DNA of 64,000 bases, taken from positions 878-64,877 of the forward strand of contig NZ_NNRM01000045.1 of assembly GCF_002252525.1 (NCBI RefSeq). Direction: 5' to 3'. A program made the position numbers and the translations under genes. Every line of letters begins with the position of its first letter. Position 1 is the first letter of the stretch. The stretch is from Brucella pseudogrignonensis (lineage in GTDB: Bacteria > Pseudomonadota > Alphaproteobacteria > Rhizobiales > Rhizobiaceae). This document shows, in pieces, positions 1 through 64,000 of this stretch. The notes beneath the pieces are model-generated. The model saw nothing but the letters and a program-made list of their open reading frames with translations. It did no database searches and was not told the DNA's origin.

Positions 1-184
1 CGCGCGTATAGCCGTCGCAGATCAGGGCCGCATTGGTCTCGTGCGCGCAATCCCAGAAGGCGATGCCCGCCTTTGGAAACAGGTCGGAAACCGGCATCAT
101 CGCAGAGCCGATAATCCCAAATGCATGTTCAATTCCATGCATTTGCAAGACCTTTACGAACGCTTCTTCCGTCGTCATCTTCAT
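1..184 (-). CDS. xsc: Sulfoacetaldehyde acetyltransferase, N-terminal part (cut by window edge)
   Basis: Only the first 61 codons lie in the window; the gene continues past the left edge. The N-terminus begins MKMTTEEAFVKVLQMHGIEH and continues through FGIIGSAMMPVSDLFPKAG to WDCAHETNAA, which I recognise as the start of Xsc, a thiamine-diphosphate enzyme. Xsc converts sulfoacetaldehyde and phosphate to acetyl phosphate and sulfite, the desulfonating step of taurine breakdown. I chose the ATG at 184 because an AAAGG ribosome site lies 8 bases upstream; a second ATG two codons in is possible. It follows tauY by 22 bases, so it is probably the last gene of the tauABC-tauXY-xsc transcription unit. 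Confidence 0.88.
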   Translation of the reverse strand, partial: MKMTTEEAFVKVLQMHGIEHAFGIIGSAMMPVSDLFPKAGIAFWDCAHETNAALICDGYTR

Positions 185-206
185 GGCGCATACCTTTCGC
201 TTTTAT

Positions 207-1607
207 TCAGAGAATTTCGTCTTTCAGGGCATACCAGCGGTACATGGCGCGCTGACCTATGCGCCGGAATGGCGTCAACATGCCGTAGCTCGGTAGTTCT
301 GATGTGAAAATCGGTAGGTCCAGTCCCTGTCCGCGACCGGCCATCAATTGTGCAACTCGACGCCCCGCCTGCGCAGAATACATCACACCATTACCGCCGT
401 AGCCCATGGCGTAATAGATTTCCTGCGTCGGATCGGGGCGGAAGATGCGAGGCATCATGTCATGACTGACATCAACCCAACCCCACCAGGAATAATCGAC
501 TTTAATGCCTGCCAATATCGGGAACTTCCGGTAGAGACCTGCGAGCAGCAAGTCATAATGCCGGGGGTTCGACGCATCTGCCCCCGTAATCGCACTGCGA
601 CTGCCAATCTGCATTCGCCCATCTGGCAAGAAGCGATAATAGTGGCGAAGTGTTCGGGTATCAGTCAGTGGGATTCCGGTCTTCGGGCCACAGGCGTCGA
701 TTTCTTCGGCCGTCAATGGGCGGGTTACCACTGAATTTGATAGTATCGGCATAAGCCGATGACGCGTAAACGGATGGAGCTCAGGCGACGTATAGCCAGC
801 TGTCGCGAAACAAACCTGCCTCGCCTTTACAGTTCCGTTCGGAGTTTGGAGATGAAAAATATTTCCATTTTTGCGGCAGCTCAGCACCGGGCTTGCCACA
901 TGCACTTTTGCGCCGAGTTTGCGCGCAAGTTGCAGATAGCCGAAAGCAAGCTTGGCTGCATGTACACCAATGCCATCTGGCTCATACATGGCGCCACACG
1001 CTTCCTGATCGCGGATGAAGTCGCTGTGAATTTGATCACGGCTGACCATGCGGGTGCGATAGCCAAATACTTCATTGAGTAAGCGGGATTCTTTCTCCAG
1101 CGAAGGGATGACCTTGTCGCGATGCGCAATATATAGATGTCCGCCGTCTTGCGGATCACAGTCAATCTCTGGTTCGGCAATAAGTGCGCGGAAGAGATCG
1201 AAACCTTCTGCAATTTCCTTGTGAAGTTTTTTAGCGACGTCCACGCCCCAGCGCTCAATCCATTGCGAGCGTTTAAGCCGTCCCGCAGAGATTTGAGCCT
1301 GACCTCCATTGCGGGTACTGCACCCCCACGCAACCCCGTTGGCCTCCAGCACCACTGCTTTAATGCCATGATCGCGGGCGAGATGAATAGCAGCTGACAA
1401 TCCTGTATATCCGGAACCAACAATGACGACATCAGCGTCGACATCGCCGTGAATGGGGCCGTCATCTTCTGGTGTCGGTCCAGCTGTGCCGATCCAATAA
1501 GTCGGTGCGTAGTCTCTGCCTTGACCGGGTGTCTTCGCGACCACCGGATCATAAGCAGGGTCGAATGGCTGCTTGTCGGAACGTTTATTGAGCGTGTGAG
1601 TATTCAT
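207..1607 (-). CDS. tauY: FAD-dependent taurine dehydrogenase, large subunit
   Basis: A 466-residue DadA/PuuB-like FAD oxidoreductase. A dinucleotide-binding motif VVIVGSGYTGLSAA lies near residue 60, followed by the RNGGQAQ segment typical of this family, and the C-terminus has a GYGGNGVMYSAQAG flavin-contact stretch. Size and context (between an NTF2-fold small protein and xsc, in an operon with tauABC) fit the large subunit of TauXY taurine dehydrogenase, which deaminates taurine to sulfoacetaldehyde and passes electrons to the respiratory chain. The ATG at 1607 has GGAGG 8 bases upstream, so I prefer it to the longer frame starting at 1637. No cleavable signal is seen. The family alone would allow another amine substrate; the neighbours set the assignment. 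Confidence 0.8.
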   Translation of the reverse strand: MNTHTLNKRSDKQPFDPAYDPVVAKTPGQGRDYAPTYWIGTAGPTPEDDGPIHGDVDADVVIVGSGYTGLSAAIHLARDHGIKAVVLEANGVAWGCSTRNGGQAQISAGRLKRSQWIERWGVDVAKKLHKEIAEGFDLFRALIAEPEIDCDPQDGGHLYIAHRDKVIPSLEKESRLLNEVFGYRTRMVSRDQIHSDFIRDQEACGAMYEPDGIGVHAAKLAFGYLQLARKLGAKVHVASPVLSCRKNGNIFHLQTPNGTVKARQVCFATAGYTSPELHPFTRHRLMPILSNSVVTRPLTAEEIDACGPKTGIPLTDTRTLRHYYRFLPDGRMQIGSRSAITGADASNPRHYDLLLAGLYRKFPILAGIKVDYSWWGWVDVSHDMMPRIFRPDPTQEIYYAMGYGGNGVMYSAQAGRRVAQLMAGRGQGLDLPIFTSELPSYGMLTPFRRIGQRAMYRWYALKDEIL

Positions 1608-1646
1608 GTGTCGGTCCTCCAAATCACCGACTGGCACAGGTGAGGC

Positions 1647-2036
1647 CTATGCAGTCAGCAAAGGCCGGTTTTTGCGGAATGCCTGTTTGCGGACGATCTT
1701 GCCGCCCCGCTGCGTAAAGAGATCGCAACCTTCTGCCTCAATGCGTGCACCGTTTGCATCAGTGCCGCGAAACGTCCACTCGGAAACGGCGCGATCTCCG
1801 CTCACGAAATGCCGATGACCGTCCCAGCTGGCATCCGACATTGTGGCCCAGACACCGGAAAACGCCTTGGCGATTGCCTCTTTGCCTTCGAGGCGGGTGC
1901 CATAAACTTCCTCACCACCAACGGTGTAGAACACGCAATCCTCTGCAAAAAATGTCATGATCGCGTCGATGTCATGTCGGTTAAAGGCGTCGAACAGGTC
2001 GGAAAATTGCTTTTCTGTGAGGTGCCCAGCGGACAT
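1647..2036 (-). CDS. tauX: SnoaL/NTF2-fold protein, probable taurine dehydrogenase small subunit
   Basis: A 129-residue SnoaL-like protein of the NTF2 fold. It has the typical early helix FSDLFDAFNRHDIDAIMTFF, then AEDCVFY and a C-terminal sheet ending GGKIVRKQAFR. It starts at an ATG with a strong AAGGAG site 7 bases upstream and ends 39 bases before the tauY start. In taurine loci of alphaproteobacteria the small gene next to the FAD subunit is tauX, and the length fits. The biochemical role of the small subunit is not evident from sequence: no cofactor motif is visible. The assignment rests mainly on position. Confidence 0.7.
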   Translation of the reverse strand: MSAGHLTEKQFSDLFDAFNRHDIDAIMTFFAEDCVFYTVGGEEVYGTRLEGKEAIAKAFSGVWATMSDASWDGHRHFVSGDRAVSEWTFRGTDANGARIEAEGCDLFTQRGGKIVRKQAFRKNRPLLTA

Positions 2037-2130
2037 TCTAATGCTCCTTGATCAATCTGCTACCTGTTCGGAAAATGCGTACAGCTTTCCCGTGGCGCGG
2101 CAGGACAGCTGCGCGATTATCGTAGAAGTT

Positions 2131-2140
2131 GGGGGGGGGG
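2131..2140. repeat. Run of ten G in the tauC-tauX gap
   Basis: Ten consecutive G (C on the transcribed strand) lie in the 134-base gap between tauC and tauX. Runs of this length are slippage-prone. The run is outside both coding frames, about 95 bases upstream of the tauX start on the minus strand, so a length change could affect only mRNA structure or read-through. The length given could also carry a sequencing error. Confidence 0.6.
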
Positions 2141-2170
2141 AGTGGTCGGGTTAAACGGTGTCTGTTGCCA

Positions 2171-2998
2171 TCAAATTTTACCCTTCCAAGGAATAAGAAC
2201 CTTCTCCATATAGCGGATGAGAAGATCGAAGGCGAAAGCGAACACACCTATGACGATGATACCCATGATGACGGTATCACTGGCAAGAAATTGGGCTGCA
2301 TTGAGCACCATGAAGCCGAGTCCGCGATGGGCTGCTACCATTTCTGCTGCGACCAGCGTCGTCCAACCCACACCAATGCCGATCCGCATACCTGTGAAGA
2401 TTTCCGGTAGTGCGGCTTTCATGATGACTTGCGTTATTACCTGCGTTCTCGATGCACCCATGGCGTAAGCCGCGTGGATCTGTTCAGTGGAGACAGAGCG
2501 AACGCCTGCTCTTGCTGCAATCGCCATTGGAGCGAAGATCGCAAGGAAGATGAGAAACACCTTCGGGAATTCACCGATGCCCAGCCATATGATGATCAGC
2601 GGCAAGTAGGCAAGCGGTGGAAGCGGGCGATAGAATTCAATAATCGGGTCAAGTACCCCGCGGCAGAAGCTGCTCATCCCCATCATGATACCGATCGGGA
2701 TTGCAGTCACACAAGCGATGGCAAAAGCGCCAAGCACACGCCCTAAACTGGCAAGCGTATGTTCCACCAATGTCGAGTTCGCAACACCATCGGTCATGGC
2801 AATCACAAATTTATCATAGACTGCGAAGGGAGAAGGTAGAAAAAGCGGTTTCACCCAACCCATGCCCGTCACGAGGAACCAGACCCCCAGCAACAGGAGT
2901 GCTGTAACCAAACTGATGAAGCCACTGTTTCCGTCACCCGGAGCGCCGTAGACTTTACCGGGCTTGACTGGCCGTGCCCGAGTAAAAAACTCAAGCAT
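2171..2998 (-). CDS. tauC: Taurine ABC transporter, permease
   Basis: A 275-residue inner-membrane permease of the SsuC/TauC type, the usual length for TauC. The cytoplasmic EAA loop reads [32 protein letters not shown], split here only in words, and is followed by two further membrane segments. About six hydrophobic segments are visible. I place the start at the ATG at 2998, which overlaps the end of tauB by 8 bases (translational coupling); an upstream ATG pair inside tauB is possible. With TauB and TauA it imports taurine or related sulfonates. It ends WKGKI, and 134 bases then separate it from tauX. Confidence 0.9.
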
Positions 2999-3803
2999 GG
3001 GCCAGTTCCGGGTTTCCTGATGCACGTTCATCGCCATAGATAATCCCCAGAATTGTCTCACGCATCTTGATAAAGTCGGGACTGGATTTAACGACGCGCG
3101 CGTCACCGCATTCCAGAAAGCGCCGGTTAAAGTCCAGATCGTAAGTGTGAGTGATCCGTCCCGGGCGCGGCGACATGACAATGAGCCGCGAACCAAGAAA
3201 CAAAGCTTCTTCGACGCTGTGAGTGATAAAGAAGAACATTTTATTGGTAACTTGCCATACCCGCAAAAGTAGTTCCTGGATGGTCTCACGAGTAAGAGCA
3301 TCCAGTGCTGCCATCGGCTCATCCATAAGCAGCATGGCAGGATCGCAAGTGAGAGCACGAGCAATACCAACACGCTGCTGCATCCCGCCTGACAGTTGAT
3401 AGATCTTGTGGTTGTGAAACTCTTGCAGACCGACCAGTGCTAGGTTTTTGGCAGCGCGCTCGCGGCGCTCCGCTTTAGGTACACCCTGAAGCTTAAGCCC
3501 AAACTCCGTATTATCGACCACATTGAGCCAGGGGAGAAGTGCGTGCTTTTGAAAGACAACCCCTCTGTCTGCGCCTGGCCCGCGAACAAGCCGCCCGCCT
3601 AGGGTGATCTCTCCCGCTGAGGGGATCATAAACCCAGCCATCAGATTGAGCAGAGTGGTTTTTCCACAACCAGACGCGCCAAGTGCTACGACAAAATCGC
3701 CGCTGTCGATCTGTAGATTGACGCCCTTGAGTGCAATCACGGCTTCTTCCACATACAGACCCGGATAGGTCAAACTGACATTCGATACGTTCAAGGTTTC
3801 CAT
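2991..3803 (-). CDS. tauB: Taurine ABC transporter, ATP-binding subunit
   Basis: A 270-residue nitrate/sulfonate/taurine-family ATPase. Walker A is GASGCGKTT, the Q-loop lies in [12 protein letters not shown], the signature is [15 protein letters not shown], Walker B is [12 protein letters not shown] and the switch histidine is in [10 protein letters not shown] chose the ATG at 3803 because an AAGGCG site lies upstream and the N-terminus [13 protein letters not shown] aligns with family starts; the frame could extend 18 codons further. It powers uptake through TauC and overlaps it by 8 bases. The 147-base gap to tauA is consistent with SBP-first operons. Confidence 0.9.
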
Positions 3804-3950
3804 AACGTCGCCTTTTGGGAACGAAGGAGTGGCCCCGGCAATACGGATCAATTGCAAACTTGAATTTGCAAAGTTGCGCGGAACCAGCTCAGTTCAACGA
3901 CGGAGTCAAGCAGCCGTCGCTGGCGGAGTCGCTTGAATTACTTCACGTAA

Positions 3951-4976
3951 TTACTTTGCGGCGGTTTCGGCAAAACTGCCATTTACATTGCCGCTATAAT
4001 CATCCAGCGCTTTGTCTAGTTGTTTCTGATCAACAAGAAATTTCGCACTCTGAGTGATGGACTTCAGCGCACCGCTTTCTTTGCCTCCACCGAGCCAGGT
4101 CGGAGAAGCCTGTTCCTCCGCTGTCGGGAAAGACAACAGTTTGAGTGCGTCTGGTATGTCAGCAGCATTGCCACCGATTAGTTTGACCATACCTTTGACC
4201 TGCGCGGAATCTGCCGTCCATTGGTTGCCATTGGCCTTATAGTCCGCATAAGCATCCTTCAGTACTGTCGTGAAGGCGGTCATGAACTTAGGGTTTTCAC
4301 TGGCGAAGTTTTTGTCCACCACAAGTCCGTCAAAAGTGGGTACGCTTTTCTCGCCTACTTCTTCGGAATTGGCGATTTCCTTGCCGGTTTTAAGAATTTC
4401 GGACAGTGCAGGCGGCCAGACATATGCCGCATCGATATCGCCGCGCTGCCATGCAGCAACAATCTGCGGCGGTGTCATGTTCAGAATTTCTGCATCACGC
4501 GGATTGATCTTCCAGATATCGCTCATGCCAACGAGGAGATGAAAATGCGAGGTGGAGACGAATGGTACACCGATCTTCTTACCCTTCAAGTCTTCCGGCT
4601 TTTCAATGCCGGAGCCCTCGCGCGCGACAAGTGCTTCCGATTTACCGATATTGTCGAGAATCCAGAAAAGCTCAAGCTCGACACCGCGTGTCGATGCTGC
4701 CGCGATACCCGTTGAACCGATCACGCCTATTGGCACGTTGCCGGACGCAAGTGCGGTAGAAATATCGCCGCCCGAAGCAAATTGTCGCCAGTCGATCTTA
4801 TATCCAGCTTCTTTGGCCGCCGCGTCAAACTTCCCGTCTGCAATTGCAGTGAGAAATGGTCCGACGATTTGCTGATAGCCGACCACAACCGTGGTTTCAG
4901 CATAGGCTGCAGTTGTTGAAAACGCAGCAACAGCTGAAAATAATACCACCCGTTTTATGCTAGTAGAATAATTCAT
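3951..4976 (-). CDS. tauA: Taurine-binding periplasmic protein
   Basis: A 341-residue periplasmic binding protein. A Sec signal peptide covers about residues 1-26 with an AYA-E cleavage site. The body starts TTVVVGYQQIVGPFLTAIADG, like TauA/SsuA proteins, and contains the GVPFVSTSHFHL and WPPALSEILKTGKEI segments seen in taurine binders. A GGAAGGGGAA ribosome site precedes the ATG. It is the first gene of the minus-strand operon and its promoter region is shared with tauR. It captures taurine for TauBC. Confidence 0.9.
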   Translation of the reverse strand: MNYSTSIKRVVLFSAVAAFSTTAAYAETTVVVGYQQIVGPFLTAIADGKFDAAAKEAGYKIDWRQFASGGDISTALASGNVPIGVIGSTGIAAASTRGVELELFWILDNIGKSEALVAREGSGIEKPEDLKGKKIGVPFVSTSHFHLLVGMSDIWKINPRDAEILNMTPPQIVAAWQRGDIDAAYVWPPALSEILKTGKEIANSEEVGEKSVPTFDGLVVDKNFASENPKFMTAFTTVLKDAYADYKANGNQWTADSAQVKGMVKLIGGNAADIPDALKLLSFPTAEEQASPTWLGGGKESGALKSITQSAKFLVDQKQLDKALDDYSGNVNGSFAETAAK

Positions 4977-5086
4977 GGAGTTCCCCTTCCATTTTAAGAA
5001 CCATGCCTGACTTTGTCATGACTGCTGGCGTTTTCCGCCAATCTTCAGTTCCGCACACAAACGATAGCCATGTCAGCAATTTTGAC

Positions 5087-5118
5087 TTATATCCAGTTTG
5101 AATAGTCAATAAGTCCAG
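5087..5118 (-). promoter_or_regulatory. Candidate TauR binding site: two direct repeats
   Basis: On the minus strand two direct repeats, CTGGACTTAT (5118-5109) and CTGGATATAA (5096-5087), are spaced 22 bases start to start, about two helical turns on the same DNA face. From memory, TauR of Rhodobacter capsulatus was reported to bind CTGGAC-type direct repeats, and paired direct repeats are typical of MocR-type regulators. They lie 111-142 bases upstream of tauA and 173-204 bases upstream of tauR. The repeats are seen; their function is inferred. The rest of the 4977-5290 gap shows no gene. Confidence 0.6.
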
Positions 5119-5290
5119 ATTGCTGACTGAGATTCCTTCACCATGAAATCCCGGCTAGAATGCACTTTACAATCCAAAATTTTTTATTGGGAGAAATAGA
5201 AAGAAGAAACACTATTGTTGAGTTGGAACGAGATGCTGAAGAGCGATGTGATTTTCAGTATATTTGCTGATTTACTAATGGAGTGAGGCC

Positions 5291-6760
5291 TTGGGTTCTG
5301 TCTCGCCGACGATTTTCTTCATTGATGGCTTTCGAAGTACCGGATTACAGTCTCAAATTCGGGAAACAACAGTATCCGCTATTCTTTCTGGTGCTATCTT
5401 GCCCGGAGCGCGTATGCCGTCGACGCGAGGACTAGCAGATTATCTGAAAATATCGCGACTTACGGTTACATTGGCTTATCAGGAGCTTGTTTCGCAGGGC
5501 TATCTTGAAGTGCATTCGAGGAGTGCTTATCACGTAGCTATAGCACCTCCGATCAGTCGCCCAGATGAAGATTTTTTGCAGACGCCAAATACAGCGGTAG
5601 ATTGGTCCTCCAAACTGCGGCCCGGTTTCAATATAGCGAAGACAATTCGAAAGCCTCTGGATTGGCGACGCTATCGTTACCCTTTTCTTTACGGGCAGAT
5701 GGACCAGACATTATTTGATCTGGCTGCTTGGCGCGATTGCGCTCGTCGGGCCTTGGCGCGCGAGGATTTCATCCTTATGGCTGGCGACTTTGCAGCTGCT
5801 GACGATGTTGAACTCGTAAACTACATTAGGTCCCGTACTCTACCGAGCCGAGGTATCCGTGCAGAGCACGATGAAATATTGGTTACGGTTGGTGCGCAAA
5901 ATGCACTTTGGATTATCAGTCATTTGCTTTTGACAAATCGCTCGCATGTCGTCTGCGAAAATCCAGGGCACCCTGATATTAGTGCGACACTTCATTTGAC
6001 CGGAGCACAAGTAACTGCACTGAATGTTGATGAAGGTGGCTTGCCACCGGAATTGCTTCCGAATGGTATCGATGCAGTCTTTGTAACGCCGAGCCATCAG
6101 TCGCCAACCGCTGCGACAATGCCGCGAGCAAGGCGCATTTCTCTTCTGGAAGCAGCCGCAGAACGTGATTTCGTCATAGTCGAGGACGATTATGAATTCG
6201 AGATGAGCTTTCTTCAACCCCCGACACCCGCACTGAAATCGCTCGATCGATATGGCCGTGTTCTTTATGTAGGAAGCTTTTCAAAATCATTGTTTCCGGG
6301 CTTACGGCTCGGATATCTTGTGGCACCAGCGCCCGTTATTCGTGAAGCAAGAGCTTTGCGTGCACTGATGTTGCGGCACCCCCCGGGGCATTTGCAGCGA
6401 ACCGCCGCTTATTTCCTAGCACTTGGCCATTACGATGCGGTTATTCATCGGATGCGTATTGAGTATCACAAACGCCATATAGTTATGATTGACGCGCTTG
6501 AACGTGAAGGTTTAAAGATTGCAGGTAAATCGGGTTTTGGCGGGACTGCCTTCTGGATAGAAGGCCCAGAAGGCATGGATGCCGACAAACTGGCACGCGA
6601 TCTGCGCGAGGATGGTGTGCTCATCGAATCCGGTGCGCCATTCTTCTGGAGCGATGACAGGCCGTGTCGCTATTTCCGTATCGCGTATTCTTCCATTCCC
6701 ATCAATCGCATCGCCGACGGTATTAAGCTCCTTGCCTCTCGAATGCGGCAAAACTCTTAG
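5291..6760 (+). CDS. tauR: MocR-type (GntR/aminotransferase) regulator of taurine genes
   Basis: A 489-residue MocR-subfamily regulator: an N-terminal GntR winged helix (GARMPSTRGLADYLKISRLT region, residues 35-75), a linker, then an aminotransferase class I/II-like domain. In that domain the PLP-binding segment reads YVGSFSKSLFPGLRLGYLV, with the lysine in SFSKS. It is divergent from tauA, where the taurine activator TauR sits in related bacteria; TauR is thought to sense taurine as an external aldimine with PLP. The start is TTG at 5291, supported by GGAGTGAG 3 bases upstream. An unrelated MocR regulator is possible but unlikely in this position. Confidence 0.85.
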   Translation: MGSVSPTIFFIDGFRSTGLQSQIRETTVSAILSGAILPGARMPSTRGLADYLKISRLTVTLAYQELVSQGYLEVHSRSAYHVAIAPPISRPDEDFLQTPNTAVDWSSKLRPGFNIAKTIRKPLDWRRYRYPFLYGQMDQTLFDLAAWRDCARRALAREDFILMAGDFAAADDVELVNYIRSRTLPSRGIRAEHDEILVTVGAQNALWIISHLLLTNRSHVVCENPGHPDISATLHLTGAQVTALNVDEGGLPPELLPNGIDAVFVTPSHQSPTAATMPRARRISLLEAAAERDFVIVEDDYEFEMSFLQPPTPALKSLDRYGRVLYVGSFSKSLFPGLRLGYLVAPAPVIREARALRALMLRHPPGHLQRTAAYFLALGHYDAVIHRMRIEYHKRHIVMIDALEREGLKIAGKSGFGGTAFWIEGPEGMDADKLARDLREDGVLIESGAPFFWSDDRPCRYFRIAYSSIPINRIADGIKLLASRMRQNS

Positions 6761-6920
6761 CCTAGCCTGGTTTTGGGGCCAGCCTCGTTCGTCGATACAT
6801 GTCCATCCAGAGCTTTCAATCTCAGACCATAACAAGCTCTATGAACTTCGTGACTTGCTCTTTATCGATTGAAGGCCGATTGTTAATTCCGAAATGTTCA
6901 CAAAATGAGGCTAGCAAGTT

Positions 6921-7334
6921 ATGGCCATTATTAAAGCTTTTACGTCTATTGGCACCGTTATGGTGCTATCATTCACATTGGCCGGCTGCGTAAGTGAGTC
7001 ATACTCATACGATGGCTATAGAGATTACGGCCCTTCGTACGGTGGGTACTACTCGGGATCAGCCATTACTTACCGTAATAACCCGAGATATGATTCACGA
7101 TATTATCGTGATCGTCGCTACTACCGCTCAGATAGATGGCGAAATGACTCAGGTCGCCCAAGGCCCGAGCGTCGAGATGATTATGCCCGGCCTCCTGTGC
7201 AAAGACCAATTCAACGACCGGAACAGGTTCAGCGACCCGAGCAGCCTCGCGTTGTTGCGCCAAGAGGAAATGAACCAGGTTACACGCAATATTCGAATGG
7301 CATGCGTATTATAAAAAGAGAGTCGCAGAACTGA
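6921..7334 (+). CDS. Small lipoprotein rich in Tyr, Arg and Pro
   Basis: A 137-residue protein with a lipoprotein signal: a hydrophobic stretch then LAGC, with cysteine at residue 23 as the likely lipidated residue. The mature part is low in complexity: YRDYGPSYGGYYSG early, then an RYYRDRRYYRSDRW stretch, then a PVQRPIQRPEQVQRPEQPR proline repeat. I do not recognise a catalytic domain. It is a hypothetical envelope lipoprotein, probably attached to a membrane. It is convergent with the large autotransporter, with a terminator between them. An AGG-containing site precedes the ATG. Confidence 0.7.
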   Translation: MAIIKAFTSIGTVMVLSFTLAGCVSESYSYDGYRDYGPSYGGYYSGSAITYRNNPRYDSRYYRDRRYYRSDRWRNDSGRPRPERRDDYARPPVQRPIQRPEQVQRPEQPRVVAPRGNEPGYTQYSNGMRIIKRESQN

Positions 7335-7391
7335 ACTAAGCTGGCGATGACCAGAATATCTACAAACAACTATTTTTAGATGCTCTTGTTC

Positions 7392-7428
7392 AAAAAGCCC
7401 ATCCGTAATTTATGTCATTACGGATGGG
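7392..7428 (-). terminator. Rho-independent terminator of the large autotransporter gene
   Basis: A perfect 12-bp stem (CCCATCCGTAAT at 7398-7409 with its complement at 7417-7428) encloses a 7-base loop. On the minus strand it is followed at once by C and five T. It lies 20 bases past the stop of the autotransporter gene. Nothing T-rich follows it on the plus strand, so it is a minus-strand terminator. Confidence 0.85.
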
Positions 7429-7448
7429 GTCCTATTACTCACTAAAGT

Positions 7449-10400
7449 TTAAAAACGAACGCGGAAGCCCAGAGTGCCCTTGTAGCTGTAACTGTCGGCG
7501 AAGCTCTGGAGGCTGGTATTGATCGAACCTTCGCCATAGATCGAATATTTATCACTGTTCCAGTTGTAGCTGCCACCTAAACCGATTCCGCCCCATAGAC
7601 GTTCGTTCTGGCTGGCAAAACTCGTGCCGGAAACATCAACCTTTGTCTCTTCCAGGAACTCATAGTAGAGGTTTGCTATACCGTAGAGATAGGTTCTATC
7701 GATAAGACCATTGGCATTGTACCAAGAGTTCTGACGCTCAACAGATAGACCAATCCTGCCTTGGAGGCTCTCTCCGCGGTCGAGACTGACGCGGGCGTTG
7801 AAAGCATCGTTAAAGCTGTCGAAATTTATATTCGAATAAGTGAGCTGAGCCTGCGGGGTTACGGACCAACTCTGATCAATCGAAATGCGCTTACCGCTTT
7901 CCGCAGAGAAGGCATAGCCAAAGCCGTTATTGCTGTCCACCAATCCCATATTAGCGAGATTAGACGTCAGATCGCTATCATACCATGTTACCCGTGCCTG
8001 ACCATCAAGATAGAAGCCGTTATCACCATACCAGGTGAGGGTTCCGCCAAAACCATAGCCATCTGTCGAGATATCGCCATTGCCATAGAGTGAGCTTGTC
8101 TTTGCTTTACCATGGGCATAATGGACACTCATGCCGCCGATCAACTTGCCGCTTTCTGTTTCGGCCAACATGCCGTCAAGTCCGGCTTGCAGTTTGAGTG
8201 TGTTGAAGCTGTAGTCCGTTCCGGAAGTTGAGAAACGCGGGTCGGAATTTGTATGAGCACCTTCAATGCGCCCCCATACTCCATTCCCCTCAATCAGAGA
8301 GCCAGCGTCTTGTGCTGGGGCATAGGGAGAACCAACCGGGTCAGCACCTTCTGCAAGCATAATATTCCCGGCATTACTCCAGTACCGGTTACCTACACGC
8401 TGTTGCATTGTTGGTAAGCCGTTTAGACCTAGAAGAAGCTGCGGATAGGCTTCATAACTCGGAACACCAGGCTGATATAGCGGGACTTCTTCGCCATCAT
8501 CACCGTCGCCTCCGCCGGTTATTCCACCACCACCCGTTGGATCTTTGATCGTAGAACGCAGATACCAGTCGCCGTCATTCGGGTTAGATTTTCCGTTTTT
8601 GTAGAGCTGATAAGCATAAGCACCACCAACTACAGCAGGCGCTCCCTGGAATTGATAATCACCAAGTAGCGTGAACGTGGCGTTAGATGCACCAGTAATA
8701 TCGACGATTTTGATACCTTCAACAGTCTGAGCACCACTTCCGCCGACATTCTTGACTGAAAGAACACCGCTTCCGCTTGTATTATCACCAATCAAAAGCC
8801 GATCGGTGATTGAACTGTCGTTGCCTAGCACCGTTCCGATTAGAACCGTACCGCCATTCGCGGTATAGTTGCCGGTGACGGTCAGCGTCGTACCTGGGTT
8901 CGGGCCAAGATCAACGATTCCGGAGTTGTTCAATGTTTTAAGTGACTGATTAAAGTCATTAAGAGCCAGAGTTCCCGTTTGTGCGACTTCAAAATCCGAA
9001 TTGGAACTAAAAATGTTCGTTGCACCTGCTGCGAGTGTCCCAGCTTCGACAGAGGTCGTACCAGTATAAGTGCTCTGCTTGTTGAGAACTGTTACACCGG
9101 TACCGATCTGACGGACATTACCCGCGCCGGAAATTACACTGTCAAAGCTAAGTGCGTCAGATCTGTTGAATGCCAAAGTACCGTTATTGGCTATGTCGCC
9201 AACGATTGACCCTGACGTCCCTCCATCGCCGAGCTGAAGTAACCCCGATGCAATAGTGGTGCCACCTGAGTAGGCTCCTGTGCCAGTGAGAACAAGCGCA
9301 CCTTCGCCCGTTTTGATCAGTGACCCGGTTCCGGCAATACTTCCCTGTTGTGCGAGTGTCGTACCTGTATCCGTTTCAATCGTCGCATTACCAGCACCGA
9401 TGGTCGTGGAGCGATTCATTGAGATGTCAGCAGTTGAATGAAGTGTGCCGCCATCAATGCTAAGTTGACCAGATGCAGATCCCAGATTTGCGTCAGACGC
9501 GATCTGAACAACCCCTGCACTAATGGCTGTTCCGCCTGCATAAGTGTTGGTGCCATTCAGTACGAGCGTGCCCGTGCCGATCTTCGTCAAATTGCCGTCA
9601 CCGGTCACAATACCATCGTAATCTAACTTCGTTGCGTTGGTCGTTTCGATTGTGCCACCAGCGGATTGCAGTTCAGTCGCCCGGTCGATTGTAAAGTCGG
9701 CTGTCGTTCGCAACGTGCCGCCATTAAAAGATACGTTGCCCGCTGCATCACCCAAATTACTGTTCTCTGCGACCTGAAGCACGCCGCCATTGATTGCGGT
9801 GCCCCCTGCATAGGTATTGGATGTTCCAAGGATAAGTGTGCCAAGATCAGTTTTGGTAAGTTGGGTATTTCCAGTGAGAACAGAGTTGATGGTAGCAGTG
9901 TAATCCACACCAGCTGCTGTACCATCGCCCACACGGATGATCGATGATGGCGAACCCACCAGCGTTATAGCATCACCGGTAATTACATAACCGTTGCTCG
10001 CGAACTGCATGCCTGATGCACGAACATTACCTGCACTGTTGTCAACTGTGACGGTTCCTGCCGTTGCCATGAAAATTGCAAACGCGTCATCCAGATATGG
10101 CGCATTGATCGCTCCGGTTGGCTCGGTCCAATTGATGTTGGCTCCACCCGAGCCCGAACTCTGCCATGTGCCGGTTCCGCCATTGACTGCACCATTTCCG
10201 ATTGCGCCATTTGATGCAGGCCAGACATCCCAATAGGTCAGGTTCAACCCACTCGTGTTGACCAGATTGACCTGGTTGGCAACTGCCGTCTGAACGTAAT
10301 AACCGCTAGCTGGGATAGTTCCGATTGTCAGACCATTATCAGTCAGCGTGCCGTCATAGCTGATAACGCGATAAACGCCTGGGTCAAACGACCCGCCGGG

Positions 10401-12164
10401 GGTAGCGACGACGTTGATTGTGCCGTCGAGGTTCAGATTTCCCTTAACTGTGGTGAGGTCGTTGAGAGGCCCACCGACCACGTTGGCTTGCCCGAAACTA
10501 TATTCAAGCATTGAGCCGCTGCTTAGAGCGAGATCGCCGTTAACTGTGAGTTCTCCCGGTGCATCTCCAGCCCGACCTGGCGCAAGAGTGCCACCATTTT
10601 GCAAGGTAACATTGCCACCAATCGTACCTACACCACCGATCGTGGCGTCGTTCTCTACACTTGTTGGACCTGTCGCAGCGCTTTGATCGCCATTTACATA
10701 AAGCGCACCGCCAGTTACCGTCGTTGTATCACTATATGTATTGGCACCCTCAAGGTTCAACACACCAGCGCCTGTTTTGCTGAACCCGCCCGTGCCAGTA
10801 ATGACTTGTGTGACGTTGGTCGTATTGCCATTGGTATCGAACGTGCCGCCACCGGCGTTTAGAACAATCGCACGGCTGTTTGCTAGATCAAAGGAAGAGT
10901 CGAAACGCAAAGCTCCGCCGTCAAATGTGAGGCCGCCATTCGCATTGCCAAGCGCGCTGTCAGCTGAAACAGCAATTGTACCTTCATTAATCCGTGTGCC
11001 GCCGGAATAAGTGTTTCCAGCCACCGTTGCCGGTGTCAAGGTAAGAACGCCTGTCCCTGTCTTTTCAACTGCGCCGGAGCCAACTATTTGACCGGTATAA
11101 GTGCCATCATCAGGCTGGGTGAAGCGAACAAGGCCATCATTCTGTACGTTGTTGATGTTGTTCACTGCGATGGTTTTAACTGGAAGGCTTTGCGCACGCG
11201 CTTCAAGCACACCATCTGGACGAACAATCACATTGCCAGTGTAATCGAGATTGTTGCCTGTCAGAGCCAGCGTTCCGTCGTTTACCGTAACAGTGGTAAA
11301 TCCGGATAAGCTGCCGCTTACAGTCCATAGGCCGTCACCGTTTTTAGTCAAAGTGGTAAAATTTCTAAGTGCGCCTGCGAGTGTGTCGCTCGACCCTGAA
11401 ATACCTTGAAGAATAAGGTCGTTAATACCACCGCCGCCGTTGATGTTACCCGTAACGACAGAGTTTGGTTCAAAAGTCAGTGTATCGTTGCCGCCTGCAA
11501 AGCTCAGATCGCCAATTACCTGAGCGCCAGTCCGGTTGATAAAGTTGATGCCAGCGCCGCCATTGGTGCCGATCACGCTGCCGCCGCCCAATTTTTGTAT
11601 CGTTCCGTAATTGTCTACGGTATTTTTAGCGCCAATCGTTTGATCTTCGAACCAGATAGCGGCGCTGCTTTGACCCTGAATAAGACCACGATTGATAATC
11701 GTATTTCCAAAACCATGAACATTCACGGCTTCCGCACGAGTATTCGTGCCGTTTGAAATGACCTGTCCACCTTGTTCAATAATAAGCTGACCATTGCTGC
11801 CGAACTCAATTGTATTCGGCCCGGTACCGAACAAACCGGCCCCTGAAGGGTTAGACGTATTCGTAACACTGCCACCGTTTCGAACGGTAATAATACCGCC
11901 ATCCCCAATACTTATAGCGTTTGAATTAGTTGTATTAATTTGCGCGCCGGACTGTACTTCCACAGATTTGTTATTGTCTGTACGCCCTGTTCCAACAGTA
12001 GCGGTCCACGTCGAAGGTGCGGCTGATGAGCATACCGTCGAGCTACCTGTAGTAGTACAGGCAGCGAGAGCTTGGGTCGGAACAATGAAAAGCGCTGTGG
12101 GAAGAAAGACAGTGAAGGCGAACGCGGAACAAGTGGAAAGAAGGGCGTATTTCCGGTGCAACAT
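7449..12164 (-). CDS. Large AIDA-type autotransporter with beta-strand repeat passenger
   Basis: A 1571-residue type Va autotransporter. It has a long signal peptide (about 35 residues, ending QALAA), a passenger of about 1250 residues built from PATR-type beta-helix repeats, and a C-terminal beta-barrel from about residue 1290. Each repeat has the pattern GTGxLxLxGxNTYxGGTxIxxGxLQ. At least six repeats are clear between residues 370 and 1050, and two neighbours (about 790-930) are near copies. The barrel ends GFRVRF with the terminal Phe needed for outer-membrane insertion. A GG(G/D)GDDGEE linker and a YAPAQDAG segment precede the barrel. The ATG at 12164 has AGGAG upstream. Adhesin-like roles are usual for the family; no specific ligand can be read. 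Confidence 0.88.
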   Translation of the reverse strand: MLHRKYALLSTCSAFAFTVFLPTALFIVPTQALAACTTTGSSTVCSSAAPSTWTATVGTGRTDNNKSVEVQSGAQINTTNSNAISIGDGGIITVRNGGSVTNTSNPSGAGLFGTGPNTIEFGSNGQLIIEQGGQVISNGTNTRAEAVNVHGFGNTIINRGLIQGQSSAAIWFEDQTIGAKNTVDNYGTIQKLGGGSVIGTNGGAGINFINRTGAQVIGDLSFAGGNDTLTFEPNSVVTGNINGGGGINDLILQGISGSSDTLAGALRNFTTLTKNGDGLWTVSGSLSGFTTVTVNDGTLALTGNNLDYTGNVIVRPDGVLEARAQSLPVKTIAVNNINNVQNDGLVRFTQPDDGTYTGQIVGSGAVEKTGTGVLTLTPATVAGNTYSGGTRINEGTIAVSADSALGNANGGLTFDGGALRFDSSFDLANSRAIVLNAGGGTFDTNGNTTNVTQVITGTGGFSKTGAGVLNLEGANTYSDTTTVTGGALYVNGDQSAATGPTSVENDATIGGVGTIGGNVTLQNGGTLAPGRAGDAPGELTVNGDLALSSGSMLEYSFGQANVVGGPLNDLTTVKGNLNLDGTINVVATPGGSFDPGVYRVISYDGTLTDNGLTIGTIPASGYYVQTAVANQVNLVNTSGLNLTYWDVWPASNGAIGNGAVNGGTGTWQSSGSGGANINWTEPTGAINAPYLDDAFAIFMATAGTVTVDNSAGNVRASGMQFASNGYVITGDAITLVGSPSSIIRVGDGTAAGVDYTATINSVLTGNTQLTKTDLGTLILGTSNTYAGGTAINGGVLQVAENSNLGDAAGNVSFNGGTLRTTADFTIDRATELQSAGGTIETTNATKLDYDGIVTGDGNLTKIGTGTLVLNGTNTYAGGTAISAGVVQIASDANLGSASGQLSIDGGTLHSTADISMNRSTTIGAGNATIETDTGTTLAQQGSIAGTGSLIKTGEGALVLTGTGAYSGGTTIASGLLQLGDGGTSGSIVGDIANNGTLAFNRSDALSFDSVISGAGNVRQIGTGVTVLNKQSTYTGTTSVEAGTLAAGATNIFSSNSDFEVAQTGTLALNDFNQSLKTLNNSGIVDLGPNPGTTLTVTGNYTANGGTVLIGTVLGNDSSITDRLLIGDNTSGSGVLSVKNVGGSGAQTVEGIKIVDITGASNATFTLLGDYQFQGAPAVVGGAYAYQLYKNGKSNPNDGDWYLRSTIKDPTGGGGITGGGDGDDGEEVPLYQPGVPSYEAYPQLLLGLNGLPTMQQRVGNRYWSNAGNIMLAEGADPVGSPYAPAQDAGSLIEGNGVWGRIEGAHTNSDPRFSTSGTDYSFNTLKLQAGLDGMLAETESGKLIGGMSVHYAHGKAKTSSLYGNGDISTDGYGFGGTLTWYGDNGFYLDGQARVTWYDSDLTSNLANMGLVDSNNGFGYAFSAESGKRISIDQSWSVTPQAQLTYSNINFDSFNDAFNARVSLDRGESLQGRIGLSVERQNSWYNANGLIDRTYLYGIANLYYEFLEETKVDVSGTSFASQNERLWGGIGLGGSYNWNSDKYSIYGEGSINTSLQSFADSYSYKGTLGFRVRF

Positions 12165-12180
12165 GCCGTACTCCTGAATC

Positions 12181-12199
12181 AGCTAATTTATAATTAGCT
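12181..12199. promoter_or_regulatory. 8-bp inverted repeat in the autotransporter 5' leader
   Basis: AGCTAATT-TAT-AATTAGCT is a perfect inverted repeat with 8-bp arms and a 3-base loop. It lies 17-35 bases upstream of the large autotransporter's ATG, just beyond its AGGAG site. It could be an operator or an mRNA hairpin next to the ribosome site. The AT-rich, near-zero loop form favours protein binding as dimer symmetry, but this is inference. Confidence 0.45.
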
Positions 12200-12973
12200 A
12201 ACACAACCCAATACAATTTGGGGTAGCATATATGCAACATAGGGTAAGGTTTTTGCGATTGCGCGATTTTAAGTTGTGAAACCTTAGCGTTCCGGTTCAG
12301 TGCGGTATCAATTTTAAATAGTGCGTTCTGAGCGCATAAGATATTGGCATGGTTTATACCGGAAAAGGCGCTCCGCATTTGTTTCTACTACGGTATGATT
12401 TTGCAGCATAATCGCAATAACTTGCGTGGTTTTTGCGTTTATCGCTTCGGCCACCGATAACTCTCCCAGTATCACAAGTGCCGACGCTATAGGCGCAGAA
12501 CCTTTCAATGTCGGACAGGCGACAATCGCGCTTGATGCGGAATTTAACTCGTCGGAGACTACACGGAAACTAATCCTACCCAAAGATCGAATTGGGCCAA
12601 ATAACCACCATGACCGAGCTGGGGCTGTGCTTGTGCCACCGGCGTCAGGCAGCCTAAGGTAAGATGGCCAGCCAGATACTCAAATGCTTGCCATCGGCAT
12701 CAACGCAAGCTCAAATATTGGTTTGAAAATTGGCAGCCTACTCGGAATTGCTGGCAATGACGGGGAGCAAAGGGAAAGGTGTATGCCACTTAAGCCGTGT
12801 CCAGTACGATCAAGGCAGAAGACACAGATCACCACGGCATTTTCGTCTAAAGTCAAAGTGGTAAAGCAGATCATGGTGGTTGTAAGCTTTTCGCCAGAGG
12901 CGGTGGTTCAAGTGATAAATAACCGGTAAATACTGTATTCTGATCTAAATCTCACCGCACAAAACCCATAAGT
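12200..12973. other. Long gap with no recognised gene
   Basis: About 770 bases between the autotransporter start and the DUF4139 gene. Short open frames exist on both strands (for example 12426-12662 plus and 12314-12583 minus), but none has a convincing ribosome site, family motif or plausible length. The plus-strand frame at 12430-12600 reads like real protein (GQATIALDAEFNSSETT) and might be a decayed secreted or membrane protein. I cannot name it. Confidence 0.4.
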
Positions 12974-12985
12974 GGCTTATAAGCC
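12974..12985. promoter_or_regulatory. 12-bp palindrome upstream of the DUF4139 gene
   Basis: GGCTTATAAGCC is a perfect palindrome 45 bases before the DUF4139 start codon, in a stretch rich in TATAAG/CTTATA. It is a candidate operator overlapping or next to the promoter. No regulator gene is adjacent. Confidence 0.35.
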
Positions 12986-13030
12986 TTATACGATTGGCTT
13001 TCGAAACCCTTCATTTAACTGGAGATTTAA

Positions 13031-15022
13031 ATGATCAAGCTTGTTACGTTCACGTCCGTAGCCGTTACTATACTTTATACATCGGCGTTGGCGTCTGAGG
13101 TGAGCTCTATTGATGCTGTGACTCTGTCTTCAGGTGGCGTCGCGGAAATATCCAGAAAGCCTGTGGTTTCGAGTGATGGTAAGGTAGAAATCGAGGTTCC
13201 ACTTGCTCAGGTTGATGACGTACTGAAAAGCTTGGTCCTTAAGGGTGGAAAGGGCGAGATTAAGAATATCTCTCTCGCTGGTCCAAGCCCGCTTGACGAG
13301 ACTTTCAAGCAGCTTCCTTTTAAACAATCAGATTTGTCATCGGTTTCCAGCTTGCTGTCCTCAATTTCTGGTACTTCGGTAAGCGTCTCAAGCAATGGAA
13401 AGACTGTGAGAGGCAAAGTTTTGGGCGTAGAAACTGGTGCTATCGCCGACGGTGCAAAATTCTATCAGCTGACTGTGTTGGATCAAGATGAGAAGATCCA
13501 GACAATCAAACTTGGGGAAGATACTTCATTCACTGTCGATGATGCTGAAATGAAATCTAAGATTTTGGGCGCTGCAGCGTCCATCGAACGAAGTAAAAGT
13601 GATGGCTCACGTCGTATTCGGATTGCAGTCAGTGATCTCTCGGACACGGATACCCGTTTAGCTTATGTTGTTGCTTCCCCCATCTGGAAGACAGCCTATA
13701 GAGTTCTGACGCTACCTGACGGTAAAGCGCGGCTGCAGGCTTGGGCTGTATTAGAAAATGCGAGTGGCGAAGATTGGAAAGATGTTAAATTAACCCTGAC
13801 ATCTGCTGATCCTGTTACATTGAAGCAGCGTTTACACCAGATTTACTGGAAGGAGCGGGCGGAGGTCGCTGTAAATACAGCAACCGTTAATGCGTTCGAG
13901 GCGGACACTGGCAACCTGAATAACCGGCTGCGATCAATGCCTGCGAGTGAAAAAGCAGCAGTATTTGAGAATGATGAGCAGATGATGGATATGGCTCGTG
14001 TCCCGGCTCCTGCCATTAGTGGTTATGGCGGCAGTTCTGCGGCGGGAAGTCAGAACAGTGCAGTTGCGGCGGCCTCGGAGCATGATACGAGTGCGAGCTT
14101 CGCCCTGCCGGGTACATTCGATCTGACAAACGGCGACAGTTTGTCAGTACCAATAGCTGATGCGCAAATTGATGCTGAGATGGTTTCAATTTATCGTAGT
14201 GGCAACAACAGCGTCCACCCAATTGCCGCTATAATGCTGAAAAATTCATCCGACAATAGTTTGCCGGGTGGGATACTGACTGTTTACGACAGCCAGGCTG
14301 GTTATGTTGGAGATGCAGAGCTCTTAAGCCTTCCAAAGGATGATACTCGAATTGCGGCCTTTGCAACGGATCGCAAGGTGACGGTAACGCAAGAGCAGGA
14401 ACCAACGAGACAGATCAACGATATAAAAGTGGTGGATGGCATCGCTCACATCTCGGAAAAGCTGCGTGAAACTACCACTTATCGCATCTCTGGTGCGCTG
14501 GATGGCGACAGAACAGTTGTCATCGAACATCCTAGTCGGGATGGCTGGTCTTTCTCTTCAGGTGCCGAAAGTGGAAGAACTGTATCCCATCGCCGTTTGA
14601 AAGCTTCCGTTAAAGCAGGGCAGGAGCGGTCTGTCGTTGCTGTGGATGAGCGAATTCAAAATGAACGCTATGGGTTAATTGATATCGATCCCGCTACACT
14701 TGTCAGCTGGTCCTCATCTGCCGCTGATAAGAATGTGGCGGACAAATTTACCAAACTTGCGAAAGCGCAACGGGAGAAAGTTGAAAAAGAGCGGCAACTT
14801 CAGAGTTCTGAGGAAAAGCTCCAGTCTCTTCAAGATGAACAAAATCGCATTCGCCAAAATATTGCAGCCGTACCGGAGAACAGCGATTTGAAAGGTAAAT
14901 ATCTTGCGATGCTTGATGAGAGCGAGACATCGATTGCGGAGGTGTTGAAAAAAAGAGAAACAGATCAGGCCGAAATTGATCGCTTCTCCCGAGACCTAAG
15001 AGAGCAGGTCCGAAATTTTTAA
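13031..15022 (+). CDS. DUF4139-domain envelope protein
   Basis: A 663-residue exported protein. A signal peptide covers about residues 1-22 (ending ALAS). The conserved DUF4139 core runs from about residue 215, with SPIWKTAYRVL followed by WAVLENASGEDWKDVKLTL, and a beta-rich C-terminal half. The last 110 residues are a charged coiled coil (AQREKVEKERQLQSSEEKL and on), ending REQVRNF. A GGAG site precedes the ATG. Members of this family are widespread but poorly understood. The mature protein should be periplasmic or surface associated. The downstream gene is convergent. I cannot give a specific function. Confidence 0.8.
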   Translation: MIKLVTFTSVAVTILYTSALASEVSSIDAVTLSSGGVAEISRKPVVSSDGKVEIEVPLAQVDDVLKSLVLKGGKGEIKNISLAGPSPLDETFKQLPFKQSDLSSVSSLLSSISGTSVSVSSNGKTVRGKVLGVETGAIADGAKFYQLTVLDQDEKIQTIKLGEDTSFTVDDAEMKSKILGAAASIERSKSDGSRRIRIAVSDLSDTDTRLAYVVASPIWKTAYRVLTLPDGKARLQAWAVLENASGEDWKDVKLTLTSADPVTLKQRLHQIYWKERAEVAVNTATVNAFEADTGNLNNRLRSMPASEKAAVFENDEQMMDMARVPAPAISGYGGSSAAGSQNSAVAAASEHDTSASFALPGTFDLTNGDSLSVPIADAQIDAEMVSIYRSGNNSVHPIAAIMLKNSSDNSLPGGILTVYDSQAGYVGDAELLSLPKDDTRIAAFATDRKVTVTQEQEPTRQINDIKVVDGIAHISEKLRETTTYRISGALDGDRTVVIEHPSRDGWSFSSGAESGRTVSHRRLKASVKAGQERSVVAVDERIQNERYGLIDIDPATLVSWSSSAADKNVADKFTKLAKAQREKVEKERQLQSSEEKLQSLQDEQNRIRQNIAAVPENSDLKGKYLAMLDESETSIAEVLKKRETDQAEIDRFSRDLREQVRNF

Positions 15023-15035
15023 ACCGCTCAGATCA

Positions 15036-15338
15036 TCAGTGTATGTTTTGACGGTAGATCGCAAAGAATATGATCGCCATTAATGCGCCAATAGCGGCGA
15101 GCAGAAATGCTCGTCGTGCAGAAAAAGTATCTTTACTAATCATGCCGGTTACGGCGGCAATCGATGTCCATAAGATCAAGAAAGCCCAGAGTAGCAACGT
15201 GTAGACTGGCTTGGACAAATCATAGCCACCTCCACCAATGGAGGGTGAAGTGGGCGGGGTTGGGTTTAGCAACCAGTTAAGTGCGCCTGTCACCAAAACA
15301 AAAATGGCTATCCATATGTAGAATAGGCGTTTTGGCAT
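15036..15338 (-). CDS. Small membrane protein of unknown function
   Basis: A 100-residue hydrophobic protein starting MPKRLFYIWIAIFVLVTG. Three membrane segments are visible: about residues 5-22, 43-65 and 76-95, with a Pro/Thr/Gly loop between the first two. I chose the ATG at 15338; the frame runs 30 codons further upstream, but that extension looks unlike a protein start. The ribosome site is weak (GAG). It ends 13 bases from the DUF4139 stop, in convergent orientation. I do not recognise the family. Confidence 0.55.
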   Translation of the reverse strand: MPKRLFYIWIAIFVLVTGALNWLLNPTPPTSPSIGGGGYDLSKPVYTLLLWAFLILWTSIAAVTGMISKDTFSARRAFLLAAIGALMAIIFFAIYRQNIH

Positions 15339-15572
15339 CGTGTAAGGCTCGCTTCTGAAAACAGGGCACAGGATACACAAAAAGTCCGAGTTCAATAGGA
15401 AAAAGATCGACATTGGTCTTAATATCAAAAGTACATAATTCGACGGTCCTCATATAATGTCTAAAGAAATGGCCTGCCGATCAATGTGGCCAGAAGACTG
15501 GCCAGCACTTGCCTTTGAAAAACAAGTTCACGGTCAAATCGGTCCGGCCATCAGCCACAATGAAGCACAGTT

Positions 15573-15715
15573 AATATTGACACGGTATATGCGAGCGAGC
15601 TCGACGAAAGCTGAATGAACGGTCCATATGCGGCGCAAGCAAATCGACAAGGTTCACCGGTCCGAGGATGGCAGTTGCACCAGCCGTCGCAAGAGCGCAG
15701 AACGCGATGACGCCT
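15573..15715 (-). pseudogene. Fragment of a FecCD-family iron-siderophore permease
   Basis: On the minus strand a short open stretch reads GVIAFCALATAGATAILGP, then VNLVDLLAPHM and RSFSFRRARSHI, and then stops. This matches the conserved GPxxFxGLLAPHxAR core and the following RRARSH region of FecCD/FhuB permeases. No start codon, membrane segments or remainder of the gene (normally over 300 residues) are present, so it is debris of a lost ferric-siderophore importer. The rest of 15429-15911 holds another short open stretch (about 15765-15898 minus, PYEIDVVIKRLLNEAIVLVI) that I cannot identify and that is probably also debris. Confidence 0.45.
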
Positions 15716-15911
15716 CCTCTTGTAATGCAAATACCTACTCGTGCTTCATACCATGAGTACGCCGGCTCCTGGTCATCTCGATGGAGACTGGATTTTCCGG
15801 ATCGTTTTGCAAGCGGATCACCAGAACAATCGCCTCATTGAGTAATCGTTTAATGACGACGTCGATTTCATAGGGGCTAAATCTAATGGGTTTATTCGAT
15901 CAGTTGGAAAT

Positions 15912-16532
15912 TCAATCGAGTTGAATATCCAACACTCTTTCGATCATTTCTGTTGCAAGTTTCACAAACATATCTGTGTTCTCGCGCGTTAAATCGAGGC
16001 AGGCTTCGATCCATATACCGTCCAGTATGGCATGCACGCAAATGGCGGCGCGTTCAATTTCTACAGGTGTGAGCGCTCGTTCTTCAGCTTTGAAAACTTC
16101 GGCGAGAAGCGGTTCAGTCGCCTGGCGGAGATTGGCGTAGCTTTCATCACGCACTGCCGTGATCAAAGGGTCGACGCGATTCTGGCTGATGAAGGTCGCC
16201 CAGAGCGATAACATTCTATAATCCGACGCCTGACCTTCAAGTGTTGCTTTGATGAATTGCAAGAGCCGCTGATGTGGCGTTCCTTCGTTTCCTCCCAGTA
16301 TTTCCATACTAGATGCAGTGATCAACTCCATCGTCCTGCGATAGGCTTCGATGATGAGATTAGCTTTGTTTTCAAAATGATGGCGGATCAGCCCGTTCGT
16401 CACGCCCGCGCGCGCCGCAACCGCGCGCACGGTCGTCGCCTGAATGCCAAGCTCGGATATGCACTCCAATGTCGCTTCAATCAACTCGCGACGGCGTTCG
16501 CTTTCCGGGGCACGTTTGAACAGGCTCGGCAT
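15912..16532 (-). CDS. TetR-family (BetI-like) transcriptional repressor
   Basis: A 206-residue TetR-family regulator. The N-terminal helix-turn-helix spans about residues 12-58 (RRRELIEATLECISELG, then TTVRAVAARAGVTNGLIRHHF), and the C-terminal ligand domain resembles BetI, the choline-responsive repressor. I use the ATG at 16532; an AAGGAG lies 12 bases upstream, and a longer frame reaches 16568. It is divergent from the ABC importer and the TMADH-like gene. The tandem dyads between them are the likely operator. The BetI likeness suits a methylated amine or betaine inducer, but that is inference. Confidence 0.8.
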   Translation of the reverse strand: MPSLFKRAPESERRRELIEATLECISELGIQATTVRAVAARAGVTNGLIRHHFENKANLIIEAYRRTMELITASSMEILGGNEGTPHQRLLQFIKATLEGQASDYRMLSLWATFISQNRVDPLITAVRDESYANLRQATEPLLAEVFKAEERALTPVEIERAAICVHAILDGIWIEACLDLTRENTDMFVKLATEMIERVLDIQLD

Positions 16533-16601
16533 GAAACTAAGATTCTCCTTCGGAGGTTTATGTCGCACGTATGATCACAAAGGCAAAGTAGGGATGCGTC
16601 A

Positions 16602-16639
16602 AATTATGCACTTGCATAGCAATTATGCATCTGTATAGT
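16602..16639 (+). promoter_or_regulatory. Tandem TetR-type operators over a sigma-70-like promoter
   Basis: Two 19-bp tandem units (16602-16620 and 16621-16639) match at 15 of 19 positions. The first holds the perfect dyad TATGCA-CT-TGCATA, the second TATGCA-TC-TGTATA with one mismatch. The same stretch contains TTGCAT (16612-16617) and TATAGT (16634-16639) 16 bases apart, which look like -35 and -10 elements for the plus-strand importer operon, with a leader of about 200 bases. Binding here would block the promoter and probably also the divergent tetR promoter. The pattern is seen; the regulator match is inferred from position. Confidence 0.65.
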
Positions 16640-16838
16640 TTTCATTATAAAACGACTGCCTAGGGAAAATTCCAACAAGGCAGCGGGGGAAATGCAGTCA
16701 AGGTGAGGAGCACTTTCGAAAGCTGAACCGTTCACCACAACTCACGTATTAATCCGTGAGCTGATGGCAAAATGCGTCCGCTTAATCGTCATGCGGATGT
16801 TTAGACGTCTCGGATCATGCTTTTGAAATTGAAAATTA

Positions 16839-17612
16839 ATGACGGACACAAACATCGCGATTGCGGTCAAGGACTTACACAAACGTTTCGGTACGCTCGA
16901 CGTCCTGAAAGGCGTTTCGCTCGAAGCCAATTCCGGTGATGTAGTCGCCATTATTGGTGGCAGCGGCTCAGGAAAATCCACACTTCTACGCTGCATCAAT
17001 CTGCTCGAAATTCCAACTTCGGGATCAATCGCCATTCACGGTGAGCAGATCAAAATGCGCAATCGAAGCCACGGCATGGAGCCAGCCGACGCGCGGCAAG
17101 TACAGCGCATCCGTGCAAGCCTCGGCATGGTCTTCCAGAGTTTCAACCTCTGGCAGCATATGACTGTTCTGCAAAACGTGATTGAAGCGCCGGTTCACGT
17201 GTTTGGAGTTCCAAAAGACCAAGCCATCGCCGAAGCGGAAGTCATTTTGCGCCGTGTCGGGCTTTATGAGAAACGTGACGTCTATCCGGCTTTTATGTCC
17301 GGCGGTCAGCAGCAGCGCGCCGCAATAGCGCGCGCCGTCGCTATCCAGCCGCTGGCCATGTTGTTCGACGAGCCAACTTCCGCACTCGACCCGGAGCTGG
17401 TCGGCGAAGTGCTCTCAGTCATTCATGATCTTGCAAAAGAACATCGCACCATGATCCTCGTCACGCATGAGATGAAATTCGCCCGCAATGTCGCGACGAA
17501 GGTCGTGTTTCTGCATGGCGGACAGATCGAGGAACAAGGCCCACCTGAACAGATATTTGGCGAGCCGAAATCGGAGCGCCTGCGTAAATTCATCAGCTCA
17601 ACGCATAGCTGA
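16839..17612 (+). CDS. Polar amino acid ABC transporter, ATP-binding subunit
   Basis: A 257-residue HisP/OccP-type ATPase. Walker A is GGSGSGKSTL, Q-loop GMVFQSFNLW, signature MSGGQQQRAAIARAV (here the first residue is M rather than L), Walker [16 protein letters not shown] and the switch His is in LVTHEMKFA. It energises the two permeases at 18475 and 19208. The start has no good ribosome site, so the exact start is uncertain. Family substrates include histidine, arginine, lysine, opines and related cationic or zwitterionic compounds. Confidence 0.88.
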   Translation: MTDTNIAIAVKDLHKRFGTLDVLKGVSLEANSGDVVAIIGGSGSGKSTLLRCINLLEIPTSGSIAIHGEQIKMRNRSHGMEPADARQVQRIRASLGMVFQSFNLWQHMTVLQNVIEAPVHVFGVPKDQAIAEAEVILRRVGLYEKRDVYPAFMSGGQQQRAAIARAVAIQPLAMLFDEPTSALDPELVGEVLSVIHDLAKEHRTMILVTHEMKFARNVATKVVFLHGGQIEEQGPPEQIFGEPKSERLRKFISSTHS

Positions 17613-17620
17613 AGAACAAG

Positions 17621-17640
17621 CCGCAACACCAAGATTGCGG
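17621..17640 (+). other. Hairpin between ATPase and SBP genes
   Basis: CCGCAA and TTGCGG form a 6-bp stem with an 8-base loop, 30 bases upstream of the SBP start. No T run follows. Such hairpins often stabilise or set off the highly expressed SBP part of the message. Confidence 0.4.
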
Positions 17641-17670
17641 ACACTATGGAACAACAAAACGGAGGAAATC

Positions 17671-18453
17671 ATGAAGGCAATAATCAAGGCGTGTGCGGTA
17701 GCATTCTTAGCCGCGACGGCACTGGCACCCGCCGCACAAGCACAGACGATGAAGGTTGCATTTGGCGCAGAGCCTTATCCACCAATGTATTATCCGGACG
17801 CATCGGGCAAATGGCAAGGCTTTGAAATCGAACTCGCCGATGTCGTTTGTGAAGCAGCAGGGTTGAAATGCGAAACCGTGCCGATTGCATGGGATGGTAT
17901 TATTCCGGCTCTGACCAGCGGCAAGGTCGATATGATCATGGGTTCCATGTCAATCACCGACGAACGCAAGAAGCGCGTCGATTTCTCCGACAAATATTAC
18001 AAGATCCCGCCAATGATCATCACAGCCAAAGATGCGAAGTTCGACATCACGCCGGAAGGCATGGCGGACAAAGCGATCGGCGTTCAGGTTTCCACGACCC
18101 ATCAGGCCTATGTCGATAAGTATTTTGTGCCAAAGGGCGCAACGCTGAAAGAATATCAGACGCAAGACGAAGCCAATAACGACCTCGCAGCCGGACGTCT
18201 CGATGCGGTCATGGCCGACAGCAGCGCGCTAAGCGACTTCCTCAATACAGATGTCGGCAAATCCTGCTGCGAAAGCAAAGGCACACCGGCTGACGACGTA
18301 GGCATTCTCGGTCAGGGCGTTGGGGTTGCCGTCCGCAAGGGCGAAGACGATCTGCGCGAAAAGCTCAATGTCGCGATCAAGACCATTCGTGAAAACGGTG
18401 AATATGATCGCGTGGCGAAGAAGTATTTCACCTTCGACGTTTTTGGCCAGTAA
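17671..18453 (+). CDS. Polar amino acid-type solute-binding protein
   Basis: A 260-residue family 3 SBP. The signal peptide is residues 1-25 (ending AAQAQ). The mature N-terminus MKVAFGAEPYPPMYY and the stretches GFEIELADVVC and VDMIMGSMSITDERKKRVDFS are classic for the HisJ/ArgT/OccT group. The start at 17671 has GGAGGAAATC upstream. It contains the paired cysteines CC at about residue 201 (KSCCESKG), which may form a disulfide with another cysteine. It delivers its ligand to the following two permeases. The ligand is unknown; the TMADH-like enzyme downstream suggests an N-methylated amine or amino acid. Confidence 0.88.
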   Translation: MKAIIKACAVAFLAATALAPAAQAQTMKVAFGAEPYPPMYYPDASGKWQGFEIELADVVCEAAGLKCETVPIAWDGIIPALTSGKVDMIMGSMSITDERKKRVDFSDKYYKIPPMIITAKDAKFDITPEGMADKAIGVQVSTTHQAYVDKYFVPKGATLKEYQTQDEANNDLAAGRLDAVMADSSALSDFLNTDVGKSCCESKGTPADDVGILGQGVGVAVRKGEDDLREKLNVAIKTIRENGEYDRVAKKYFTFDVFGQ

Positions 18454-18474
18454 GTTCGTTTCAAGGCTGTTCAC

Positions 18475-19206
18475 ATGAACTCTGTCTTCCCCGCAATCGT
18501 CGACTGGAGCCTGCTTGCCTATGACCCACCGGGTTGGGGGCGTGCGCTGTTCTTCGGTCTGCTGAATACCTTGCAAATAGCCGTCTGCGGTTATCTGCTT
18601 GGGTTGCTGCTTGGCGTTTGCGGGGCAGCAGGGAAACTCTATGGCAGTCCTGTCATAAAAGATCTGCTCACAGTTTACACCACCGTCGTTCGCGGCATCC
18701 CCGAGCTGGTCCTGCTTCTGATCCTTTATTATGCTGGCACACAATTCCTCAACACAATCATGGCCAAGCTTGGCTATGGATCGGTCGATGTCAGCGGCCT
18801 TGTCGCTGGCATCATCGTGATCGGCCTGGTTCAGGGTGCCTATGCCACGGAAGTTATTCGCGGTGCCATCCTCGCCATCGCCCCCGGCCAGATCGAAGCC
18901 GGTCGCGCATTCGGCATGTCACCTATAAAAGTCATGCATCGCATTACCTTGCCAGCCATGCTGCCTTTTGCCATTCCGGGCCTCTCCAATTTGTGGCTGA
19001 TCGCAACAAAAGACACTGCCCTTCTTGCTGTTGTTGGTTTTACCGAACTCACACTCGTCACACGTCAGGCGGCAGGTGCGACCAAGGCCTATATGCTGTT
19101 TTTCCTGACCGCAGGCGCGATCTATCTCGGCATCACACTGATTTCGACCGCGTTCCTGCGCGCTGTTGAGCGCCATTTCAAACGCGGTTTCCCGGAGGCA
19201 CGATGA
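18475..19206 (+). CDS. Polar amino acid ABC transporter, permease 1
   Basis: A 243-residue HisQ/OccQ-type permease with about five membrane segments. The EAA loop reads GAILAIAPGQIEAGRAFGMSP, interrupted here, followed by HRITLPAMLPFAIPGL. It lies 21 bases after the SBP stop. It forms a heterodimer with the next permease, as is normal for this transporter class. Confidence 0.88.
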   Translation: MNSVFPAIVDWSLLAYDPPGWGRALFFGLLNTLQIAVCGYLLGLLLGVCGAAGKLYGSPVIKDLLTVYTTVVRGIPELVLLLILYYAGTQFLNTIMAKLGYGSVDVSGLVAGIIVIGLVQGAYATEVIRGAILAIAPGQIEAGRAFGMSPIKVMHRITLPAMLPFAIPGLSNLWLIATKDTALLAVVGFTELTLVTRQAAGATKAYMLFFLTAGAIYLGITLISTAFLRAVERHFKRGFPEAR

Positions 19207-19207
19207 G

Positions 19208-20014
19208 ATGGATATAAGCGCAACAACACCACGTTTCCCGGCTCTCCGTGACTGGCTCCAGCCTCACCGTATTGTATTACTGGCATTGCTTGTCATAGCC
19301 ATTGGCCTTGCCGTCTATATGGGCGAATGGGACTGGATACCGCGCTATATGCCACGCATCATATCCGGCATTGGCGTCACCCTGTTCATGCTGTTTGGCA
19401 GTGTCATTATCGGCTTTATGCTGGCTGTTCCGCTCGGCATCGTGCAGGTCACCGGGCCTTGGTGGCTCAAAGCACCCGCGACCATATTCTGCACCGTGTT
19501 TCGCGGCACACCTCTCCTGTTGCAGCTCTGGCTGCTCTATTATGGGCTGGGTTCGCTCTTCCCGATGATCCCCGGAATACGCTCGTCATTCCTCTGGCCT
19601 TATTTGCGTGAAGCATGGCCCTACGGTCTCTTTGCGCTCACCATGTCCTTCGCAGCTTATGAAGGCGAGGTCATGCGCGGCGCATTTGCAGGCGTCCCTT
19701 CTGGCGAAATACAAGCCGGACGTGCCTTCGGCATGGGGCGTTTCAAAATCTTCCACCGCATCTGGTTTCCGCGCGCATTCTATCGCGCCCTACCAACGCT
19801 CGTTGGCGAAACCGTACTGCATCTCAAGGCAACGCCGCTCGTCGCGACAATCACCGTTATCGATATTTACGGCGTCATGACCAAGGTGCGGCAGGATACG
19901 CTTCTGACCTATGAACCGCTTTTCCTACTGGCCGCAATCTATCTCGCACTGACATGCATTCTTGTGCTTGGCATGGGCCGGATCGAGCGCCGCATACCGG
20001 TTAAAGGGGTTTGA
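19208..20014 (+). CDS. Polar amino acid ABC transporter, permease 2
   Basis: A 268-residue HisM/OccM-type permease. The first ATG, just after the stop of permease 1 (one base apart), begins MDISATTPRFPALRDW; I chose it because the longer frame starting at 19166 lies inside the previous gene. The EAA loop reads GVPSGEIQAGRAFGMGRFKI. About five membrane segments follow a 20-residue cytoplasmic lead. It ends IERRIPVKGV. Coupled to permease 1. Confidence 0.88.
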   Translation: MDISATTPRFPALRDWLQPHRIVLLALLVIAIGLAVYMGEWDWIPRYMPRIISGIGVTLFMLFGSVIIGFMLAVPLGIVQVTGPWWLKAPATIFCTVFRGTPLLLQLWLLYYGLGSLFPMIPGIRSSFLWPYLREAWPYGLFALTMSFAAYEGEVMRGAFAGVPSGEIQAGRAFGMGRFKIFHRIWFPRAFYRALPTLVGETVLHLKATPLVATITVIDIYGVMTKVRQDTLLTYEPLFLLAAIYLALTCILVLGMGRIERRIPVKGV

Positions 20015-20113
20015 GATAACCACTAATACCGACACGGTCTAACACAGAAACACCATTTCAAATCTAACCGGAAAAGACAGGCTCAAGCGGCCACTTTCCG
20101 GAACAATGGAACT

Positions 20114-22174
20114 ATGCCCATGCGCGACCCACGTTACGATATTCTGTTCGAACCCATTAAAATCGGCCCGGTCACAGCGCCCAACCGTTTTTATCAGGTA
20201 CCGCATTGCAGCGGCATGGGCCATCGCTACCCCGACGCCGACCGCCATATGCGCCGTATGAAAGCAGAAGGCGGCTGGGGCGTCATCGCCACGCAAGAAA
20301 CGGAGATCCACCCGACCTCCGATATCACCCCGTCCAATCAGGGCAGGCTATGGGACGATAAGGATATTCCGCGCCTTATCCAGTTGACTGACGCCGTGCA
20401 TGAGCATGGCAGCCTCGCAGCCATTCAGTTGGTGCATAATGGCATCCACATCGCCAACCGCCTGACGCGGCTTTCGCCGCTCGGACCATCCGACATTATG
20501 GTCGATGTGGAAGACCCAGTGCAGGCCCGCGCAATGGATAAAAGTGACATTGTGCAATTCCGCAAATGGCATCGCGATGCCGCATTGCGCGCAAAGCACG
20601 CGGGCTTTGACATCATCTATGTCTATGCCGGTCACGACATGACCCTGCTACAGCATTTTTTGCTGAAACGTTATAACAAACGCACCGATGAGTATGGCGG
20701 CAGCTTTGAAAATCGCCTTCGTCTTTTTCGTGAAGTGATTGCCGACACCCGCGATGCCGTTGGCGACAAATGTGCGATTGCAGTGCGCTTTGCGGTCGAG
20801 GAATTTTTAGGCGCGGACGGCCTGACCCATGATGGTGAGGGCCGCGACGTGATTGCCGCTCTCGCCGATGAACCCGATCTTTGGGATGTAAATCTCTCCA
20901 ACTGGTCGAATGACAGCCAGACCTCACGCTTCTCGCAGGAAGGCTTTCAGGAAGACTACGTTTCGTTTGTGAAAAAGCTCACCTCGAAACCGGTTGTCGG
21001 TGTAGGGCGCTATACCTCGCCCGATGCGATGGTTCGCGCGATCAAGAAAGGCATTTTCGATATGATCGGCGCAGCGCGCCCATCAATTGCCGATCCTTTC
21101 CTGCCAGCAAAAATCCGCGATGGCCGCATTGACGATATCCGCGAATGCATTGGCTGCAATATCTGCACGGCAAGCGATAACACGGTCGCGCCAATGCGCT
21201 GCACTCAGAATCCAACCATTGGCGAAGAATGGCGCAAAGGCTGGCATCCGGAAATCATCCCAACTCTTGAAGACCAGCAATCCGTGCTCATCGTAGGCGG
21301 CGGTCCGACCGGGCTTGAAGCAGCGCGTGCCATGGCGCAACGCGGTGCCGATGTGATGCTGGCCGATGCGGCACAAGAATGGGGTGGTCGCGTTGCGCAG
21401 GAATGCCGCCTACCCGGCCTTGCCGCATGGGGCCGCGTGCGCGACTGGCGAATTGGCCAATTGCAGCAGGCACCCAATGCACAACTCTATCTCGATAGTC
21501 AGCTTAGCGCAGAAGACATTCTATCCTATGGCATCCCGCATGTAGCGATTGCCACAGGGGCACGCTGGCGTAACGATGGCATGGGTCGCGCCCATCGCGA
21601 TCCACTCGATTATCTTGCTGAAGGCGCAACAATTGGCGTCAATGCGCTGCTCGAAAACGGTGTGAGCGCACTCACGAATGATGGCCCGGTCGTCGTGTTC
21701 GATGATGATCGGTACTATATGGCGAGTGTTCTGGCCGAGCTTATCGCCTCATCAGGACGTGCTGTGACTTTCGTTACCCCCGCCCCAATTGTCGCGCCCT
21801 GGACCGAACACACGCTCGAACAAAGCCGTGTGCAGCGCCGCCTGATCGAAAAGGGTATTGAAATTGTCCCGCTGCACCAGCTTGCCGGACGTACAAAAGA
21901 TACGCTCGACATTGCCTGTTCTTATTCCGGTAAAACCCGCACAATCGACTGTGCCACACTGGTTCCGGTCACGTCACGCATACCAATAGATCAACTATGG
22001 CATGACCTCATCGCCATGAGAGACCAATGGGCCGATCATGGTCTGGAAACGGTTGAACGCATCGGCGATTGCCTCTCTCCCGGAATCATCGCCGCCGCAA
22101 CTTATGCCGGACATGGTTATGCACGAAGCCGCAACAATCCCGCGACTGAAGACAATTACGATATCTATCGATAA
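20114..22174 (+). CDS. Trimethylamine dehydrogenase-like FMN/4Fe-4S/ADP-binding flavoprotein
   Basis: A 686-residue homologue of trimethylamine dehydrogenase (TMADH). The N-terminal barrel (1-340) has FYQVPHC with Cys32, equivalent to the TMADH cysteine that covalently binds FMN, and the Tyr171/His174/Asp267 active-site triad. Cys345, 348, 351 and 363 form the 4Fe-4S motif (CIGCNIC). A dinucleotide motif VLIVGGGPTGLEAA starts the C-terminal half. The aromatic bowl that cages trimethylamine is altered: TMADH Tyr60 is Glu62 and Trp355 is Asp355; Trp264 is kept. It is therefore likely an N-demethylating dehydrogenase for another methylated amine. An alternative start is the ATG at 20120, which fits TMADH better. 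A 99-base gap separates it from the importer, and it is probably co-transcribed. Confidence 0.85.
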   Translation: MPMRDPRYDILFEPIKIGPVTAPNRFYQVPHCSGMGHRYPDADRHMRRMKAEGGWGVIATQETEIHPTSDITPSNQGRLWDDKDIPRLIQLTDAVHEHGSLAAIQLVHNGIHIANRLTRLSPLGPSDIMVDVEDPVQARAMDKSDIVQFRKWHRDAALRAKHAGFDIIYVYAGHDMTLLQHFLLKRYNKRTDEYGGSFENRLRLFREVIADTRDAVGDKCAIAVRFAVEEFLGADGLTHDGEGRDVIAALADEPDLWDVNLSNWSNDSQTSRFSQEGFQEDYVSFVKKLTSKPVVGVGRYTSPDAMVRAIKKGIFDMIGAARPSIADPFLPAKIRDGRIDDIRECIGCNICTASDNTVAPMRCTQNPTIGEEWRKGWHPEIIPTLEDQQSVLIVGGGPTGLEAARAMAQRGADVMLADAAQEWGGRVAQECRLPGLAAWGRVRDWRIGQLQQAPNAQLYLDSQLSAEDILSYGIPHVAIATGARWRNDGMGRAHRDPLDYLAEGATIGVNALLENGVSALTNDGPVVVFDDDRYYMASVLAELIASSGRAVTFVTPAPIVAPWTEHTLEQSRVQRRLIEKGIEIVPLHQLAGRTKDTLDIACSYSGKTRTIDCATLVPVTSRIPIDQLWHDLIAMRDQWADHGLETVERIGDCLSPGIIAAATYAGHGYARSRNNPATEDNYDIYR

Positions 22175-22507
22175 TCCCCGTTCATCGAGCATTTTAAAGC
22201 AGCGGAGTAGTAATGAAAGGCCGCCTTATGAAATCGTGAAGCTCTTATTTGGAAGTGCGATGACTATTCGTTTCGAGATTGGCGTATTCACGTTACCTAA
22301 ATACTGTTGCAGGACGTCAATCGCCTACAATGCGTTGATCATGAATAGCAAAGAATCTGGGCGTAAGAATGTGAGATTGCGTTTGGTTCTATTCGAAGCG
22401 TTCTTTTGAACCAGCGAACTTGAAAATATATCGGACTTAATTGGGTTAATGAACGAAATATCCCCACAACCGGCAAGAAAATACGTTTGAAACTCCACCG
22501 AAAGTTG
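22175..22507. other. Gap with no recognised gene
   Basis: About 330 bases after the TMADH-like gene and before the promoter of the second autotransporter. Open frames here are extensions or shadows without ribosome sites or family motifs. I see no gene and no clear terminator. Confidence 0.4.
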
Positions 22508-22535
22508 TTGACGTATTAGCGCTAACTTGTAATCT
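22508..22535 (+). promoter_or_regulatory. Candidate promoter of autotransporter 2 with central palindrome
   Basis: TTGACG (22508-22513) and TAATCT (22530-22535) stand 16 bases apart as possible -35 and -10 boxes. Between them lies the perfect palindrome TTAGCGCTAA (22516-22525), the shape of a LacI-family operator core. No LacI-type gene is in the window. The start codon is 62 bases downstream of the -10. Confidence 0.5.
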
Positions 22536-22597
22536 CAAGCGTAAAATAACTGGCGGCGGTTATGATATCGGGGCTCTGAAGAGCCGGGGGGATTCTC

Positions 22598-25500
22598 TTG
22601 TTTGAACTGCACAACGCAGCTAGCGCTTCCGTGCGCACAAAATCGTCTAACAGGAGTGCGACTGTCAAATGCGTCGCTCGCCGCTCGGCATTTCTGTTAT
22701 GTACAGCCGCTATCTTGTCGGGGATTGAGCCGTCACACTCCCAAGCCGAGCCAGTACCTCAATCAGTCTGGAAGGGCGGAGTAAACTCTGACTGGTCCAA
22801 CCCATTGAATTGGACTGGTGGCATACCGGATTCCACGATTTGGGCATTCCTTGGTGATCCTTCTCGTGGGAATCTGACCGCGATTGCCACTGGAACACAA
22901 GCATTTGCCGACAAGGTTACTATCAATCAAGGTAACGAGCTTGTAGTCGAGGGCGGCTCACTCAGAGTGTCGGATATTATTTCTATTTCGACCAGTAGCC
23001 TTGCGGGCGATCCACGAGGCTCTATGATTATTAAAGCAGGTGGTCATGTTGTAACCGATAGGCTCTTTGTAGCCGATGGTCGAAATCAAGGGTCTCTTAC
23101 GGTCTCTGGAGGAGACGCGGTGCTGACTGTCAATCTCAGTCAGCCCAATAATGTGGACAATAGGTTTGTTGTCGGAGGGTGGGGCGATGGCGTTCTTCTT
23201 CTGAATAATGGCGGCACAATTAATGTCGGCGGGACGAACCCTCTTGAACTAGGCAACATATTTGGTGACCGCGAAGCGACAGGCGTTCTTAGCATTGGCC
23301 AAGGCGAGCTCTCAGGTACTATCAATGCCGCAGAAATCCACTTTAACACGAAAACATCGTGGATTGGCGCCGATTTTACTGATGCGATGACAATCGGTTC
23401 CAAGATAACCGGAACAGGTTATCTCATCAAGAATGGTACAGGAACGCTTACGCTCACGGGTATGAATACTTATAGTGGCACAACGACAATCCGTGGTGGA
23501 ACACTGGCGCTCTCAGGACAGGGTCGAATTAACGCTTCATCCGCAGTCGTTGTGAACGGAATACTAGACGTGTCCGCGGCTGCTTCGGCCCAGATCAACA
23601 ATCTTTCTGGCACGGGTACAGTCGTTCTTGGTGGCCGATCTTTGCTTATCAGCAACGCGGCAAGTACATTCAGCGGAAATATTTCAGGCACTGGTGGCAT
23701 TAACATTAGCAGCGGAACACAGGTTCTGTCGGGCCAAAACAGTTTTACCGGCGGAGCAGGCATTTCGGCGGGTGCACGTCTTGAGATCGGTGATGGTGGA
23801 TCAACGGGATCAATTGTAAGTAATGTAACCAATTATGGTACATTATCCTTTAATCGTGCTGATGAAATCACTTATGCAGGAATTGTCACTGGTCCAGGAT
23901 CGTTTGAACAACTGGGAACAGGAAAGCTCATTCTGACTGGAACCAGCAGTTCGAGCGGCAATGTTCAAATCGCTAACGGTAGCACGTTGCAGCTGGGTAA
24001 TGGCGGGACGACTGGTCTGATTGGTGGTACCAACTTCCCTGGTACTATAACCAATGATGGAACACTCATTTATGACCGTTCCAATACCTTGACATGGCGC
24101 GGCGCTTATAACGGAACGGGCGAGATTATTCAGGCAGGTACCGGAACACTGCTGTTAACCGGTGATAGTTCCGCCTTTGCAGGTAACACGACGGTCAAAA
24201 ATGGTACGATGCTTGTCGGCAACAGCCTGGGGGCTGGAAAGCTTGGTGGAAATATTGCCGTCCTGAGTGGGGCAACACTCGGCGGATCGGGTTCTATTGG
24301 TTCGGGTGCCGGATCAGCGGTCAACATATCGTCTGGTGGAACACTTGCTGCCGGTAATTCAATCGGTACAATGAATATCAATGGTAATCTCAACCTTGCC
24401 ACAGGTGGCAATCTTGGAGTGGAGATTGCTGGTGATGGATCAACCGATCTTGTTAACGTAACAGGAACGGCTACTATTGCTGGTAGTAATTTATACGTCA
24501 CGGCAATTGACCCAGAAACCAGTTACCAAAATGGCCAAACCTATCGGGTCTTGAATGCGGACGTTGGCGTAAGTGGAGAGTTCTCCAATGCTGTGTCTCG
24601 TTCAGCATTCTTGAATTTTGGATTGAGCTATAATCCCAACAGCGTTGATCTGACGATCGCGCTCAATAATGGCGGAACAGACCCCGGCACACCCGAACCC
24701 CGGCCGCTCTTCAAGAGGGTAGCTGGCACTTCCAATCAATATGCAACGGCGTCAGCCTTGGATACGCTTGTCCAATCTGGCGCTTCGCTGGAACTCTACA
24801 ATGATCTTCTGATGCTATCAGCAGACGAAGCACGCGGCAGCTTCGACAGTCTTTCCGGCGAGGTCTATGCGTCAACTGCCAGTGTTTTGATTGATCAGTC
24901 TCAGTTTGTTCGCGGGGCCATGAATAGTCGCCTGCAGCAAGCTTTCGGGGCGCGCGTAGCTGCCCCAATAGAGCAGCTGCCATTTTTTCCAGTGCCTAAG
25001 CCTGCTTCGTCGCAGGCTATTGAACAGGCTGCACCAAGAACTCCTGCCGTTCCACAGACGCCTTATTCTGCATGGGGATATGCTTTTGGAGCCTGGGGCG
25101 TTCTGGACGGAAACAAAAACACCGGCGATCTAAAGTCATCCGTTGGCGGTTTTGCGAGCGGTGTCGATGCAGCTGTTCTCGATACTTGGCGCATTGGTGT
25201 TTTGGCTGAATATAGCCGCTCAAGTTTCCGGGTGAATGATCGGTCTTCGTCCGGAAATAGTGATAATTATACCCTTGGAGCCTATGCGGGCTCACAGTGG
25301 TCGATTTCCGATAATGCAGCGCTGAATTTACGCTCAGGTCTAGCATATACATGGCATAATATTTCAATGAACCGCAGCATAGCTTTTCCCGGGGTAACAG
25401 ACAGTCTAAGCAGTGATTACGATGCTTCCACTCTGCAGATTTTCGGGGAGTTGGGCTACCAGATGAAAGTGAATCGATCACTCCTTGAACCCTATGCTAA

Positions 25501-25900
25501 TCTTGCCTTTGTGCGATTTAGGAGCGATGGGTTTGGTGAAGACGGTCTCACTGCGGCGGCACTCTCAGTTAACTCAGAAACAACCAACACCAGTTTCAGT
25601 ACTTTGGGATTCCGTGCTTCTACTGACTTTGATATTGGTAATGTTCCGTTCACCGCGCGTGGGGATATCGGCTGGCGCCACGCCTTTGGGGATGTAACGC
25701 CTATATCGGCAGCTAGTTTTGTTGGGTCGGATGACTTTAGTGTGTCAGGGTCGCCGATCGCCAAAGACTTTGCGCTGTTGGAGGCTGGCTTTGACATTCC
25801 GCTCAACGACGCTGCTAAAATAGGGATCTCCTATAATGGTCAGTTTGGTACGGGCGCTGTGCAGAATGGAGTTAATGCGAGATTTAGTGTGGGGTTCTAA
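22598..25900 (+). CDS. Autotransporter 2 (beta-helix passenger, C-terminal barrel)
   Basis: A 1100-residue type Va autotransporter. A long N-terminal extension and signal (about residues 1-50) leads to a passenger that opens with VWKGGVNSDWSNPLNWTGG, common at autotransporter passenger starts. PATR repeats such as GTGTLTLTGMNTYSGTTTI follow up to about residue 700, then a linker and a barrel from about residue 820 ending RFSVGF. The start is TTG at 22598, supported by a GGGGGG site; no ATG is in frame near the signal. One passenger module (GDGGSTGSIV to FNRADEITY) is shared with autotransporter 1, so the two are paralogues. Function probably surface adhesion. Confidence 0.85.
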   Translation: MFELHNAASASVRTKSSNRSATVKCVARRSAFLLCTAAILSGIEPSHSQAEPVPQSVWKGGVNSDWSNPLNWTGGIPDSTIWAFLGDPSRGNLTAIATGTQAFADKVTINQGNELVVEGGSLRVSDIISISTSSLAGDPRGSMIIKAGGHVVTDRLFVADGRNQGSLTVSGGDAVLTVNLSQPNNVDNRFVVGGWGDGVLLLNNGGTINVGGTNPLELGNIFGDREATGVLSIGQGELSGTINAAEIHFNTKTSWIGADFTDAMTIGSKITGTGYLIKNGTGTLTLTGMNTYSGTTTIRGGTLALSGQGRINASSAVVVNGILDVSAAASAQINNLSGTGTVVLGGRSLLISNAASTFSGNISGTGGINISSGTQVLSGQNSFTGGAGISAGARLEIGDGGSTGSIVSNVTNYGTLSFNRADEITYAGIVTGPGSFEQLGTGKLILTGTSSSSGNVQIANGSTLQLGNGGTTGLIGGTNFPGTITNDGTLIYDRSNTLTWRGAYNGTGEIIQAGTGTLLLTGDSSAFAGNTTVKNGTMLVGNSLGAGKLGGNIAVLSGATLGGSGSIGSGAGSAVNISSGGTLAAGNSIGTMNINGNLNLATGGNLGVEIAGDGSTDLVNVTGTATIAGSNLYVTAIDPETSYQNGQTYRVLNADVGVSGEFSNAVSRSAFLNFGLSYNPNSVDLTIALNNGGTDPGTPEPRPLFKRVAGTSNQYATASALDTLVQSGASLELYNDLLMLSADEARGSFDSLSGEVYASTASVLIDQSQFVRGAMNSRLQQAFGARVAAPIEQLPFFPVPKPASSQAIEQAAPRTPAVPQTPYSAWGYAFGAWGVLDGNKNTGDLKSSVGGFASGVDAAVLDTWRIGVLAEYSRSSFRVNDRSSSGNSDNYTLGAYAGSQWSISDNAALNLRSGLAYTWHNISMNRSIAFPGVTDSLSSDYDASTLQIFGELGYQMKVNRSLLEPYANLAFVRFRSDGFGEDGLTAAALSVNSETTNTSFSTLGFRASTDFDIGNVPFTARGDIGWRHAFGDVTPISAASFVGSDDFSVSGSPIAKDFALLEAGFDIPLNDAAKIGISYNGQFGTGAVQNGVNARFSVGF

Positions 25901-26125
25901 GCATCAAGCGCAGACCGTTAGCTAATCTTAGCTTACAGGGCTAACATACATGCCGGTTTTGTACTTGCGATAAAAAACAGCGTCAAAACAGAATGATAAA
26001 TGTCTCTTAGAGGAATTCTCTGGGTGTCGATTTGTTGTTCTTTGGCAAGTCACAACGTTTCAGTTAACTAGTCAAGGCGATCTAGATCGTTACTAAAGAT
26101 GTGTCTGGATAGTCAAAGCCTCGCC

Positions 26126-26167
26126 ACTCTCCCGCTATTTTTCAGGCACGTCTGAGTGCGGGAGAGT
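26126..26167. other. 10-bp inverted repeat in the gap after autotransporter 2
   Basis: ACTCTCCCGC (26126-26135) and GCGGGAGAGT (26158-26167) form a perfect 10-bp stem with a 22-base loop. It sits between the 3' ends of autotransporter 2 and the SBP remnant. No T run follows on either strand, so it is at best an untypical terminator. The rest of the 302-base gap (25901-26202) holds no gene. Confidence 0.45.
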
Positions 26168-26202
26168 CGATGTTTCTTGTATTTAAGTTGACCAATGCAT
26201 AG

Positions 26203-26538
26203 TTATTGCGGAACGTCACCTGCTTTGGGAAGTTTTGCCCAATTAGCTAGAAAGTCGTCGCGGTTTTTGGCAGCATCAGCCTCGTCAAGTGTGAAGACCT
26301 TTACGTCGACAAGTTCAGGCAGTTCAACGAATTCAGATACTTTGATATCGTTGCGGCTTGGGCGACGGAACGCGACCTTCAATAGTTCTATTTGCGCTTC
26401 CTTGGAAAGCAAACTGTCGAGCGCCTTTTTAGCATTTTCTCCACTTGGCGCATTCTTGAACAAGCCGGCAAACTCCGGCGTCATAAACGTGCCTTCTGAT
26501 GGGTAAACGAGGGATAATTCTTCCTGCCTGCCGTCGAT
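26203..26538 (-). pseudogene. 3' remnant of an ABC solute-binding protein gene
   Basis: The frame reads SLVYPSEGTFMTPEFAGLF and runs to a stop after LPKAGDVPQ. This is the C-terminal third of a family 1 SBP of the iron/phosphonate type, in which a YPxEGT motif precedes the last ligand-binding helices. The 5' two thirds, including the signal peptide, are missing; the frame is closed by a stop at 26539-26541. It abuts the DeoR remnant at that point in opposite orientation. Not functional. Confidence 0.7.
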
Positions 26539-27002
26539 TTAAGGCTAACCATCGCGGTCTTTCTGGCCTCAATATCCTGACCAATTCAATCGACGTAGCG
26601 CGCCTGTTCTCTGGGCGAGAAAGCAATACTTATCACCGTTATGAAGTCCATTTGCTATCCGGTGATGTTCGTCAAGATCCTCTGGAAACTTGGGGCGCAT
26701 CCGCGATCAATGATATTCATCGCTATCGAGCAGATGTGGCTCTATTAGCCCCATGAGGTATTGACCCGGAGCTCGGTGCTATGAACCATTTTATCCAAGG
26801 CGCGGAAATAGCGCGTGCTATGGTGCGCAATTCAGCAAAAACCATCATACTGGCCGATCATTCCAAAATCGGTGCGCCAGCCCGTTCTGTGTTCTGCGCC
26901 ATCAAGGAAATTTCACATCTGATCGTTGATAAGAAAGCGCGTGAGGCCCCTGATTTTTCGACTCTTGAGAAGTCGATATCTAGTGTCATTGTAAGCAAAT
27001 AA
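26535..27002 (+). pseudogene. Remnant of a DeoR-family regulator with in-frame TGA
   Basis: From about 26535 the frame reads RGLSGLNILTNSIDVARLF, then GDVRQDPLETWG and DIHRYRADVALLAP, then TGA (26754-26756), then GIDPELGAMNHFIQGAEIARAM, KTIILADHSKIG and on to a stop at 27000. This is the sugar-phosphate effector domain of a DeoR regulator, normally about 160-250 residues in from the N-terminus. The helix-turn-helix half is absent. The TGA replaces one residue of the conserved P-x-GID motif. Two lesions show it is dead. Confidence 0.8.
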
Positions 27003-27075
27003 TCGTTATGAGAGGCTTACTAACCACTAAATGGCTCGATCTTAATGCGATTTCCAGAATACCGGTTGCAGAGAA

Positions 27076-27981
27076 ATGTTCACGCTTAGGCAGTTACGCT
27101 ATTTCATCGCATGTGCCGAGCAGGGTTCTGTTACGCGTGCCGCGCAATCGCTATCAATTTCCCAATCGTCTATCACAGAGGCGATCAAAGAACTTGAAGC
27201 TGATCTCAACGTTACCTTGTTTGAGCGTCATCCGCGTGGCTTGATCGTTACTCACAATGGCCATCAGTTTATGCGCCATGCGACCAAAATATTGGCTGAT
27301 GTCTCTGACGCAAGACGCTCATTTTCAAGCAAGCAGGTGACTGAAAAAAGAACACTGCATCTCGGCGTCACATCACTGGTTGCGGGCTATGTTCTGTCTG
27401 ATCTGCTGGCGCGCTATCGCAGAGCGTTTCCTGATGTGGAAGTGAGTGCAATTGAAGACAACGGTTCTTATCTGGAACACCTACTTATTGGCGGTGAACT
27501 CGATGTAGCGGTTGTGGTTATCTCAAGTCTTCGGGATCGAATGGCGCTTCATGCCGAAATTCTCGAAACATCGCCTTATCGGTTGTGGTTGCCGTTAGGG
27601 CACTCGCTTGTATCGGTTGACGGAATATCAATTGACGATGTGGCCAAAGAGCCTTTGATCATGCTCACTGTCGATGAAATCGAGGAAAATACTGGAAAGC
27701 TTCTCGCAGCGCTTGGGGCGAGGCCGCATGTGGCCTTCAGAACCCGTTCTGTTGAAGCAGTGCGTAGTTTGGTGGCAACCGGCGCTGGTGTAGCCCTGCT
27801 ACCTGATCTCGTCTATCGCCCCTGGTCGCTTGAAGGGGACCGTATCGAAAGCCGAGATGTATCTGGTTCTCTGCCAATCGTGCAGATTGGAATGGTATGG
27901 CGAAAAGGCTCGAGTCTTCCTCAATCCGCTCGCGATTTTATTGGAATTGCAGAAGCAGCGCGTTCTGGAAGGCAACGCTAA
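27076..27981 (+). CDS. LysR-family transcriptional regulator
   Basis: A 301-residue LysR-type regulator. The N-terminal winged helix is residues 1-60 (MFTLRQLRYFIACAEQGSVT and SQSSITEAIKELE), followed by the linker helix and an inducer-binding domain starting at about residue 92 (LHLGVTSLVAGYVL). It lies upstream of, and in the same direction as, the aldehyde dehydrogenase operon, separated by 457 bases that carry repeated elements. It probably controls that operon. The ligand is unknown. Confidence 0.88.
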   Translation: MFTLRQLRYFIACAEQGSVTRAAQSLSISQSSITEAIKELEADLNVTLFERHPRGLIVTHNGHQFMRHATKILADVSDARRSFSSKQVTEKRTLHLGVTSLVAGYVLSDLLARYRRAFPDVEVSAIEDNGSYLEHLLIGGELDVAVVVISSLRDRMALHAEILETSPYRLWLPLGHSLVSVDGISIDDVAKEPLIMLTVDEIEENTGKLLAALGARPHVAFRTRSVEAVRSLVATGAGVALLPDLVYRPWSLEGDRIESRDVSGSLPIVQIGMVWRKGSSLPQSARDFIGIAEAARSGRQR

Positions 27982-28253
27982 CACGGTCTGTGAGAAAAAG
28001 AATTCAATTAAACTGCTGTTCTAAACTGAAATTTCTTTAATAGAGTCGGCTTTAAGATGTGGGCTTGCTACATCAATCGGAAAAACCGATACCTGCTTTC
28101 TAGTAAATGAATTTGCGAATGTTTTTCGTTCAGATAACTTCATCTCCAAGGAACGAAAAGTCGAAAACGGCAAAATGGAGAGAGTAATGCGAACATGTTT
28201 CATGTGCCTTGATCAGCTAATGTTGTGAGCTGCATCTAGACGTCTTCATCGCT

Positions 28254-28367
28254 GCTCAGACAAGTTCTGCGATAATCCCAAACCCGGATCGATTTCATCC
28301 TCCATTCTCAGCCAGTGGAGCAGGCGAGGTCGTGCGCGGTTTTATATCCAGCTCAGATAAGTTCTGC
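28254..28367 (+). promoter_or_regulatory. Two near-identical 17-bp repeats upstream of the ALDH operon
   Basis: GCTCAGACAAGTTCTGC (28254-28270) and GCTCAGATAAGTTCTGC (28351-28367) differ at one base and are 97 bases apart. Each contains the dyad CAGA-N5-TCTG. A flanking octamer TAGACGTC occurs outside each copy (28237-28244 and 28382-28389). Position between the LysR gene and the operon suggests regulator sites that could be joined by DNA looping. The rest of 27982-28438 has no recognisable gene. Confidence 0.5.
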
Positions 28368-28438
28368 TTTTCGTAGCCTCTTAGACGTCATGTCAAGAAT
28401 AAACAACGGAAACAGACGTAATTTCTCCGGAGAATGTA

Positions 28439-29866
28439 ATGGACTCAGAAATGCTTATCGGCTCCCAGTTTGAACTGGGAACAGAACATGAGGAACTTGT
28501 TCTCAATCCAAAAACCGGAGATGTTGTTCTGCATTTGGCTGAAGCATCATTGGGACAAGTCGACAAGGCTGTAGAGGCCGCGGAAAAAGCATTTCAATCC
28601 TGGTCTCGTACAACGCCTGCGGAACGCTCGGGTTATCTGCTTAAAATTGCAGACGCAGTCGAAAGAGATGCTGAGGGCTTTGCTGCACTCGAAGCATTGA
28701 ATTGCGGTAAACCGTATCATGCAGTCTTGAGTGACGAAATACCTGCAGTTATTGATTGCTATCGCTATTTCGCAGGTGCTGTCCGTAACATGCAGGGGCC
28801 GATTGCTGCTGAATATCTCGCCGGACATACGTCCATGATTCGCCGCGATCCTGTGGGGATTGTTGGATCGATTGCTCCTTGGAACTATCCATTAATGATG
28901 ATGGCCTGGAAGCTTGCTCCGGCTATTGCTGGTGGCAACACAGCTGTTTTCAAGCCATCAGAACAGACGCCTTTGACTGCATTGAAAATGGCTAAAGTGA
29001 TGGCCGATATTCTGCCATCGGGCGTCGTGAACGTCGTACTTGGGCGCGGAGAAACTGTCGGAAACGCTCTTATCAATCACCCGTCAATCAACATGGTTTC
29101 CATTACAGGCGATGTTGCAACCGGTAAGAAGGTTTTGCAGGCAGCAGCAAAGTCAGTGAAGCGGACGCATCTTGAATTGGGAGGCAAGGCGCCCGTGATT
29201 GTTATGGCAGATGCCGATATTGATGCGGTCGTCGAAGGCATCAAAACATTCGGATTCTATAATGCCGGTCAGGATTGCACAGCTGCCTGTCGTATCTATG
29301 CCGACGCGCGGATCTACGATCGCCTTGTTGCGGATTTATCAGGTGCTGTTTCCAGCATTCGTTTCAATCTCGATGATGACGCACAAAATGAGATGGGACC
29401 GCTTATATCGCGTCGCCAACGTGATCGTGTAGATAGCTTTGTTGCACGGGCTCGTGAGAACACACATATCGAAATAACCGCAGGCGGTAAGCCTTCTGGA
29501 GAGAAGGGCTTCTTCTTTGAACCGACTGTGGTTGCCGGAGCGTTGCAGGACGATGAGATTGTCCGGCGTGAAGTCTTTGGTCCAGTGGTTTCGGTGACGC
29601 GCTTTGTCGACGAGGAACAGGCGATTTCGTGGGCCAATGACAGTGATTATGGCCTGGCGTCTTCCGTCTGGACCAAAGACATCAGCAAGGGCCTTAAAGC
29701 TGCAGCGCACCTGCAATATGGCTGCACCTGGATTAATACACATTTCATGCTGACCAATGAAATGCCGCATGGTGGTTTGAAACAATCCGGTTACGGCAAA
29801 GACATGTCTATCTACGCACTTGAGGACTATACCACTGTGCGTCATGTCATGATTGCTCACGGGTGA
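28439..29866 (+). CDS. NAD(P)-dependent aldehyde dehydrogenase (aminoaldehyde/betaine aldehyde type)
   Basis: A 475-residue aldehyde dehydrogenase closest in look to gamma-aminobutyraldehyde dehydrogenase (YdcW/PatD) and betaine aldehyde dehydrogenases. Visible motifs: the [20 protein letters not shown] cofactor region, the glutamate in HLELGGKAP, and the catalytic Cys in [10 protein letters not shown] (about residue 281). A GGAGA site precedes the ATG. It ends 4 bases before the importer ATPase gene, so it heads the operon. In context it would oxidise the aldehyde made by the FAD oxidoreductase or by the phospho-lyase fusion. The exact substrate is not determined by sequence. Confidence 0.88.
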
Positions 29867-29870
29867 TGCT

Positions 29871-30662
29871 ATGACAAACACAGCTGAACAACTCCAAATT
29901 GATCGTTCTAAACTTGAAATCTCGAAGACCGATGTGGCCATCGAGATCAAGAACATGCACAAGTGGTACGGCGAGTTCCACGTTCTGCGTGACATCAACT
30001 TGAAGGTTATGCGTGGCGAACGCATCGTCGTTGCTGGTCCTTCGGGTTCCGGCAAGTCAACCATGATCCGTTGCGTTAATCGTCTGGAAGAACACCAGAA
30101 GGGCCAGATCATTGTTGATGGTATTGAGCTCACCAATGATCTCAAGAAGATCGACGAAGTGCGCCGCGAAGTCGGCATGGTGTTCCAGCACTTCAACCTC
30201 TTCCCGCATCTGACCATTTTGGAGAACTGCACGCTCGCACCGATCTGGGTTCGTAAAATGCCAAAGAAGCAGGCGGAAGAAATCGCGATGCACTATCTGG
30301 CACGCGTGAAAATTCCAGAGCAGGCCAACAAGTATCCGGGTCAGCTTTCAGGCGGTCAGCAGCAGCGTGTGGCAATTGCCCGCGCGCTCTGCATGAGCCC
30401 GAAAGTCATGCTGTTCGATGAGCCGACCTCGGCACTTGATCCGGAAATGGTCAAGGAAGTGCTTGATACAATGGTGAGCCTTGCTGCCGAAGGCATGACG
30501 ATGATCTGCGTAACGCACGAAATGGGCTTTGCCCGTCAGGTCGCAAACCGCGTGATCTTTATGGATCAGGGCCAGATCGTTGAGCAGAATTCGCCGGCCG
30601 AGTTCTTCGACAACCCGCAGCATGAACGCACCAAGCTGTTCCTGAGCCAGATCCTGCACTGA
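29871..30662 (+). CDS. Amino acid ABC transporter, ATP-binding subunit
   Basis: A 263-residue GlnQ/AapP-type ATPase. Walker [12 protein letters not shown]-loop [10 protein letters not shown], signature [15 protein letters not shown], Walker [15 protein letters not shown], switch His in CVTHEMGFA. The ATG at 29871 lies 4 bases after the ALDH stop; a longer frame from 29853 overlaps that gene. Codon use here and in the permease is more biased than in the neighbouring enzymes. It works with the SBP at 30697 and the permease at 33025. Confidence 0.88.
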
Positions 30663-30696
30663 TCTAACAAATATAACCGCACCAACGGAGGGTAAC

Positions 30697-31518
30697 TTGA
30701 ATAAACTATTCGCAATCGCATCAGCGTCATTGTTTTTGTTTTCCGGAATGGCACATGCCGGTCCCACTCTGGACCGTGTAAATGAGAAAAAGGAAATGGT
30801 AGTCGCCACCAATGTTGGCTGGCCTCCACAGGGTTTCCTTGATGACAATAACGAACTTGTTGGGTTCGATATTGATGTAGCCAATGAAATCGGCAAGCGT
30901 TTGGGTGTTAAAGTCCGTTTTGAAACTCCTGAGTGGCCAACGCTAACCGGTGGTCACTGGCAGGGACGTTATGATGTTGGTGTCGGTTCAGTAACGCCAA
31001 CCAAAGCACGCGCACAGGCTATCGACTTTGCTGGAATCTATTATTACAGCCCCTATGTGTATGTCGTACATAAGGACAGCAAAGCACATTCGACCGACGA
31101 TCTGAACGGCAAGGTGATTGGGGTTGAAACCGGGACCACGTCTGAAGATTTCATCAACCGTCGCCTTGAAATTGATGCGCCTGATCTTCCGGCTTTTGAA
31201 TACAAAGTAACTCCTGGCGAAGTTCGTACCTTTGAAGACTCCATGATGCCGTTTGACGACCTTCGCTTGGGCGATGGTGTGCGTTTGGATGCTATTATTG
31301 CACCAGAACAGACAGCTCAGACTGCTATCAAGAACGGCTATCCGGTTCGTGTTCTCGAAGGTGGTTATGCATTCCGCGAGCCGCTGGTTGTGATTGCAGA
31401 AAAAAATGATCCTGAATGGACTGCAAAGATCGGAGAAATCATCAAGCAGATGAAGGATGATGGAACCCTCGCAACGCTTACGACCAAGTGGTACGGCGCG
31501 GATTACAGCAAAGACTAA
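30697..31518 (+). CDS. Amino acid-type solute-binding protein
   Basis: A 273-residue family 3 SBP. The signal peptide is about residues 1-21 (FSGMAHAG). The mature protein has VATNVGWPPQGFLDDNNELVGF, broken here, and the YDVGVGSVTPTKAR segment; the usual ligand Arg of amino acid binders (T-x-x-R) is kept as TKAR. The start is TTG at 30697 with GGAGGG 7 bases upstream. An internal sequence VTPGEVRTFEDSMMPFDDLRLGDGVRLD is longer than in most family members and may shape the pocket. Ligand likely an amine or amino acid. Confidence 0.85.
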   Translation: MNKLFAIASASLFLFSGMAHAGPTLDRVNEKKEMVVATNVGWPPQGFLDDNNELVGFDIDVANEIGKRLGVKVRFETPEWPTLTGGHWQGRYDVGVGSVTPTKARAQAIDFAGIYYYSPYVYVVHKDSKAHSTDDLNGKVIGVETGTTSEDFINRRLEIDAPDLPAFEYKVTPGEVRTFEDSMMPFDDLRLGDGVRLDAIIAPEQTAQTAIKNGYPVRVLEGGYAFREPLVVIAEKNDPEWTAKIGEIIKQMKDDGTLATLTTKWYGADYSKD

Positions 31519-31569
31519 TTGCTTCCGATAAAAACACATCAAGTTTCCCGATCAATTCATCATCAAACC

Positions 31570-31596
31570 CCGGCTTTGCCTTGCGAGGCAGGCCGG
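31570..31596 (+). other. Strong intergenic hairpin after the SBP gene
   Basis: CCGGC/GCCGG outer stem (31570-31574 and 31592-31596) and TGCCT/AGGCA inner stem with a TGCG loop. It lies 52 bases after the SBP stop with no T run. It probably protects the 3' end of the SBP message or partly attenuates the downstream genes. Confidence 0.5.
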
Positions 31597-31644
31597 TTGT
31601 GAATTGAAAATGGAAAAAATCAATATATTCAGACTGGTAACAAG

Positions 31645-32925
31645 ATGTCCTATCCTGACACGCATTACTTCAGAACCATGGCTGATATCAAAGAACGCGT
31701 AACCCTTGTTGGCAATGAGGAGTGTGAAACTCTCATTATTGGTGCTGGTCTTGCTGGTCTGACAACCGCGTTGGAACTGGTGCGGCAGGGACAGTCTGTT
31801 ATCATTCTTGAAGCCATGAGTGTCGGCTTTGGTGCCTCGGGGCGCAATGGTGGTTTTGTCAGTCCCGGTTTTGCAACCGGTCATGATAAGATCGCTGCAA
31901 CAGTCGGCGACGATGCTGCGAAAAAGCTCCACAGGCTCTCGGTAGAGGGCATGGAATTTGTTGGCGAAACAATTCGCGATCTTAATATCACGTCTGCAGA
32001 TCCCAAGCATGGGCTGATCAGCGTACAGCGCTATGAAGATGCACCCGCTTTGCAGGCCGAAGTGGCGGAGGCAAAGAGAGACTTCAATTACCACCTTGAA
32101 TTTATGTCGAGGGATGAAGTTCAGTCGGTGTTGAAGTCTGAACGTTATTATCAGGCCATTCGCGATCCCAAGGCGTTTCACATTCATCCACTCAATTATG
32201 CACGTGCTCTCGCTCAGGAAATCGAGCGTCTCGGTGGTAAGATTTATGAGAATTCCGCAGCGCAATCTATCGACGTTTCGAATGCGCAGAAAATGGTTCG
32301 AACAAGCCGAGGTTCAGTTCAGGCCAAAAATCTGGTGATCACCACAGGTGGTTATACAGGTGGGTTGAATAAGAAACTTCAACGATCCTATTTGCCGATA
32401 GCGACCTATGTCATGGTTTCTGAAGTTGCTCCTGATCTCATCAGCGAAGCTATCAAAACCCCAGCGGCGATCGGTGATAGTCGCAGAGCTGGCGATTATT
32501 ACAGGCTCATTGAAGGTGGTAGGCGCGTATTGTGGGGTGGCCGCATAACAACCCGCGCCGCCTCAACTGAGGGGCTGGTGCGAGAGCTTCGTCATGAAAT
32601 GACAAGCACCTATCCGCAACTGTCTGGACTCAAGACAGAACTCGCATGGTCTGGCCTGATGGCATATGCGCGCCACCTCATGCCCCAAATCGGAAAAATG
32701 CCGAGTGGAGTATGGTACTGCACGGCCTTTGGCGGTCATGGCCTGAACACCACCGCTATCGGTGGCAAGCTGGTGGCCGAAGGAATTCTTGGTACGACTG
32801 ATCGTTACAAGAATTTTGAGCCTTTTGGCTTGGTCTGGGCAGGCGGTTACGCTGGTCTCGCCGTTGCTCAACTTACCTATTGGAAACTGCAGGCACAGGA
32901 CAAGTGGCGAGAACGCTCCGCCTGA
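31645..32925 (+). CDS. FAD-dependent amine oxidoreductase (PuuB/DadA-like)
   Basis: A 426-residue flavoprotein of the gamma-glutamylputrescine oxidoreductase family. The dinucleotide motif ETLIIGAGLAGLTTALEL is at about residues 27-45, then GFGASGRNGGFVSPGF, and a C-terminal FGGHGLNTTAIGG flavin-contact stretch. No signal peptide. It sits between the SBP and permease genes of one importer, so its substrate is probably the imported compound or its early product. It would convert an amine to an aldehyde for the ALDH at the operon head. A related paralogue is tauY at 207-1607. Confidence 0.85.
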   Translation: MSYPDTHYFRTMADIKERVTLVGNEECETLIIGAGLAGLTTALELVRQGQSVIILEAMSVGFGASGRNGGFVSPGFATGHDKIAATVGDDAAKKLHRLSVEGMEFVGETIRDLNITSADPKHGLISVQRYEDAPALQAEVAEAKRDFNYHLEFMSRDEVQSVLKSERYYQAIRDPKAFHIHPLNYARALAQEIERLGGKIYENSAAQSIDVSNAQKMVRTSRGSVQAKNLVITTGGYTGGLNKKLQRSYLPIATYVMVSEVAPDLISEAIKTPAAIGDSRRAGDYYRLIEGGRRVLWGGRITTRAASTEGLVRELRHEMTSTYPQLSGLKTELAWSGLMAYARHLMPQIGKMPSGVWYCTAFGGHGLNTTAIGGKLVAEGILGTTDRYKNFEPFGLVWAGGYAGLAVAQLTYWKLQAQDKWRERSA

Positions 32926-33024
32926 TAAACTGCTTGCTTCTAAGTAAATTTATCCCCCCAGAACAAAAAGACATCCGTAAAGCCGATCGGCACAGGGTGC
33001 ACACCGAATTGAAGGAGACCGTTC

Positions 33025-33996
33025 ATGCTTGGACGATTCATTCTCAACTATCCGGATACAGCGCGCAGGCTTGGTGGCCTTGTGCTGTTCGCAATCACAA
33101 TGGTGGCGCTCTATTCAATTGGCATTAGTGCACATTGGCTGGGTACAATAGTACCCCCGCTCGCAGAGTGGGTGAAGGAAAATCCCATTTTTGCGAGGGT
33201 TCTGTCGGCTTTTTCCATCTCTCTGATCCTGTTTCTGAACTGGAAACTGTTGAAGCGGCTATCGAGAAATCAGCAGGTTGTCGCGGTATGGACCGAACTC
33301 TTCGTCCTGCTGATGCTCTTCTTTTACTCGTTTGATCTGTCGTTCTCGTTTATCGCACGTAAGATCGGTTTCCTGATCACACAGGGAACGGTAACGACAC
33401 TCTATATTTCCGCGATTTCCATCGTGATAGCGACCATCATTGCGCTTATCGGCGCGATAGCAAAGCTGTCGCAGAACGGTGTCATTTACGGTCTTTCGAC
33501 GTTCTATACGTCGCTCTTTCGCGGTCTGCCGCTCCTGATGCAGATTTATATTATTTATCTTGGCTTGCCACAGATTGGTTACGTGATCGGTGCGATCCCT
33601 GCGGGCATCCTTGCGCTATCGCTCTGCTATGGCGCCTATATGACTGAAATTTTCCGTGCAGGTATTGAAAGCATTCCGCGCGGACAGAAGGAAGGTGCCA
33701 CGGCACTTGGTCTCGGCTCGGCACAGACGATGTGGCTTGTCATTCTGCCGCAAGCCATGCGGATCATCATTCCACCAACAGGCAACCAGTTCATTGCGAT
33801 GTTGAAGGACTCTTCGCTTGTTTCGGTGATCGGTGTTTGGGAGCTGATGTATGTTGCAAGAACTCAAGGCCAGACCGAGTTCAGACACATCGAAATGCTG
33901 ATCACCGCTTCCATGATTTACTGGATGCTCTCCATCTCGTTCGAGTTTATTCAGTCCCGCATTGAGCGCTATTACGCCCGATATAATAAGCGATAA
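33025..33996 (+). CDS. Amino acid ABC transporter, permease
   Basis: A 323-residue permease with two extra N-terminal membrane segments (about residues 15-40 and 58-80) before the five-segment HisM-type core. The EAA loop is AGIESIPRGQKEGATALGLG, followed by ILPQAMRIIIPPTGNQF. The ATG at 33025 has GAAGGAG upstream. Only one permease gene is present in this operon, so it probably works as a homodimer. Confidence 0.88.
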   Translation: MLGRFILNYPDTARRLGGLVLFAITMVALYSIGISAHWLGTIVPPLAEWVKENPIFARVLSAFSISLILFLNWKLLKRLSRNQQVVAVWTELFVLLMLFFYSFDLSFSFIARKIGFLITQGTVTTLYISAISIVIATIIALIGAIAKLSQNGVIYGLSTFYTSLFRGLPLLMQIYIIYLGLPQIGYVIGAIPAGILALSLCYGAYMTEIFRAGIESIPRGQKEGATALGLGSAQTMWLVILPQAMRIIIPPTGNQFIAMLKDSSLVSVIGVWELMYVARTQGQTEFRHIEMLITASMIYWMLSISFEFIQSRIERYYARYNKR

Positions 33997-34078
33997 GTCG
34001 TGGCCAAACGTCGATGCGCCTTCTTTAAGGCGTGTCGTATGTCTCGCTCCGTCGAACCATTTTCTATTGGAAAGCCCT

Positions 34079-37009
34079 ATGTCTGAAATGTCCCTTTTTT
34101 CGAAAGCTGAATTGCCTCGCCCGAGCCTTACAATTGAGGACGCTGCGGATATTCTTAGTTCAGTTTACGGGCTGAAGGGCGAATTGCGTGAGCTTGGTAG
34201 CCAGCAGGACCGGAACTTTAAGGTTGGCATTGCTGGTGAAAGCTATGTCCTCAAAATCAGCCGCAGCGAATATCCGCGCGTTGAACTCGAGGCGCAGAAT
34301 GCGATTTTGCAGCATCTCGCTTCAAAACAGGACGATGGTTTCGATAGTTCATTTGTTATTCCCAAAGTCATCTCTTGCCGAAATGGCGAATTCATCGGTG
34401 CTGCTACCGTTGGAGCGGAAAATTATCATGTTCGTCTGCTGAGCTTTATCGAAGGCGAAACGCTGACGGCGCGCAAATATTTGAACGGCACTGCGATTGA
34501 AGCACTAGGTACCCTTGCAGGGAATGTCGCGTACGCTTTGGCAGATTTTTCGCATCCAGGCGCTGTGAAAAAATCACCGTGGGATCTGGCTTATGCTGAG
34601 GAGGCGATACCTTTCTTGCTGCAGGATAGTGATCCCAGCTCGGTTGCTGCCCCCATTATTGTGGCGATGAAACAGGTGCGAAAGCGGCTTGACCCTGTAA
34701 AGGCGGGGTTGCGTGTTCAGGTGATCCACCATGATATCACGGATGATAATGTTGTTGGCCGTAAAGAGATCTCGGGATCTGTCTTGCCTTATGCGGTAAT
34801 TGATTTTGGGGATATGACGAAAAGCTGGCTGATTGCCGAGCTGGCGACAACATGTGCATCTTTGCTGCATCATGGAGACAGAGACCCTTTCTCGATTCTC
34901 CCTGCTGTGAAGGCGTTTCATGCCGTTTGTCCGTTGGAGAAAGAAGAGCTTGTCGCCCTCTGGCCTTTGATTGTCGCGCGCGCCTGCGTGTTGCTTGCAG
35001 CCTCGCATCAGCAACTTAGACTTGATCCGAGTAATAATTATGCAGCGGCCAATGCCGCACATGAACGGATCATCTTCGAGACAGCGACTTCAGTGCCATT
35101 CGAACTGATGGAAAAGGCAATATTCCTCGCGCTGAATATTGATCTCGAGGCCAAGCACCACGCCAATAGACAGTCTATCGTTCCGAGTTTCGATCTCAAC
35201 TCTGCAACGCAAGTCGATCTTTCGATCGATAATTCCGGCTTCGTGGCTGGGAACTGGAATTCGAGCAATATAGAACAGCAAATTTTATTCGATGCCGCTC
35301 GTAAGACGGGATGTAGCCTGACGAGATATGGTGAGTATCGACTAACACGCACTCGGGTTAACAGCCGCACTGAACCAGAAAGCTTCGCACTGCATATTGC
35401 AGTTTGTCTCCCCGCAGGAACGGAAATAGTTGCGCCTTTCGATGGGAGTGCGGATTTTGCCGATGGGTCTCTCATTTTGCGAAATGGTGAGAGCAATCTG
35501 CATTTGAATGGCTTGGACATACGTGATGGATTAGCGCACTCGGTATCTTCGGGTGATGTGCTCGGTGTGGCTCGCAATGTTCAGGACGGCTTAGGCATCA
35601 TTTACGTTCAACAGTCCGAAATTGTGTCTGATGCGCTGCCGCAATTCGCCAAACCATCGCAGGCTGCGGCATGGTCGGAACTTTGCCCATCTGCCGCAGG
35701 ATTTCTCGGCTTATCTATCGACGCATCTTCAAAGGAACCCGCGTCACTGCTTGAGAAACGCTACAAAAGTCTTGCCGGTACACAGAAGCATTATTACGAA
35801 AATCCCCCGCAAATTGAGCGCGGCTGGAAAGAGCATTTGTTCGATACTGAGGGACGCGCATATCTCGATATGGTCAACAACGTGACCACTATCGGTCATG
35901 GCCACCCGCGCCTTGCAGAAAATGTTCATAGGCAGTGGTTGAAACTCAATACCAATTCGCGCTTTCACTATTCGGAAGTGGCTGATTTTTCGGAAAGACT
36001 TGCGGATTTGGCGCCGGATGGGTTGGATACTGTTTTTCTGGTCAATAGCGGCTCTGAAGCAAATGATCTGGCATTGAGACTTGCCTGGGCATGGTCGGGT
36101 CGTCGCAATATTGTTTCGTTACTTGAAGCATATCATGGCTGGACGGTGGGGAGCGATGCAGTTTCAACATCAACTGCCGATAATCCCAATGCTCTTGGAA
36201 CGCGGCCGTCATGGGTGCATGCGGTGGTCTCTCCCAATACCTATCGCGGGAACATGACTGCCGGACAATATATTGGGACTGTGCTCGATAAGCTTTCTGC
36301 GCTCGATGCATCAGGCGAGGAGCTTGCCGGCTTCATCTGTGAACCGATCTACGGGAATGCGGGCGGAATTCCACTGCCCACCGGCTATCTGAAGAGGGTC
36401 TATCAAGAAATCAGATCGCGAGGCGGGCTTTGCATCGCTGATGAAGTGCAGGTTGGTTACGGCCGTACAGGTCATCATTTCTGGGGCTTTGAGCAACAGC
36501 AGGTTGTGCCGGACGTCATTACTATTGCAAAAGGCATGGGCAATGGACATCCACTTGGCGCAGTGATTACGCGCAAGGAAATTGCTGATGCGCTGGAAAA
36601 GGAAGGCTATTTCTTTTCCTCTGCCGGAGGCAGTCCAGTCTCGTCAGTCGTTGGAAATACTGTTCTCGACATTATGGAAGATGAACAACTTCAGGCCAAT
36701 GCACGTAAGGTAGGCGATCATCTCAAGGGGCGTCTGCAAGGTCTGAAACAGCAATATTCATTGATAGGTGCTGTTCATGGTATGGGACTTTATATGGGGT
36801 TGGAGTTTGTCAGGGATCATGTTTCGTTGGAGCCTGCTACCGAAGAAACGATGGCTTTATGTGACCGATTGCTTGAACTTGGCATCATCATGCAGCCCAC
36901 GGGTGACCACCTGAATATTTTCAAGATCAAACCCCCTCTTTGCCTCACGCGAGAAAGCGCTGATTACTTCGCGGATACGCTGGAATCGGTACTGCAAGAG
37001 GGATGGTAA
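34079..37009 (+). CDS. Kinase / M23-like / PLP ammoniophospholyase fusion protein
   Basis: A 976-residue three-part protein. Residues 1-330: an APH-fold small-molecule kinase with HHDITDDN (catalytic Asp219, Asn224) and IDFGD (Asp242). About 420-530: a LysM/M23-peptidase-like beta domain (HIAVCLPAGTEIVAPFDG) in which the zinc-binding HxGxD pattern is lost. About 570-976: a class III aminotransferase-fold PLP domain with VNNVTTIGHGHP, LNTNSRFHYS, VNSGSEANDLALRLA and the PLP Lys818 in IAKGMGNGHP. The last domain matches human ETNPPL/PHYKPL phospho-lyases, and the first resembles hydroxylysine kinase (HYKK). It would phosphorylate a hydroxyamine and then eliminate ammonia and phosphate to give an aldehyde. 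I chose the ATG at 34079 (GGAAAG upstream); the longer frame from 33962 overlaps the permease. Confidence 0.85.
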   Translation: MSEMSLFSKAELPRPSLTIEDAADILSSVYGLKGELRELGSQQDRNFKVGIAGESYVLKISRSEYPRVELEAQNAILQHLASKQDDGFDSSFVIPKVISCRNGEFIGAATVGAENYHVRLLSFIEGETLTARKYLNGTAIEALGTLAGNVAYALADFSHPGAVKKSPWDLAYAEEAIPFLLQDSDPSSVAAPIIVAMKQVRKRLDPVKAGLRVQVIHHDITDDNVVGRKEISGSVLPYAVIDFGDMTKSWLIAELATTCASLLHHGDRDPFSILPAVKAFHAVCPLEKEELVALWPLIVARACVLLAASHQQLRLDPSNNYAAANAAHERIIFETATSVPFELMEKAIFLALNIDLEAKHHANRQSIVPSFDLNSATQVDLSIDNSGFVAGNWNSSNIEQQILFDAARKTGCSLTRYGEYRLTRTRVNSRTEPESFALHIAVCLPAGTEIVAPFDGSADFADGSLILRNGESNLHLNGLDIRDGLAHSVSSGDVLGVARNVQDGLGIIYVQQSEIVSDALPQFAKPSQAAAWSELCPSAAGFLGLSIDASSKEPASLLEKRYKSLAGTQKHYYENPPQIERGWKEHLFDTEGRAYLDMVNNVTTIGHGHPRLAENVHRQWLKLNTNSRFHYSEVADFSERLADLAPDGLDTVFLVNSGSEANDLALRLAWAWSGRRNIVSLLEAYHGWTVGSDAVSTSTADNPNALGTRPSWVHAVVSPNTYRGNMTAGQYIGTVLDKLSALDASGEELAGFICEPIYGNAGGIPLPTGYLKRVYQEIRSRGGLCIADEVQVGYGRTGHHFWGFEQQQVVPDVITIAKGMGNGHPLGAVITRKEIADALEKEGYFFSSAGGSPVSSVVGNTVLDIMEDEQLQANARKVGDHLKGRLQGLKQQYSLIGAVHGMGLYMGLEFVRDHVSLEPATEETMALCDRLLELGIIMQPTGDHLNIFKIKPPLCLTRESADYFADTLESVLQEGW

Positions 37010-37173
37010 TAAGAAAAACATAAGTGCCGCCAATGGGCCTTCAATGCTGTTGGAGACGCTGTGGTGGCGGATGGTAAGCATATGGCAAAAACTATTTTGC
37101 CATATGCTGATATCGGAATTGATGTCAGAACTTGCGACTAAAAATGCTCTGGCCAATACTGATTTTGAACTTC

Positions 37174-38148
37174 CTACGAAATATTTTTCAGTGCTTCTGC
37201 TGCGTCACCATCGATTATAAGCCCATTGACGATGCCACTTTTAAGCAGCGCTTTAGCTGCCACTGCCTTTTCTTGACCAGCAATGAGTAGGACGACTTGA
37301 ATTTTCTGCAGTTCTGAAAAGCCGAGGGCAATCGTACGTCGATTCATTTCGTGGTCAATTTGATGCCCGTCCTCATCGAAGAAGATGCCGTTTGTATCAC
37401 CAATTGCGCCTGCAGCTCGAAGGCTTTCGAGTTCTGCTTTGCTCAACATGTTTTGGCGACGCAGCAGTGAATCCTCGGTCAACTCGCCGGCGCTGATGAA
37501 GCATACCGAGGCCGTCCGGGCTATTTCCATGGCATGGGCAACAGAGCGCTGAGAAATCAATACTTTTCGGTCCTCAGCAGAATCGGCGATAAATGGTACG
37601 GGTAGAAAAAAGCCCTGGCCACCTGTGCGTCGTGCGAGCATATGCACAACTTCGAACGGGTTATAAGCAGAGTTTGCTGTCAAAGACCCCATAACTGAGA
37701 TGAAGCGCGCTTGTGGCGAACGCACACCCGCAAGTTGTAATGTCATCTGCTCGATAGTTCGACCCCAACCGGTTCCGATGGTCGCTTCCTGATTATCCGC
37801 GAGGAAGTCCTTTAGGTAAGTTGCTGCAGAAACGCCAACGGCACGAAAGGAAACCTGTTTGCGGATCTCGGATGCGGTGTCATCGTTTGCATCGAAGCCA
37901 AATGGCGGTGTCGAAATACAAAAATCGAGCTCATACCGCCGCATAAGTTCATTTTCCAAAGGCAATGTTCCTGCATTCTGATGGTCTATCGATATGCTGA
38001 CAAGGCCGCTTTCTCTGGCCTCTCCGAGGATTTTATTGACGCGCGCACGCGTTAATCCCAGTCTTAAAGCAGTCGCCTCCTGGTTGAATCCTCCAACGTA
38101 ATAGAGCCATGCCACGCGTACCATTAGGCTGTCTTCAGATTCACTCAT
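37174..38148 (-). CDS. SorC-family (sugar-binding) transcriptional regulator
   Basis: A 324-residue SorC/DeoR-type regulator. Its N-terminal helix-turn-helix (VRVAWLYYVGGFNQEATALRLGLTRARVNKIL, interrupted) covers residues 10-45, and the sugar-phosphate-binding domain follows from about residue 60 (ATIGTGWGRTIEQM is the typical phosphate-site loop). It resembles EryD and related polyol regulators. It is divergent from the 38.4-49.1 kb operon, and the 12-bp inverted repeat between them is its likely operator. The effector is probably a phosphorylated sugar made by the FGGY kinase of the operon. Confidence 0.85.
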   Translation of the reverse strand: MSESEDSLMVRVAWLYYVGGFNQEATALRLGLTRARVNKILGEARESGLVSISIDHQNAGTLPLENELMRRYELDFCISTPPFGFDANDDTASEIRKQVSFRAVGVSAATYLKDFLADNQEATIGTGWGRTIEQMTLQLAGVRSPQARFISVMGSLTANSAYNPFEVVHMLARRTGGQGFFLPVPFIADSAEDRKVLISQRSVAHAMEIARTASVCFISAGELTEDSLLRRQNMLSKAELESLRAAGAIGDTNGIFFDEDGHQIDHEMNRRTIALGFSELQKIQVVLLIAGQEKAVAAKALLKSGIVNGLIIDGDAAEALKNIS

Positions 38149-38173
38149 TCGTCCCTCACTTCAATCACCGATC

Positions 38174-38210
38174 AAATTACAAATGTAATTCTATTTGACA
38201 TTTGTAATTT
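38174..38210. promoter_or_regulatory. SorC-type operator: 12-bp inverted repeat
   Basis: AAATTACAAATG (38174-38185) and CATTTGTAATTT (38199-38210) form a perfect 12-bp inverted repeat around a 13-base spacer. The left part also contains a second, tighter dyad AATTACA-AA-TGTAATT (38175-38190). It lies 26-62 bases upstream of the SorC start and overlaps the plus-strand -35 box. Nested symmetry fits a tetrameric regulator. Rest of the 316-base gap holds no gene. Confidence 0.7.
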
Positions 38211-38224
38211 GCCGACGCTTAATA
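38195..38224 (+). promoter_or_regulatory. Candidate promoter of the sugar/polyol operon
   Basis: TTGACA (38195-38200) and TTAATA (38219-38224) stand 18 bases apart. The first is a perfect -35 box and overlaps the right arm of the SorC inverted repeat, so regulator binding would control access. The leader to the SBP start is about 240 bases. Confidence 0.6.
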
Positions 38225-38464
38225 CCAAACATTCTGGCGGACAAGAGCGCGAAAGAGCGAACGGGTCAATTGGAATGCGGAGCTGAAGCATTAGCGGAAT
38301 GAAAACATCTTTCTCTGGAGGAGCAGGGACCGATGGCGCGTATCGCGGCAGTTCAGGAGGAGTAGCAGGTCAGTGCGGGGCACGGCTTTTATTCGTGCAT
38401 GAGGTCAAGTTCAACAATTTGAAGTTGCGCAGTGGATGCAACCACGCCGCTTCGGGGAGGAATG

Positions 38465-39418
38465 ATGGGATCAGGATTTATCAAGAAAACTGTTGCTGTT
38501 GCAGCCATGGCCGTGCTGATGGGCACCGCTAGCGCATCGGCGACGAATGTTGCCTGGGTGCATTCCAATGCTGCCGCGCAGTCTGAGCAACGCGCCAAGG
38601 CGGGTTTCGACGCCTGGCTGAAGGATACCAATAAAGATTGGAATATCAGTGTGCTGGATAGCGGTGGTTCAGGCGAGCGTACCGCTTCTAATATTCAGGA
38701 TGCAGCATCGCGCGGCGTTGATGCAATAATCGTGAGCATGTCCGACTTGCGTGCATCGCGTGCCGCTATCGATTCAGCTGTTGCCGCGAAAATTCCGGTC
38801 TTCGCGATCGACAGCGGACAGGTTGATGGCGTTCTCGTCGATGTCACCACCAATAATTGGGCAATGTCAGCGAGTGTATCGCCTTATCTGCTCAATGAAA
38901 TGGGTGGTAAGGGCAATCTCATCTTCTTGCGTATGGCAGAACATCACGGCACGCGTAAGCGTGGTGATATCATGGCTACGGTGTTGAAAGAGTATCCGGA
39001 AGTGAAGATCCTTGCGGAGCACAACATCGATTATACCGCTTTCTTTGAAGACACGACCAGTTCCATGCAGGACTATGCTTCGCGGTTTGGTGAAGAAATC
39101 AATGCGGTTTGGGCTCCATGGGATGAACCAGCGCAGGCGGCAATCAACTCTCTGAATGCGGCTGGTCTTAAGAATGTCAAAGTCATTGGTATCGATGGCC
39201 ATCCGCAAGCAATCGAGGAAGTCTGCAAGCCGGATAGCCTTATGATTGCAACGGTTTCCCAGCCTTTTGAAAAGATGGGCGCACAGACCGGTGAATGGAT
39301 AGAAAGCATCGTCGTGAAAAAGGAAGATGCGGCAACGGTTATTCCGTCCAAGACCGTCTATCTCGATGCTCCGCTTGTTACAAAGCAGAACTGCAAGGAC
39401 TTCCTCCCGAAGAAGTAG
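38465..39418 (+). CDS. Ribose-type sugar-binding protein
   Basis: A 317-residue periplasmic binding protein of the RbsB/XylF type. The signal peptide covers about residues 1-27 (ending ASASA). The mature part starts TNVAWVHSNAAAQSEQRAKA, with the DAASRGVDAIIVSMSD and VFAIDSGQVDG segments typical of this fold, and ends with a CKDFLPKK tail; two cysteines (CKPDS, NCKDF) may form a disulfide. GGGGAGG precedes two adjacent ATG codons; I use the second, at 38465. It is the first gene of the operon. A terminator-like hairpin follows it. Substrate unknown, probably a small polyol or deoxy-sugar. Confidence 0.85.
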   Translation: MGSGFIKKTVAVAAMAVLMGTASASATNVAWVHSNAAAQSEQRAKAGFDAWLKDTNKDWNISVLDSGGSGERTASNIQDAASRGVDAIIVSMSDLRASRAAIDSAVAAKIPVFAIDSGQVDGVLVDVTTNNWAMSASVSPYLLNEMGGKGNLIFLRMAEHHGTRKRGDIMATVLKEYPEVKILAEHNIDYTAFFEDTTSSMQDYASRFGEEINAVWAPWDEPAQAAINSLNAAGLKNVKVIGIDGHPQAIEEVCKPDSLMIATVSQPFEKMGAQTGEWIESIVVKKEDAATVIPSKTVYLDAPLVTKQNCKDFLPKK

Positions 39419-39437
39419 CTCCCCCAAGCCTGCAACT

Positions 39438-39475
39438 GGCCGGAACGAGACCGTTCTGCGTTCCGGCCTCTTTTA
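39438..39475 (+). terminator. Terminator/attenuator after the sugar SBP gene
   Basis: GGCCGGAACG (39438-39447) and CGTTCCGGCC (39459-39468) form a perfect 10-bp GC-rich stem with an 11-base loop, followed by TCTTTT. A competing small hairpin (GAACG-AGAC-CGTTC, 39443-39456) can form inside it. It lies between SBP and ATPase genes, where partial termination usually keeps SBP mRNA in excess. Confidence 0.75.
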
Positions 39476-39506
39476 ACTTGATACTTTAATTCGCGGGAGT
39501 TCTTCG

Positions 39507-41021
39507 ATGGCCGTGAGCCTTTCGCAGATCGTCATGTCCTATCCTGGAACGCTGGCACTAGATCAGGTCAGTGCGGAATTCCGGTTTGATGAGGTACATG
39601 GCCTGATCGGAGAAAATGGTGCGGGAAAGACAACTCTTGTCAGCATTCTCGGTGGTAGTAAAAGCCCGACCTCTGGTAACATTACGATTGATGGTACTGA
39701 GGTTAAGCTGGCAAGCGCAGGTGATGCGCTTCGCAAAGGTATTGCGCATGTTTCGCAAGAAGGTAGCCTCGTTCCCGGATTGACTGGTGCGCAGAACATT
39801 CTATTGGGCGACGAGCCGCGCATGGGACTTGGCGTTATCGATAAACGAAAGCTTATCGTGCGGGCTGATGAATTGCTCAGGCGCTGGTTTCCGCAGGTGT
39901 CGATCGATCTCGATCAGCAGGTCGATATGCTGCCGATGGCAGATCAGAAAATTATCGAAATTGTGCGGGCTCTTCGCGGCAATGTTCGCCTGCTTATTCT
40001 TGATGAACCCACGGCAACATTGCCCGCGCGTGAAAAAGAAAGCCTTTGGCAGATCATCAAGACCTTACCGCAGCAAGGCGTTGGCATTGTACTGATCAGC
40101 CATTTTCTCTCTGAGATCAAAGCGCTGAGTGACCGTATAACTGTTCTTCGTGATGGAAGGCATGTAGCAACACTAGAGGCGGAAAATTCAAGTGAAGCAC
40201 AACTTATAGACCTGATGCTTCAGCGTTCGGGCGGTAAGAGTGCTGCCGAGCAGGATGTCAGGCAAACACGCAACCTCGGCCCAGTGGTTATGGAAGTCAG
40301 CGACTGGCAGGCTGGTGGCGTGAGTGTCGATAATTTCGCCATCCGTTCCGGTGAGATTGTCGGGCTTATTGGCTTGACGGGGGCAGGGCATTTTGGCTTT
40401 GCGCGGTCGCTTTACACAGCAAGTGGGCAGACCGCCGGAACCTGTCGTTTTGATGGCACTTCCATCACCAGAGTTGATGCGAGAACCATGCAGAAGAAGG
40501 GCGTGGCGCTTGTGCCCGACCATCGCATGGAAAATGCACTGATTGGCGATTGGGATGTGCGCGAAAATCTTGCGATGGTCCACCCATCATACGCAACTTT
40601 GGGCGGCACGGGCGTATTGTCCATGCGCCGCGAGGCGAGCGAAGCGGACCGCACAATGCAGTTGATGAACGTCAAGGCACATTCACGAAGCCAGTTTGTG
40701 AAAGACCTGAGCGGTGGCAACAAACAAAAGGTTTCGATTGGCAAGCGGCTTTACGGCGCTGACGATCATTACCGGTTGATGATCTTCATCGAACCTACAG
40801 AGGGAGTGGATATCGGCGCCAAGCGCGAGATTCATGCGCAGATGCGCAGACTTGCCGAAAAAGGGATAGCCATTCTCGTAACCTCTTCCGACCTTCTGGA
40901 AATAGCCGACGTGGCAGACCGCGTCATCCCATTCGTGAATGGCAAGCCCGGTCCACAGATTGAGCGCAGCGCATTCTCAGAAGCGAAATTTATTGCCGCA
41001 ATGGCAGGAGTTACCCAATGA
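39507..41021 (+). CDS. Ribose-type ABC transporter, double ATP-binding subunit
   Basis: A 504-residue RbsA/XylG-type protein with two ATPase halves. First half: Walker A GENGAGKTTL, Walker B LLILDEPTATL, switch His in LISHFLSEI. Second half: degenerate Walker A GLTGAGHFGF (no Lys), signature LSGGNKQKVSIGKRL and IEPTEGVDIGAK, where the usual Walker B Asp before Glu is Ile. Loss of function in the second site is common in this family. ATG at 39507 with GGGAG upstream; it overlaps the next gene by 4 bases (ATGA). Confidence 0.88.
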   Translation: MAVSLSQIVMSYPGTLALDQVSAEFRFDEVHGLIGENGAGKTTLVSILGGSKSPTSGNITIDGTEVKLASAGDALRKGIAHVSQEGSLVPGLTGAQNILLGDEPRMGLGVIDKRKLIVRADELLRRWFPQVSIDLDQQVDMLPMADQKIIEIVRALRGNVRLLILDEPTATLPAREKESLWQIIKTLPQQGVGIVLISHFLSEIKALSDRITVLRDGRHVATLEAENSSEAQLIDLMLQRSGGKSAAEQDVRQTRNLGPVVMEVSDWQAGGVSVDNFAIRSGEIVGLIGLTGAGHFGFARSLYTASGQTAGTCRFDGTSITRVDARTMQKKGVALVPDHRMENALIGDWDVRENLAMVHPSYATLGGTGVLSMRREASEADRTMQLMNVKAHSRSQFVKDLSGGNKQKVSIGKRLYGADDHYRLMIFIEPTEGVDIGAKREIHAQMRRLAEKGIAILVTSSDLLEIADVADRVIPFVNGKPGPQIERSAFSEAKFIAAMAGVTQ

Positions 41022-42022
41022 ATGCCCGATCTTCAGCGGTCTCACCGCAATCATCCCGTCATGCCCAGAGCTTCGGTAAAAAGCTCAAAGGCGAGTGGCT
41101 GCTGAAATACAGTACGCTCTTTGTGCTTTTCCTATTGTTTGCGGGCTTTTCACTGACCGTTGACCGCTTCCTCACGGCAAACAATCTGCTCAATATTATC
41201 CAGCAGATTTCGATGCTTACCATCGTTGGTGCAGGCCTGACATTTGGCTTTGCAGCGCGAGAAATGGACCTTTCGGTCGGTTATATGGTTGGTATGGCAG
41301 GCATTCTGGTACCGCTGATGCTGGTTGCCGGATTTCCGTTGCCAGTTGCTTTGCTTGCTGGTCTTGGTGCCGGTCTGGTCGTCGGTTCGGTCAATGCCGC
41401 ACTGGTTACGCTGGTGGGGGTTCCGTCACTGATCGCCACGCTTGCGATTGGCTCTATTCTCTACGGTATCAATTTTCTGATGACGGGCGGACGAGCAATT
41501 TATGGCGGGCTTCCTGCAAGTTATCTCTGGCTTGGCCAGGGACAACTCTTTGGCATCCCGGTGCTTGCCTATGCCATGGTGATTGTTGTTTTCGTGGCCT
41601 GGTTCCTGATGGAGCGAACCGTTTTCGGTCGTTACATTTATGCGGTGGGCGGAAATCTTAAAGCAGCGGAGCTTTCTGGCGTGAATGGTCGCTTCTATCG
41701 CGCTGCCGCTCTTGTGGTCTGCTCAATTTTTGCAGCTGTTGCAGGTGCGCTTCTTGCAGCGCGCTTGGGGTCCGGTCAGCCCAATGCAGGCGAACGTTAT
41801 CTGCTTGATGGTCTTGCTACAGTATTTATTGGAATGACCATGTTCCGTCCGGGTACTGCAACAATTGCAGGGACCTTCTTCGGCGCGCTTTTCATCGGCG
41901 TCATCAATAACGGCCTTAACCTTATTGGCATGGACACATACATCCAGAGCATCGTGAAGGGCCTTATCATTCTCGTGGCGGTCGCAGTCGTTTCGCGAAC
42001 CACCAAACTGAAGCTCCTTTGA
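41018..42022 (+). CDS. Ribose-type ABC transporter, permease
   Basis: A 334-residue RbsC-type permease with about 8-10 membrane segments after a 30-residue cytoplasmic lead. FAAREMDLSVGYMVGMAGIL and RYLLDGLATVFIGMTMFRPG stretches are typical for this family. It overlaps the ATPase stop by 4 bases, so the two are translationally coupled. It completes the importer for the operon's substrate. Confidence 0.88.
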   Translation: MNARSSAVSPQSSRHAQSFGKKLKGEWLLKYSTLFVLFLLFAGFSLTVDRFLTANNLLNIIQQISMLTIVGAGLTFGFAAREMDLSVGYMVGMAGILVPLMLVAGFPLPVALLAGLGAGLVVGSVNAALVTLVGVPSLIATLAIGSILYGINFLMTGGRAIYGGLPASYLWLGQGQLFGIPVLAYAMVIVVFVAWFLMERTVFGRYIYAVGGNLKAAELSGVNGRFYRAAALVVCSIFAAVAGALLAARLGSGQPNAGERYLLDGLATVFIGMTMFRPGTATIAGTFFGALFIGVINNGLNLIGMDTYIQSIVKGLIILVAVAVVSRTTKLKLL

Positions 42023-42091
42023 GGAACTGCGTTAGGCATTGAACCAAACATCATGAAAAACTTGAAACAGACAAGTCTGTCGGAGGCGCGC

Positions 42092-43120
42092 GTGCAAAAT
42101 CCGAGTAACTCTAATCTTCTCGAACTATACCGGACGATGCGGCGTATCCGCACCTTTGAAGAACGCGTTGGTGAATTGTTCGTACGTGGCCAGACGGCGG
42201 GTTCGATGCTTCACCTTTCCATTGGTGAAGAGGCAGCCGCTGCCGGTGTATGTGCTGCTATGCAGCCGCAGGACACTTTCACAACCCATCATCGCGGCCA
42301 TGGTATTTTTCTTGCGCGCGGTGCTGATCCCAAACAAATGATGGCGGAAATCGGCGGCAAGGAAACCGGTTACTGCCATGGTAAGGGTGGTTCCATGCAT
42401 ATTGCCGACATGGCGCTTGGACATCTTGGCGCCAATGCCATTGTTGGTGGTGGTATTCCATCCGTTGTTGGCGCAGGCCTTTCCAGCAAGTACCTCAAGA
42501 AAAACTCTGTCTCTATCGCCTTTTTTGGCGATGGTGCGATGCAGCAGGGCATTCTCTATGAGAGCATGAATATGGCAGCGCTTTGGGGCCTGCCGGTCGT
42601 GTTTGTTTGCATCAACAATCAATATGGCATGGGCACGCGTGTTGATCAGGCGACAGCCAATACAGCGTTTGACCAGCGCGCGCATGCATTCGGTCTTAAC
42701 GGTGCAGTCGTGGATGGTATTGATGTTGAAGAAGTAAAAAGCGTTGCGCAGGGACTGATTGATGATGCTCGCCTTGGCAAGCCAGGTTTCCTGTCAGTGA
42801 CCTGCTACCGTTTCTTTGGTCATGCGCGCATGGACAAGAGTCCATATCGCGCGGAAGCGGAAGAGACAGAAGGTCGGAAAAAAGATCCGGTAAAGTTCAC
42901 ACGGGATAGGCTGATTTCGGAAGGTTTGGCACCAGAAACTGACCTCGACGCGATGGATAGTGGCATCACGGCCGAAATGGATGCGACTATTGATTTTACC
43001 GTGGAATCCAAAGCGCCTCCACTCACTTCCATGTTCAGAGATGTCTATGCGGTTGGCGAACCAGAGCCGGAACCCGTCCGCACTCGTATTGATCGCGTAC
43101 TTTCCAGGGATGAAGCATAA
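42092..43120 (+). CDS. Thiamine-dependent dehydrogenase E1 alpha (acetoin dehydrogenase-like)
   Basis: A 342-residue E1-alpha subunit of the acetoin/pyruvate dehydrogenase type. HHRGHGIFLARGAD, GKGGSMHIAD and the thiamine-diphosphate motif GDGAMQQG...NNQYGMGTR are clear. I place the start at GTG 42092, which has a perfect GGAGG 5 bases upstream; an ATG 13 codons earlier (42053) has no ribosome site. Its TPP carbanion would attack a keto group of the substrate; acetoin-type enzymes cleave acyloins, while pyruvate-type enzymes decarboxylate 2-oxoacids. The E2 type argues for the acetoin side. It overlaps E1 beta by 1 base. Confidence 0.85.
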   Translation: MQNPSNSNLLELYRTMRRIRTFEERVGELFVRGQTAGSMLHLSIGEEAAAAGVCAAMQPQDTFTTHHRGHGIFLARGADPKQMMAEIGGKETGYCHGKGGSMHIADMALGHLGANAIVGGGIPSVVGAGLSSKYLKKNSVSIAFFGDGAMQQGILYESMNMAALWGLPVVFVCINNQYGMGTRVDQATANTAFDQRAHAFGLNGAVVDGIDVEEVKSVAQGLIDDARLGKPGFLSVTCYRFFGHARMDKSPYRAEAEETEGRKKDPVKFTRDRLISEGLAPETDLDAMDSGITAEMDATIDFTVESKAPPLTSMFRDVYAVGEPEPEPVRTRIDRVLSRDEA

Positions 43121-44094
43121 TGGTTGCCATGACTTACCGCGATGCGCTGCGTAAGGCGCTGGATGATGCCATGGCTGAAGACAACACCATTGTTGTGATC
43201 GGTGAAGAAGTGGGCCGTTATGGTGGTGCCTACGGCGTTACAAAAGACTTGATCGGTAAATATGGAGCGGACCGGCTTATCGACACACCGATTTCCGAGC
43301 CAGCAATTATTGGTGCAGCCGTGGGTGCAGCAATGACCGGGCTGCGTCCTGTTGCTGAACTGATGTATATCGATTTCCTTGGCATGACGATGGATCAGCT
43401 TGCCAATCAGGCTGCCAAAATCCGCTATATGTTTGGCGGACAGATTGGCGTGCCGATGGTTCTTCGCACGCAAGGTGGCACCGGTCGTTCGGCAGGCGCG
43501 CAGCATTCACAAAGTCTGGAAGCATGGATCATGCATACGCCGGGCCTTCGGCTTGCGATGCCTGCGACTGTACAGGATGCCTATCATCTGCTGCGCCAGA
43601 GCCTCACGAAACCTGATCCGGTGGTCTTCATTGAGCACAAAGCGCTGTATACTCGCAAGGAAGAGGTCGACCTTGATGCAGAGCCGCTGGAATGGGGCAA
43701 GGCAGCAGTACGGCGTACAGGTAAGGATCTCGTTATCGTCACTTATTCGCGCCAACTGCACTACGCGATGGATGCGGCTGAAAAACTTGCTTCCAAGGGT
43801 ATTGAAGCGACGGTTATAGATCTTCGTACGCTCAACCCGCTCGATTTTGACACGGTGCGCGAACACGTTGAGCGTGTCGGCAAGGCCATGGTTGTATCCG
43901 AAGGCGTGATGACGGCGGGTGTAGCAGCAGAGCTTTCGGCACGCATTACGGAAGAGTGCTTCGATTATCTCGAACAGCCTGTCGTGCGGGTGGCGGGTGA
44001 AGACATTCCAATTTCAGTCTCGCAGGATCTGGAAGCCGGAAGTGTGCCGACAGCAGACCTGATCCGTTCGGTCGCAGAGAGAATGCTGTCATGA
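43120..44094 (+). CDS. Thiamine-dependent dehydrogenase E1 beta (acetoin dehydrogenase-like)
   Basis: A 324-residue transketolase-like E1-beta subunit. VVIGEEVGRYGGAYGVTKDL, DTPISEPAIIGAAVGAAMTG and GGTGRSAGAQHSQSLEAW are family hallmarks. It pairs with E1 alpha as a 2+2 heterotetramer. ATG 43120 overlaps the preceding stop codon (TAATG); a second ATG three codons in is possible. It overlaps the lipoyl gene by 4 bases (ATGA), so the whole complex is translationally coupled. Confidence 0.88.
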   Translation: MVAMTYRDALRKALDDAMAEDNTIVVIGEEVGRYGGAYGVTKDLIGKYGADRLIDTPISEPAIIGAAVGAAMTGLRPVAELMYIDFLGMTMDQLANQAAKIRYMFGGQIGVPMVLRTQGGTGRSAGAQHSQSLEAWIMHTPGLRLAMPATVQDAYHLLRQSLTKPDPVVFIEHKALYTRKEEVDLDAEPLEWGKAAVRRTGKDLVIVTYSRQLHYAMDAAEKLASKGIEATVIDLRTLNPLDFDTVREHVERVGKAMVVSEGVMTAGVAAELSARITEECFDYLEQPVVRVAGEDIPISVSQDLEAGSVPTADLIRSVAERMLS

Positions 44095-44654
44095 CAGAAC
44101 GTATTCTCAAAATGCCACGTCTGGGTGAAACGATGGAAGAAGGCAAGATTGTCGGCTTTCTCGTGAATCCCGGCGATAGTTTCAAACGTGGCGATTCAAT
44201 CATCGAGATCGAAACAGACAAAACCGTTGCAGAGTTTCCAGCTCTTGGGGACGGTACACTGCATGAGTGGATCGGATCTGTTGGAGATCATGTGGTGGTT
44301 GGTGCGCCGCTGGCGCGTATCGACATAGGCGTTGGTCCCGACTGGACGGATGAGGGCGGTGAAAGCACACCTGTTTCGGAAGAGTCCACTGACGATTTTG
44401 TTGTAACTGAGCTGGATATGCCCCGCCTCGGGGAAACGATGGAAGAGGGGCGCATTGTCCGTTGGCTAAAGGCTGCAGGCGATAGCTTCGAGCGTGGCGA
44501 AGCCGTTCTCGAAATTGAAACAGACAAGACGGTCGCAGAATTTCCTGCGCTGGTCGGCGGTAAGATCGTCGAAATCCTGCGTCAGAAAGGCGACATGGTA
44601 ACGGTTGGCGGCGCTATAGCTCGCATCGAGGTTGCCGGATGCCCCCGCCGTTGA
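44091..44654 (+). CDS. Double lipoyl-domain protein, N-terminal part of a split E2
   Basis: A 187-residue protein of two lipoyl domains in tandem (about residues 2-80 and 108-184), each with PRLGETMEEGxIV and the lipoylated Lys in IETDKTVAEFPA (about residues 44 and 151). The linker is acidic. It ends CPRR and stop immediately after the second domain. The next frame continues with an E3-binding domain and an alpha/beta hydrolase, so the two parts look like one E2 split by a single extra base in a five-C run at 44642-44646: removing one C gives a continuous frame. It carries the acyl group from E1 to CoA. Confidence 0.85.
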   Translation: MTERILKMPRLGETMEEGKIVGFLVNPGDSFKRGDSIIEIETDKTVAEFPALGDGTLHEWIGSVGDHVVVGAPLARIDIGVGPDWTDEGGESTPVSEESTDDFVVTELDMPRLGETMEEGRIVRWLKAAGDSFERGEAVLEIETDKTVAEFPALVGGKIVEILRQKGDMVTVGGAIARIEVAGCPRR

Positions 44655-45651
44655 AACAGTTGCAGCATCAGCTGTGCCAATAGTGTCTAGCGCAGCTGTT
44701 GCAAGACAAGCGGGAAGGGATAAGCGTGTTCGTGCGACACCCCTTGCACGCCGGATAGCGCGTGACAAAGGCATCGATATCCAACTTCTATCCGGTACTG
44801 GTCGCAGGGGGCGTATTGAAAAAGAGGACGTACTCGCTGCCTCCGGTAATACTCTGCCAAAAGGTGATATACAGTTTGTCGAACTTGGACGTGGGCGCGT
44901 TGCCTATAGCGACCAGGGTTCAAAGGATGCGCCGACCTTCCTGCTTCTGCATGGATTTTCTGGAGATCGCACCACATGGAGTGGTATCGCTTCAGGTTTG
45001 CGCCGGGCAAATTTCCGCGTTATTGCGCCCGATCTTCCCGCGCATGGTCTGACAACGATTGAAGCGGGGCATATCGATCAACTAAGCGATTTTCTCTCGG
45101 AGTTTCTCGACGCATTGTCCGTTAAGAACGTTCATGTAGTCGCTCACTCCCTAGGCGCTCTTGCAGCAACGGAGTTTGCACAGACCCATGCTCAGCGTGT
45201 TTCGGGGCTAACGCTTATTGCGCCAGCTGGTCTTGGTTCCGAAATCGATGCAAGTTTCATTTCCGGCATGGCGAATGCCACGACAGCTGGTGAGGTGACG
45301 CATCTGCTCAGGCGCGTTGCGGCCAAACCTGTTGAGCTTTCGCCCGAACTTGCGGCCGACTTTGCGCGCACAATGAGCAAAGGCCGTCTCAAGGCACTTG
45401 CGGAAACCATTATCGGATCATCAGGGCAACGTATCGATATTATCACATCACTGGATAAGCTTTTGCGTTCAATGTCCGTGAGAGTTCTTGTTGGTCTTCA
45501 AGACCGCATTATCCCGTGGCAGCAGGTGACATCGTTGCCACCTTCAGCGAGTGTCCATTTCTTCGCTCAATCCGGCCATATGCCGCAATGGGATCAAACG
45601 AAAGATGTGCTGGATCTCATCTTGAGCTCTACAGGAGAGGCCGATGACTGA
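44632..45651 (+). CDS. E3-binding domain plus alpha/beta hydrolase, C-terminal part of a split E2
   Basis: A 339-residue protein. About residues 33-72 form a peripheral-subunit-binding domain (VRATPLARRIARDKGIDIQL then GTGRRGRIEKEDV). From about residue 80 it is an alpha/beta hydrolase with oxyanion segment LLLHGFSGDRTTW, nucleophile in AHSLGA (Ser), GLQDRIIP (Asp) and QSGHMP (His). Acetoin-dehydrogenase E2 (AcoC) has this same unusual hydrolase-type catalytic domain. The only in-frame start near the front is TTG 44632, inside the lipoyl gene, with poor ribosome site; frameshift repair with the upstream gene is a better explanation. Confidence 0.8.
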   Translation: MPDAPAVETVAASAVPIVSSAAVARQAGRDKRVRATPLARRIARDKGIDIQLLSGTGRRGRIEKEDVLAASGNTLPKGDIQFVELGRGRVAYSDQGSKDAPTFLLLHGFSGDRTTWSGIASGLRRANFRVIAPDLPAHGLTTIEAGHIDQLSDFLSEFLDALSVKNVHVVAHSLGALAATEFAQTHAQRVSGLTLIAPAGLGSEIDASFISGMANATTAGEVTHLLRRVAAKPVELSPELAADFARTMSKGRLKALAETIIGSSGQRIDIITSLDKLLRSMSVRVLVGLQDRIIPWQQVTSLPPSASVHFFAQSGHMPQWDQTKDVLDLILSSTGEADD

Positions 45652-45979
45652 TGTAAAAGCAAAACTCAAAGAAGCTCAATCACGGCTTGGTGCTTTTGCC
45701 AAGGCAACGCCCGAGCTCATGTCAGGCTTTGCCAAGGTCAGCAAGACAGCAACTGCTGCGGGTCGTTTCTCCTCCGCTCAACGTGAGTTGATTGCGGTGA
45801 GCATTGCTGTCGCCAAAGGGTGCGAGGACTGCATTCTATATCATGTCGATGCCGCTATCCGCCATGGTGCAGCAGAAGTGGAACTGCTCGAAGCATTGGA
45901 AGTAGCTGTCGAAATGGGAGGCGGTCCAGCAGTTATGTATGCGGGCAAAGCACTCGAGGCATTTCGCAATTTGAGTTGA
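45644..45979 (+). CDS. AhpD/carboxymuconolactone decarboxylase-like protein with CxxC
   Basis: A 111-residue helical AhpD-like protein. The redox motif KGCEDCILYHVDAAIRHGA (CxxC with the following His) sits at about residues 60-78, as in AhpD-type alkylhydroperoxidases. It overlaps the E2 gene by 8 bases. AhpD of mycobacteria is reduced by the lipoyl E2 and lipoamide dehydrogenase. There is no lipoamide dehydrogenase (E3) gene here, so this protein could draw electrons from, or protect, the lipoyl arms. That role is inference. Confidence 0.8.
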   Translation: MTDVKAKLKEAQSRLGAFAKATPELMSGFAKVSKTATAAGRFSSAQRELIAVSIAVAKGCEDCILYHVDAAIRHGAAEVELLEALEVAVEMGGGPAVMYAGKALEAFRNLS

Positions 45980-46035
45980 GTTTAGGGCAAAGCAAAGGTT
46001 GGAGGCGCTTTTGCATTTGCTTCGGGAGGAATTGA

Positions 46036-47529
46036 ATGGCTTATTTTCTCACCGCCGACGGAGGCACGGAAAGTATCCGCGCGCGGGTTTACGATTTGTC
46101 GGGCGTATGCCTTGCCAGTGCTGCAGTTCCATATGAAACCAAGTTTTCCAGCGGTGCACGAGCTGAACAAAATCCAGAAGATTGGTGGAGCTCCTTCGTT
46201 CAGGCCGCACGCAAAGCGATATCAGAATCCGCAATTGATCCGGCTGCGATCGAAGCGATAACGCTTGCCACAACAAGCTGCACGGTTGTTGCGCTCGACG
46301 CTGACGGAAAGCCTCTGCGTCCATCGATTATCTGGATGGATGTTCGCGCTAGCTCAGAAGCGGAAGCTGTATTGGCGACGGGCGATCAGGCGCTCAAAGC
46401 CAATGGCGGTGGCCAAGGGCCTGTCTCGGCGGAATGGATGATCCCCAAGGCACTCTGGATTGCACGCAATGAGCCGGAGATTTTCGCGAAGGCCGAAACG
46501 ATCTGCGAGTATCAGGATTTTATGACTTTGCGCCTGACTGGCGAAAAAGCAGCAAGTCTCAACAACGCGTCGCTGCGCTGGCATTATTCGACTGATCGTG
46601 GCGGGTTCCCCACGACGATGCTGCAAAAACTGGGGCTTGAAACCTTATTGCATAAATGGCCATCGCGCGTGGTCGCGCCGGGCGAGGTAGTCGGTACGCT
46701 TTGTACGTCCGCCGCCTCCGAACTTGGTCTCAGCCAGACGGTGAAACTGGTTCAGGGTGGGGCTGATGCACTGATTGGCATGATCGGCCTTGGTGTTGCC
46801 AAACCCGGTCAACTTGCTCTGATAACCGGGTCGTCGCATCTGCAGTTTGGTGTTTCGGACAAACCACTCCATGCCCCCGGCATTTGGGGGAGTTACCCGG
46901 ATATGCTCTATCCGGGGCGCTACGTGATTGAAGGTGGCCAAACATCAACCGGTTCGATTATCGCATGGCTGGGCCGCATGATGAACGGTACAATGGATAT
47001 GGAAGCATTGAACCGTAAGGCTGCGGCTCTTGAGCCGGGGGCGGACGGACTTCTGGTGCAAGACCATTTTCAGGGCAATCGCACGCCTTATACTGATGCC
47101 CTGTCGCGTGGGGCAATTGTCGGTCTGACACTTGCACATGAGCCGCATCATATTTTCCGGGCAATCATGGAAGGCATCAGTTTTGGTACTCGCGCAATTC
47201 TCGATGCCATGGGAGATGCTGGTTATCGCGGACAGGAAATCACCGTTGGCGGCGGAGCAAGTGCCTCTCCGCTCTGGTTGCAGATACATGCTGATACGGC
47301 TGGCTTGCCTGTTTGTGTGCCGCAGTCACGCGATGCGCCATCGGTGGGAGCTGCGGTTTTGGCGGCCCATGGTGCGGGATATTTCGCCACTATCGATGAC
47401 GGAATCGCCGCGATGGTGAAGCCCGGAACGCGTATAGAACCGCGTCCGCGCGAAGCAGCGATCTATAACGAGATTTACCAGCAGTATCGCGCTTTGTACC
47501 CGGCGCTGAAATCTGTTCACGCGGCCTGA
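46036..47529 (+). CDS. FGGY-family carbohydrate kinase
   Basis: A 497-residue kinase of the xylulokinase/ribulokinase/glycerol kinase superfamily. Domain I starts LTADGGTESIRARVYDLSG, and IIWMDVRASSEAEAVL carries the conserved MDxRA. Domain II has ITGSSHLQFGV and EGGQTSTGSII, and the ATP-site motif is VGGGASASPLWLQIHADTAG. A GGGAGG site precedes the ATG at 46036. XylB can phosphorylate 1-deoxy-D-xylulose, so a deoxy-pentulose is chemically possible as a substrate. Its product is probably the signal for the SorC regulator. Confidence 0.85.
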   Translation: MAYFLTADGGTESIRARVYDLSGVCLASAAVPYETKFSSGARAEQNPEDWWSSFVQAARKAISESAIDPAAIEAITLATTSCTVVALDADGKPLRPSIIWMDVRASSEAEAVLATGDQALKANGGGQGPVSAEWMIPKALWIARNEPEIFAKAETICEYQDFMTLRLTGEKAASLNNASLRWHYSTDRGGFPTTMLQKLGLETLLHKWPSRVVAPGEVVGTLCTSAASELGLSQTVKLVQGGADALIGMIGLGVAKPGQLALITGSSHLQFGVSDKPLHAPGIWGSYPDMLYPGRYVIEGGQTSTGSIIAWLGRMMNGTMDMEALNRKAAALEPGADGLLVQDHFQGNRTPYTDALSRGAIVGLTLAHEPHHIFRAIMEGISFGTRAILDAMGDAGYRGQEITVGGGASASPLWLQIHADTAGLPVCVPQSRDAPSVGAAVLAAHGAGYFATIDDGIAAMVKPGTRIEPRPREAAIYNEIYQQYRALYPALKSVHAA

Positions 47530-47549
47530 AATCAATTGGGGAGAGACCA

Positions 47550-48320
47550 TTGCTCAGGGATTTCGAACTTACAGATAAGCTTGCAGTCATTACCGGTGGA
47601 GCCAAAGGCATAGGCCGCGCTATTGCGCAGTTGTTCGTTGAAGCGGGAGCAACTGTTATCATAACCGATCGTGATGAAGCGGCAGGTAAGGCGGCTGTTG
47701 CAGAGCTCAACACGTTAAGAGCTGCCTCGGCTAGTCTTTATATCCTTGATGTAACGGACAAGGATGCAGTCGAACGCACTGCAGAAGCTATTTCCCGCCA
47801 AAATGGTTGTCCGCATATATTGGTGAATAATGCGGGCATCGTCAAAAATGCCCCGGTCGCCGAAACTGCGGAAGCTGACTGGCGAGCCGTAATCGATGTC
47901 AATTTAAATGGCGTATTCTTCTGTGCGCAGGCGTTCGGAAAGCGTATGGCTGCAGCCGGCCGTGGTGCGATCGTCAATATTTCATCCATGTGCGGTGAGA
48001 TCGTTGTCTATCCGCAGCCGCAGGTCGCGTATAATGCTGCTAAGGCAGGTGTTAATCTCATCACCAAATCGCTTGCAGTCGAATGGGCAAAGCATGGCGT
48101 GCGCGCAAACGCGGTCGCGCCCGGCTATACGGCGACTGAGCTCACTCTTGCAGGTTGCAGCAACGAAGAGTGGTTTTCGAAATGGCTTGCCATGACACCC
48201 CAGGGACGGCTCGGCGAACCGCGTGAAATCGCAAATGCTGTTCTGTTTCTCGCATCCGATGCGGCGAGCTTCGTAACCGGCACGGTGTTGACCGTTGATG
48301 GCGGCTATACTGCCCTTTAA
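47550..48320 (+). CDS. Short-chain dehydrogenase/reductase 1
   Basis: A 256-residue SDR. Cofactor motif GGAKGIGRAIAQ at about residues 16-27, NNAG at about 91, catalytic Ser in NISSM and YNAAK (Tyr-xxx-Lys) at about 160, and the C-terminal GTVLTVDGGYTAL. The start is TTG at 47550 with GGGGAGAG upstream. It probably oxidises the imported polyol, or reduces an intermediate, with NAD(P). It lies 20 bases after the kinase. Confidence 0.88.
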   Translation: MLRDFELTDKLAVITGGAKGIGRAIAQLFVEAGATVIITDRDEAAGKAAVAELNTLRAASASLYILDVTDKDAVERTAEAISRQNGCPHILVNNAGIVKNAPVAETAEADWRAVIDVNLNGVFFCAQAFGKRMAAAGRGAIVNISSMCGEIVVYPQPQVAYNAAKAGVNLITKSLAVEWAKHGVRANAVAPGYTATELTLAGCSNEEWFSKWLAMTPQGRLGEPREIANAVLFLASDAASFVTGTVLTVDGGYTAL

Positions 48321-48335
48321 TTTCTGGAGGATGAA

Positions 48336-49091
48336 ATGACCGAACAGGCAAAAATAGCACTGGTTACAGGTGCCAGTCGTGGAATTGGACGTGCGATCGC
48401 TGTTGGTATGGCCAAACGCGGTTTTGATATAGCCATCAACGATATTGAACGTCAGAAAGATGCAATGCAGGACGTTGCAAAAGAAATAGAAGCGAGTGGT
48501 CGCCGCGTCTTAACTGTCTATGCCGATGTTAGTAATAAAACCGACGTTGAAACCATGGTTCAGAAGACGGTTGAAAAGTTTGGCCGCATCGATGCTGTCG
48601 TGAACAATGCAGGTATCCTGATTGCAAGCGACGTCGAACATCTTAAAGAAGAACATTGGGACAGCGTTCTTGATGTGAATGCCAAGGGCACATTTCTGGT
48701 TGTTCAGGCCGTGTTACCATTTATGAAGAAACAGAATTACGGTCGTATCGTGAATATCGCATCGATTGGCGGCAAGCATGGCGCGCCGGAACAAGCACAT
48801 TATTCTGCCTCAAAGGCTGCTGTTATGGGTTTCACGCGCGTATTGGCGCAAGAGGTTGGAACGTTCGGTATCACTGCAAATTGCATTTGCCCCGGCATAA
48901 TACTCACCGATATGGGCCGCGTTAATCTAGACGATATTGCGGTGCGCGAGACATGGCAGGAAAAAACAGCCATGCGACGGATCGGTGATCCTGAAGATGT
49001 AGTAGGGCCGGTTGCATTTCTCGCTTCGGATGATGCAGCTTTTGTTACCGGGCAAAGCCTGAATGTCGATGGCGGTATCGTGCTGAGCTAG
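48336..49091 (+). CDS. Short-chain dehydrogenase/reductase 2
   Basis: A 251-residue SDR. TGASRGIGRAIAVGMAK cofactor motif near the N-terminus, NNAGILIASDVEHL at about residue 89, NIASIGGKHGA and YSASKAA (Tyr-xxx-Lys) at about 155-160, and SLNVDGGIVLS at the end. ATG at 48336 with GGAGG upstream. It is the last gene of the operon, 15 bases after SDR 1. The two SDRs are only moderately alike, so they may act on different hydroxyl groups or directions. Confidence 0.88.
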   Translation: MTEQAKIALVTGASRGIGRAIAVGMAKRGFDIAINDIERQKDAMQDVAKEIEASGRRVLTVYADVSNKTDVETMVQKTVEKFGRIDAVVNNAGILIASDVEHLKEEHWDSVLDVNAKGTFLVVQAVLPFMKKQNYGRIVNIASIGGKHGAPEQAHYSASKAAVMGFTRVLAQEVGTFGITANCICPGIILTDMGRVNLDDIAVRETWQEKTAMRRIGDPEDVVGPVAFLASDDAAFVTGQSLNVDGGIVLS

Positions 49092-49137
49092 CAGCGCTGC
49101 TGAAAACACCGATTAATTGCTGTCTGTGTGTTGGCGC

Positions 49138-50001
49138 TTAGCGAATAATGTTTGGCGGCGATATTTTACGCAAAGACTCAATTATATCGGGGCGCTGCTC
49201 TGCAACGGTTGCGACAATTGCTTCGGAAAGAGCGAAAATTGCCGAAGGCGAATTCGGCAAAAAGTCGCTTGTCGCGGTAGCATAAAGCACGACATCTGCC
49301 AAAGATGCGAGTGGCGATGTCGGGCTGTCCGTTAAAACCAATATCTTTGCATGTTTGGCGCGCGCAGCTTTTGTAAGCTCCAACGTGCTCTGAGAATATC
49401 TAGGAATGGATATGGCGATCACCACATCGTTCTTACTTATGGAGTTGATGATATTGCTTGAATAAGAGCTGGCACCGCGTAGCAGTGCGTTGGTGACGCT
49501 TTTTTCAGTATAAAGCGCCAACCCCTCTTCGAGATATGCGGCGGCGTAGTGACTGGCTCCGGTTCCAAGAATAATAATTCGTTGGGCCTGGAGTATGGAC
49601 TGGATAAATTCGTCAGATGAGGTCTGATCAATATTTGATATGGTATCCTGCAGCTTTTCAACACTATCGATAAGCTGGCGGTGCAACGTCGATGTTTTAC
49701 CAAGAGAGCCGAGATCATTTCCTTGAGAGTTGTGTTTATTGCCCGGAACTGCCTGGAAATCAGAAACGATCTTTTCTCGGAATTCACTGAAACCGCCATA
49801 GCCAGCTGTTCTGACGAAACGCGTAATTGTGGCTGTTGAGCTGCCGCTAGCCTCAGCCACACCTTCAATTGACATGGCGACTACATCCAGAGGTCGCGTC
49901 AACACAAAATCCGCGATCTTCTGATGCGACTTGCTGAGAGACGGATAAACCTCTGCTATTCGCTGCGCAAATTCGGACTTGGGACTCAAAGTGTTGGCCA
50001 T
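49138..50001 (-). CDS. RpiR/MurR-family regulator with SIS domain
   Basis: A 287-residue RpiR-type regulator: an N-terminal helix-turn-helix (SKSHQKIADFVLTRPLDVVA to SGSSTATITRFVRTAGYGGF, residues 20-62) and a sugar-isomerase (SIS) domain from about residue 120 (IIILGTGASHYAA). It ends PPNIIR. I prefer the ATG at 50001 (MANTLSPK), 9 bases after GGCGGA; the frame extends 12 codons further. It is divergent from the peptide importer and probably regulates it. SIS domains usually bind phosphosugars, which is unusual for a peptide operon. Confidence 0.8.
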   Translation of the reverse strand: MANTLSPKSEFAQRIAEVYPSLSKSHQKIADFVLTRPLDVVAMSIEGVAEASGSSTATITRFVRTAGYGGFSEFREKIVSDFQAVPGNKHNSQGNDLGSLGKTSTLHRQLIDSVEKLQDTISNIDQTSSDEFIQSILQAQRIIILGTGASHYAAAYLEEGLALYTEKSVTNALLRGASSYSSNIINSISKNDVVIAISIPRYSQSTLELTKAARAKHAKILVLTDSPTSPLASLADVVLYATATSDFLPNSPSAIFALSEAIVATVAEQRPDIIESLRKISPPNIIR

Positions 50002-50029
50002 CGATAATTTCCGCCGTTGACGTCTAGAA

Positions 50030-50056
50030 ATTTTCATATAATCTAAAAATGAAAAT
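50030..50056. promoter_or_regulatory. RpiR-type operator: 8-bp inverted repeat
   Basis: ATTTTCAT (50030-50037) and ATGAAAAT (50049-50056) form a perfect 8-bp inverted repeat with an 11-base spacer in the 99-base gap between the RpiR gene and the peptide-importer SBP. RpiR regulators often bind AT-rich dyads with TTTTC/GAAAA arms. It is the only symmetric element in this divergent promoter. Confidence 0.55.
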
Positions 50057-50100
50057 AATCACATCAAAAAGATGTTTACTCCAAGGGAACGAATATAATT

Positions 50101-51711
50101 ATGTACAAAACGCTCTTGATAGCTAGCCTTTTTGCGACCACGGTTTTAGGCGGCGCTGCAACTGCTCAGACCCTTAAAGTCGCGCTTTCATCAGAAGCGA
50201 CCGCTGTTGATCCGCATTACCATGATCTCACCCCGAATAATGCGCTCGCTGCGCATATTTTTGATAGCCTGACGCGTCAGGATGAGAAGCAGAAATTGCA
50301 CCCGGCTCTGGCTGAATCCTGGGAGAATGATGGAAAAAACAAGTGGACCTTCAAGCTGCGTGAAGGTGTTACCTTCTCCGATGGAACGCCATTTACTGCC
50401 GATGATGTTGTTTTTACCTTTTGTCGGACACTAAAGAACGAAACCGCTGTTTCAGGTTCATTTGCTGATATCACGGCGAATTTCGAATCTGTAGAAGCAC
50501 CTGATGCCAAAACTCTGATTATTACGACAAAGGTTCCTGAGCCGCTGCTTGCGACCTTCATGGGCACAGTGGGTATTTTAAGTTCTTCGATTGTTGACCA
50601 TGGCAAGATCACATTCGACCCAGCCAACAATTGCGGTGTTACCAGTGCCTGGCCTGTTGTTGGTGATTTCAACGATGGCAAAAAGACGATCGGAACCGGG
50701 CCTTATAAGCTCAAGAATTATGTTAAAGGTTCTGCGATCGAGCTTGAACGCAATGACAAATATTGGGGCGAAAAGGAGCCATGGGAAAGTGTTCGATTCG
50801 TTCCTGTTCCTAATGCTGGAACGCGATTGGCTGGCCTGCTTGCCGGCGATTATGATCTTGTCGAAAACCCGGCAGCGCGTGATTTGACGCGTATCAAGGA
50901 TGATAAGCGCTTCGTTGCAGAAGTTACCCCGACCACCCGCGTAATCTATTACCAGCTTGATGTTGGTCGTGCGCAAAGCCCTTTTGTGAAATCTGCCGAC
51001 GGAAAAAATCCTTTGCAGGATGTGCGTGTGCGTGAAGCCATGTCGCTTGCAATTGACCGCAAAGCGATCATCGCCCGCCTGATGGACGGCGCCGCAGAAC
51101 AGGCAAACGAATTCCTGCCAAAGGGCATGTTCGGCACATTGCTAGATGCGCCCGAACTTCGTTACGATCCAGCTGCTGCGAAAAAGCTGCTTGCCGAAGC
51201 GGGTTATCCGGACGGGTTCCAACTAACTATTTCAACGACCAATGATCGTTACATCAATGACAGCCAGATCACACAAGCCGTTGCACAATATCTGACCCAG
51301 ATCGGCATTAAAACCGATGTGGACGCGATGACACGCGCGCTCTATTTCCCACGTCGTTCAAAGAAAGAACTTAGCGTTGCGATCGGTGGGTGGGCGTCGA
51401 CCAGCGGCGAAGCATCATCATTCCTGCGTCAGTGGCCTGCATCTCCAAATGAAGCGGGTACAATGGGTGGCTCCAACTATGGTGATTACAAAAACCCTGC
51501 TTTCGACAAGCTGATTTATGAAGCTGTGGAAACAATGGATGACGACAAGCGCTCATCATTGTTGCAGCAGGCAACCACCGAAGTGCTTAAGGATTATGCT
51601 TTCATTCCACTGCACTTTGAAAGTGGCATCTGGGCACATAAAGCGGACATCAGCTTTACCGGTCGGTCTGACCAGTTCACGCTCGCAATGTCCGCAAAGC
51701 CAGCGAAGTAA
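50101..51711 (+). CDS. Peptide/nickel-type solute-binding protein
   Basis: A 536-residue family 5 SBP (DppA/OppA type). The signal peptide is about residues 1-22 (GGAATAQ). Hallmarks are PHYHDLTPNNALAAHIFDSL near the start, KWTFKLREGVTFSDGTPFTADDVVF and the VREAMSLAIDRKAII segment at about residue 310. It is the first gene of the operon opposite RpiR. It captures a peptide-like ligand for the two permeases and two ATPases that follow. Confidence 0.88.
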   Translation: MYKTLLIASLFATTVLGGAATAQTLKVALSSEATAVDPHYHDLTPNNALAAHIFDSLTRQDEKQKLHPALAESWENDGKNKWTFKLREGVTFSDGTPFTADDVVFTFCRTLKNETAVSGSFADITANFESVEAPDAKTLIITTKVPEPLLATFMGTVGILSSSIVDHGKITFDPANNCGVTSAWPVVGDFNDGKKTIGTGPYKLKNYVKGSAIELERNDKYWGEKEPWESVRFVPVPNAGTRLAGLLAGDYDLVENPAARDLTRIKDDKRFVAEVTPTTRVIYYQLDVGRAQSPFVKSADGKNPLQDVRVREAMSLAIDRKAIIARLMDGAAEQANEFLPKGMFGTLLDAPELRYDPAAAKKLLAEAGYPDGFQLTISTTNDRYINDSQITQAVAQYLTQIGIKTDVDAMTRALYFPRRSKKELSVAIGGWASTSGEASSFLRQWPASPNEAGTMGGSNYGDYKNPAFDKLIYEAVETMDDDKRSSLLQQATTEVLKDYAFIPLHFESGIWAHKADISFTGRSDQFTLAMSAKPAK

Positions 51712-51745
51712 ATCTCTTCGTTAAGCATCATTCGGGTAAAATGTG

Positions 51746-52723
51746 ATGACTGCATATGCTTTGCAGCGCTTGATCCAAAGCGCTCTGGTGCTGCTCGCCG
51801 TTTCGGTTGCCGTTTTCTTTGCCATCTATGGCATTGGGGATCCGATTGAGCTGCTTGTTCCACCGCAGGTCAGCGCCGCCGAAAGGCTGGCGCTGGTCAA
51901 AAGACTGGGGCTCGATTTGCCCGTCTGGCAGCAATATTTCACTTTCCTGGGCAATGCCTTGAGGGGTGATCTGGGTACATCCTTTGTGCATGGTGTGCCG
52001 GTTGTATCGCTAATCCTGGGTCGGCTTCCTGCTACCTTGGAGCTGGTGCTCCTGTCTATGACCTGTGCGACAATCGTCAGCGTCCCTCTTGGTCTATATG
52101 CGGGTCTCAATACAGAAAGTCGTTTCTCGCGCATTGTTATGGCTGGAACGGTCATCGGTTTTTCTCTTCCCAGTTTCTGGAAGGGAATGATGCTCATCCT
52201 GTTGTTCAGCGTGGTTCTTGGCTGGCTTCCGACTGCTGGACGAGGCGAGACTGTTGATATTCTGGGGTTCCATACCAGCCTGTTTACCCTTGATGGCTTG
52301 CGCCATCTCATTTTGCCAACGCTTAACCTCGCTATTCCAACATCAGCTCTGCTGGTGCGCCTTGTTGCAGCTGGAACTGCAGAAGCGACAACCCAGGACT
52401 ATGTCAAATTCGCCCGTGCCAAGGGAGTGCGCCGTAAGCGCATCGTCTTCCGACATATCATGCGCAATATTCTCATTCCTGTCGTGACCGTTGCAGGCAT
52501 TGAGTTTGGTAGTCTGGTGGCTTTCTCCACCATAACTGAAACCGTATTCTCGTGGCCGGGGATGGGCAAACTCCTAATCGATAGTATCTACCAACTCGAT
52601 CGTCCCGTTGTCGTAGCTTACGTCATGCTCGCAACGTTGCTCTTTGTCGGCGTCAACTTCCTCGTGGACGTTCTATATGCGGCACTTGATCCGAGGGTGA
52701 AGCTTTCGGGAGAGATGGTATGA
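51746..52723 (+). CDS. Peptide ABC transporter, permease 1 (DppB type)
   Basis: A 325-residue DppB/OppB-type permease with six membrane segments; the EAA loop reads TQDYVKFARAKGVRRKRIVF, followed by HIMRNILIPVVTVAGI. The ATG at 51746 follows an in-frame GTG at 51743; both are possible starts. It overlaps permease 2 by 4 bases (ATGA). Confidence 0.88.
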   Translation: MTAYALQRLIQSALVLLAVSVAVFFAIYGIGDPIELLVPPQVSAAERLALVKRLGLDLPVWQQYFTFLGNALRGDLGTSFVHGVPVVSLILGRLPATLELVLLSMTCATIVSVPLGLYAGLNTESRFSRIVMAGTVIGFSLPSFWKGMMLILLFSVVLGWLPTAGRGETVDILGFHTSLFTLDGLRHLILPTLNLAIPTSALLVRLVAAGTAEATTQDYVKFARAKGVRRKRIVFRHIMRNILIPVVTVAGIEFGSLVAFSTITETVFSWPGMGKLLIDSIYQLDRPVVVAYVMLATLLFVGVNFLVDVLYAALDPRVKLSGEMV

Positions 52724-53622
52724 CGAAACCGAACGTTCCCCATTTTGCCAATACACCTTTGCGTAAGCAGGTGCTCAAGCGCATCCGCAATAAGCCAACT
52801 ATGCGTGGGGCAGCTATTCTGCTTGCATGTCTCGTTATCCTTGCGATTTTGGCGCCGTTCATCACCGTTCAGAACCCCTATGATCTTTCTTCCTTGAGTG
52901 TGATGGATAATCGCCTCCCACCTGGTTCATCCAGCATGACCGGTATGACCTACTGGCTTGGTACGGATGCGCAAGGGCGCGATATGGTCAGTGCAATTCT
53001 CTATGGTCTACGCACAAGTTTGCTGGTCGGGTTATTGTCCACTCTGGGGGCGATGATTATTGGTGTGACTGCTGGATTGTTTGCAGCCCAGATTGGTGGC
53101 TTCGTCGACACGATCATCATGCGCTTTGTCGATTTCATGCTTGGCTTTCCCTCGATCCTTGTCGCGCTTGTACTTCTGGCTTCAGTGGGGCGCGGAATAG
53201 ATAAGGTGATTTTCGCCATTATCGTGGTTCAATGGGCGCAATATGCGCGCTTAATGCGCGCCTCCGCCATGGTCGAACGGCGCAAGGAATATATTGAGGC
53301 TGCTGTCAATTTCGGGTTGCCTACACGCCATATCATGTTGGCGCACCTCCTGCCGAACTCGGTCGGGTCTGTTCTTGTCATGTCCACAATCAGTATTGCA
53401 GGTGCCATAACATTAGAGGCCACCCTGTCATTTTTAGGTGTTGGTGTCCCCGTAACCCAGCCTTCACTTGGACTTTTGATTGCCAATGGCTTCGAGTATC
53501 TGCTGTCCGGTGAATACTGGATTGCAGTGTTCCCCGGTATCGCCCTGGTCCTTCTGATTATTTCGCTGAACTTCGTGGGCGATCGTGTTCGCCGCAGCTT
53601 CAATGTGAGGGCCAACGCATGA
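52720..53622 (+). CDS. Peptide ABC transporter, permease 2 (DppC type)
   Basis: A 300-residue DppC/OppC-type permease. The typical periplasmic LGTDAQGRDMVSAILYGLR segment is at about residue 85, and the EAA loop is RKEYIEAAVNFGLPTRHI. ATGA overlap at both ends (52720 with permease 1; 53619 with the ATPase), so the genes are translationally coupled. Confidence 0.88.
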   Translation: MTKPNVPHFANTPLRKQVLKRIRNKPTMRGAAILLACLVILAILAPFITVQNPYDLSSLSVMDNRLPPGSSSMTGMTYWLGTDAQGRDMVSAILYGLRTSLLVGLLSTLGAMIIGVTAGLFAAQIGGFVDTIIMRFVDFMLGFPSILVALVLLASVGRGIDKVIFAIIVVQWAQYARLMRASAMVERRKEYIEAAVNFGLPTRHIMLAHLLPNSVGSVLVMSTISIAGAITLEATLSFLGVGVPVTQPSLGLLIANGFEYLLSGEYWIAVFPGIALVLLIISLNFVGDRVRRSFNVRANA

Positions 53623-54599
53623 CAGCGCTTCTTGATATTCAGGGGCTGCGGACTGTCTTTCATTTGCTCGGCGGTGCCTGGTCTGCAGTTGACGGAATTG
53701 ATCTCAAAGTGGAGCGTGGCGAGATCTTATGCCTGGTGGGTGAGTCAGGTTCCGGAAAGTCCGTTACAGGCTTTTCCATCGTTCAACTGATCGATGCCCC
53801 CGGCGAGATTGTCGAAGGTAAGATACTCTTCAATGGATCCGATCTTCGTATGGTTTCGGACGAAGAATTGCGTTCGCTGCGCGGCGACCGCATTGCCATG
53901 ATCTTTCAAGATCCGCTTTCCACGCTCAACCCTGTTCTTACTGTCGGAGAACAGATGCTTGAGGCAATTTTCGAGCATCGCAATTGTAGTCGTGAAAAAG
54001 CGCGCATAGAAGCGATGGATGCTCTGACAAGAGTTGGCATTTCTTCACCAGAAGCGCGGCTCAAACAATATCCGCATGAGTTTTCAGGCGGGATGCGTCA
54101 GCGCGTGGCGATTGCCATAGCCTTGCTTAATAGCCCTGACCTTATCATTGCCGATGAGCCAACTACCGCATTGGACGTCACCATACAAAGTCAGATCCTT
54201 TATGAGGTTCAGAAGCTTGCGCGCCAAACAGGAACAGCAGTCTTGTGGATTACGCACGATCTGGCTGTCGTCGCCGAGTTGGCTGATCGCGTTGCGGTCA
54301 TGTATGCGGGGCAGATTGTTGAGAGCGGTTCGGTGGATGATGTGCTCGATAATCCCATGCATCCCTACACACTTGGCCTGTTGAGTTCTTCAACCGGCAT
54401 GGTTCAGCCGGGCGAGCGCCTTCACCAAATCAATGGAAATGCACCCCGGATTGATGCACGACCATCGGGATGTCCGTTTAGAACGCGTTGTGATCGCGTT
54501 ATCGACGTTTGCACAACGATTTATCCGGAAAAGCAGCATCTAAGTGATCATAGCTTCCGTTGCCACAACCCGGTTGCGACCCTGGAGGTAATCTCGTGA
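53619..54599 (+). CDS. Peptide ABC transporter, ATP-binding subunit 1 (DppD type)
   Basis: A 326-residue DppD/OppD-type ATPase. Walker [14 protein letters not shown], signature [15 protein letters not shown], Walker [15 protein letters not shown], switch His [10 protein letters not shown]. The C-terminal Cys-rich extension [15 protein letters not shown] (about residues 286-300) resembles the iron-sulfur-like cap of OppD/DppD. Overlaps both neighbours by 4 bases. Confidence 0.88.
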
Positions 54600-55600
54600 G
54601 CGACATTCTGTTCGAGATGAAGGGTGTGCGTAAATATTTTGAATCCAGAGCAACGACTGCGGAAAGACTACTCAGTCTTGCCGGTAAAAAGCAGCCAAAT
54701 CGGCTTTTGCGTGCTGTTGATGGTGTTGATCTCAGTGTCCGGCAAGGTGAGGTTCTTGGGCTGGTAGGAGAATCTGGTTGCGGTAAGTCTACGTTGGCGC
54801 GCATGGCGACCGGCATCCATAAGCCGACTGCTGGCAACGTCATTTACAGGGACAAAAACGTCGCCGACTTACGGAACCGGGAAAAGCTCGACTTCCTGCT
54901 TAAAGTGCAGATGATTTTTCAGGACCCATTCGCATCGCTTGATCCAAGAATGAAGGTTCATGAGATTGTTGCAGAAGCGCTGAAGGTTCACAAACTAGCG
55001 CCAAAAAACCAGATATCTGGAATGGTAGACCGCGCACTGGAAGAGGTCGGTCTTGATATCGCTTATCGCGAACGCTATCCGCATCAATTTTCCGGTGGTC
55101 AGCGACAGCGTATCGGCATTGCGCGTGCGCTCGCTGTCAAACCGGATTTTCTTGTTTGCGATGAGCCTGTTTCTGCGCTCGACGTTTCTATCCAGGCGCA
55201 GGTCATCAACCTATTTATGGATCTGCGTGACCGATACGGCCTGACATATCTTTTTGTCAGTCATGATCTGGGTGTGGTTCGTCACATAAGCGACCGTATT
55301 GCGATCATGTATCTTGGCCGAATTGTTGAGATCGGCTCAGCCGCTGACATTTTTGCCAATCCAGCACATCCCTATAGCGCCGCGTTGTTGAATGCTAGCC
55401 CGTCTGTCAAACGGCGTAAGCGCAATTTTGAGCCGCTGAAGGGTGATTTACCTTCTCCACTTGCACCACCCAGCGGCTGTCCTTTCCACCCGCGCTGCGC
55501 ACAGGCCATGTCCGTGTGCCGTGACCATCGTCCCGAGCTTAAAGAAGTCACCTCTCGTCAAAGTGTGGCGTGCCATTTGCATAATCTGGAGTTTCAATGA
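54596..55600 (+). CDS. Peptide ABC transporter, ATP-binding subunit 2 (DppF type)
   Basis: A 334-residue DppF/OppF-type ATPase. Walker [14 protein letters not shown], signature [15 protein letters not shown], Walker [15 protein letters not shown], switch His in [11 protein letters not shown]-terminal cap [15 protein letters not shown]. The start is GTG at 54596 with GGAGG 8 bases upstream, overlapping the stop of the previous gene. Overlaps the hydrolase gene by 4 bases. Confidence 0.88.
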
Positions 55601-56469
55601 TTACCTCTTCGCTTAATCCAGAAGTCGGGAGAAGCGTTTTGCCTTTTCTCGACAGGTTTCACCCTGATCGCCCATTGGAGGTAAACTTCTACCGACCAGC
55701 ACACTATAAGCCGGGCAATCCTGTGGTTATTGTGCAGCATGGAATGCTACGCAACGGTGATGAGTACCGGGATTTCTGGATAGCTGCTGCTGAAAAACAC
55801 GGGCTATTGATTGCTGCGCCAACCTTCTCGGATGCAGCGTTCCCGATGGCTGAAAGCTATAATAATGGGCTTGTTTTAGATTCGGTTGGACGGGTTCGTG
55901 ACCAGCAGGAATGGTTGTATGGGGTTCCTGCTCGGGTGTTTGCTGCATTGAAAGCATCTGGAGCAACCGACCAGGACAGCGCTTACCTTTATGGCCATTC
56001 CGCAGGTGGACAATTTGCACATCGCCTGCTCGCAACACAGCCGACTTACCCTTTTTGTGCGGTCATCGCTGCAAACCCGGGTTGGTATACATTGCCAGAT
56101 ATGGAGCGATCCTTTCCTGAAGGGATGGGGGGAGTTGGTTTGTCCGATGAACAACTCGCGCGCTGGTTTGCCTATCCAATGCACATATTTGCTGGCGATC
56201 AGGATATCGTTGAAGACGATCCGAACCTTCCGTCTCAGCCCGAAGCATTAGCGCAAGGGCCTTCACGTTTTAAGCGCGCGCATTTTGTATATGCTTTTGC
56301 GATGGCGCAGGCCAAAAAGCGTGACCTGCCTTTCAATTGGAAACTAATAGACATTCAAGGTGTCGGTCATGACGGCGCTGCAATGTCTCGGGCTGCTGCA
56401 GCCTTTTGGTTTGAAGACAGAATTCCGCCTGCAAGTGAACTTGTTTTTGATGACGCAGCGCAGCTCTAG
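55597..56469 (+). CDS. Alpha/beta hydrolase
   Basis: A 290-residue alpha/beta hydrolase of the dienelactone hydrolase/esterase D style. The oxyanion region is VIVQHGMLRNGDEYR and the nucleophile elbow GHSAGG is at about residue 133. The catalytic Asp is likely in AGDQDIVEDD and the His in IQGVGHDGAAM. No signal peptide, so cytoplasmic. It overlaps the peptide ATPase by 4 bases and lies upstream of the M20 hydrolase, so it probably removes an acyl or ester group from the imported compound. Substrate not known. Confidence 0.8.
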   Translation: MITSSLNPEVGRSVLPFLDRFHPDRPLEVNFYRPAHYKPGNPVVIVQHGMLRNGDEYRDFWIAAAEKHGLLIAAPTFSDAAFPMAESYNNGLVLDSVGRVRDQQEWLYGVPARVFAALKASGATDQDSAYLYGHSAGGQFAHRLLATQPTYPFCAVIAANPGWYTLPDMERSFPEGMGGVGLSDEQLARWFAYPMHIFAGDQDIVEDDPNLPSQPEALAQGPSRFKRAHFVYAFAMAQAKKRDLPFNWKLIDIQGVGHDGAAMSRAAAAFWFEDRIPPASELVFDDAAQL

Positions 56470-56490
56470 AAGCAGAAGTTGGAATGTGTG

Positions 56491-57915
56491 ATGAATGCAA
56501 ATAATCGAATAGACCTCTGGCAAAAAGTCGATGATGAAAAAGAACGACTAATCGAGCTGAGTGATCGCGTTTGGGGCATGCCGGAGGTGTGCTATACAGA
56601 ATTTCGTTCCATGGCCGAACATAAAGCGGAGCTTCTGCATCATGGCTTTCGCGTCACGGAAGGGGTAGCAGACATTCCAACCTCCGTTATCGGTGAGGCG
56701 GGGCAGGGCGGACCAGTTATCGCATTTCTAGGCGAGTTTGATGCGCTTCCCGGTCTCAGCCAAGAGGCAGGCGTGGCCGAGTGCAGACCGTTGGAAGTTG
56801 GCGGCCATGGCCATGGCTGTGGGCATAATCTTCTTGGTTCTGGCGCTATGCTAGCCGCAATTGCGCTCAAGAATTACCTTGCCGAGAAAGGCATTGCTGG
56901 GCGCGTACGCTATTATGGTTGCCCTGCAGAAGAGGGTGGCGCGGCGAAAACCTTTATGGTTCGTTCAGGCGCATTCGACGACGTGGATGTTGCGATCTCA
57001 TGGCACCCTTACAGTTTCTGGGAAGTTGCGCCAGCACTTTCTCTCGCGAACACGCGTGCAGATTTCACGTTCAAAGGGCGTGCAGCCCATGCCGCAGCTG
57101 CACCCCATTTGGGGCGCAGTGCGCTTGACGCGCTTGAGCTGATGAGCGTCGGCGTCAATTATATGCGCGAGCATATGCCATCTGACGCGCGAGTCCACTC
57201 TGCAATTCTTGATACAGGTGGTATTGCGCCGAATGTTGTCCAAGCAAATGCGCGTGTTCGATATTCAATCCGCGCAATGGAATTGCAGGACATGCATGAT
57301 CTTGTTCATCGTGTGCATAAGATTGCGCAGGGTGCAGCCATGATGACTGAGACAACCGTCGAGATGAAAATAGTAAGCGCGGTATCCAATACGTTGGATA
57401 ATAAGCCGCTGGAACACGCGCTCCACACGGCTATGGATGAATTGGGCGTACCCGATTTTGACAGTCAAGATCGTGCCTTTGCCCGTGAAATTCGGAAAAC
57501 TTTCTCTGAAAAGGACATAGCCTCGGTCTATAAAGCGATAGGTTTGCCAATCACCGATGAGCCGCTCGCAAACTTCTTAACCCCCGAGAACACCAATCGT
57601 AAGCCATTCATCGGGTCGACTGATATAGGTGATGTGAGCTGGGTTGTCCCGACGGTTCAGGTACATGCCCCGACAGTCGCCATCGGCACGCCCTTTCATA
57701 CGTGGCAGATTGTTGCCCAAGGTAAATCACCGGCAGCCCATAAGGCGATGGTGCATGCAGCAAAAGCGATGGCTGTTACTGGACTGAATGTAATAACCGA
57801 CCCGCTTTTGTTGAAAAATGCGAAAGCAGCGTTGGCAGAACATACGTCCAGAACACCCTACATTTCCCCGCTTGGTTCGGATGTCTCGCCACCATTGGAT
57901 ATGTCACGCGGATAG
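56491..57915 (+). CDS. M20-family amidohydrolase (AbgB-like)
   Basis: A 474-residue metal-dependent amidohydrolase of the M20 family, most like p-aminobenzoyl-glutamate hydrolase subunit B (AbgB). Metal-binding motifs: GGHGHGCGHNLLGSGAMLAA with the conserved Cys-Gly-His, then CPAEEGGAAKTFMVRSG. The dimerisation domain begins RADFTFKGRAAHAAAAPHLG. The C-terminal half has GSTDIGDVSWVVPT and TPFHTWQIV. ATG 56491 chosen (GGAATG upstream); a TTG four codons earlier is open. It is the last gene of the operon and would cleave an acyl-amino acid or dipeptide. Confidence 0.85.
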   Translation: MNANNRIDLWQKVDDEKERLIELSDRVWGMPEVCYTEFRSMAEHKAELLHHGFRVTEGVADIPTSVIGEAGQGGPVIAFLGEFDALPGLSQEAGVAECRPLEVGGHGHGCGHNLLGSGAMLAAIALKNYLAEKGIAGRVRYYGCPAEEGGAAKTFMVRSGAFDDVDVAISWHPYSFWEVAPALSLANTRADFTFKGRAAHAAAAPHLGRSALDALELMSVGVNYMREHMPSDARVHSAILDTGGIAPNVVQANARVRYSIRAMELQDMHDLVHRVHKIAQGAAMMTETTVEMKIVSAVSNTLDNKPLEHALHTAMDELGVPDFDSQDRAFAREIRKTFSEKDIASVYKAIGLPITDEPLANFLTPENTNRKPFIGSTDIGDVSWVVPTVQVHAPTVAIGTPFHTWQIVAQGKSPAAHKAMVHAAKAMAVTGLNVITDPLLLKNAKAALAEHTSRTPYISPLGSDVSPPLDMSRG

Positions 57916-58014
57916 GTTCTGTCCAAACTCGCAGGGCGATTGGAAATGAATGGTGGTTTTGATGGCTGTGCGGGAGACGATAAAAGTAATCGCTGGTTAT
58001 CATGCAAAAAACAA

Positions 58015-59259
58015 TTACAGGGCAAGTCCATTGCCCCGTAATCTCCGTAAAATATAGAATGTCAAAGCGATCCCGAGTGCAGAGAGTACGGTTGCCAGTG
58101 TGAAAAGATCGGCATATCCAAATTTATCTGCAAGATAACCAGCCACCGAGGAACCAACAAGATAAATCAGCAGTTCGGCACAGGCGAGGATTGTGAAATC
58201 CGTGCCTGGCTGGTCGGAGGAAGATGCTTTCATGAACAGCGAGTAGATTGCGACCAGTTCCATATAGCGCAGAAAGGTTTGGATTGCTGACACAGTCATA
58301 GCAATCGTCACACCCGGCCAGATTTCTGCAGCATTGAAGCTGAAAGCAAGGAAGCAGAGGCTGCGCAATAATCCAAGCAGAATGAGCGCTGAGAAAAGCC
58401 CTGTCCAGCGGATCAGCAGCGCGGCCAAAACAGCTCCAATCATACCAGCAGTCGCAGCGGCAGCTCCAGAAAGATAGCCAATCCACGATAACGGCAGCCC
58501 GATATCCACGAGATAGCTGCCTTCCATCCCCCTTACCATGCCTTCGCTCGCCCGATAGGTCAGGGCAAAGCAAAGGATGAGCCACGCGTTCGGCTGCTGG
58601 AAGAAACGTTTCAGGCTTGCGCGCGGCTTTTCCCGAGACTGCTTCTGATCACTTGTTTCTTGCATCCAGAACCCTGCCAGAAGTGGCAGGAGTGAAAGAG
58701 CGGAAACGATGAAAATCGTTGGACGCCAGCCGATCTTGTGGAAGAGAACCAGTGCCAGCGTGCCACCCACGATGACACCAAGCGCAACTGCCCCGGCCTG
58801 AATTGCATTGCCGGTGGCACGTGTTTTATCGTTAAGATGACGCACAGCATAGCCGTCGGTCGCAATGTCCTGCAAAGAGGAGAGAAGCGTTATACATAGG
58901 CAGATCGCAAATAGCGCACCCGCCTGTTGCGGTTCTACGAAAGCCATACAAGCAATGCCGAAAGAGACAAGAAGCTGAGTAACAACGACCCAGCTTCGCC
59001 GGTGCCCCCAGCTTGCGATCAGCGGATAGCGATCCACCAGCGGTGCGATCGCGAATTTTGCGATCAGGGGTATCATCAGGAGATAGAAAAGCCCGATAGC
59101 CGTGCGCGAGGCACCGCTTTCGCGCATCAGTGGGGGCAATGCCACCAATAGAAGATAGGTCGGGATGCCCTGCGCGAGATAAAGCCCTCCGAGAACGGTA
59201 TAAAGGCGCGCGTTGGCGCCTTTAGTCTTTGTCGGTAGCATGTCTTGTTGTGCGATCAT
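58015..59259 (-). CDS. RhtX/FptX-type MFS siderophore importer
   Basis: A 414-residue MFS protein with 12 membrane segments; the N-terminus GLYLAQGIPTYLLLVALPPL and the loop LSSLQDIATDGYAVRHL match RhtX/FptX/AmpG-group permeases. It overlaps the receptor gene by 1 base, so they are translationally coupled. In Sinorhizobium the pair RhtX/RhtA imports rhizobactin 1021. It would move a ferric siderophore across the inner membrane by proton coupling. A second internal ATG six codons in is possible. Confidence 0.8.
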   Translation of the reverse strand: MIAQQDMLPTKTKGANARLYTVLGGLYLAQGIPTYLLLVALPPLMRESGASRTAIGLFYLLMIPLIAKFAIAPLVDRYPLIASWGHRRSWVVVTQLLVSFGIACMAFVEPQQAGALFAICLCITLLSSLQDIATDGYAVRHLNDKTRATGNAIQAGAVALGVIVGGTLALVLFHKIGWRPTIFIVSALSLLPLLAGFWMQETSDQKQSREKPRASLKRFFQQPNAWLILCFALTYRASEGMVRGMEGSYLVDIGLPLSWIGYLSGAAAATAGMIGAVLAALLIRWTGLFSALILLGLLRSLCFLAFSFNAAEIWPGVTIAMTVSAIQTFLRYMELVAIYSLFMKASSSDQPGTDFTILACAELLIYLVGSSVAGYLADKFGYADLFTLATVLSALGIALTFYILRRLRGNGLAL

Positions 59260-61487
59260 CAGAAGTTTTTGCTCAAAGCGAGGGCGAAAGTCCTGCCGCG
59301 GCCCTTGTAGTCGAAGATTTCTTCAGGTGCGAGTGCCCCATAAAGTGCTTTGGCCCGTGACCCCCAGACAGTGTTATATTCCTTGTTGAACAGGTTGTGC
59401 ACACCGAAATTCACTGTCATGTCGGCCTTTTCAACGTGATAAGAGCCGATGAGATCAAACAGCGTGTAACCTTCGATCTTGTAACCGGAGTTGTCTCCCA
59501 GATCGAAGACGTGCTGACCTTGTAAGCGCAGATTAAGTGTTTCATTGCCCCAGCCTATATGGCCACCGAGTTTGGAAACGCTGGCAGAGCCGATCGTATC
59601 CTTGACCCAGTCACCATCCTGATCAACTTCGGTACGTACCCATTGACCCAGAATGCCTACATCGAAGCCATGATTAAGTTTCATGCCCGCTTTGCCTTCG
59701 ATGCCATAGACCCGACGTTCATTATCCTCAAGTTCGACTGCCAGTGTAGTACGATTGAGTACAATGGAGCGATCGGAGGTGGAGTAGAAGCCTGCAGCCT
59801 CCAGATTATAGGTGCCATCATCAAGACGGTAGCCGATTTCGAAGGAATTGGTTTTGATCGCTTCAAGAGCAGAATTTGCAACATTCACGCCACTTAGCAA
59901 CGTGTAATGGCCACCCGACAACGAGTAGGCACCATAACCATAGTACTTTGCCGGATCGGGCAGCTCAAAGCCCTGGCTGAAATTTGCATAGACCTGCTGT
60001 GTATTGGTCAGGCTATAGGTTGCGCCGGCGTTGAATAAGAAGGCGTCGTAATCGACCGAGCCGCCCGGAATTGAATCGGCAGAGGTCGCTGTCCCGTTGA
60101 GAATAGCGATCTGTTGCGCCGCGCCAACAAAGTCGCCAACTTCCGTTTTGGTGTACTGATAGCGCACGCCGCCATTGAAGGTAAGACGGTCTGTTGCTTC
60201 ATAGGAGGCCTCTACGAAGCCAGCAAAGGTGGTAACCTCAATTTTTGGATAAAGGCCGGTAATGCCTGCTGTCTGAAAGTCCATCGCGCCGCTTTGCAGT
60301 GCCTTGCTCATATTGAAGATATGTTGGTTTGAAGAAAGTGAATCTCTATCAGCATCAACACCGTAGGTAACACGCAATCCGTCAAGCGGCTCGGAGATGA
60401 GTGCGGCCTTCATGCCATAATAATCTGTGTCCTGCGCGCTGCCGTAAAAGTAGGTCGAGCTTGGGAACGGATGAAAGTTGATCTTCTCGCTGCGATAGAA
60501 GCCTTGCAAGAGTAACTGCTGGCCGAAGAAGTCATTATCCGTATAGGTCGCATTTAACATAGACCGGCGTGTGCGCGGGTTGAAATCCGAATTATAGCCA
60601 TCTCGCGTTTCGATGAGGCTTGGATTGCGCAGTCCAGCCAGAAATTGCCCGAAGTAAACGCTGTAATCGGATTTCTGCTCGGAGTTAAAGTATTGTCCGC
60701 TGACCTCCAGCCGTCTGTCTGGGTCAAACTGGAAACCTGCGCTGCCCATAAGATCGATACGTCGGTTGAAAGCCGTCGAAGTTTGGGTGATGTCAGGCAC
60801 AACCATTGTACCATCGGCGTCGTAAAACGCACCACTACGGTTACCTGCCAGCGACAATCGGGCGTCCCATGTTTCGCTGTTATAAGTGACAGCTGCTGCG
60901 CCGTTGCGATCCAGGTCATTGCCAGCGCGGAATCCGCTTTCTATGCCTGCCGTGATCTCGCCATGCAAACCGTCCGGCGCGTCCTTGCCTTTTTTGGTGA
61001 TGATATTGATGATGCCGCCGGTGGCATTGCCGCCATAGAGCGACGTCGCACCAGAAAGAACTTCGATCCGTTCTATGTTGAATGGATCGATAGAATCAAA
61101 CTGACGGCTCAGTCCGCTGGCAGAATTCATCGATATCCCGTCGATGAGCACCAGGGCGGTGCGTCCGCGCAGGTTTTGCCCATACGAGGTGCGTGACCCT
61201 CGGCTGACCGGATCAAAGCTTGGTATTTCCTGAGCCAAAATCTGTTGGATGGTTTCGCCTGAACGCGCGCGCATCTGGATCTGTTGTGCTTCAACAACAT
61301 AGACGGTGCGGGCCGTCTCTGAAATCTGCTGTCCACCGCGGCTCCCGGTAATCGTGATGGCGTTCAGTACCGTCACTTTGCCGGTCTCAGTCTCCGTTTC
61401 GGTCGCTGTTTGCGCCAATGCTTGTGCAGCGACGCTGCCGGCCGCCACCAAGGCGACAACCGAAATCCCGAGATATTTGTTGTGCAT
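59259..61487 (-). CDS. TonB-dependent siderophore receptor (RhtA/IutA-like)
   Basis: A 742-residue outer-membrane receptor. Signal peptide about residues 1-26 (ALAQ). TonB-box-like region KVTVLNAITITGSRGG, plug domain with RGRTALVLIDGISMNS and IERIEVLSGATSLYGGNATGGIINI, and a 22-strand barrel ending RTFALALSKNF with the terminal Phe. It is most like IutA/RhtA hydroxamate-citrate receptors. The ATG at 61487 has GGAGA upstream; longer frames exist. It is divergent from the AraC regulator and coupled to the MFS gene. No siderophore synthesis genes are in the window. Confidence 0.85.
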   Translation of the reverse strand: MHNKYLGISVVALVAAGSVAAQALAQTATETETETGKVTVLNAITITGSRGGQQISETARTVYVVEAQQIQMRARSGETIQQILAQEIPSFDPVSRGSRTSYGQNLRGRTALVLIDGISMNSASGLSRQFDSIDPFNIERIEVLSGATSLYGGNATGGIINIITKKGKDAPDGLHGEITAGIESGFRAGNDLDRNGAAAVTYNSETWDARLSLAGNRSGAFYDADGTMVVPDITQTSTAFNRRIDLMGSAGFQFDPDRRLEVSGQYFNSEQKSDYSVYFGQFLAGLRNPSLIETRDGYNSDFNPRTRRSMLNATYTDNDFFGQQLLLQGFYRSEKINFHPFPSSTYFYGSAQDTDYYGMKAALISEPLDGLRVTYGVDADRDSLSSNQHIFNMSKALQSGAMDFQTAGITGLYPKIEVTTFAGFVEASYEATDRLTFNGGVRYQYTKTEVGDFVGAAQQIAILNGTATSADSIPGGSVDYDAFLFNAGATYSLTNTQQVYANFSQGFELPDPAKYYGYGAYSLSGGHYTLLSGVNVANSALEAIKTNSFEIGYRLDDGTYNLEAAGFYSTSDRSIVLNRTTLAVELEDNERRVYGIEGKAGMKLNHGFDVGILGQWVRTEVDQDGDWVKDTIGSASVSKLGGHIGWGNETLNLRLQGQHVFDLGDNSGYKIEGYTLFDLIGSYHVEKADMTVNFGVHNLFNKEYNTVWGSRAKALYGALAPEEIFDYKGRGRTFALALSKNF

Positions 61488-61649
61488 GAATTTCTCCAAG
61501 GACATGAGCAACGCTGTATGTGCCCTTCGTCCAGTATTTTCTAAAGAGGACTATTCTCATCATGTTTAATTCATTAAAAGACGGATAGCTTGGAGACGAG
61601 CGAACCGGGAATGGATTAAAGCGAACCTTGAAGAGTTTTTGCACTGGAT

Positions 61650-62603
61650 ATGATGGGAACTGTTAAACCACAAAAATTCGGCAGCGCAGCCTCAAGGGCG
61701 ACAGATGGGTTGAAGCCCTGCCTTAAGATCCTGCGAGATATGATTGGTATGCCTTCGGTCTCACCGGTTCAGGGTGATCTGTCAAAGGTGCGCGGACTAT
61801 TTTGGAACCATGGATCGCTGGCGCTTACCACGATCTATTTTCCGCTGATCCACACACGTCTTTCGGCGCCGGGCTCTCGGGATTCAGGCGTCATAATTCT
61901 GCGTGCAATGAGTGGTCCGGTTCAAGTGGAGCAGGGACAAATCCGGCTTGATCTAGCAAAAGGCGATGCCATTTTTATGCCATCGGATGTGCCACTTTCG
62001 TTAAGCCTTCCGGAGGGAGGGCGTTTGGATTGCGCTTATCTGCCATCGGCGGCCATCACTCAAATCAAGGCAGAAGTTTCCTGTTTATTTTGGCAACCGC
62101 TCCCTATCACCTATCTGCCTTTTCAACTGCTGGTGACCTATGCGGGTTATCTCTTGCAGCAGGAATATCAGACCGAAAGCGACGCCGAGATTATGGTCAA
62201 TCACTTTTACGAGTTACTACCCATACTGGCAGCAAACCTGAAGGCAGGAAGTAAACAACGGGTTTTGACAGGGCGCATGGGGGCTATAAAAGCTAGGATT
62301 GATGCCCGGATCATGGATGCGGGCTTCTCGATAATGGAGCTTGCACAGTCTGAGGGGATAACTGCGCGTGCTATCCAGAAGCTGTTTAAACGAGAGAATA
62401 CCACATTCTCTCGTTATCTGCTTGAACGCAGGCTTGATACGGCGAAGTCTGCAATATTGCATAATGATACATCTGCCATAGCGAAAATTGCTTATGGTGT
62501 CGGATTTGATGATCCAGCTTATTTCAGCAGGGCGTTTCGCAATTATTACGGCGTCAGCCCATCTGATTTAAGGCGTCAAATCGCGCGCAGCGTATCGGGG
62601 TAA
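61650..62603 (+). CDS. AraC-family regulator (RhrA/PchR-like)
   Basis: A 317-residue AraC/XylS regulator. The C-terminal double helix-turn-helix is at about residues 220-312: GFSIMELAQSEGITARAIQ and RLDTAKSAIL followed by GVGFDDPAYFSRAFRNYYG. The N-terminal part is like RhrA and PchR, which activate siderophore genes upon binding a ferric siderophore. It is divergent from the receptor gene across a 162-base gap. In the gap I see no clear Fur or RirA site. Confidence 0.82.
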   Translation: MMGTVKPQKFGSAASRATDGLKPCLKILRDMIGMPSVSPVQGDLSKVRGLFWNHGSLALTTIYFPLIHTRLSAPGSRDSGVIILRAMSGPVQVEQGQIRLDLAKGDAIFMPSDVPLSLSLPEGGRLDCAYLPSAAITQIKAEVSCLFWQPLPITYLPFQLLVTYAGYLLQQEYQTESDAEIMVNHFYELLPILAANLKAGSKQRVLTGRMGAIKARIDARIMDAGFSIMELAQSEGITARAIQKLFKRENTTFSRYLLERRLDTAKSAILHNDTSAIAKIAYGVGFDDPAYFSRAFRNYYGVSPSDLRRQIARSVSG

Positions 62604-62952
62604 CGGCCATCGTTACGAGTAATCCGCGATCATGATCGTAGTTAAGCGGATGCGCGTTTTAGCTTTAGAACAATTCGACCGAAGCGCATAATACTTATAA
62701 TAATAAATATTCAATTATCAGGACTGTAATTTCTTGTTCAGCAGTTAGTATATCTGCAGACCGGCTTTTACTGCATTTTGTATCGGCTGAAAATGGCTTT
62801 CAATGGATCAAGGCAATACCGAAGAACGGCAATAGCTCTTTCTAAAGCTCGAGACTTAGGCTCACTTTGGTTCCGAAGCGGGTCCGTCAAAAGCCATAAA
62901 AGCACAATAGAGATACTGTGTTGCTTTAAGATTTTGATTTTGTATTTAAAAA
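62604..62952. other. Gap with no recognised gene
   Basis: About 350 AT-rich bases between the AraC gene and tRNA-Thr. A weak hairpin (GTAACG-GCCAT-CGTTAC, 62600-62616) overlaps the AraC stop and has no T run. A T run on the minus strand (62947-62951 region) directly follows the tRNA 3' end. I see no gene. Confidence 0.4.
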
Positions 62953-63028
62953 TGGTGCCGCTTAGCAGACTCGAACTGCTGACCCCATCATTACGAATGA
63001 TGTGCTCTACCAACTGAGCTAAAGCGGC
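62953..63028 (-). tRNA. tRNA-Thr (anticodon CGT), CCA encoded
   Basis: A 76-base cloverleaf on the minus strand. Acceptor GCCGCTT pairs with AAGCGGC, the D arm has GCTC...GAGC, the anticodon arm CATCA/TGATG holds the loop TTCGTAA with anticodon CGT (reads ACG), and the T arm AGCAG/CTGCT holds TTCGAGT. The discriminator is A and CCA is encoded. A T-rich stretch follows on the minus strand. Confidence 0.95.
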
Positions 63029-63030
63029 CC

Positions 63031-63062
63031 GGAACTAACGTTCCATATCCTCGAAAGGATAT
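63031..63062 (-). other. Two adjacent hairpins just upstream of tRNA-Thr
   Basis: GGAAC-TAAC-GTTCC (63031-63044) and ATATCCT-CGAA-AGGATAT (63045-63062) are perfect back-to-back inverted repeats with 5- and 7-bp arms. They occupy the tRNA 5' leader, ending 3 bases before the mature 5' end. They may mark processing or termination of upstream transcription, but no T run is present. Confidence 0.5.
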
Positions 63063-63200
63063 CGATCAATTATGACCGAACGGTGCGCTGATAACCAATA
63101 GCATCAAGGAAAGCAAGGTCCAAAACGAACATTCTGCATGTTTGTCTCAGACCTTTTCAAATGATCCGCTCTCCGTGCATCAATCTTGGGGCAGGGCGCG

Positions 63201-64000
63201 TCAGGCGCCCTGATGGATGCGGCTGCGAGCCGCAACATATTCGCGTTCGAGCCGGTCAACGAGTTTGGCTGCAGGCTCGATTTCTTTCACAGCCGCGATT
63301 CCTTGTCCGCAGCCCCAGATGTCTTTCCAGGCTTTGGCGCCTTCCTGATGTGCTTTGTCGAAATCCATTTTCGATGGATCAGCTTCGGGAAGATTGTCAG
63401 GATCAAGGCCGGAGCCTGCAATTGATGGTTTGAGGTAGTTGCCAGAAATGCCTGTAAAATAGTTGGAATAGACAATGTCGGACGAATTGGAATCCACAAT
63501 CATCTGCTTGTAGCCGTCAGATGCACGGGCTTCTGTGGTCGCGATGAATGGAGAGCCAATATAAGCCAGGTCCGCTCCCATCGCTTGAGCGGCAAGAATT
63601 GCGCCGCCATTGGCAATCGCGCCTGAAAGCAGTAGCGGCCCATCAAACCATTCGCGGATTTCCTGAACGAGTGCGAAAGGGGAAAGTGCGCCTGCATGTC
63701 CGCCTGCGCCAGCGGCGACAGCGATAAGACCGTCAGCGCCTTTACGGATTGCTGAATTGGCGTGGCGGTTGTTGATGATATCGTGAAGCACGATGCCGCC
63801 ATAGGAGTGGATTGCTGCATTGACTTCTGGCACCGCGCCAAGCGACGAGATGACGATCGGCACCTTGTATTTCACGCAAAGGCCAAGGTCGTGTTCGAGC
63901 CGCTTGTTGGAGCGGTGTACGATCTGGTTGACCGCGAAAGGTGCAGCCGGACGATCCGGATTCTTGGCGTCATAGGTGGCCAGGTCTTCGGTGATTTCGG
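63201..64000 (-). CDS. Nitronate monooxygenase-like FMN protein (5' end cut by window edge)
   Basis: At least 266 residues of a nitronate monooxygenase/2-nitropropane dioxygenase family protein; the N-terminus lies beyond the window. FMN-binding glycine-rich stretches are VAAGAGGHAGALSPFALV and GAIANGGAILAAQAMGADLAYIGSPF, as in this TIM-barrel family. It ends in RSRIHQGA. A hairpin (CAGGGCGC/GCGCCCTG, 63192-63212) overlaps the stop codon, without a T run. It oxidises nitronates or similar, but many family members have unknown substrates. Confidence 0.85.
   Translation of the reverse strand, partial: EITEDLATYDAKNPDRPAAPFAVNQIVHRSNKRLEHDLGLCVKYKVPIVISSLGAVPEVNAAIHSYGGIVLHDIINNRHANSAIRKGADGLIAVAAGAGGHAGALSPFALVQEIREWFDGPLLLSGAIANGGAILAAQAMGADLAYIGSPFIATTEARASDGYKQMIVDSNSSDIVYSNYFTGISGNYLKPSIAGSGLDPDNLPEADPSKMDFDKAHQEGAKAWKDIWGCGQGIAAVKEIEPAAKLVDRLEREYVAARSRIHQGA

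Follow-up and report, generated by a model that had tools for sequence, protein, structure and literature searches.

A conserved operon in Brucella pseudogrignonensis that links an FGGY sugar kinase to a thiamine/lipoyl E1/E2 complex: a candidate pathway for 1-deoxyketose catabolism

Results

Gene content of the locus

The window (the whole stretch of Brucella pseudogrignonensis DNA that was analyzed, 64,000 nucleotides long) contained the operon listed in Table 1. Open reading frames (ORFs), Pfam matches, and NCBIfam matches confirmed the gene set of the original prediction, namely, an importer, thiamine-dependent E1 alpha and beta subunits, an E2 with lipoyl and hydrolase domains, an AhpD-like protein, a sugar kinase, two short-chain dehydrogenases (SDRs), and a SorC-type regulator. 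The accompanying claim that the genes are joined mostly by 4-base overlaps did not hold: only 2 of the 10 junctions were of this kind, the others being three further overlaps (1, 8, and, inside E2, 23 bases) and five gaps of 15 to 88 bases. The operon is plausibly a single transcription unit. For the sugar-binding protein, the ATG at 38465 was taken as the start, the longest ORF opening with a GTG at 38432; its best solved relatives by sequence were 3l49 and 4wt7. Long antisense ORFs (clusters 10, 11, 13, and 18) were taken as chance frames; a scan of one member each of clusters 10 and 18 gave no Pfam match.

Table 1. Coordinates of the operon genes and of the divergent regulator gene
Feature	Coordinates	Strand	Evidence
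SorC/DeoR-type regulator, divergent, Sugar-bind domain	37174..38148	-	Pfam PF04198, 1.6e-50
Periplasmic sugar-binding protein	38465..39418	+	Peripla_BP_4, 4.7e-31
Two-domain ABC ATPase	39507..41021	+	ABC_tran, two stretches (Pfam)
ABC permease, single	41018..42022	+	BPD_transp_2, 2.2e-37
Thiamine-dependent E1 alpha	42053..43120	+	E1_dh, 3.7e-69; loop GHARMDKSPYR with Arg259 and Lys262
E1 beta	43120..44094	+	Transket_pyr and Transketolase_C; Arg123, six residues before His129
E2 N-terminal piece, two lipoyl domains	44091..44654	+	Biotin_lipoyl, twice; ETDK lysine motifs at residues 41 and 143
E2 C-terminal piece, other frame	44632..45651	+	E3_binding, 3.6e-15; Abhydrolase_1, 8e-25
AhpD-like protein, CxxC	45644..45979	+	CMD, 2.3e-18
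FGGY sugar kinase	46036..47529	+	FGGY_N and FGGY_C (Pfam)
SDR 1	47550..48320	+	NCBIfam SDR/FabG models; YxxxK; Asp after beta2
SDR 2	48336..49091	+	NCBIfam SDR models; YxxxK

The E2 carried the lipoyl, E3-binding, and alpha/beta-hydrolase domains known from AcoABC, so the predicted domains were borne out, but the single intact protein was not: in the window they fell on two overlapping ORFs in different frames. Both nearest relatives have a single-frame E2 (L162, 527 amino acids; L161, 538 amino acids), as do L009, L010, and L012, and the E2 of the window strain is therefore either broken or misassembled. The CxxC motif of the AhpD-like protein was kept in all 32 tblastn matches (L009 to L088).

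Conservation of the kinase-E1 linkage

The neighborhoods of the best 80 of 580 confirmed relatives of the kinase were compared, a sample in which near kin therefore weigh heavily in all locus counts. Both E1 subunits were present at 58 of these 80 loci, with E1 beta at most 3.3 kb and E1 alpha at most 4.3 kb from the kinase start (at L027 and L047, E1 alpha is cut by the contig end), and at the thresholds used no locus carried one subunit alone, which indicates that the linkage is more than chance. The adjacency of kinase and E1 spans four phyla, the alphaproteobacteria being joined by three other phyla. Among the 58 E1-bearing loci, the SorC regulator was found at 48, the AhpD-like gene at 30, SDR 2 at 29, and SDR 1 at 26, counts that are lowered by contigs cut short. 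The importer varied, 30 of the 58 having it at the identity thresholds used. In addition, six had dihydroxyacetone-kinase-type genes, and nine had a ketose-3-epimerase-type gene, which in five cases lay directly before E1 alpha; at the thresholds used, none of these nine loci had the two SDRs. The epimerase-type gene of L041 matched a solved D-tagatose 3-epimerase with 473 bits. At L074 (Verrucomicrobiota), the recognized set was reduced to the SorC regulator, kinase, E1, E2, a LacI-type regulator, and a CUT1-type importer, and L076 had ORFs of similar order and size, as judged by ORF layout alone. Six of the 22 loci without E1 were shorter than 14 kb (L042, L053, L061, L066, L083, and L087), and three loci without E1 (L042, L051, and L053) still held an E2 piece.

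Affiliations of the kinase, regulator, and dehydrogenases

The NCBIfam models nearest to the kinase were xylulokinase and ribulokinase; it scored 296.1 bits against the XylB model TIGR01312 (cutoff, 380.25), the best among the 12 models listed, and 282.1 bits against ribulokinase (cutoff, 428). In a kinase tree from which five near-copies, rows of fewer than 440 amino acids, and rows with a stop had been removed, the label "E1-linked" required nine changes, so the kinase also occurs without E1. SDR 1 is probably NAD dependent, as predicted from the Asp after beta2, and SDR 2 is likewise predicted to be probably NAD dependent. SDR 2 matched NCBIfam models of butanediol dehydrogenase and acetoin reductase among others, most of them below their cutoffs, and its best solved relatives were of the FabG type.

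Because a SorC regulator, an FGGY kinase, and a ribose-type importer recall the Lsr set, degradation of AI-2 (DPD) was weighed first. The importer would take up AI-2, the kinase would act like LsrK, and the complex would split the hydrated diketone phosphate into acetyl-CoA and 3-phosphoglycerate, a cleavage that would be chemically sound, in place of LsrF and LsrG. The kinase matched the solved AI-2 kinase 5ya0 (1.2e-32), and there were weak matches of the kinase to LsrK and of the regulator to LsrR. These matches did not reach the model cutoffs, however: the kinase scored 175.5 bits against LsrK (cutoff, 528), compared with 296.1 bits against XylB, and the regulator scored 105.9 bits against LsrR (cutoff, 486), compared with 166.6 bits against DeoR (cutoff, 420), both far below cutoff. 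No LsrB, LsrF, or LsrG model was found for the ten operon proteins (for three of them, among the best 25 matches listed), and the SDRs and the ketose 3-epimerase would have no role. We therefore rejected AI-2 degradation as a very unlikely explanation.

The affiliations of the kinase and epimerase with families acting on ordinary ketoses would fit a second scheme, in which a normal pentulose or hexulose phosphate is split into glycolyl-CoA and an aldose phosphate, making the complex a lipoamide-linked counterpart of phosphoketolase. Xylulose or ribulose phosphate, however, needs no E1/E2 complex, and no recognized glycolyl-CoA enzyme was found in the gene set by Pfam and NCBIfam. The published precedent, as given in the available portion of PMC3424233, moreover concerns 1-deoxyketoses: aceE mutants form 1-deoxyxylulose 5-phosphate (DXP) in vivo, purified pyruvate dehydrogenase (PDH) forms 1-deoxyxylulose, 1-deoxyxylulose is phosphorylated by the xylulokinase XylB, and a 1986 title cited there attributes the formation of 1-deoxyketoses to PDH and acetoin dehydrogenase. 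This scheme is, in our assessment, unlikely.

The E1 family and its active-site loop

In a quick tree of 82 rows (96 E1 pairs, minus 15 near-copies or repeats, plus one PDH row), the window-type E1s formed a single clade (51 rows; SH-aLRT support, 100%), separate from the acetoin dehydrogenase clade, whose support was also 100, and in a careful tree of 38 rows, the window-type and acetoin clades were again separate, each with support of 100/100. On the evidence of these trees, the window E1 is a clade of its own, apart from acetoin dehydrogenase and PDH. Calling the complex acetoin-dehydrogenase-like, as had been done initially, is thus apt for the E2 type but not for the E1.

The clade was also marked by its E1 alpha loop. 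Arg259 and Lys262 were present in 62 of 62 kinase-linked rows, which represent 61 different sequences, many of them near kin. A basic residue was found at neither place in the acetoin-type E1s (0 of 23) or the PDH E1s (0 of 2). Lys also occurred at the second place in two acyl-CoA-linked E1s. These counts excluded L164, an acetoin-type row that the quick tree did not place in the acetoin clade, as well as L002 and L004 to L006 from the window strain's own genome and L159, a copy of L004; in L004, L005, L006, and L164, no basic residue stood at the first place where the loop was readable, L004 being unalignable by motif.

Two further explanations bear on the E1/E2 complex. The locus might be an acetoin/butanediol pathway with an added sugar kinase gene, the E1/E2 complex acting on acetoin, the SDRs on butanediol, and the kinase on another sugar. 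The E2 is indeed of the acetoin type, its pieces scoring 160.9 and 266.7 bits against NF011457, whose cutoff of 307 applies to the whole protein, and the subcutoff matches of SDR 2 point the same way. Against these stand the position of the E1 outside the acetoin clade, its Arg at a place occupied by Glu in 19 of 22 acetoin-type rows, the kinase adjacency over four phyla, and the missing AcoX/AcoR pair, which was present in the canonical locus L168 and was not found among the proteins of 37174 to 49091; we regard this explanation as quite improbable. Alternatively, the complex might oxidize a 2-oxo acid that is made from the sugar outside the operon, on a route fed by the kinase product. The E1 alpha had its best NCBIfam scores with PDH models, and the E1 beta passed the broad subfamily model NF006667 (PRK09212) with 354.7 bits (cutoff, 321). 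The E1 alpha nevertheless fell below the curated PDH E1 alpha model TIGR03182 (327.9 versus 393.85), the loop is unlike that of PDH, and neither a dehydratase nor an aldolase was found among the operon proteins, which makes the 2-oxo acid explanation an improbable one.

A second E1/E2 set linked to DXR-II

The same genome carried a second E1 alpha-E1 beta-E2 set (L158) next to a DXR-II-type gene at its head. Enzymes of the DXR-II family convert DXP to methylerythritol phosphate. The L158 protein keeps Gly121, Thr229, His250, and Arg320 (counted by hand on an alignment to 3upl, with nine family members), positions named as telling for DXR-II in the available portion of PMC3847144. DXR-I was not found in the window strain's own genome by a search that matched 9 of 14 control genomes.

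Operons of this second kind resemble the window in having E1 alpha-E1 beta-E2 beside a sugar-phosphate enzyme, a basic E1 loop, and often a SorC regulator, but entry would be through the reductoisomerase family with a PTS, PfkB, or ABC route and not through an FGGY ketose kinase. Both entry types occur in Priestia, a plasmid of which holds, within 13 kb, a DXR-II-type gene together with E1, E2, E3, and an FGGY kinase of 41% identity; the Priestia DRL protein had no match at the 80 kinase loci (tblastn; E value, 1e-5). In the seven DXR-II-linked E1s, Lys or Arg occupied the first loop place in all seven and the second in six. The two sugar-linked E1 types nonetheless fell in different clades, and a single origin, tested as a joint clade, was weakly rejected (p-AU, 0.024); the basic loop would accordingly have arisen in parallel or be an ancestral feature, and its role might be a different one. 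The Arg123 of E1 beta, invariant in 62 of 62 rows, lies near what we take to be the place where, in AceE numbering, L633R gives DXP activity. We gave it little weight because the DXR-II-linked E1s have Thr there.

Discussion

The operon may serve to break down a sugar alcohol or ketose that ends in a methyl ketone, by way of the kinase and the E1/E2 complex, a reading to which we assign about an even chance. In this scheme, the importer would take up a sugar alcohol or ketose, the SDRs would convert the polyol to a 1-deoxy-2-ketose, and the FGGY kinase would phosphorylate the far end of the ketose. The dedicated E1 alpha/beta and lipoyl E2, served by the general cellular E3, would then perform thiamine-dependent acyloin cleavage between C2 and C3, releasing an aldose phosphate along with acetyl-CoA and NADH. 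If the ketose were a D-configured C5 compound, for example 1-deoxy-D-xylulose, the products would be acetyl-CoA and glyceraldehyde 3-phosphate.

This order of steps, already contained in the original prediction, fits better than the rivals weighed here and gained new support for its chemistry, with a conjectural substrate. In favor of the chemistry, the genome also has a DXR-II-type gene adjoining a related set of E1/E2 genes, nine loci carry a ketose-3-epimerase-type gene and lack the two SDRs at the thresholds used, and, as far as aligned residues can tell, the E1 alpha loop is basic in the sugar-linked E1s of either type; the reduced set of L074 also agrees with it. A basic loop would suit any ketose phosphate, including the ordinary ones considered above. 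Several observations count against the scheme. The best-matching models for the kinase, SDRs, and epimerase are those of ordinary sugars or FabG-type enzymes, and the dihydroxyacetone-kinase-type and AhpD-like genes have no place in it. The kinase also lives without E1, the E2 frame of the window is broken, and the Priestia DRL protein found no match at the 80 loci by tblastn. Finally, the DXR-II-linked E1s lack the Arg123 of E1 beta, and the second loop Lys also occurs in two acyl-CoA-linked E1s.

More tentatively, bacteria may have two separately evolved thiamine/lipoyl complexes for 1-deoxyketose phosphates: the present operon, entered through a ketose kinase and an SDR or 3-epimerase, and one fed by DXR-II running in reverse, in which imported and phosphorylated 2-C-methylerythritol, a plant and atmospheric compound, would become DXP and then acetyl-CoA and glyceraldehyde 3-phosphate. 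The window genome would carry both. We consider this extension possible though rather doubtful.

Among known systems, AcoABC acetoin dehydrogenase shares the E1 alpha/beta and the E2 domain set, and the chemistry proposed to be common to both is acyloin cleavage yielding acetyl-CoA. It differs in having a sigma-54 regulator and the NAD-kinase-like AcoX (L168), whereas the window has a SorC regulator, an E1 in a separate clade with basic loop residues, and a sugar kinase as its usual neighbor. The Lsr system, which also yields acetyl-CoA as a product, has a SorC regulator, FGGY kinase, and ABC importer in common with the operon, whose kinase and regulator fall below the LsrK and LsrR cutoffs. 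Polyol/pentulose operons with xylulokinase-type FGGY kinases share the importer, SDR, and kinase but end at the pentulose phosphate, whereas in the window an E1/E2 complex comes after. The 5-deoxyribose salvage pathway, or DHAP shunt, shares the kinase-first breakdown of a deoxy pentose and, according to the available portion of PMC6079011, has as its last step an aldol cleavage that gives DHAP and acetaldehyde. None of its isomerase and aldolase was found among the operon's proteins by Pfam and NCBIfam. We found no description of the present operon or pathway in the CC-licensed PubMed Central literature searched, and no account of DXR-II-linked E1/E2 operons in the available portion of PMC3847144 or in the open-licence PubMed Central literature searched.

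If the proposed scheme is true, a PDH-type complex would draw acetyl-CoA directly from a sugar phosphate, and an E1 family labeled pyruvate or acetoin dehydrogenase in public records would gain a function. To our knowledge, such direct release is absent from textbook catabolic routes. Taken with the DXR-II operon of the same genome, the scheme would also explain why a DXR-II-type gene lies beside an E1/E2 set on many rhizobial plasmids. It would offer a candidate route for microbial methylerythritol breakdown, in which the reversed DXR-II step would amount to early isoprenoid synthesis run backwards as food.

Gene content of the operon

All of the genes listed for the operon in the original prediction were borne out by ORF, Pfam, and NCBIfam analysis. 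The statement that most junctions are 4-base overlaps did not hold: only 2 of the 10 were of this kind. Three others overlapped by 1, 8, and 23 bases, and at the remaining five the ORFs were separated by gaps of 15 to 88 bases. The lipoyl and hydrolase domains expected of a single E2 were present, but they were split here over two overlapping ORFs in different frames; E2 was a single ORF in the two nearest relatives (527 aa in L162 and 538 aa in L161), whose kinases were 98% identical to that of the window. The table also includes a long ORF inspected by eye.

Coordinates of the operon and of related loci
Feature	Sequence	Positions	Content
Operon	window	37174-49091	SorC regulator, importer, E1 alpha/beta, E2, AhpD-like protein, FGGY kinase, SDR1, SDR2
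E2, first ORF	window		two lipoyl domains (Pfam)
E2, second ORF	window		E3-binding and alpha/beta-hydrolase domains (Pfam)
E2 frame break	window	44632-44654	between lipoyl and E3-binding domains
Long ORF	window	33962-37009	phosphotransferase-like part apparently joined to class III aminotransferase part
Second E1/E2 operon (L158)	G000:C48:196000-215900	4511-17839	DRL_cat gene, then E1 alpha, E1 beta, acetoin-type E2
Further E1 (L159)	G000:C48:18000-37900		adjacent E1 alpha and beta parts, apparently one long frame; additional acetoin-type E2 on opposite strand
L171	Clostridioides plasmid	5001-10921	SorC adjoining E1/E2/E3, near MFS transporter and glycosidases
L013	kinase locus	8470-13000	regulator, part of binding protein, kinase, both SDRs

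Conservation of the kinase and E1/E2 genes

The kinase scan confirmed 580 relatives, and gene order was compared, as had been proposed, in the loci of the best 80 of these. Both E1 alpha and E1 beta were found in 58 of the 80, within 4.3 and 3.3 kb of the kinase start, respectively; at the thresholds used, none of the 80 loci had one E1 subunit without its partner. Of the 58 E1-bearing loci, 57 carried the E2 hydrolase part and 55 the lipoyl part, the E2 of L080 (Deinococcota) resembling another type. The kinase gene lay downstream of E1 in 49 loci and upstream in 9. At the same thresholds, SorC was present in 48 of the 58 loci, AhpD in 30, SDR2 in 29, SDR1 in 26, and the importer in 30; these 30 importer-bearing loci contained SorC (30), AhpD (26), SDR2 (26), and SDR1 (23). 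The remaining 28 had a more divergent form of the importer (L017, L056, and L058), a different importer, or a contig that ended early. Since the importer and entry genes vary among the E1-bearing loci, the core consists of the kinase and E1/E2. The genes recognized in the Verrucomicrobiota locus L074 were those for SorC, the kinase, both E1 subunits, and E2, together with a LacI-type regulator and a CUT1-type importer; the queries for the SDRs, the epimerase, and dihydroxyacetone kinase gave no match there. The ORFs of L076 resembled those of L074 in order and size. L013 had no match to E1/E2 or to the rest of the importer, an arrangement that looks like an internal deletion.

The kinase scored nearest to the NCBIfam models for xylulokinase (296 bits of 380) and ribulokinase (282 of 428), and it reached 175 of 528 bits against the AI-2 kinase model. 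A quick tree built from 84 kinases placed 61 of them (53 E1-linked, 4 unlinked, and 4 undecided) in one clade with 100% support, and E1 linkage required 9 changes across the whole tree. Most E1-linked kinases thus share one clade, and the link to E1 is not strict. Named close relatives among the best 80 of the 580 were Falsochrobactrum, Brucella tritici, and Ochrobactrum (91 to 92% kinase identity). The genome containing the window is a 5.5-Mb draft in 53 contigs. The kinase was found at ≥90% identity in 13 of 23 same-genus genomes searched and in broken pieces in one (G006); the other 9, which include incomplete genomes, gave no listed match above 37% identity. The kinase is therefore an accessory trait of the genus.

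Phylogeny and active-site loop of E1

In a quick tree of 82 concatenated E1 alpha and beta rows, a branch with 100% support set the 51 kinase-linked E1s apart from the rest, and a second branch, also with 100% support, did so for 20 of the 21 rows whose loci had been retrieved with the acetoin E2 model. Both branches were recovered at 100/100 in a careful tree of 38 rows, which included the canonical-order locus L168 (sigma-54 regulator, NAD-kinase-like gene, E1 alpha, E1 beta, and E2). The window E1 therefore falls outside the acetoin dehydrogenase clade, so that the earlier description "acetoin-dehydrogenase-like complex" fits the E2, which is labeled acetoin type, but not the E1. On these sequence trees, the window-type E1 is a separate family, and its clade extends to Verrucomicrobiota, Deinococcota, and Myxococcota, mostly via metagenome assemblies.

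The E1 alpha loop compared here is the one that carries phosphorylation sites in human PDH. Kinase-linked E1s had the loop GH[A/G]R[M/K]DKSPYR, with Arg259 and Lys262 in all 62 rows. DXR-II-linked E1s had GHSKSDRNRYR or a near variant, with Lys or Arg at the first place in six of six and Arg at the second in five, the exception being Priestia (Lys one place on); both places were basic in a seventh, L169. Neither L168 nor any of 22 acetoin-type rows had a basic residue at either place, and 19 of the 22 had Glu at the first. Human and own-genome PDH had Met and Pro. Among six other E1s fetched, Lys occupied the first place in L171 and the second in the acyl-CoA-linked L174 and L175. The basic residues in both sugar-linked E1 types suggest a contact with phosphate. 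A single clade of kinase-linked and DXR-II-linked E1s was weakly rejected (p-AU 0.024), so the likeness would be either parallel or ancestral. The L171 E1 grouped with that of Priestia in the 38-row tree.

A second E1/E2 operon with a DXR-II-type gene

Among the E1 alpha paralogues of the genome that contains the window, the nearest (44% identical) lies at L002/L158. Beside the L158 set are a SorC gene, an EI-HPr protein, glucitol-type PTS genes, and a galactitol-type EIIC, and methylerythritol catabolism is a possible role. DRL_cat is the DXR-like family, which according to PMC3847144 comprises DXR-II, with eleven members verified as MEP forming, and DLO1 and DLO2, of which four members failed the MEP-formation test; positions 121, 229, 250, and 320 are among those that tell the families apart. 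Gly121, Thr229, His250, and Arg320 were kept in nine of nine aligned members (positions counted manually against 3upl). The genome had no match to DXR-I but contained two DRL_cat genes, 75% alike by tblastn; a possible division of labor would assign one to isoprenoid synthesis and the other to the E1/E2 set.

In a plasmid collection, 111 DRL records matched, and 20 of the 40 among the matches listed were inspected for neighbors. An E1 beta gene lay within 3 kb of DRL in at least 17 of these 40 (16 by coordinates and one by annotation) and about 7 kb away in a Priestia plasmid, which joins both themes: alongside DRL_cat, SorC, E1, E2, and E3, it carries an FGGY kinase with 41% identity to the window kinase. 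By annotation, the Listeria and Ligilactobacillus rows had no E1/E2 within 8 kb of DRL. The Listeria innocua and Ligilactobacillus plasmids (L104 and L105) paired the DXR-II-type gene with a glucitol-type PTS, the latter also carrying transketolase and fructose-6-phosphate aldolase. On five plasmids (L100 to L103 and L169, from Agrobacterium, Nitratireductor, Aminobacter, Pseudoroseomonas, and Sinorhizobium chiapasense), the DXR-II-type gene directly preceded E1 alpha-E1 beta-E2, with E3 after E2 in L100 and L169. The S. chiapasense record, outside the 40 listed, showed this DRL-E1/E2 arrangement, extended by genes for E3 and an aldolase.

Entry genes and proposed route

A gene whose product shares ≥40% identity with one particular TIM-barrel protein occurred in 9 of the 58 E1-bearing loci: directly before E1 alpha in five (L032, L038, L041, L057, and L063), behind the regulator in L064, and further away in three. 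At the thresholds used, these nine loci contained neither SDR1 nor SDR2. The L041 protein scored 473 bits to solved D-tagatose 3-epimerases, and the D-psicose 3-epimerase model gave 156 bits of 300 for L041 and 121 for L084. The substrates of ketose 3-epimerases are free ketoses. Both the SDRs of one operon type and the 3-epimerase of the other suggest that the kinase, too, acts on a free ketose. Dihydroxyacetone-kinase-type genes, present in 6 of the 58 loci, have no role in the proposed scheme. Genes of this or the ketose-3-epimerase type lay near the kinase in L041, L064, and L067 with E1/E2 and in L073 without.

According to PMC3424233, the aceE changes Q408R, L633R, E636Q, and E636G compensate for DXS loss, and DXP is about 20-fold higher in strains with mutant aceE; work cited there has purified PDH forming 1-deoxyxylulose from pyruvate and glyceraldehyde and XylB phosphorylating it, and the title of a 1986 paper in its reference list has both PDH and acetoin dehydrogenase producing 1-deoxyketoses. 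Precedent therefore exists for phosphorylation by the kinase and, in the forming direction, for the thiamine chemistry; the literature search found none for the catabolic direction. The gene set is real and conserved. The predicted chemistry, a ketose kinase followed by acyloin cleavage, is partly supported.

In the proposed route, an imported substrate would be oxidized by an SDR to a 1-deoxy-2-ketose (elsewhere 3-epimerized or left unchanged) and phosphorylated by the kinase; the thiamine E1 would then cleave it between C2 and C3, and the acetyl group would pass via the lipoyl E2 to CoA, with reoxidation by the cell's E3. A mycobacterial AhpD draws electrons from lipoyl groups, and the AhpD here, whose CxxC motif was present in all 32 homologues found, may speculatively do the same. 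The main argument for favoring a deoxy sugar as the substrate, which is not a proof, is that such a complex would be superfluous for an ordinary ketose phosphate, as would a kinase for acetoin.
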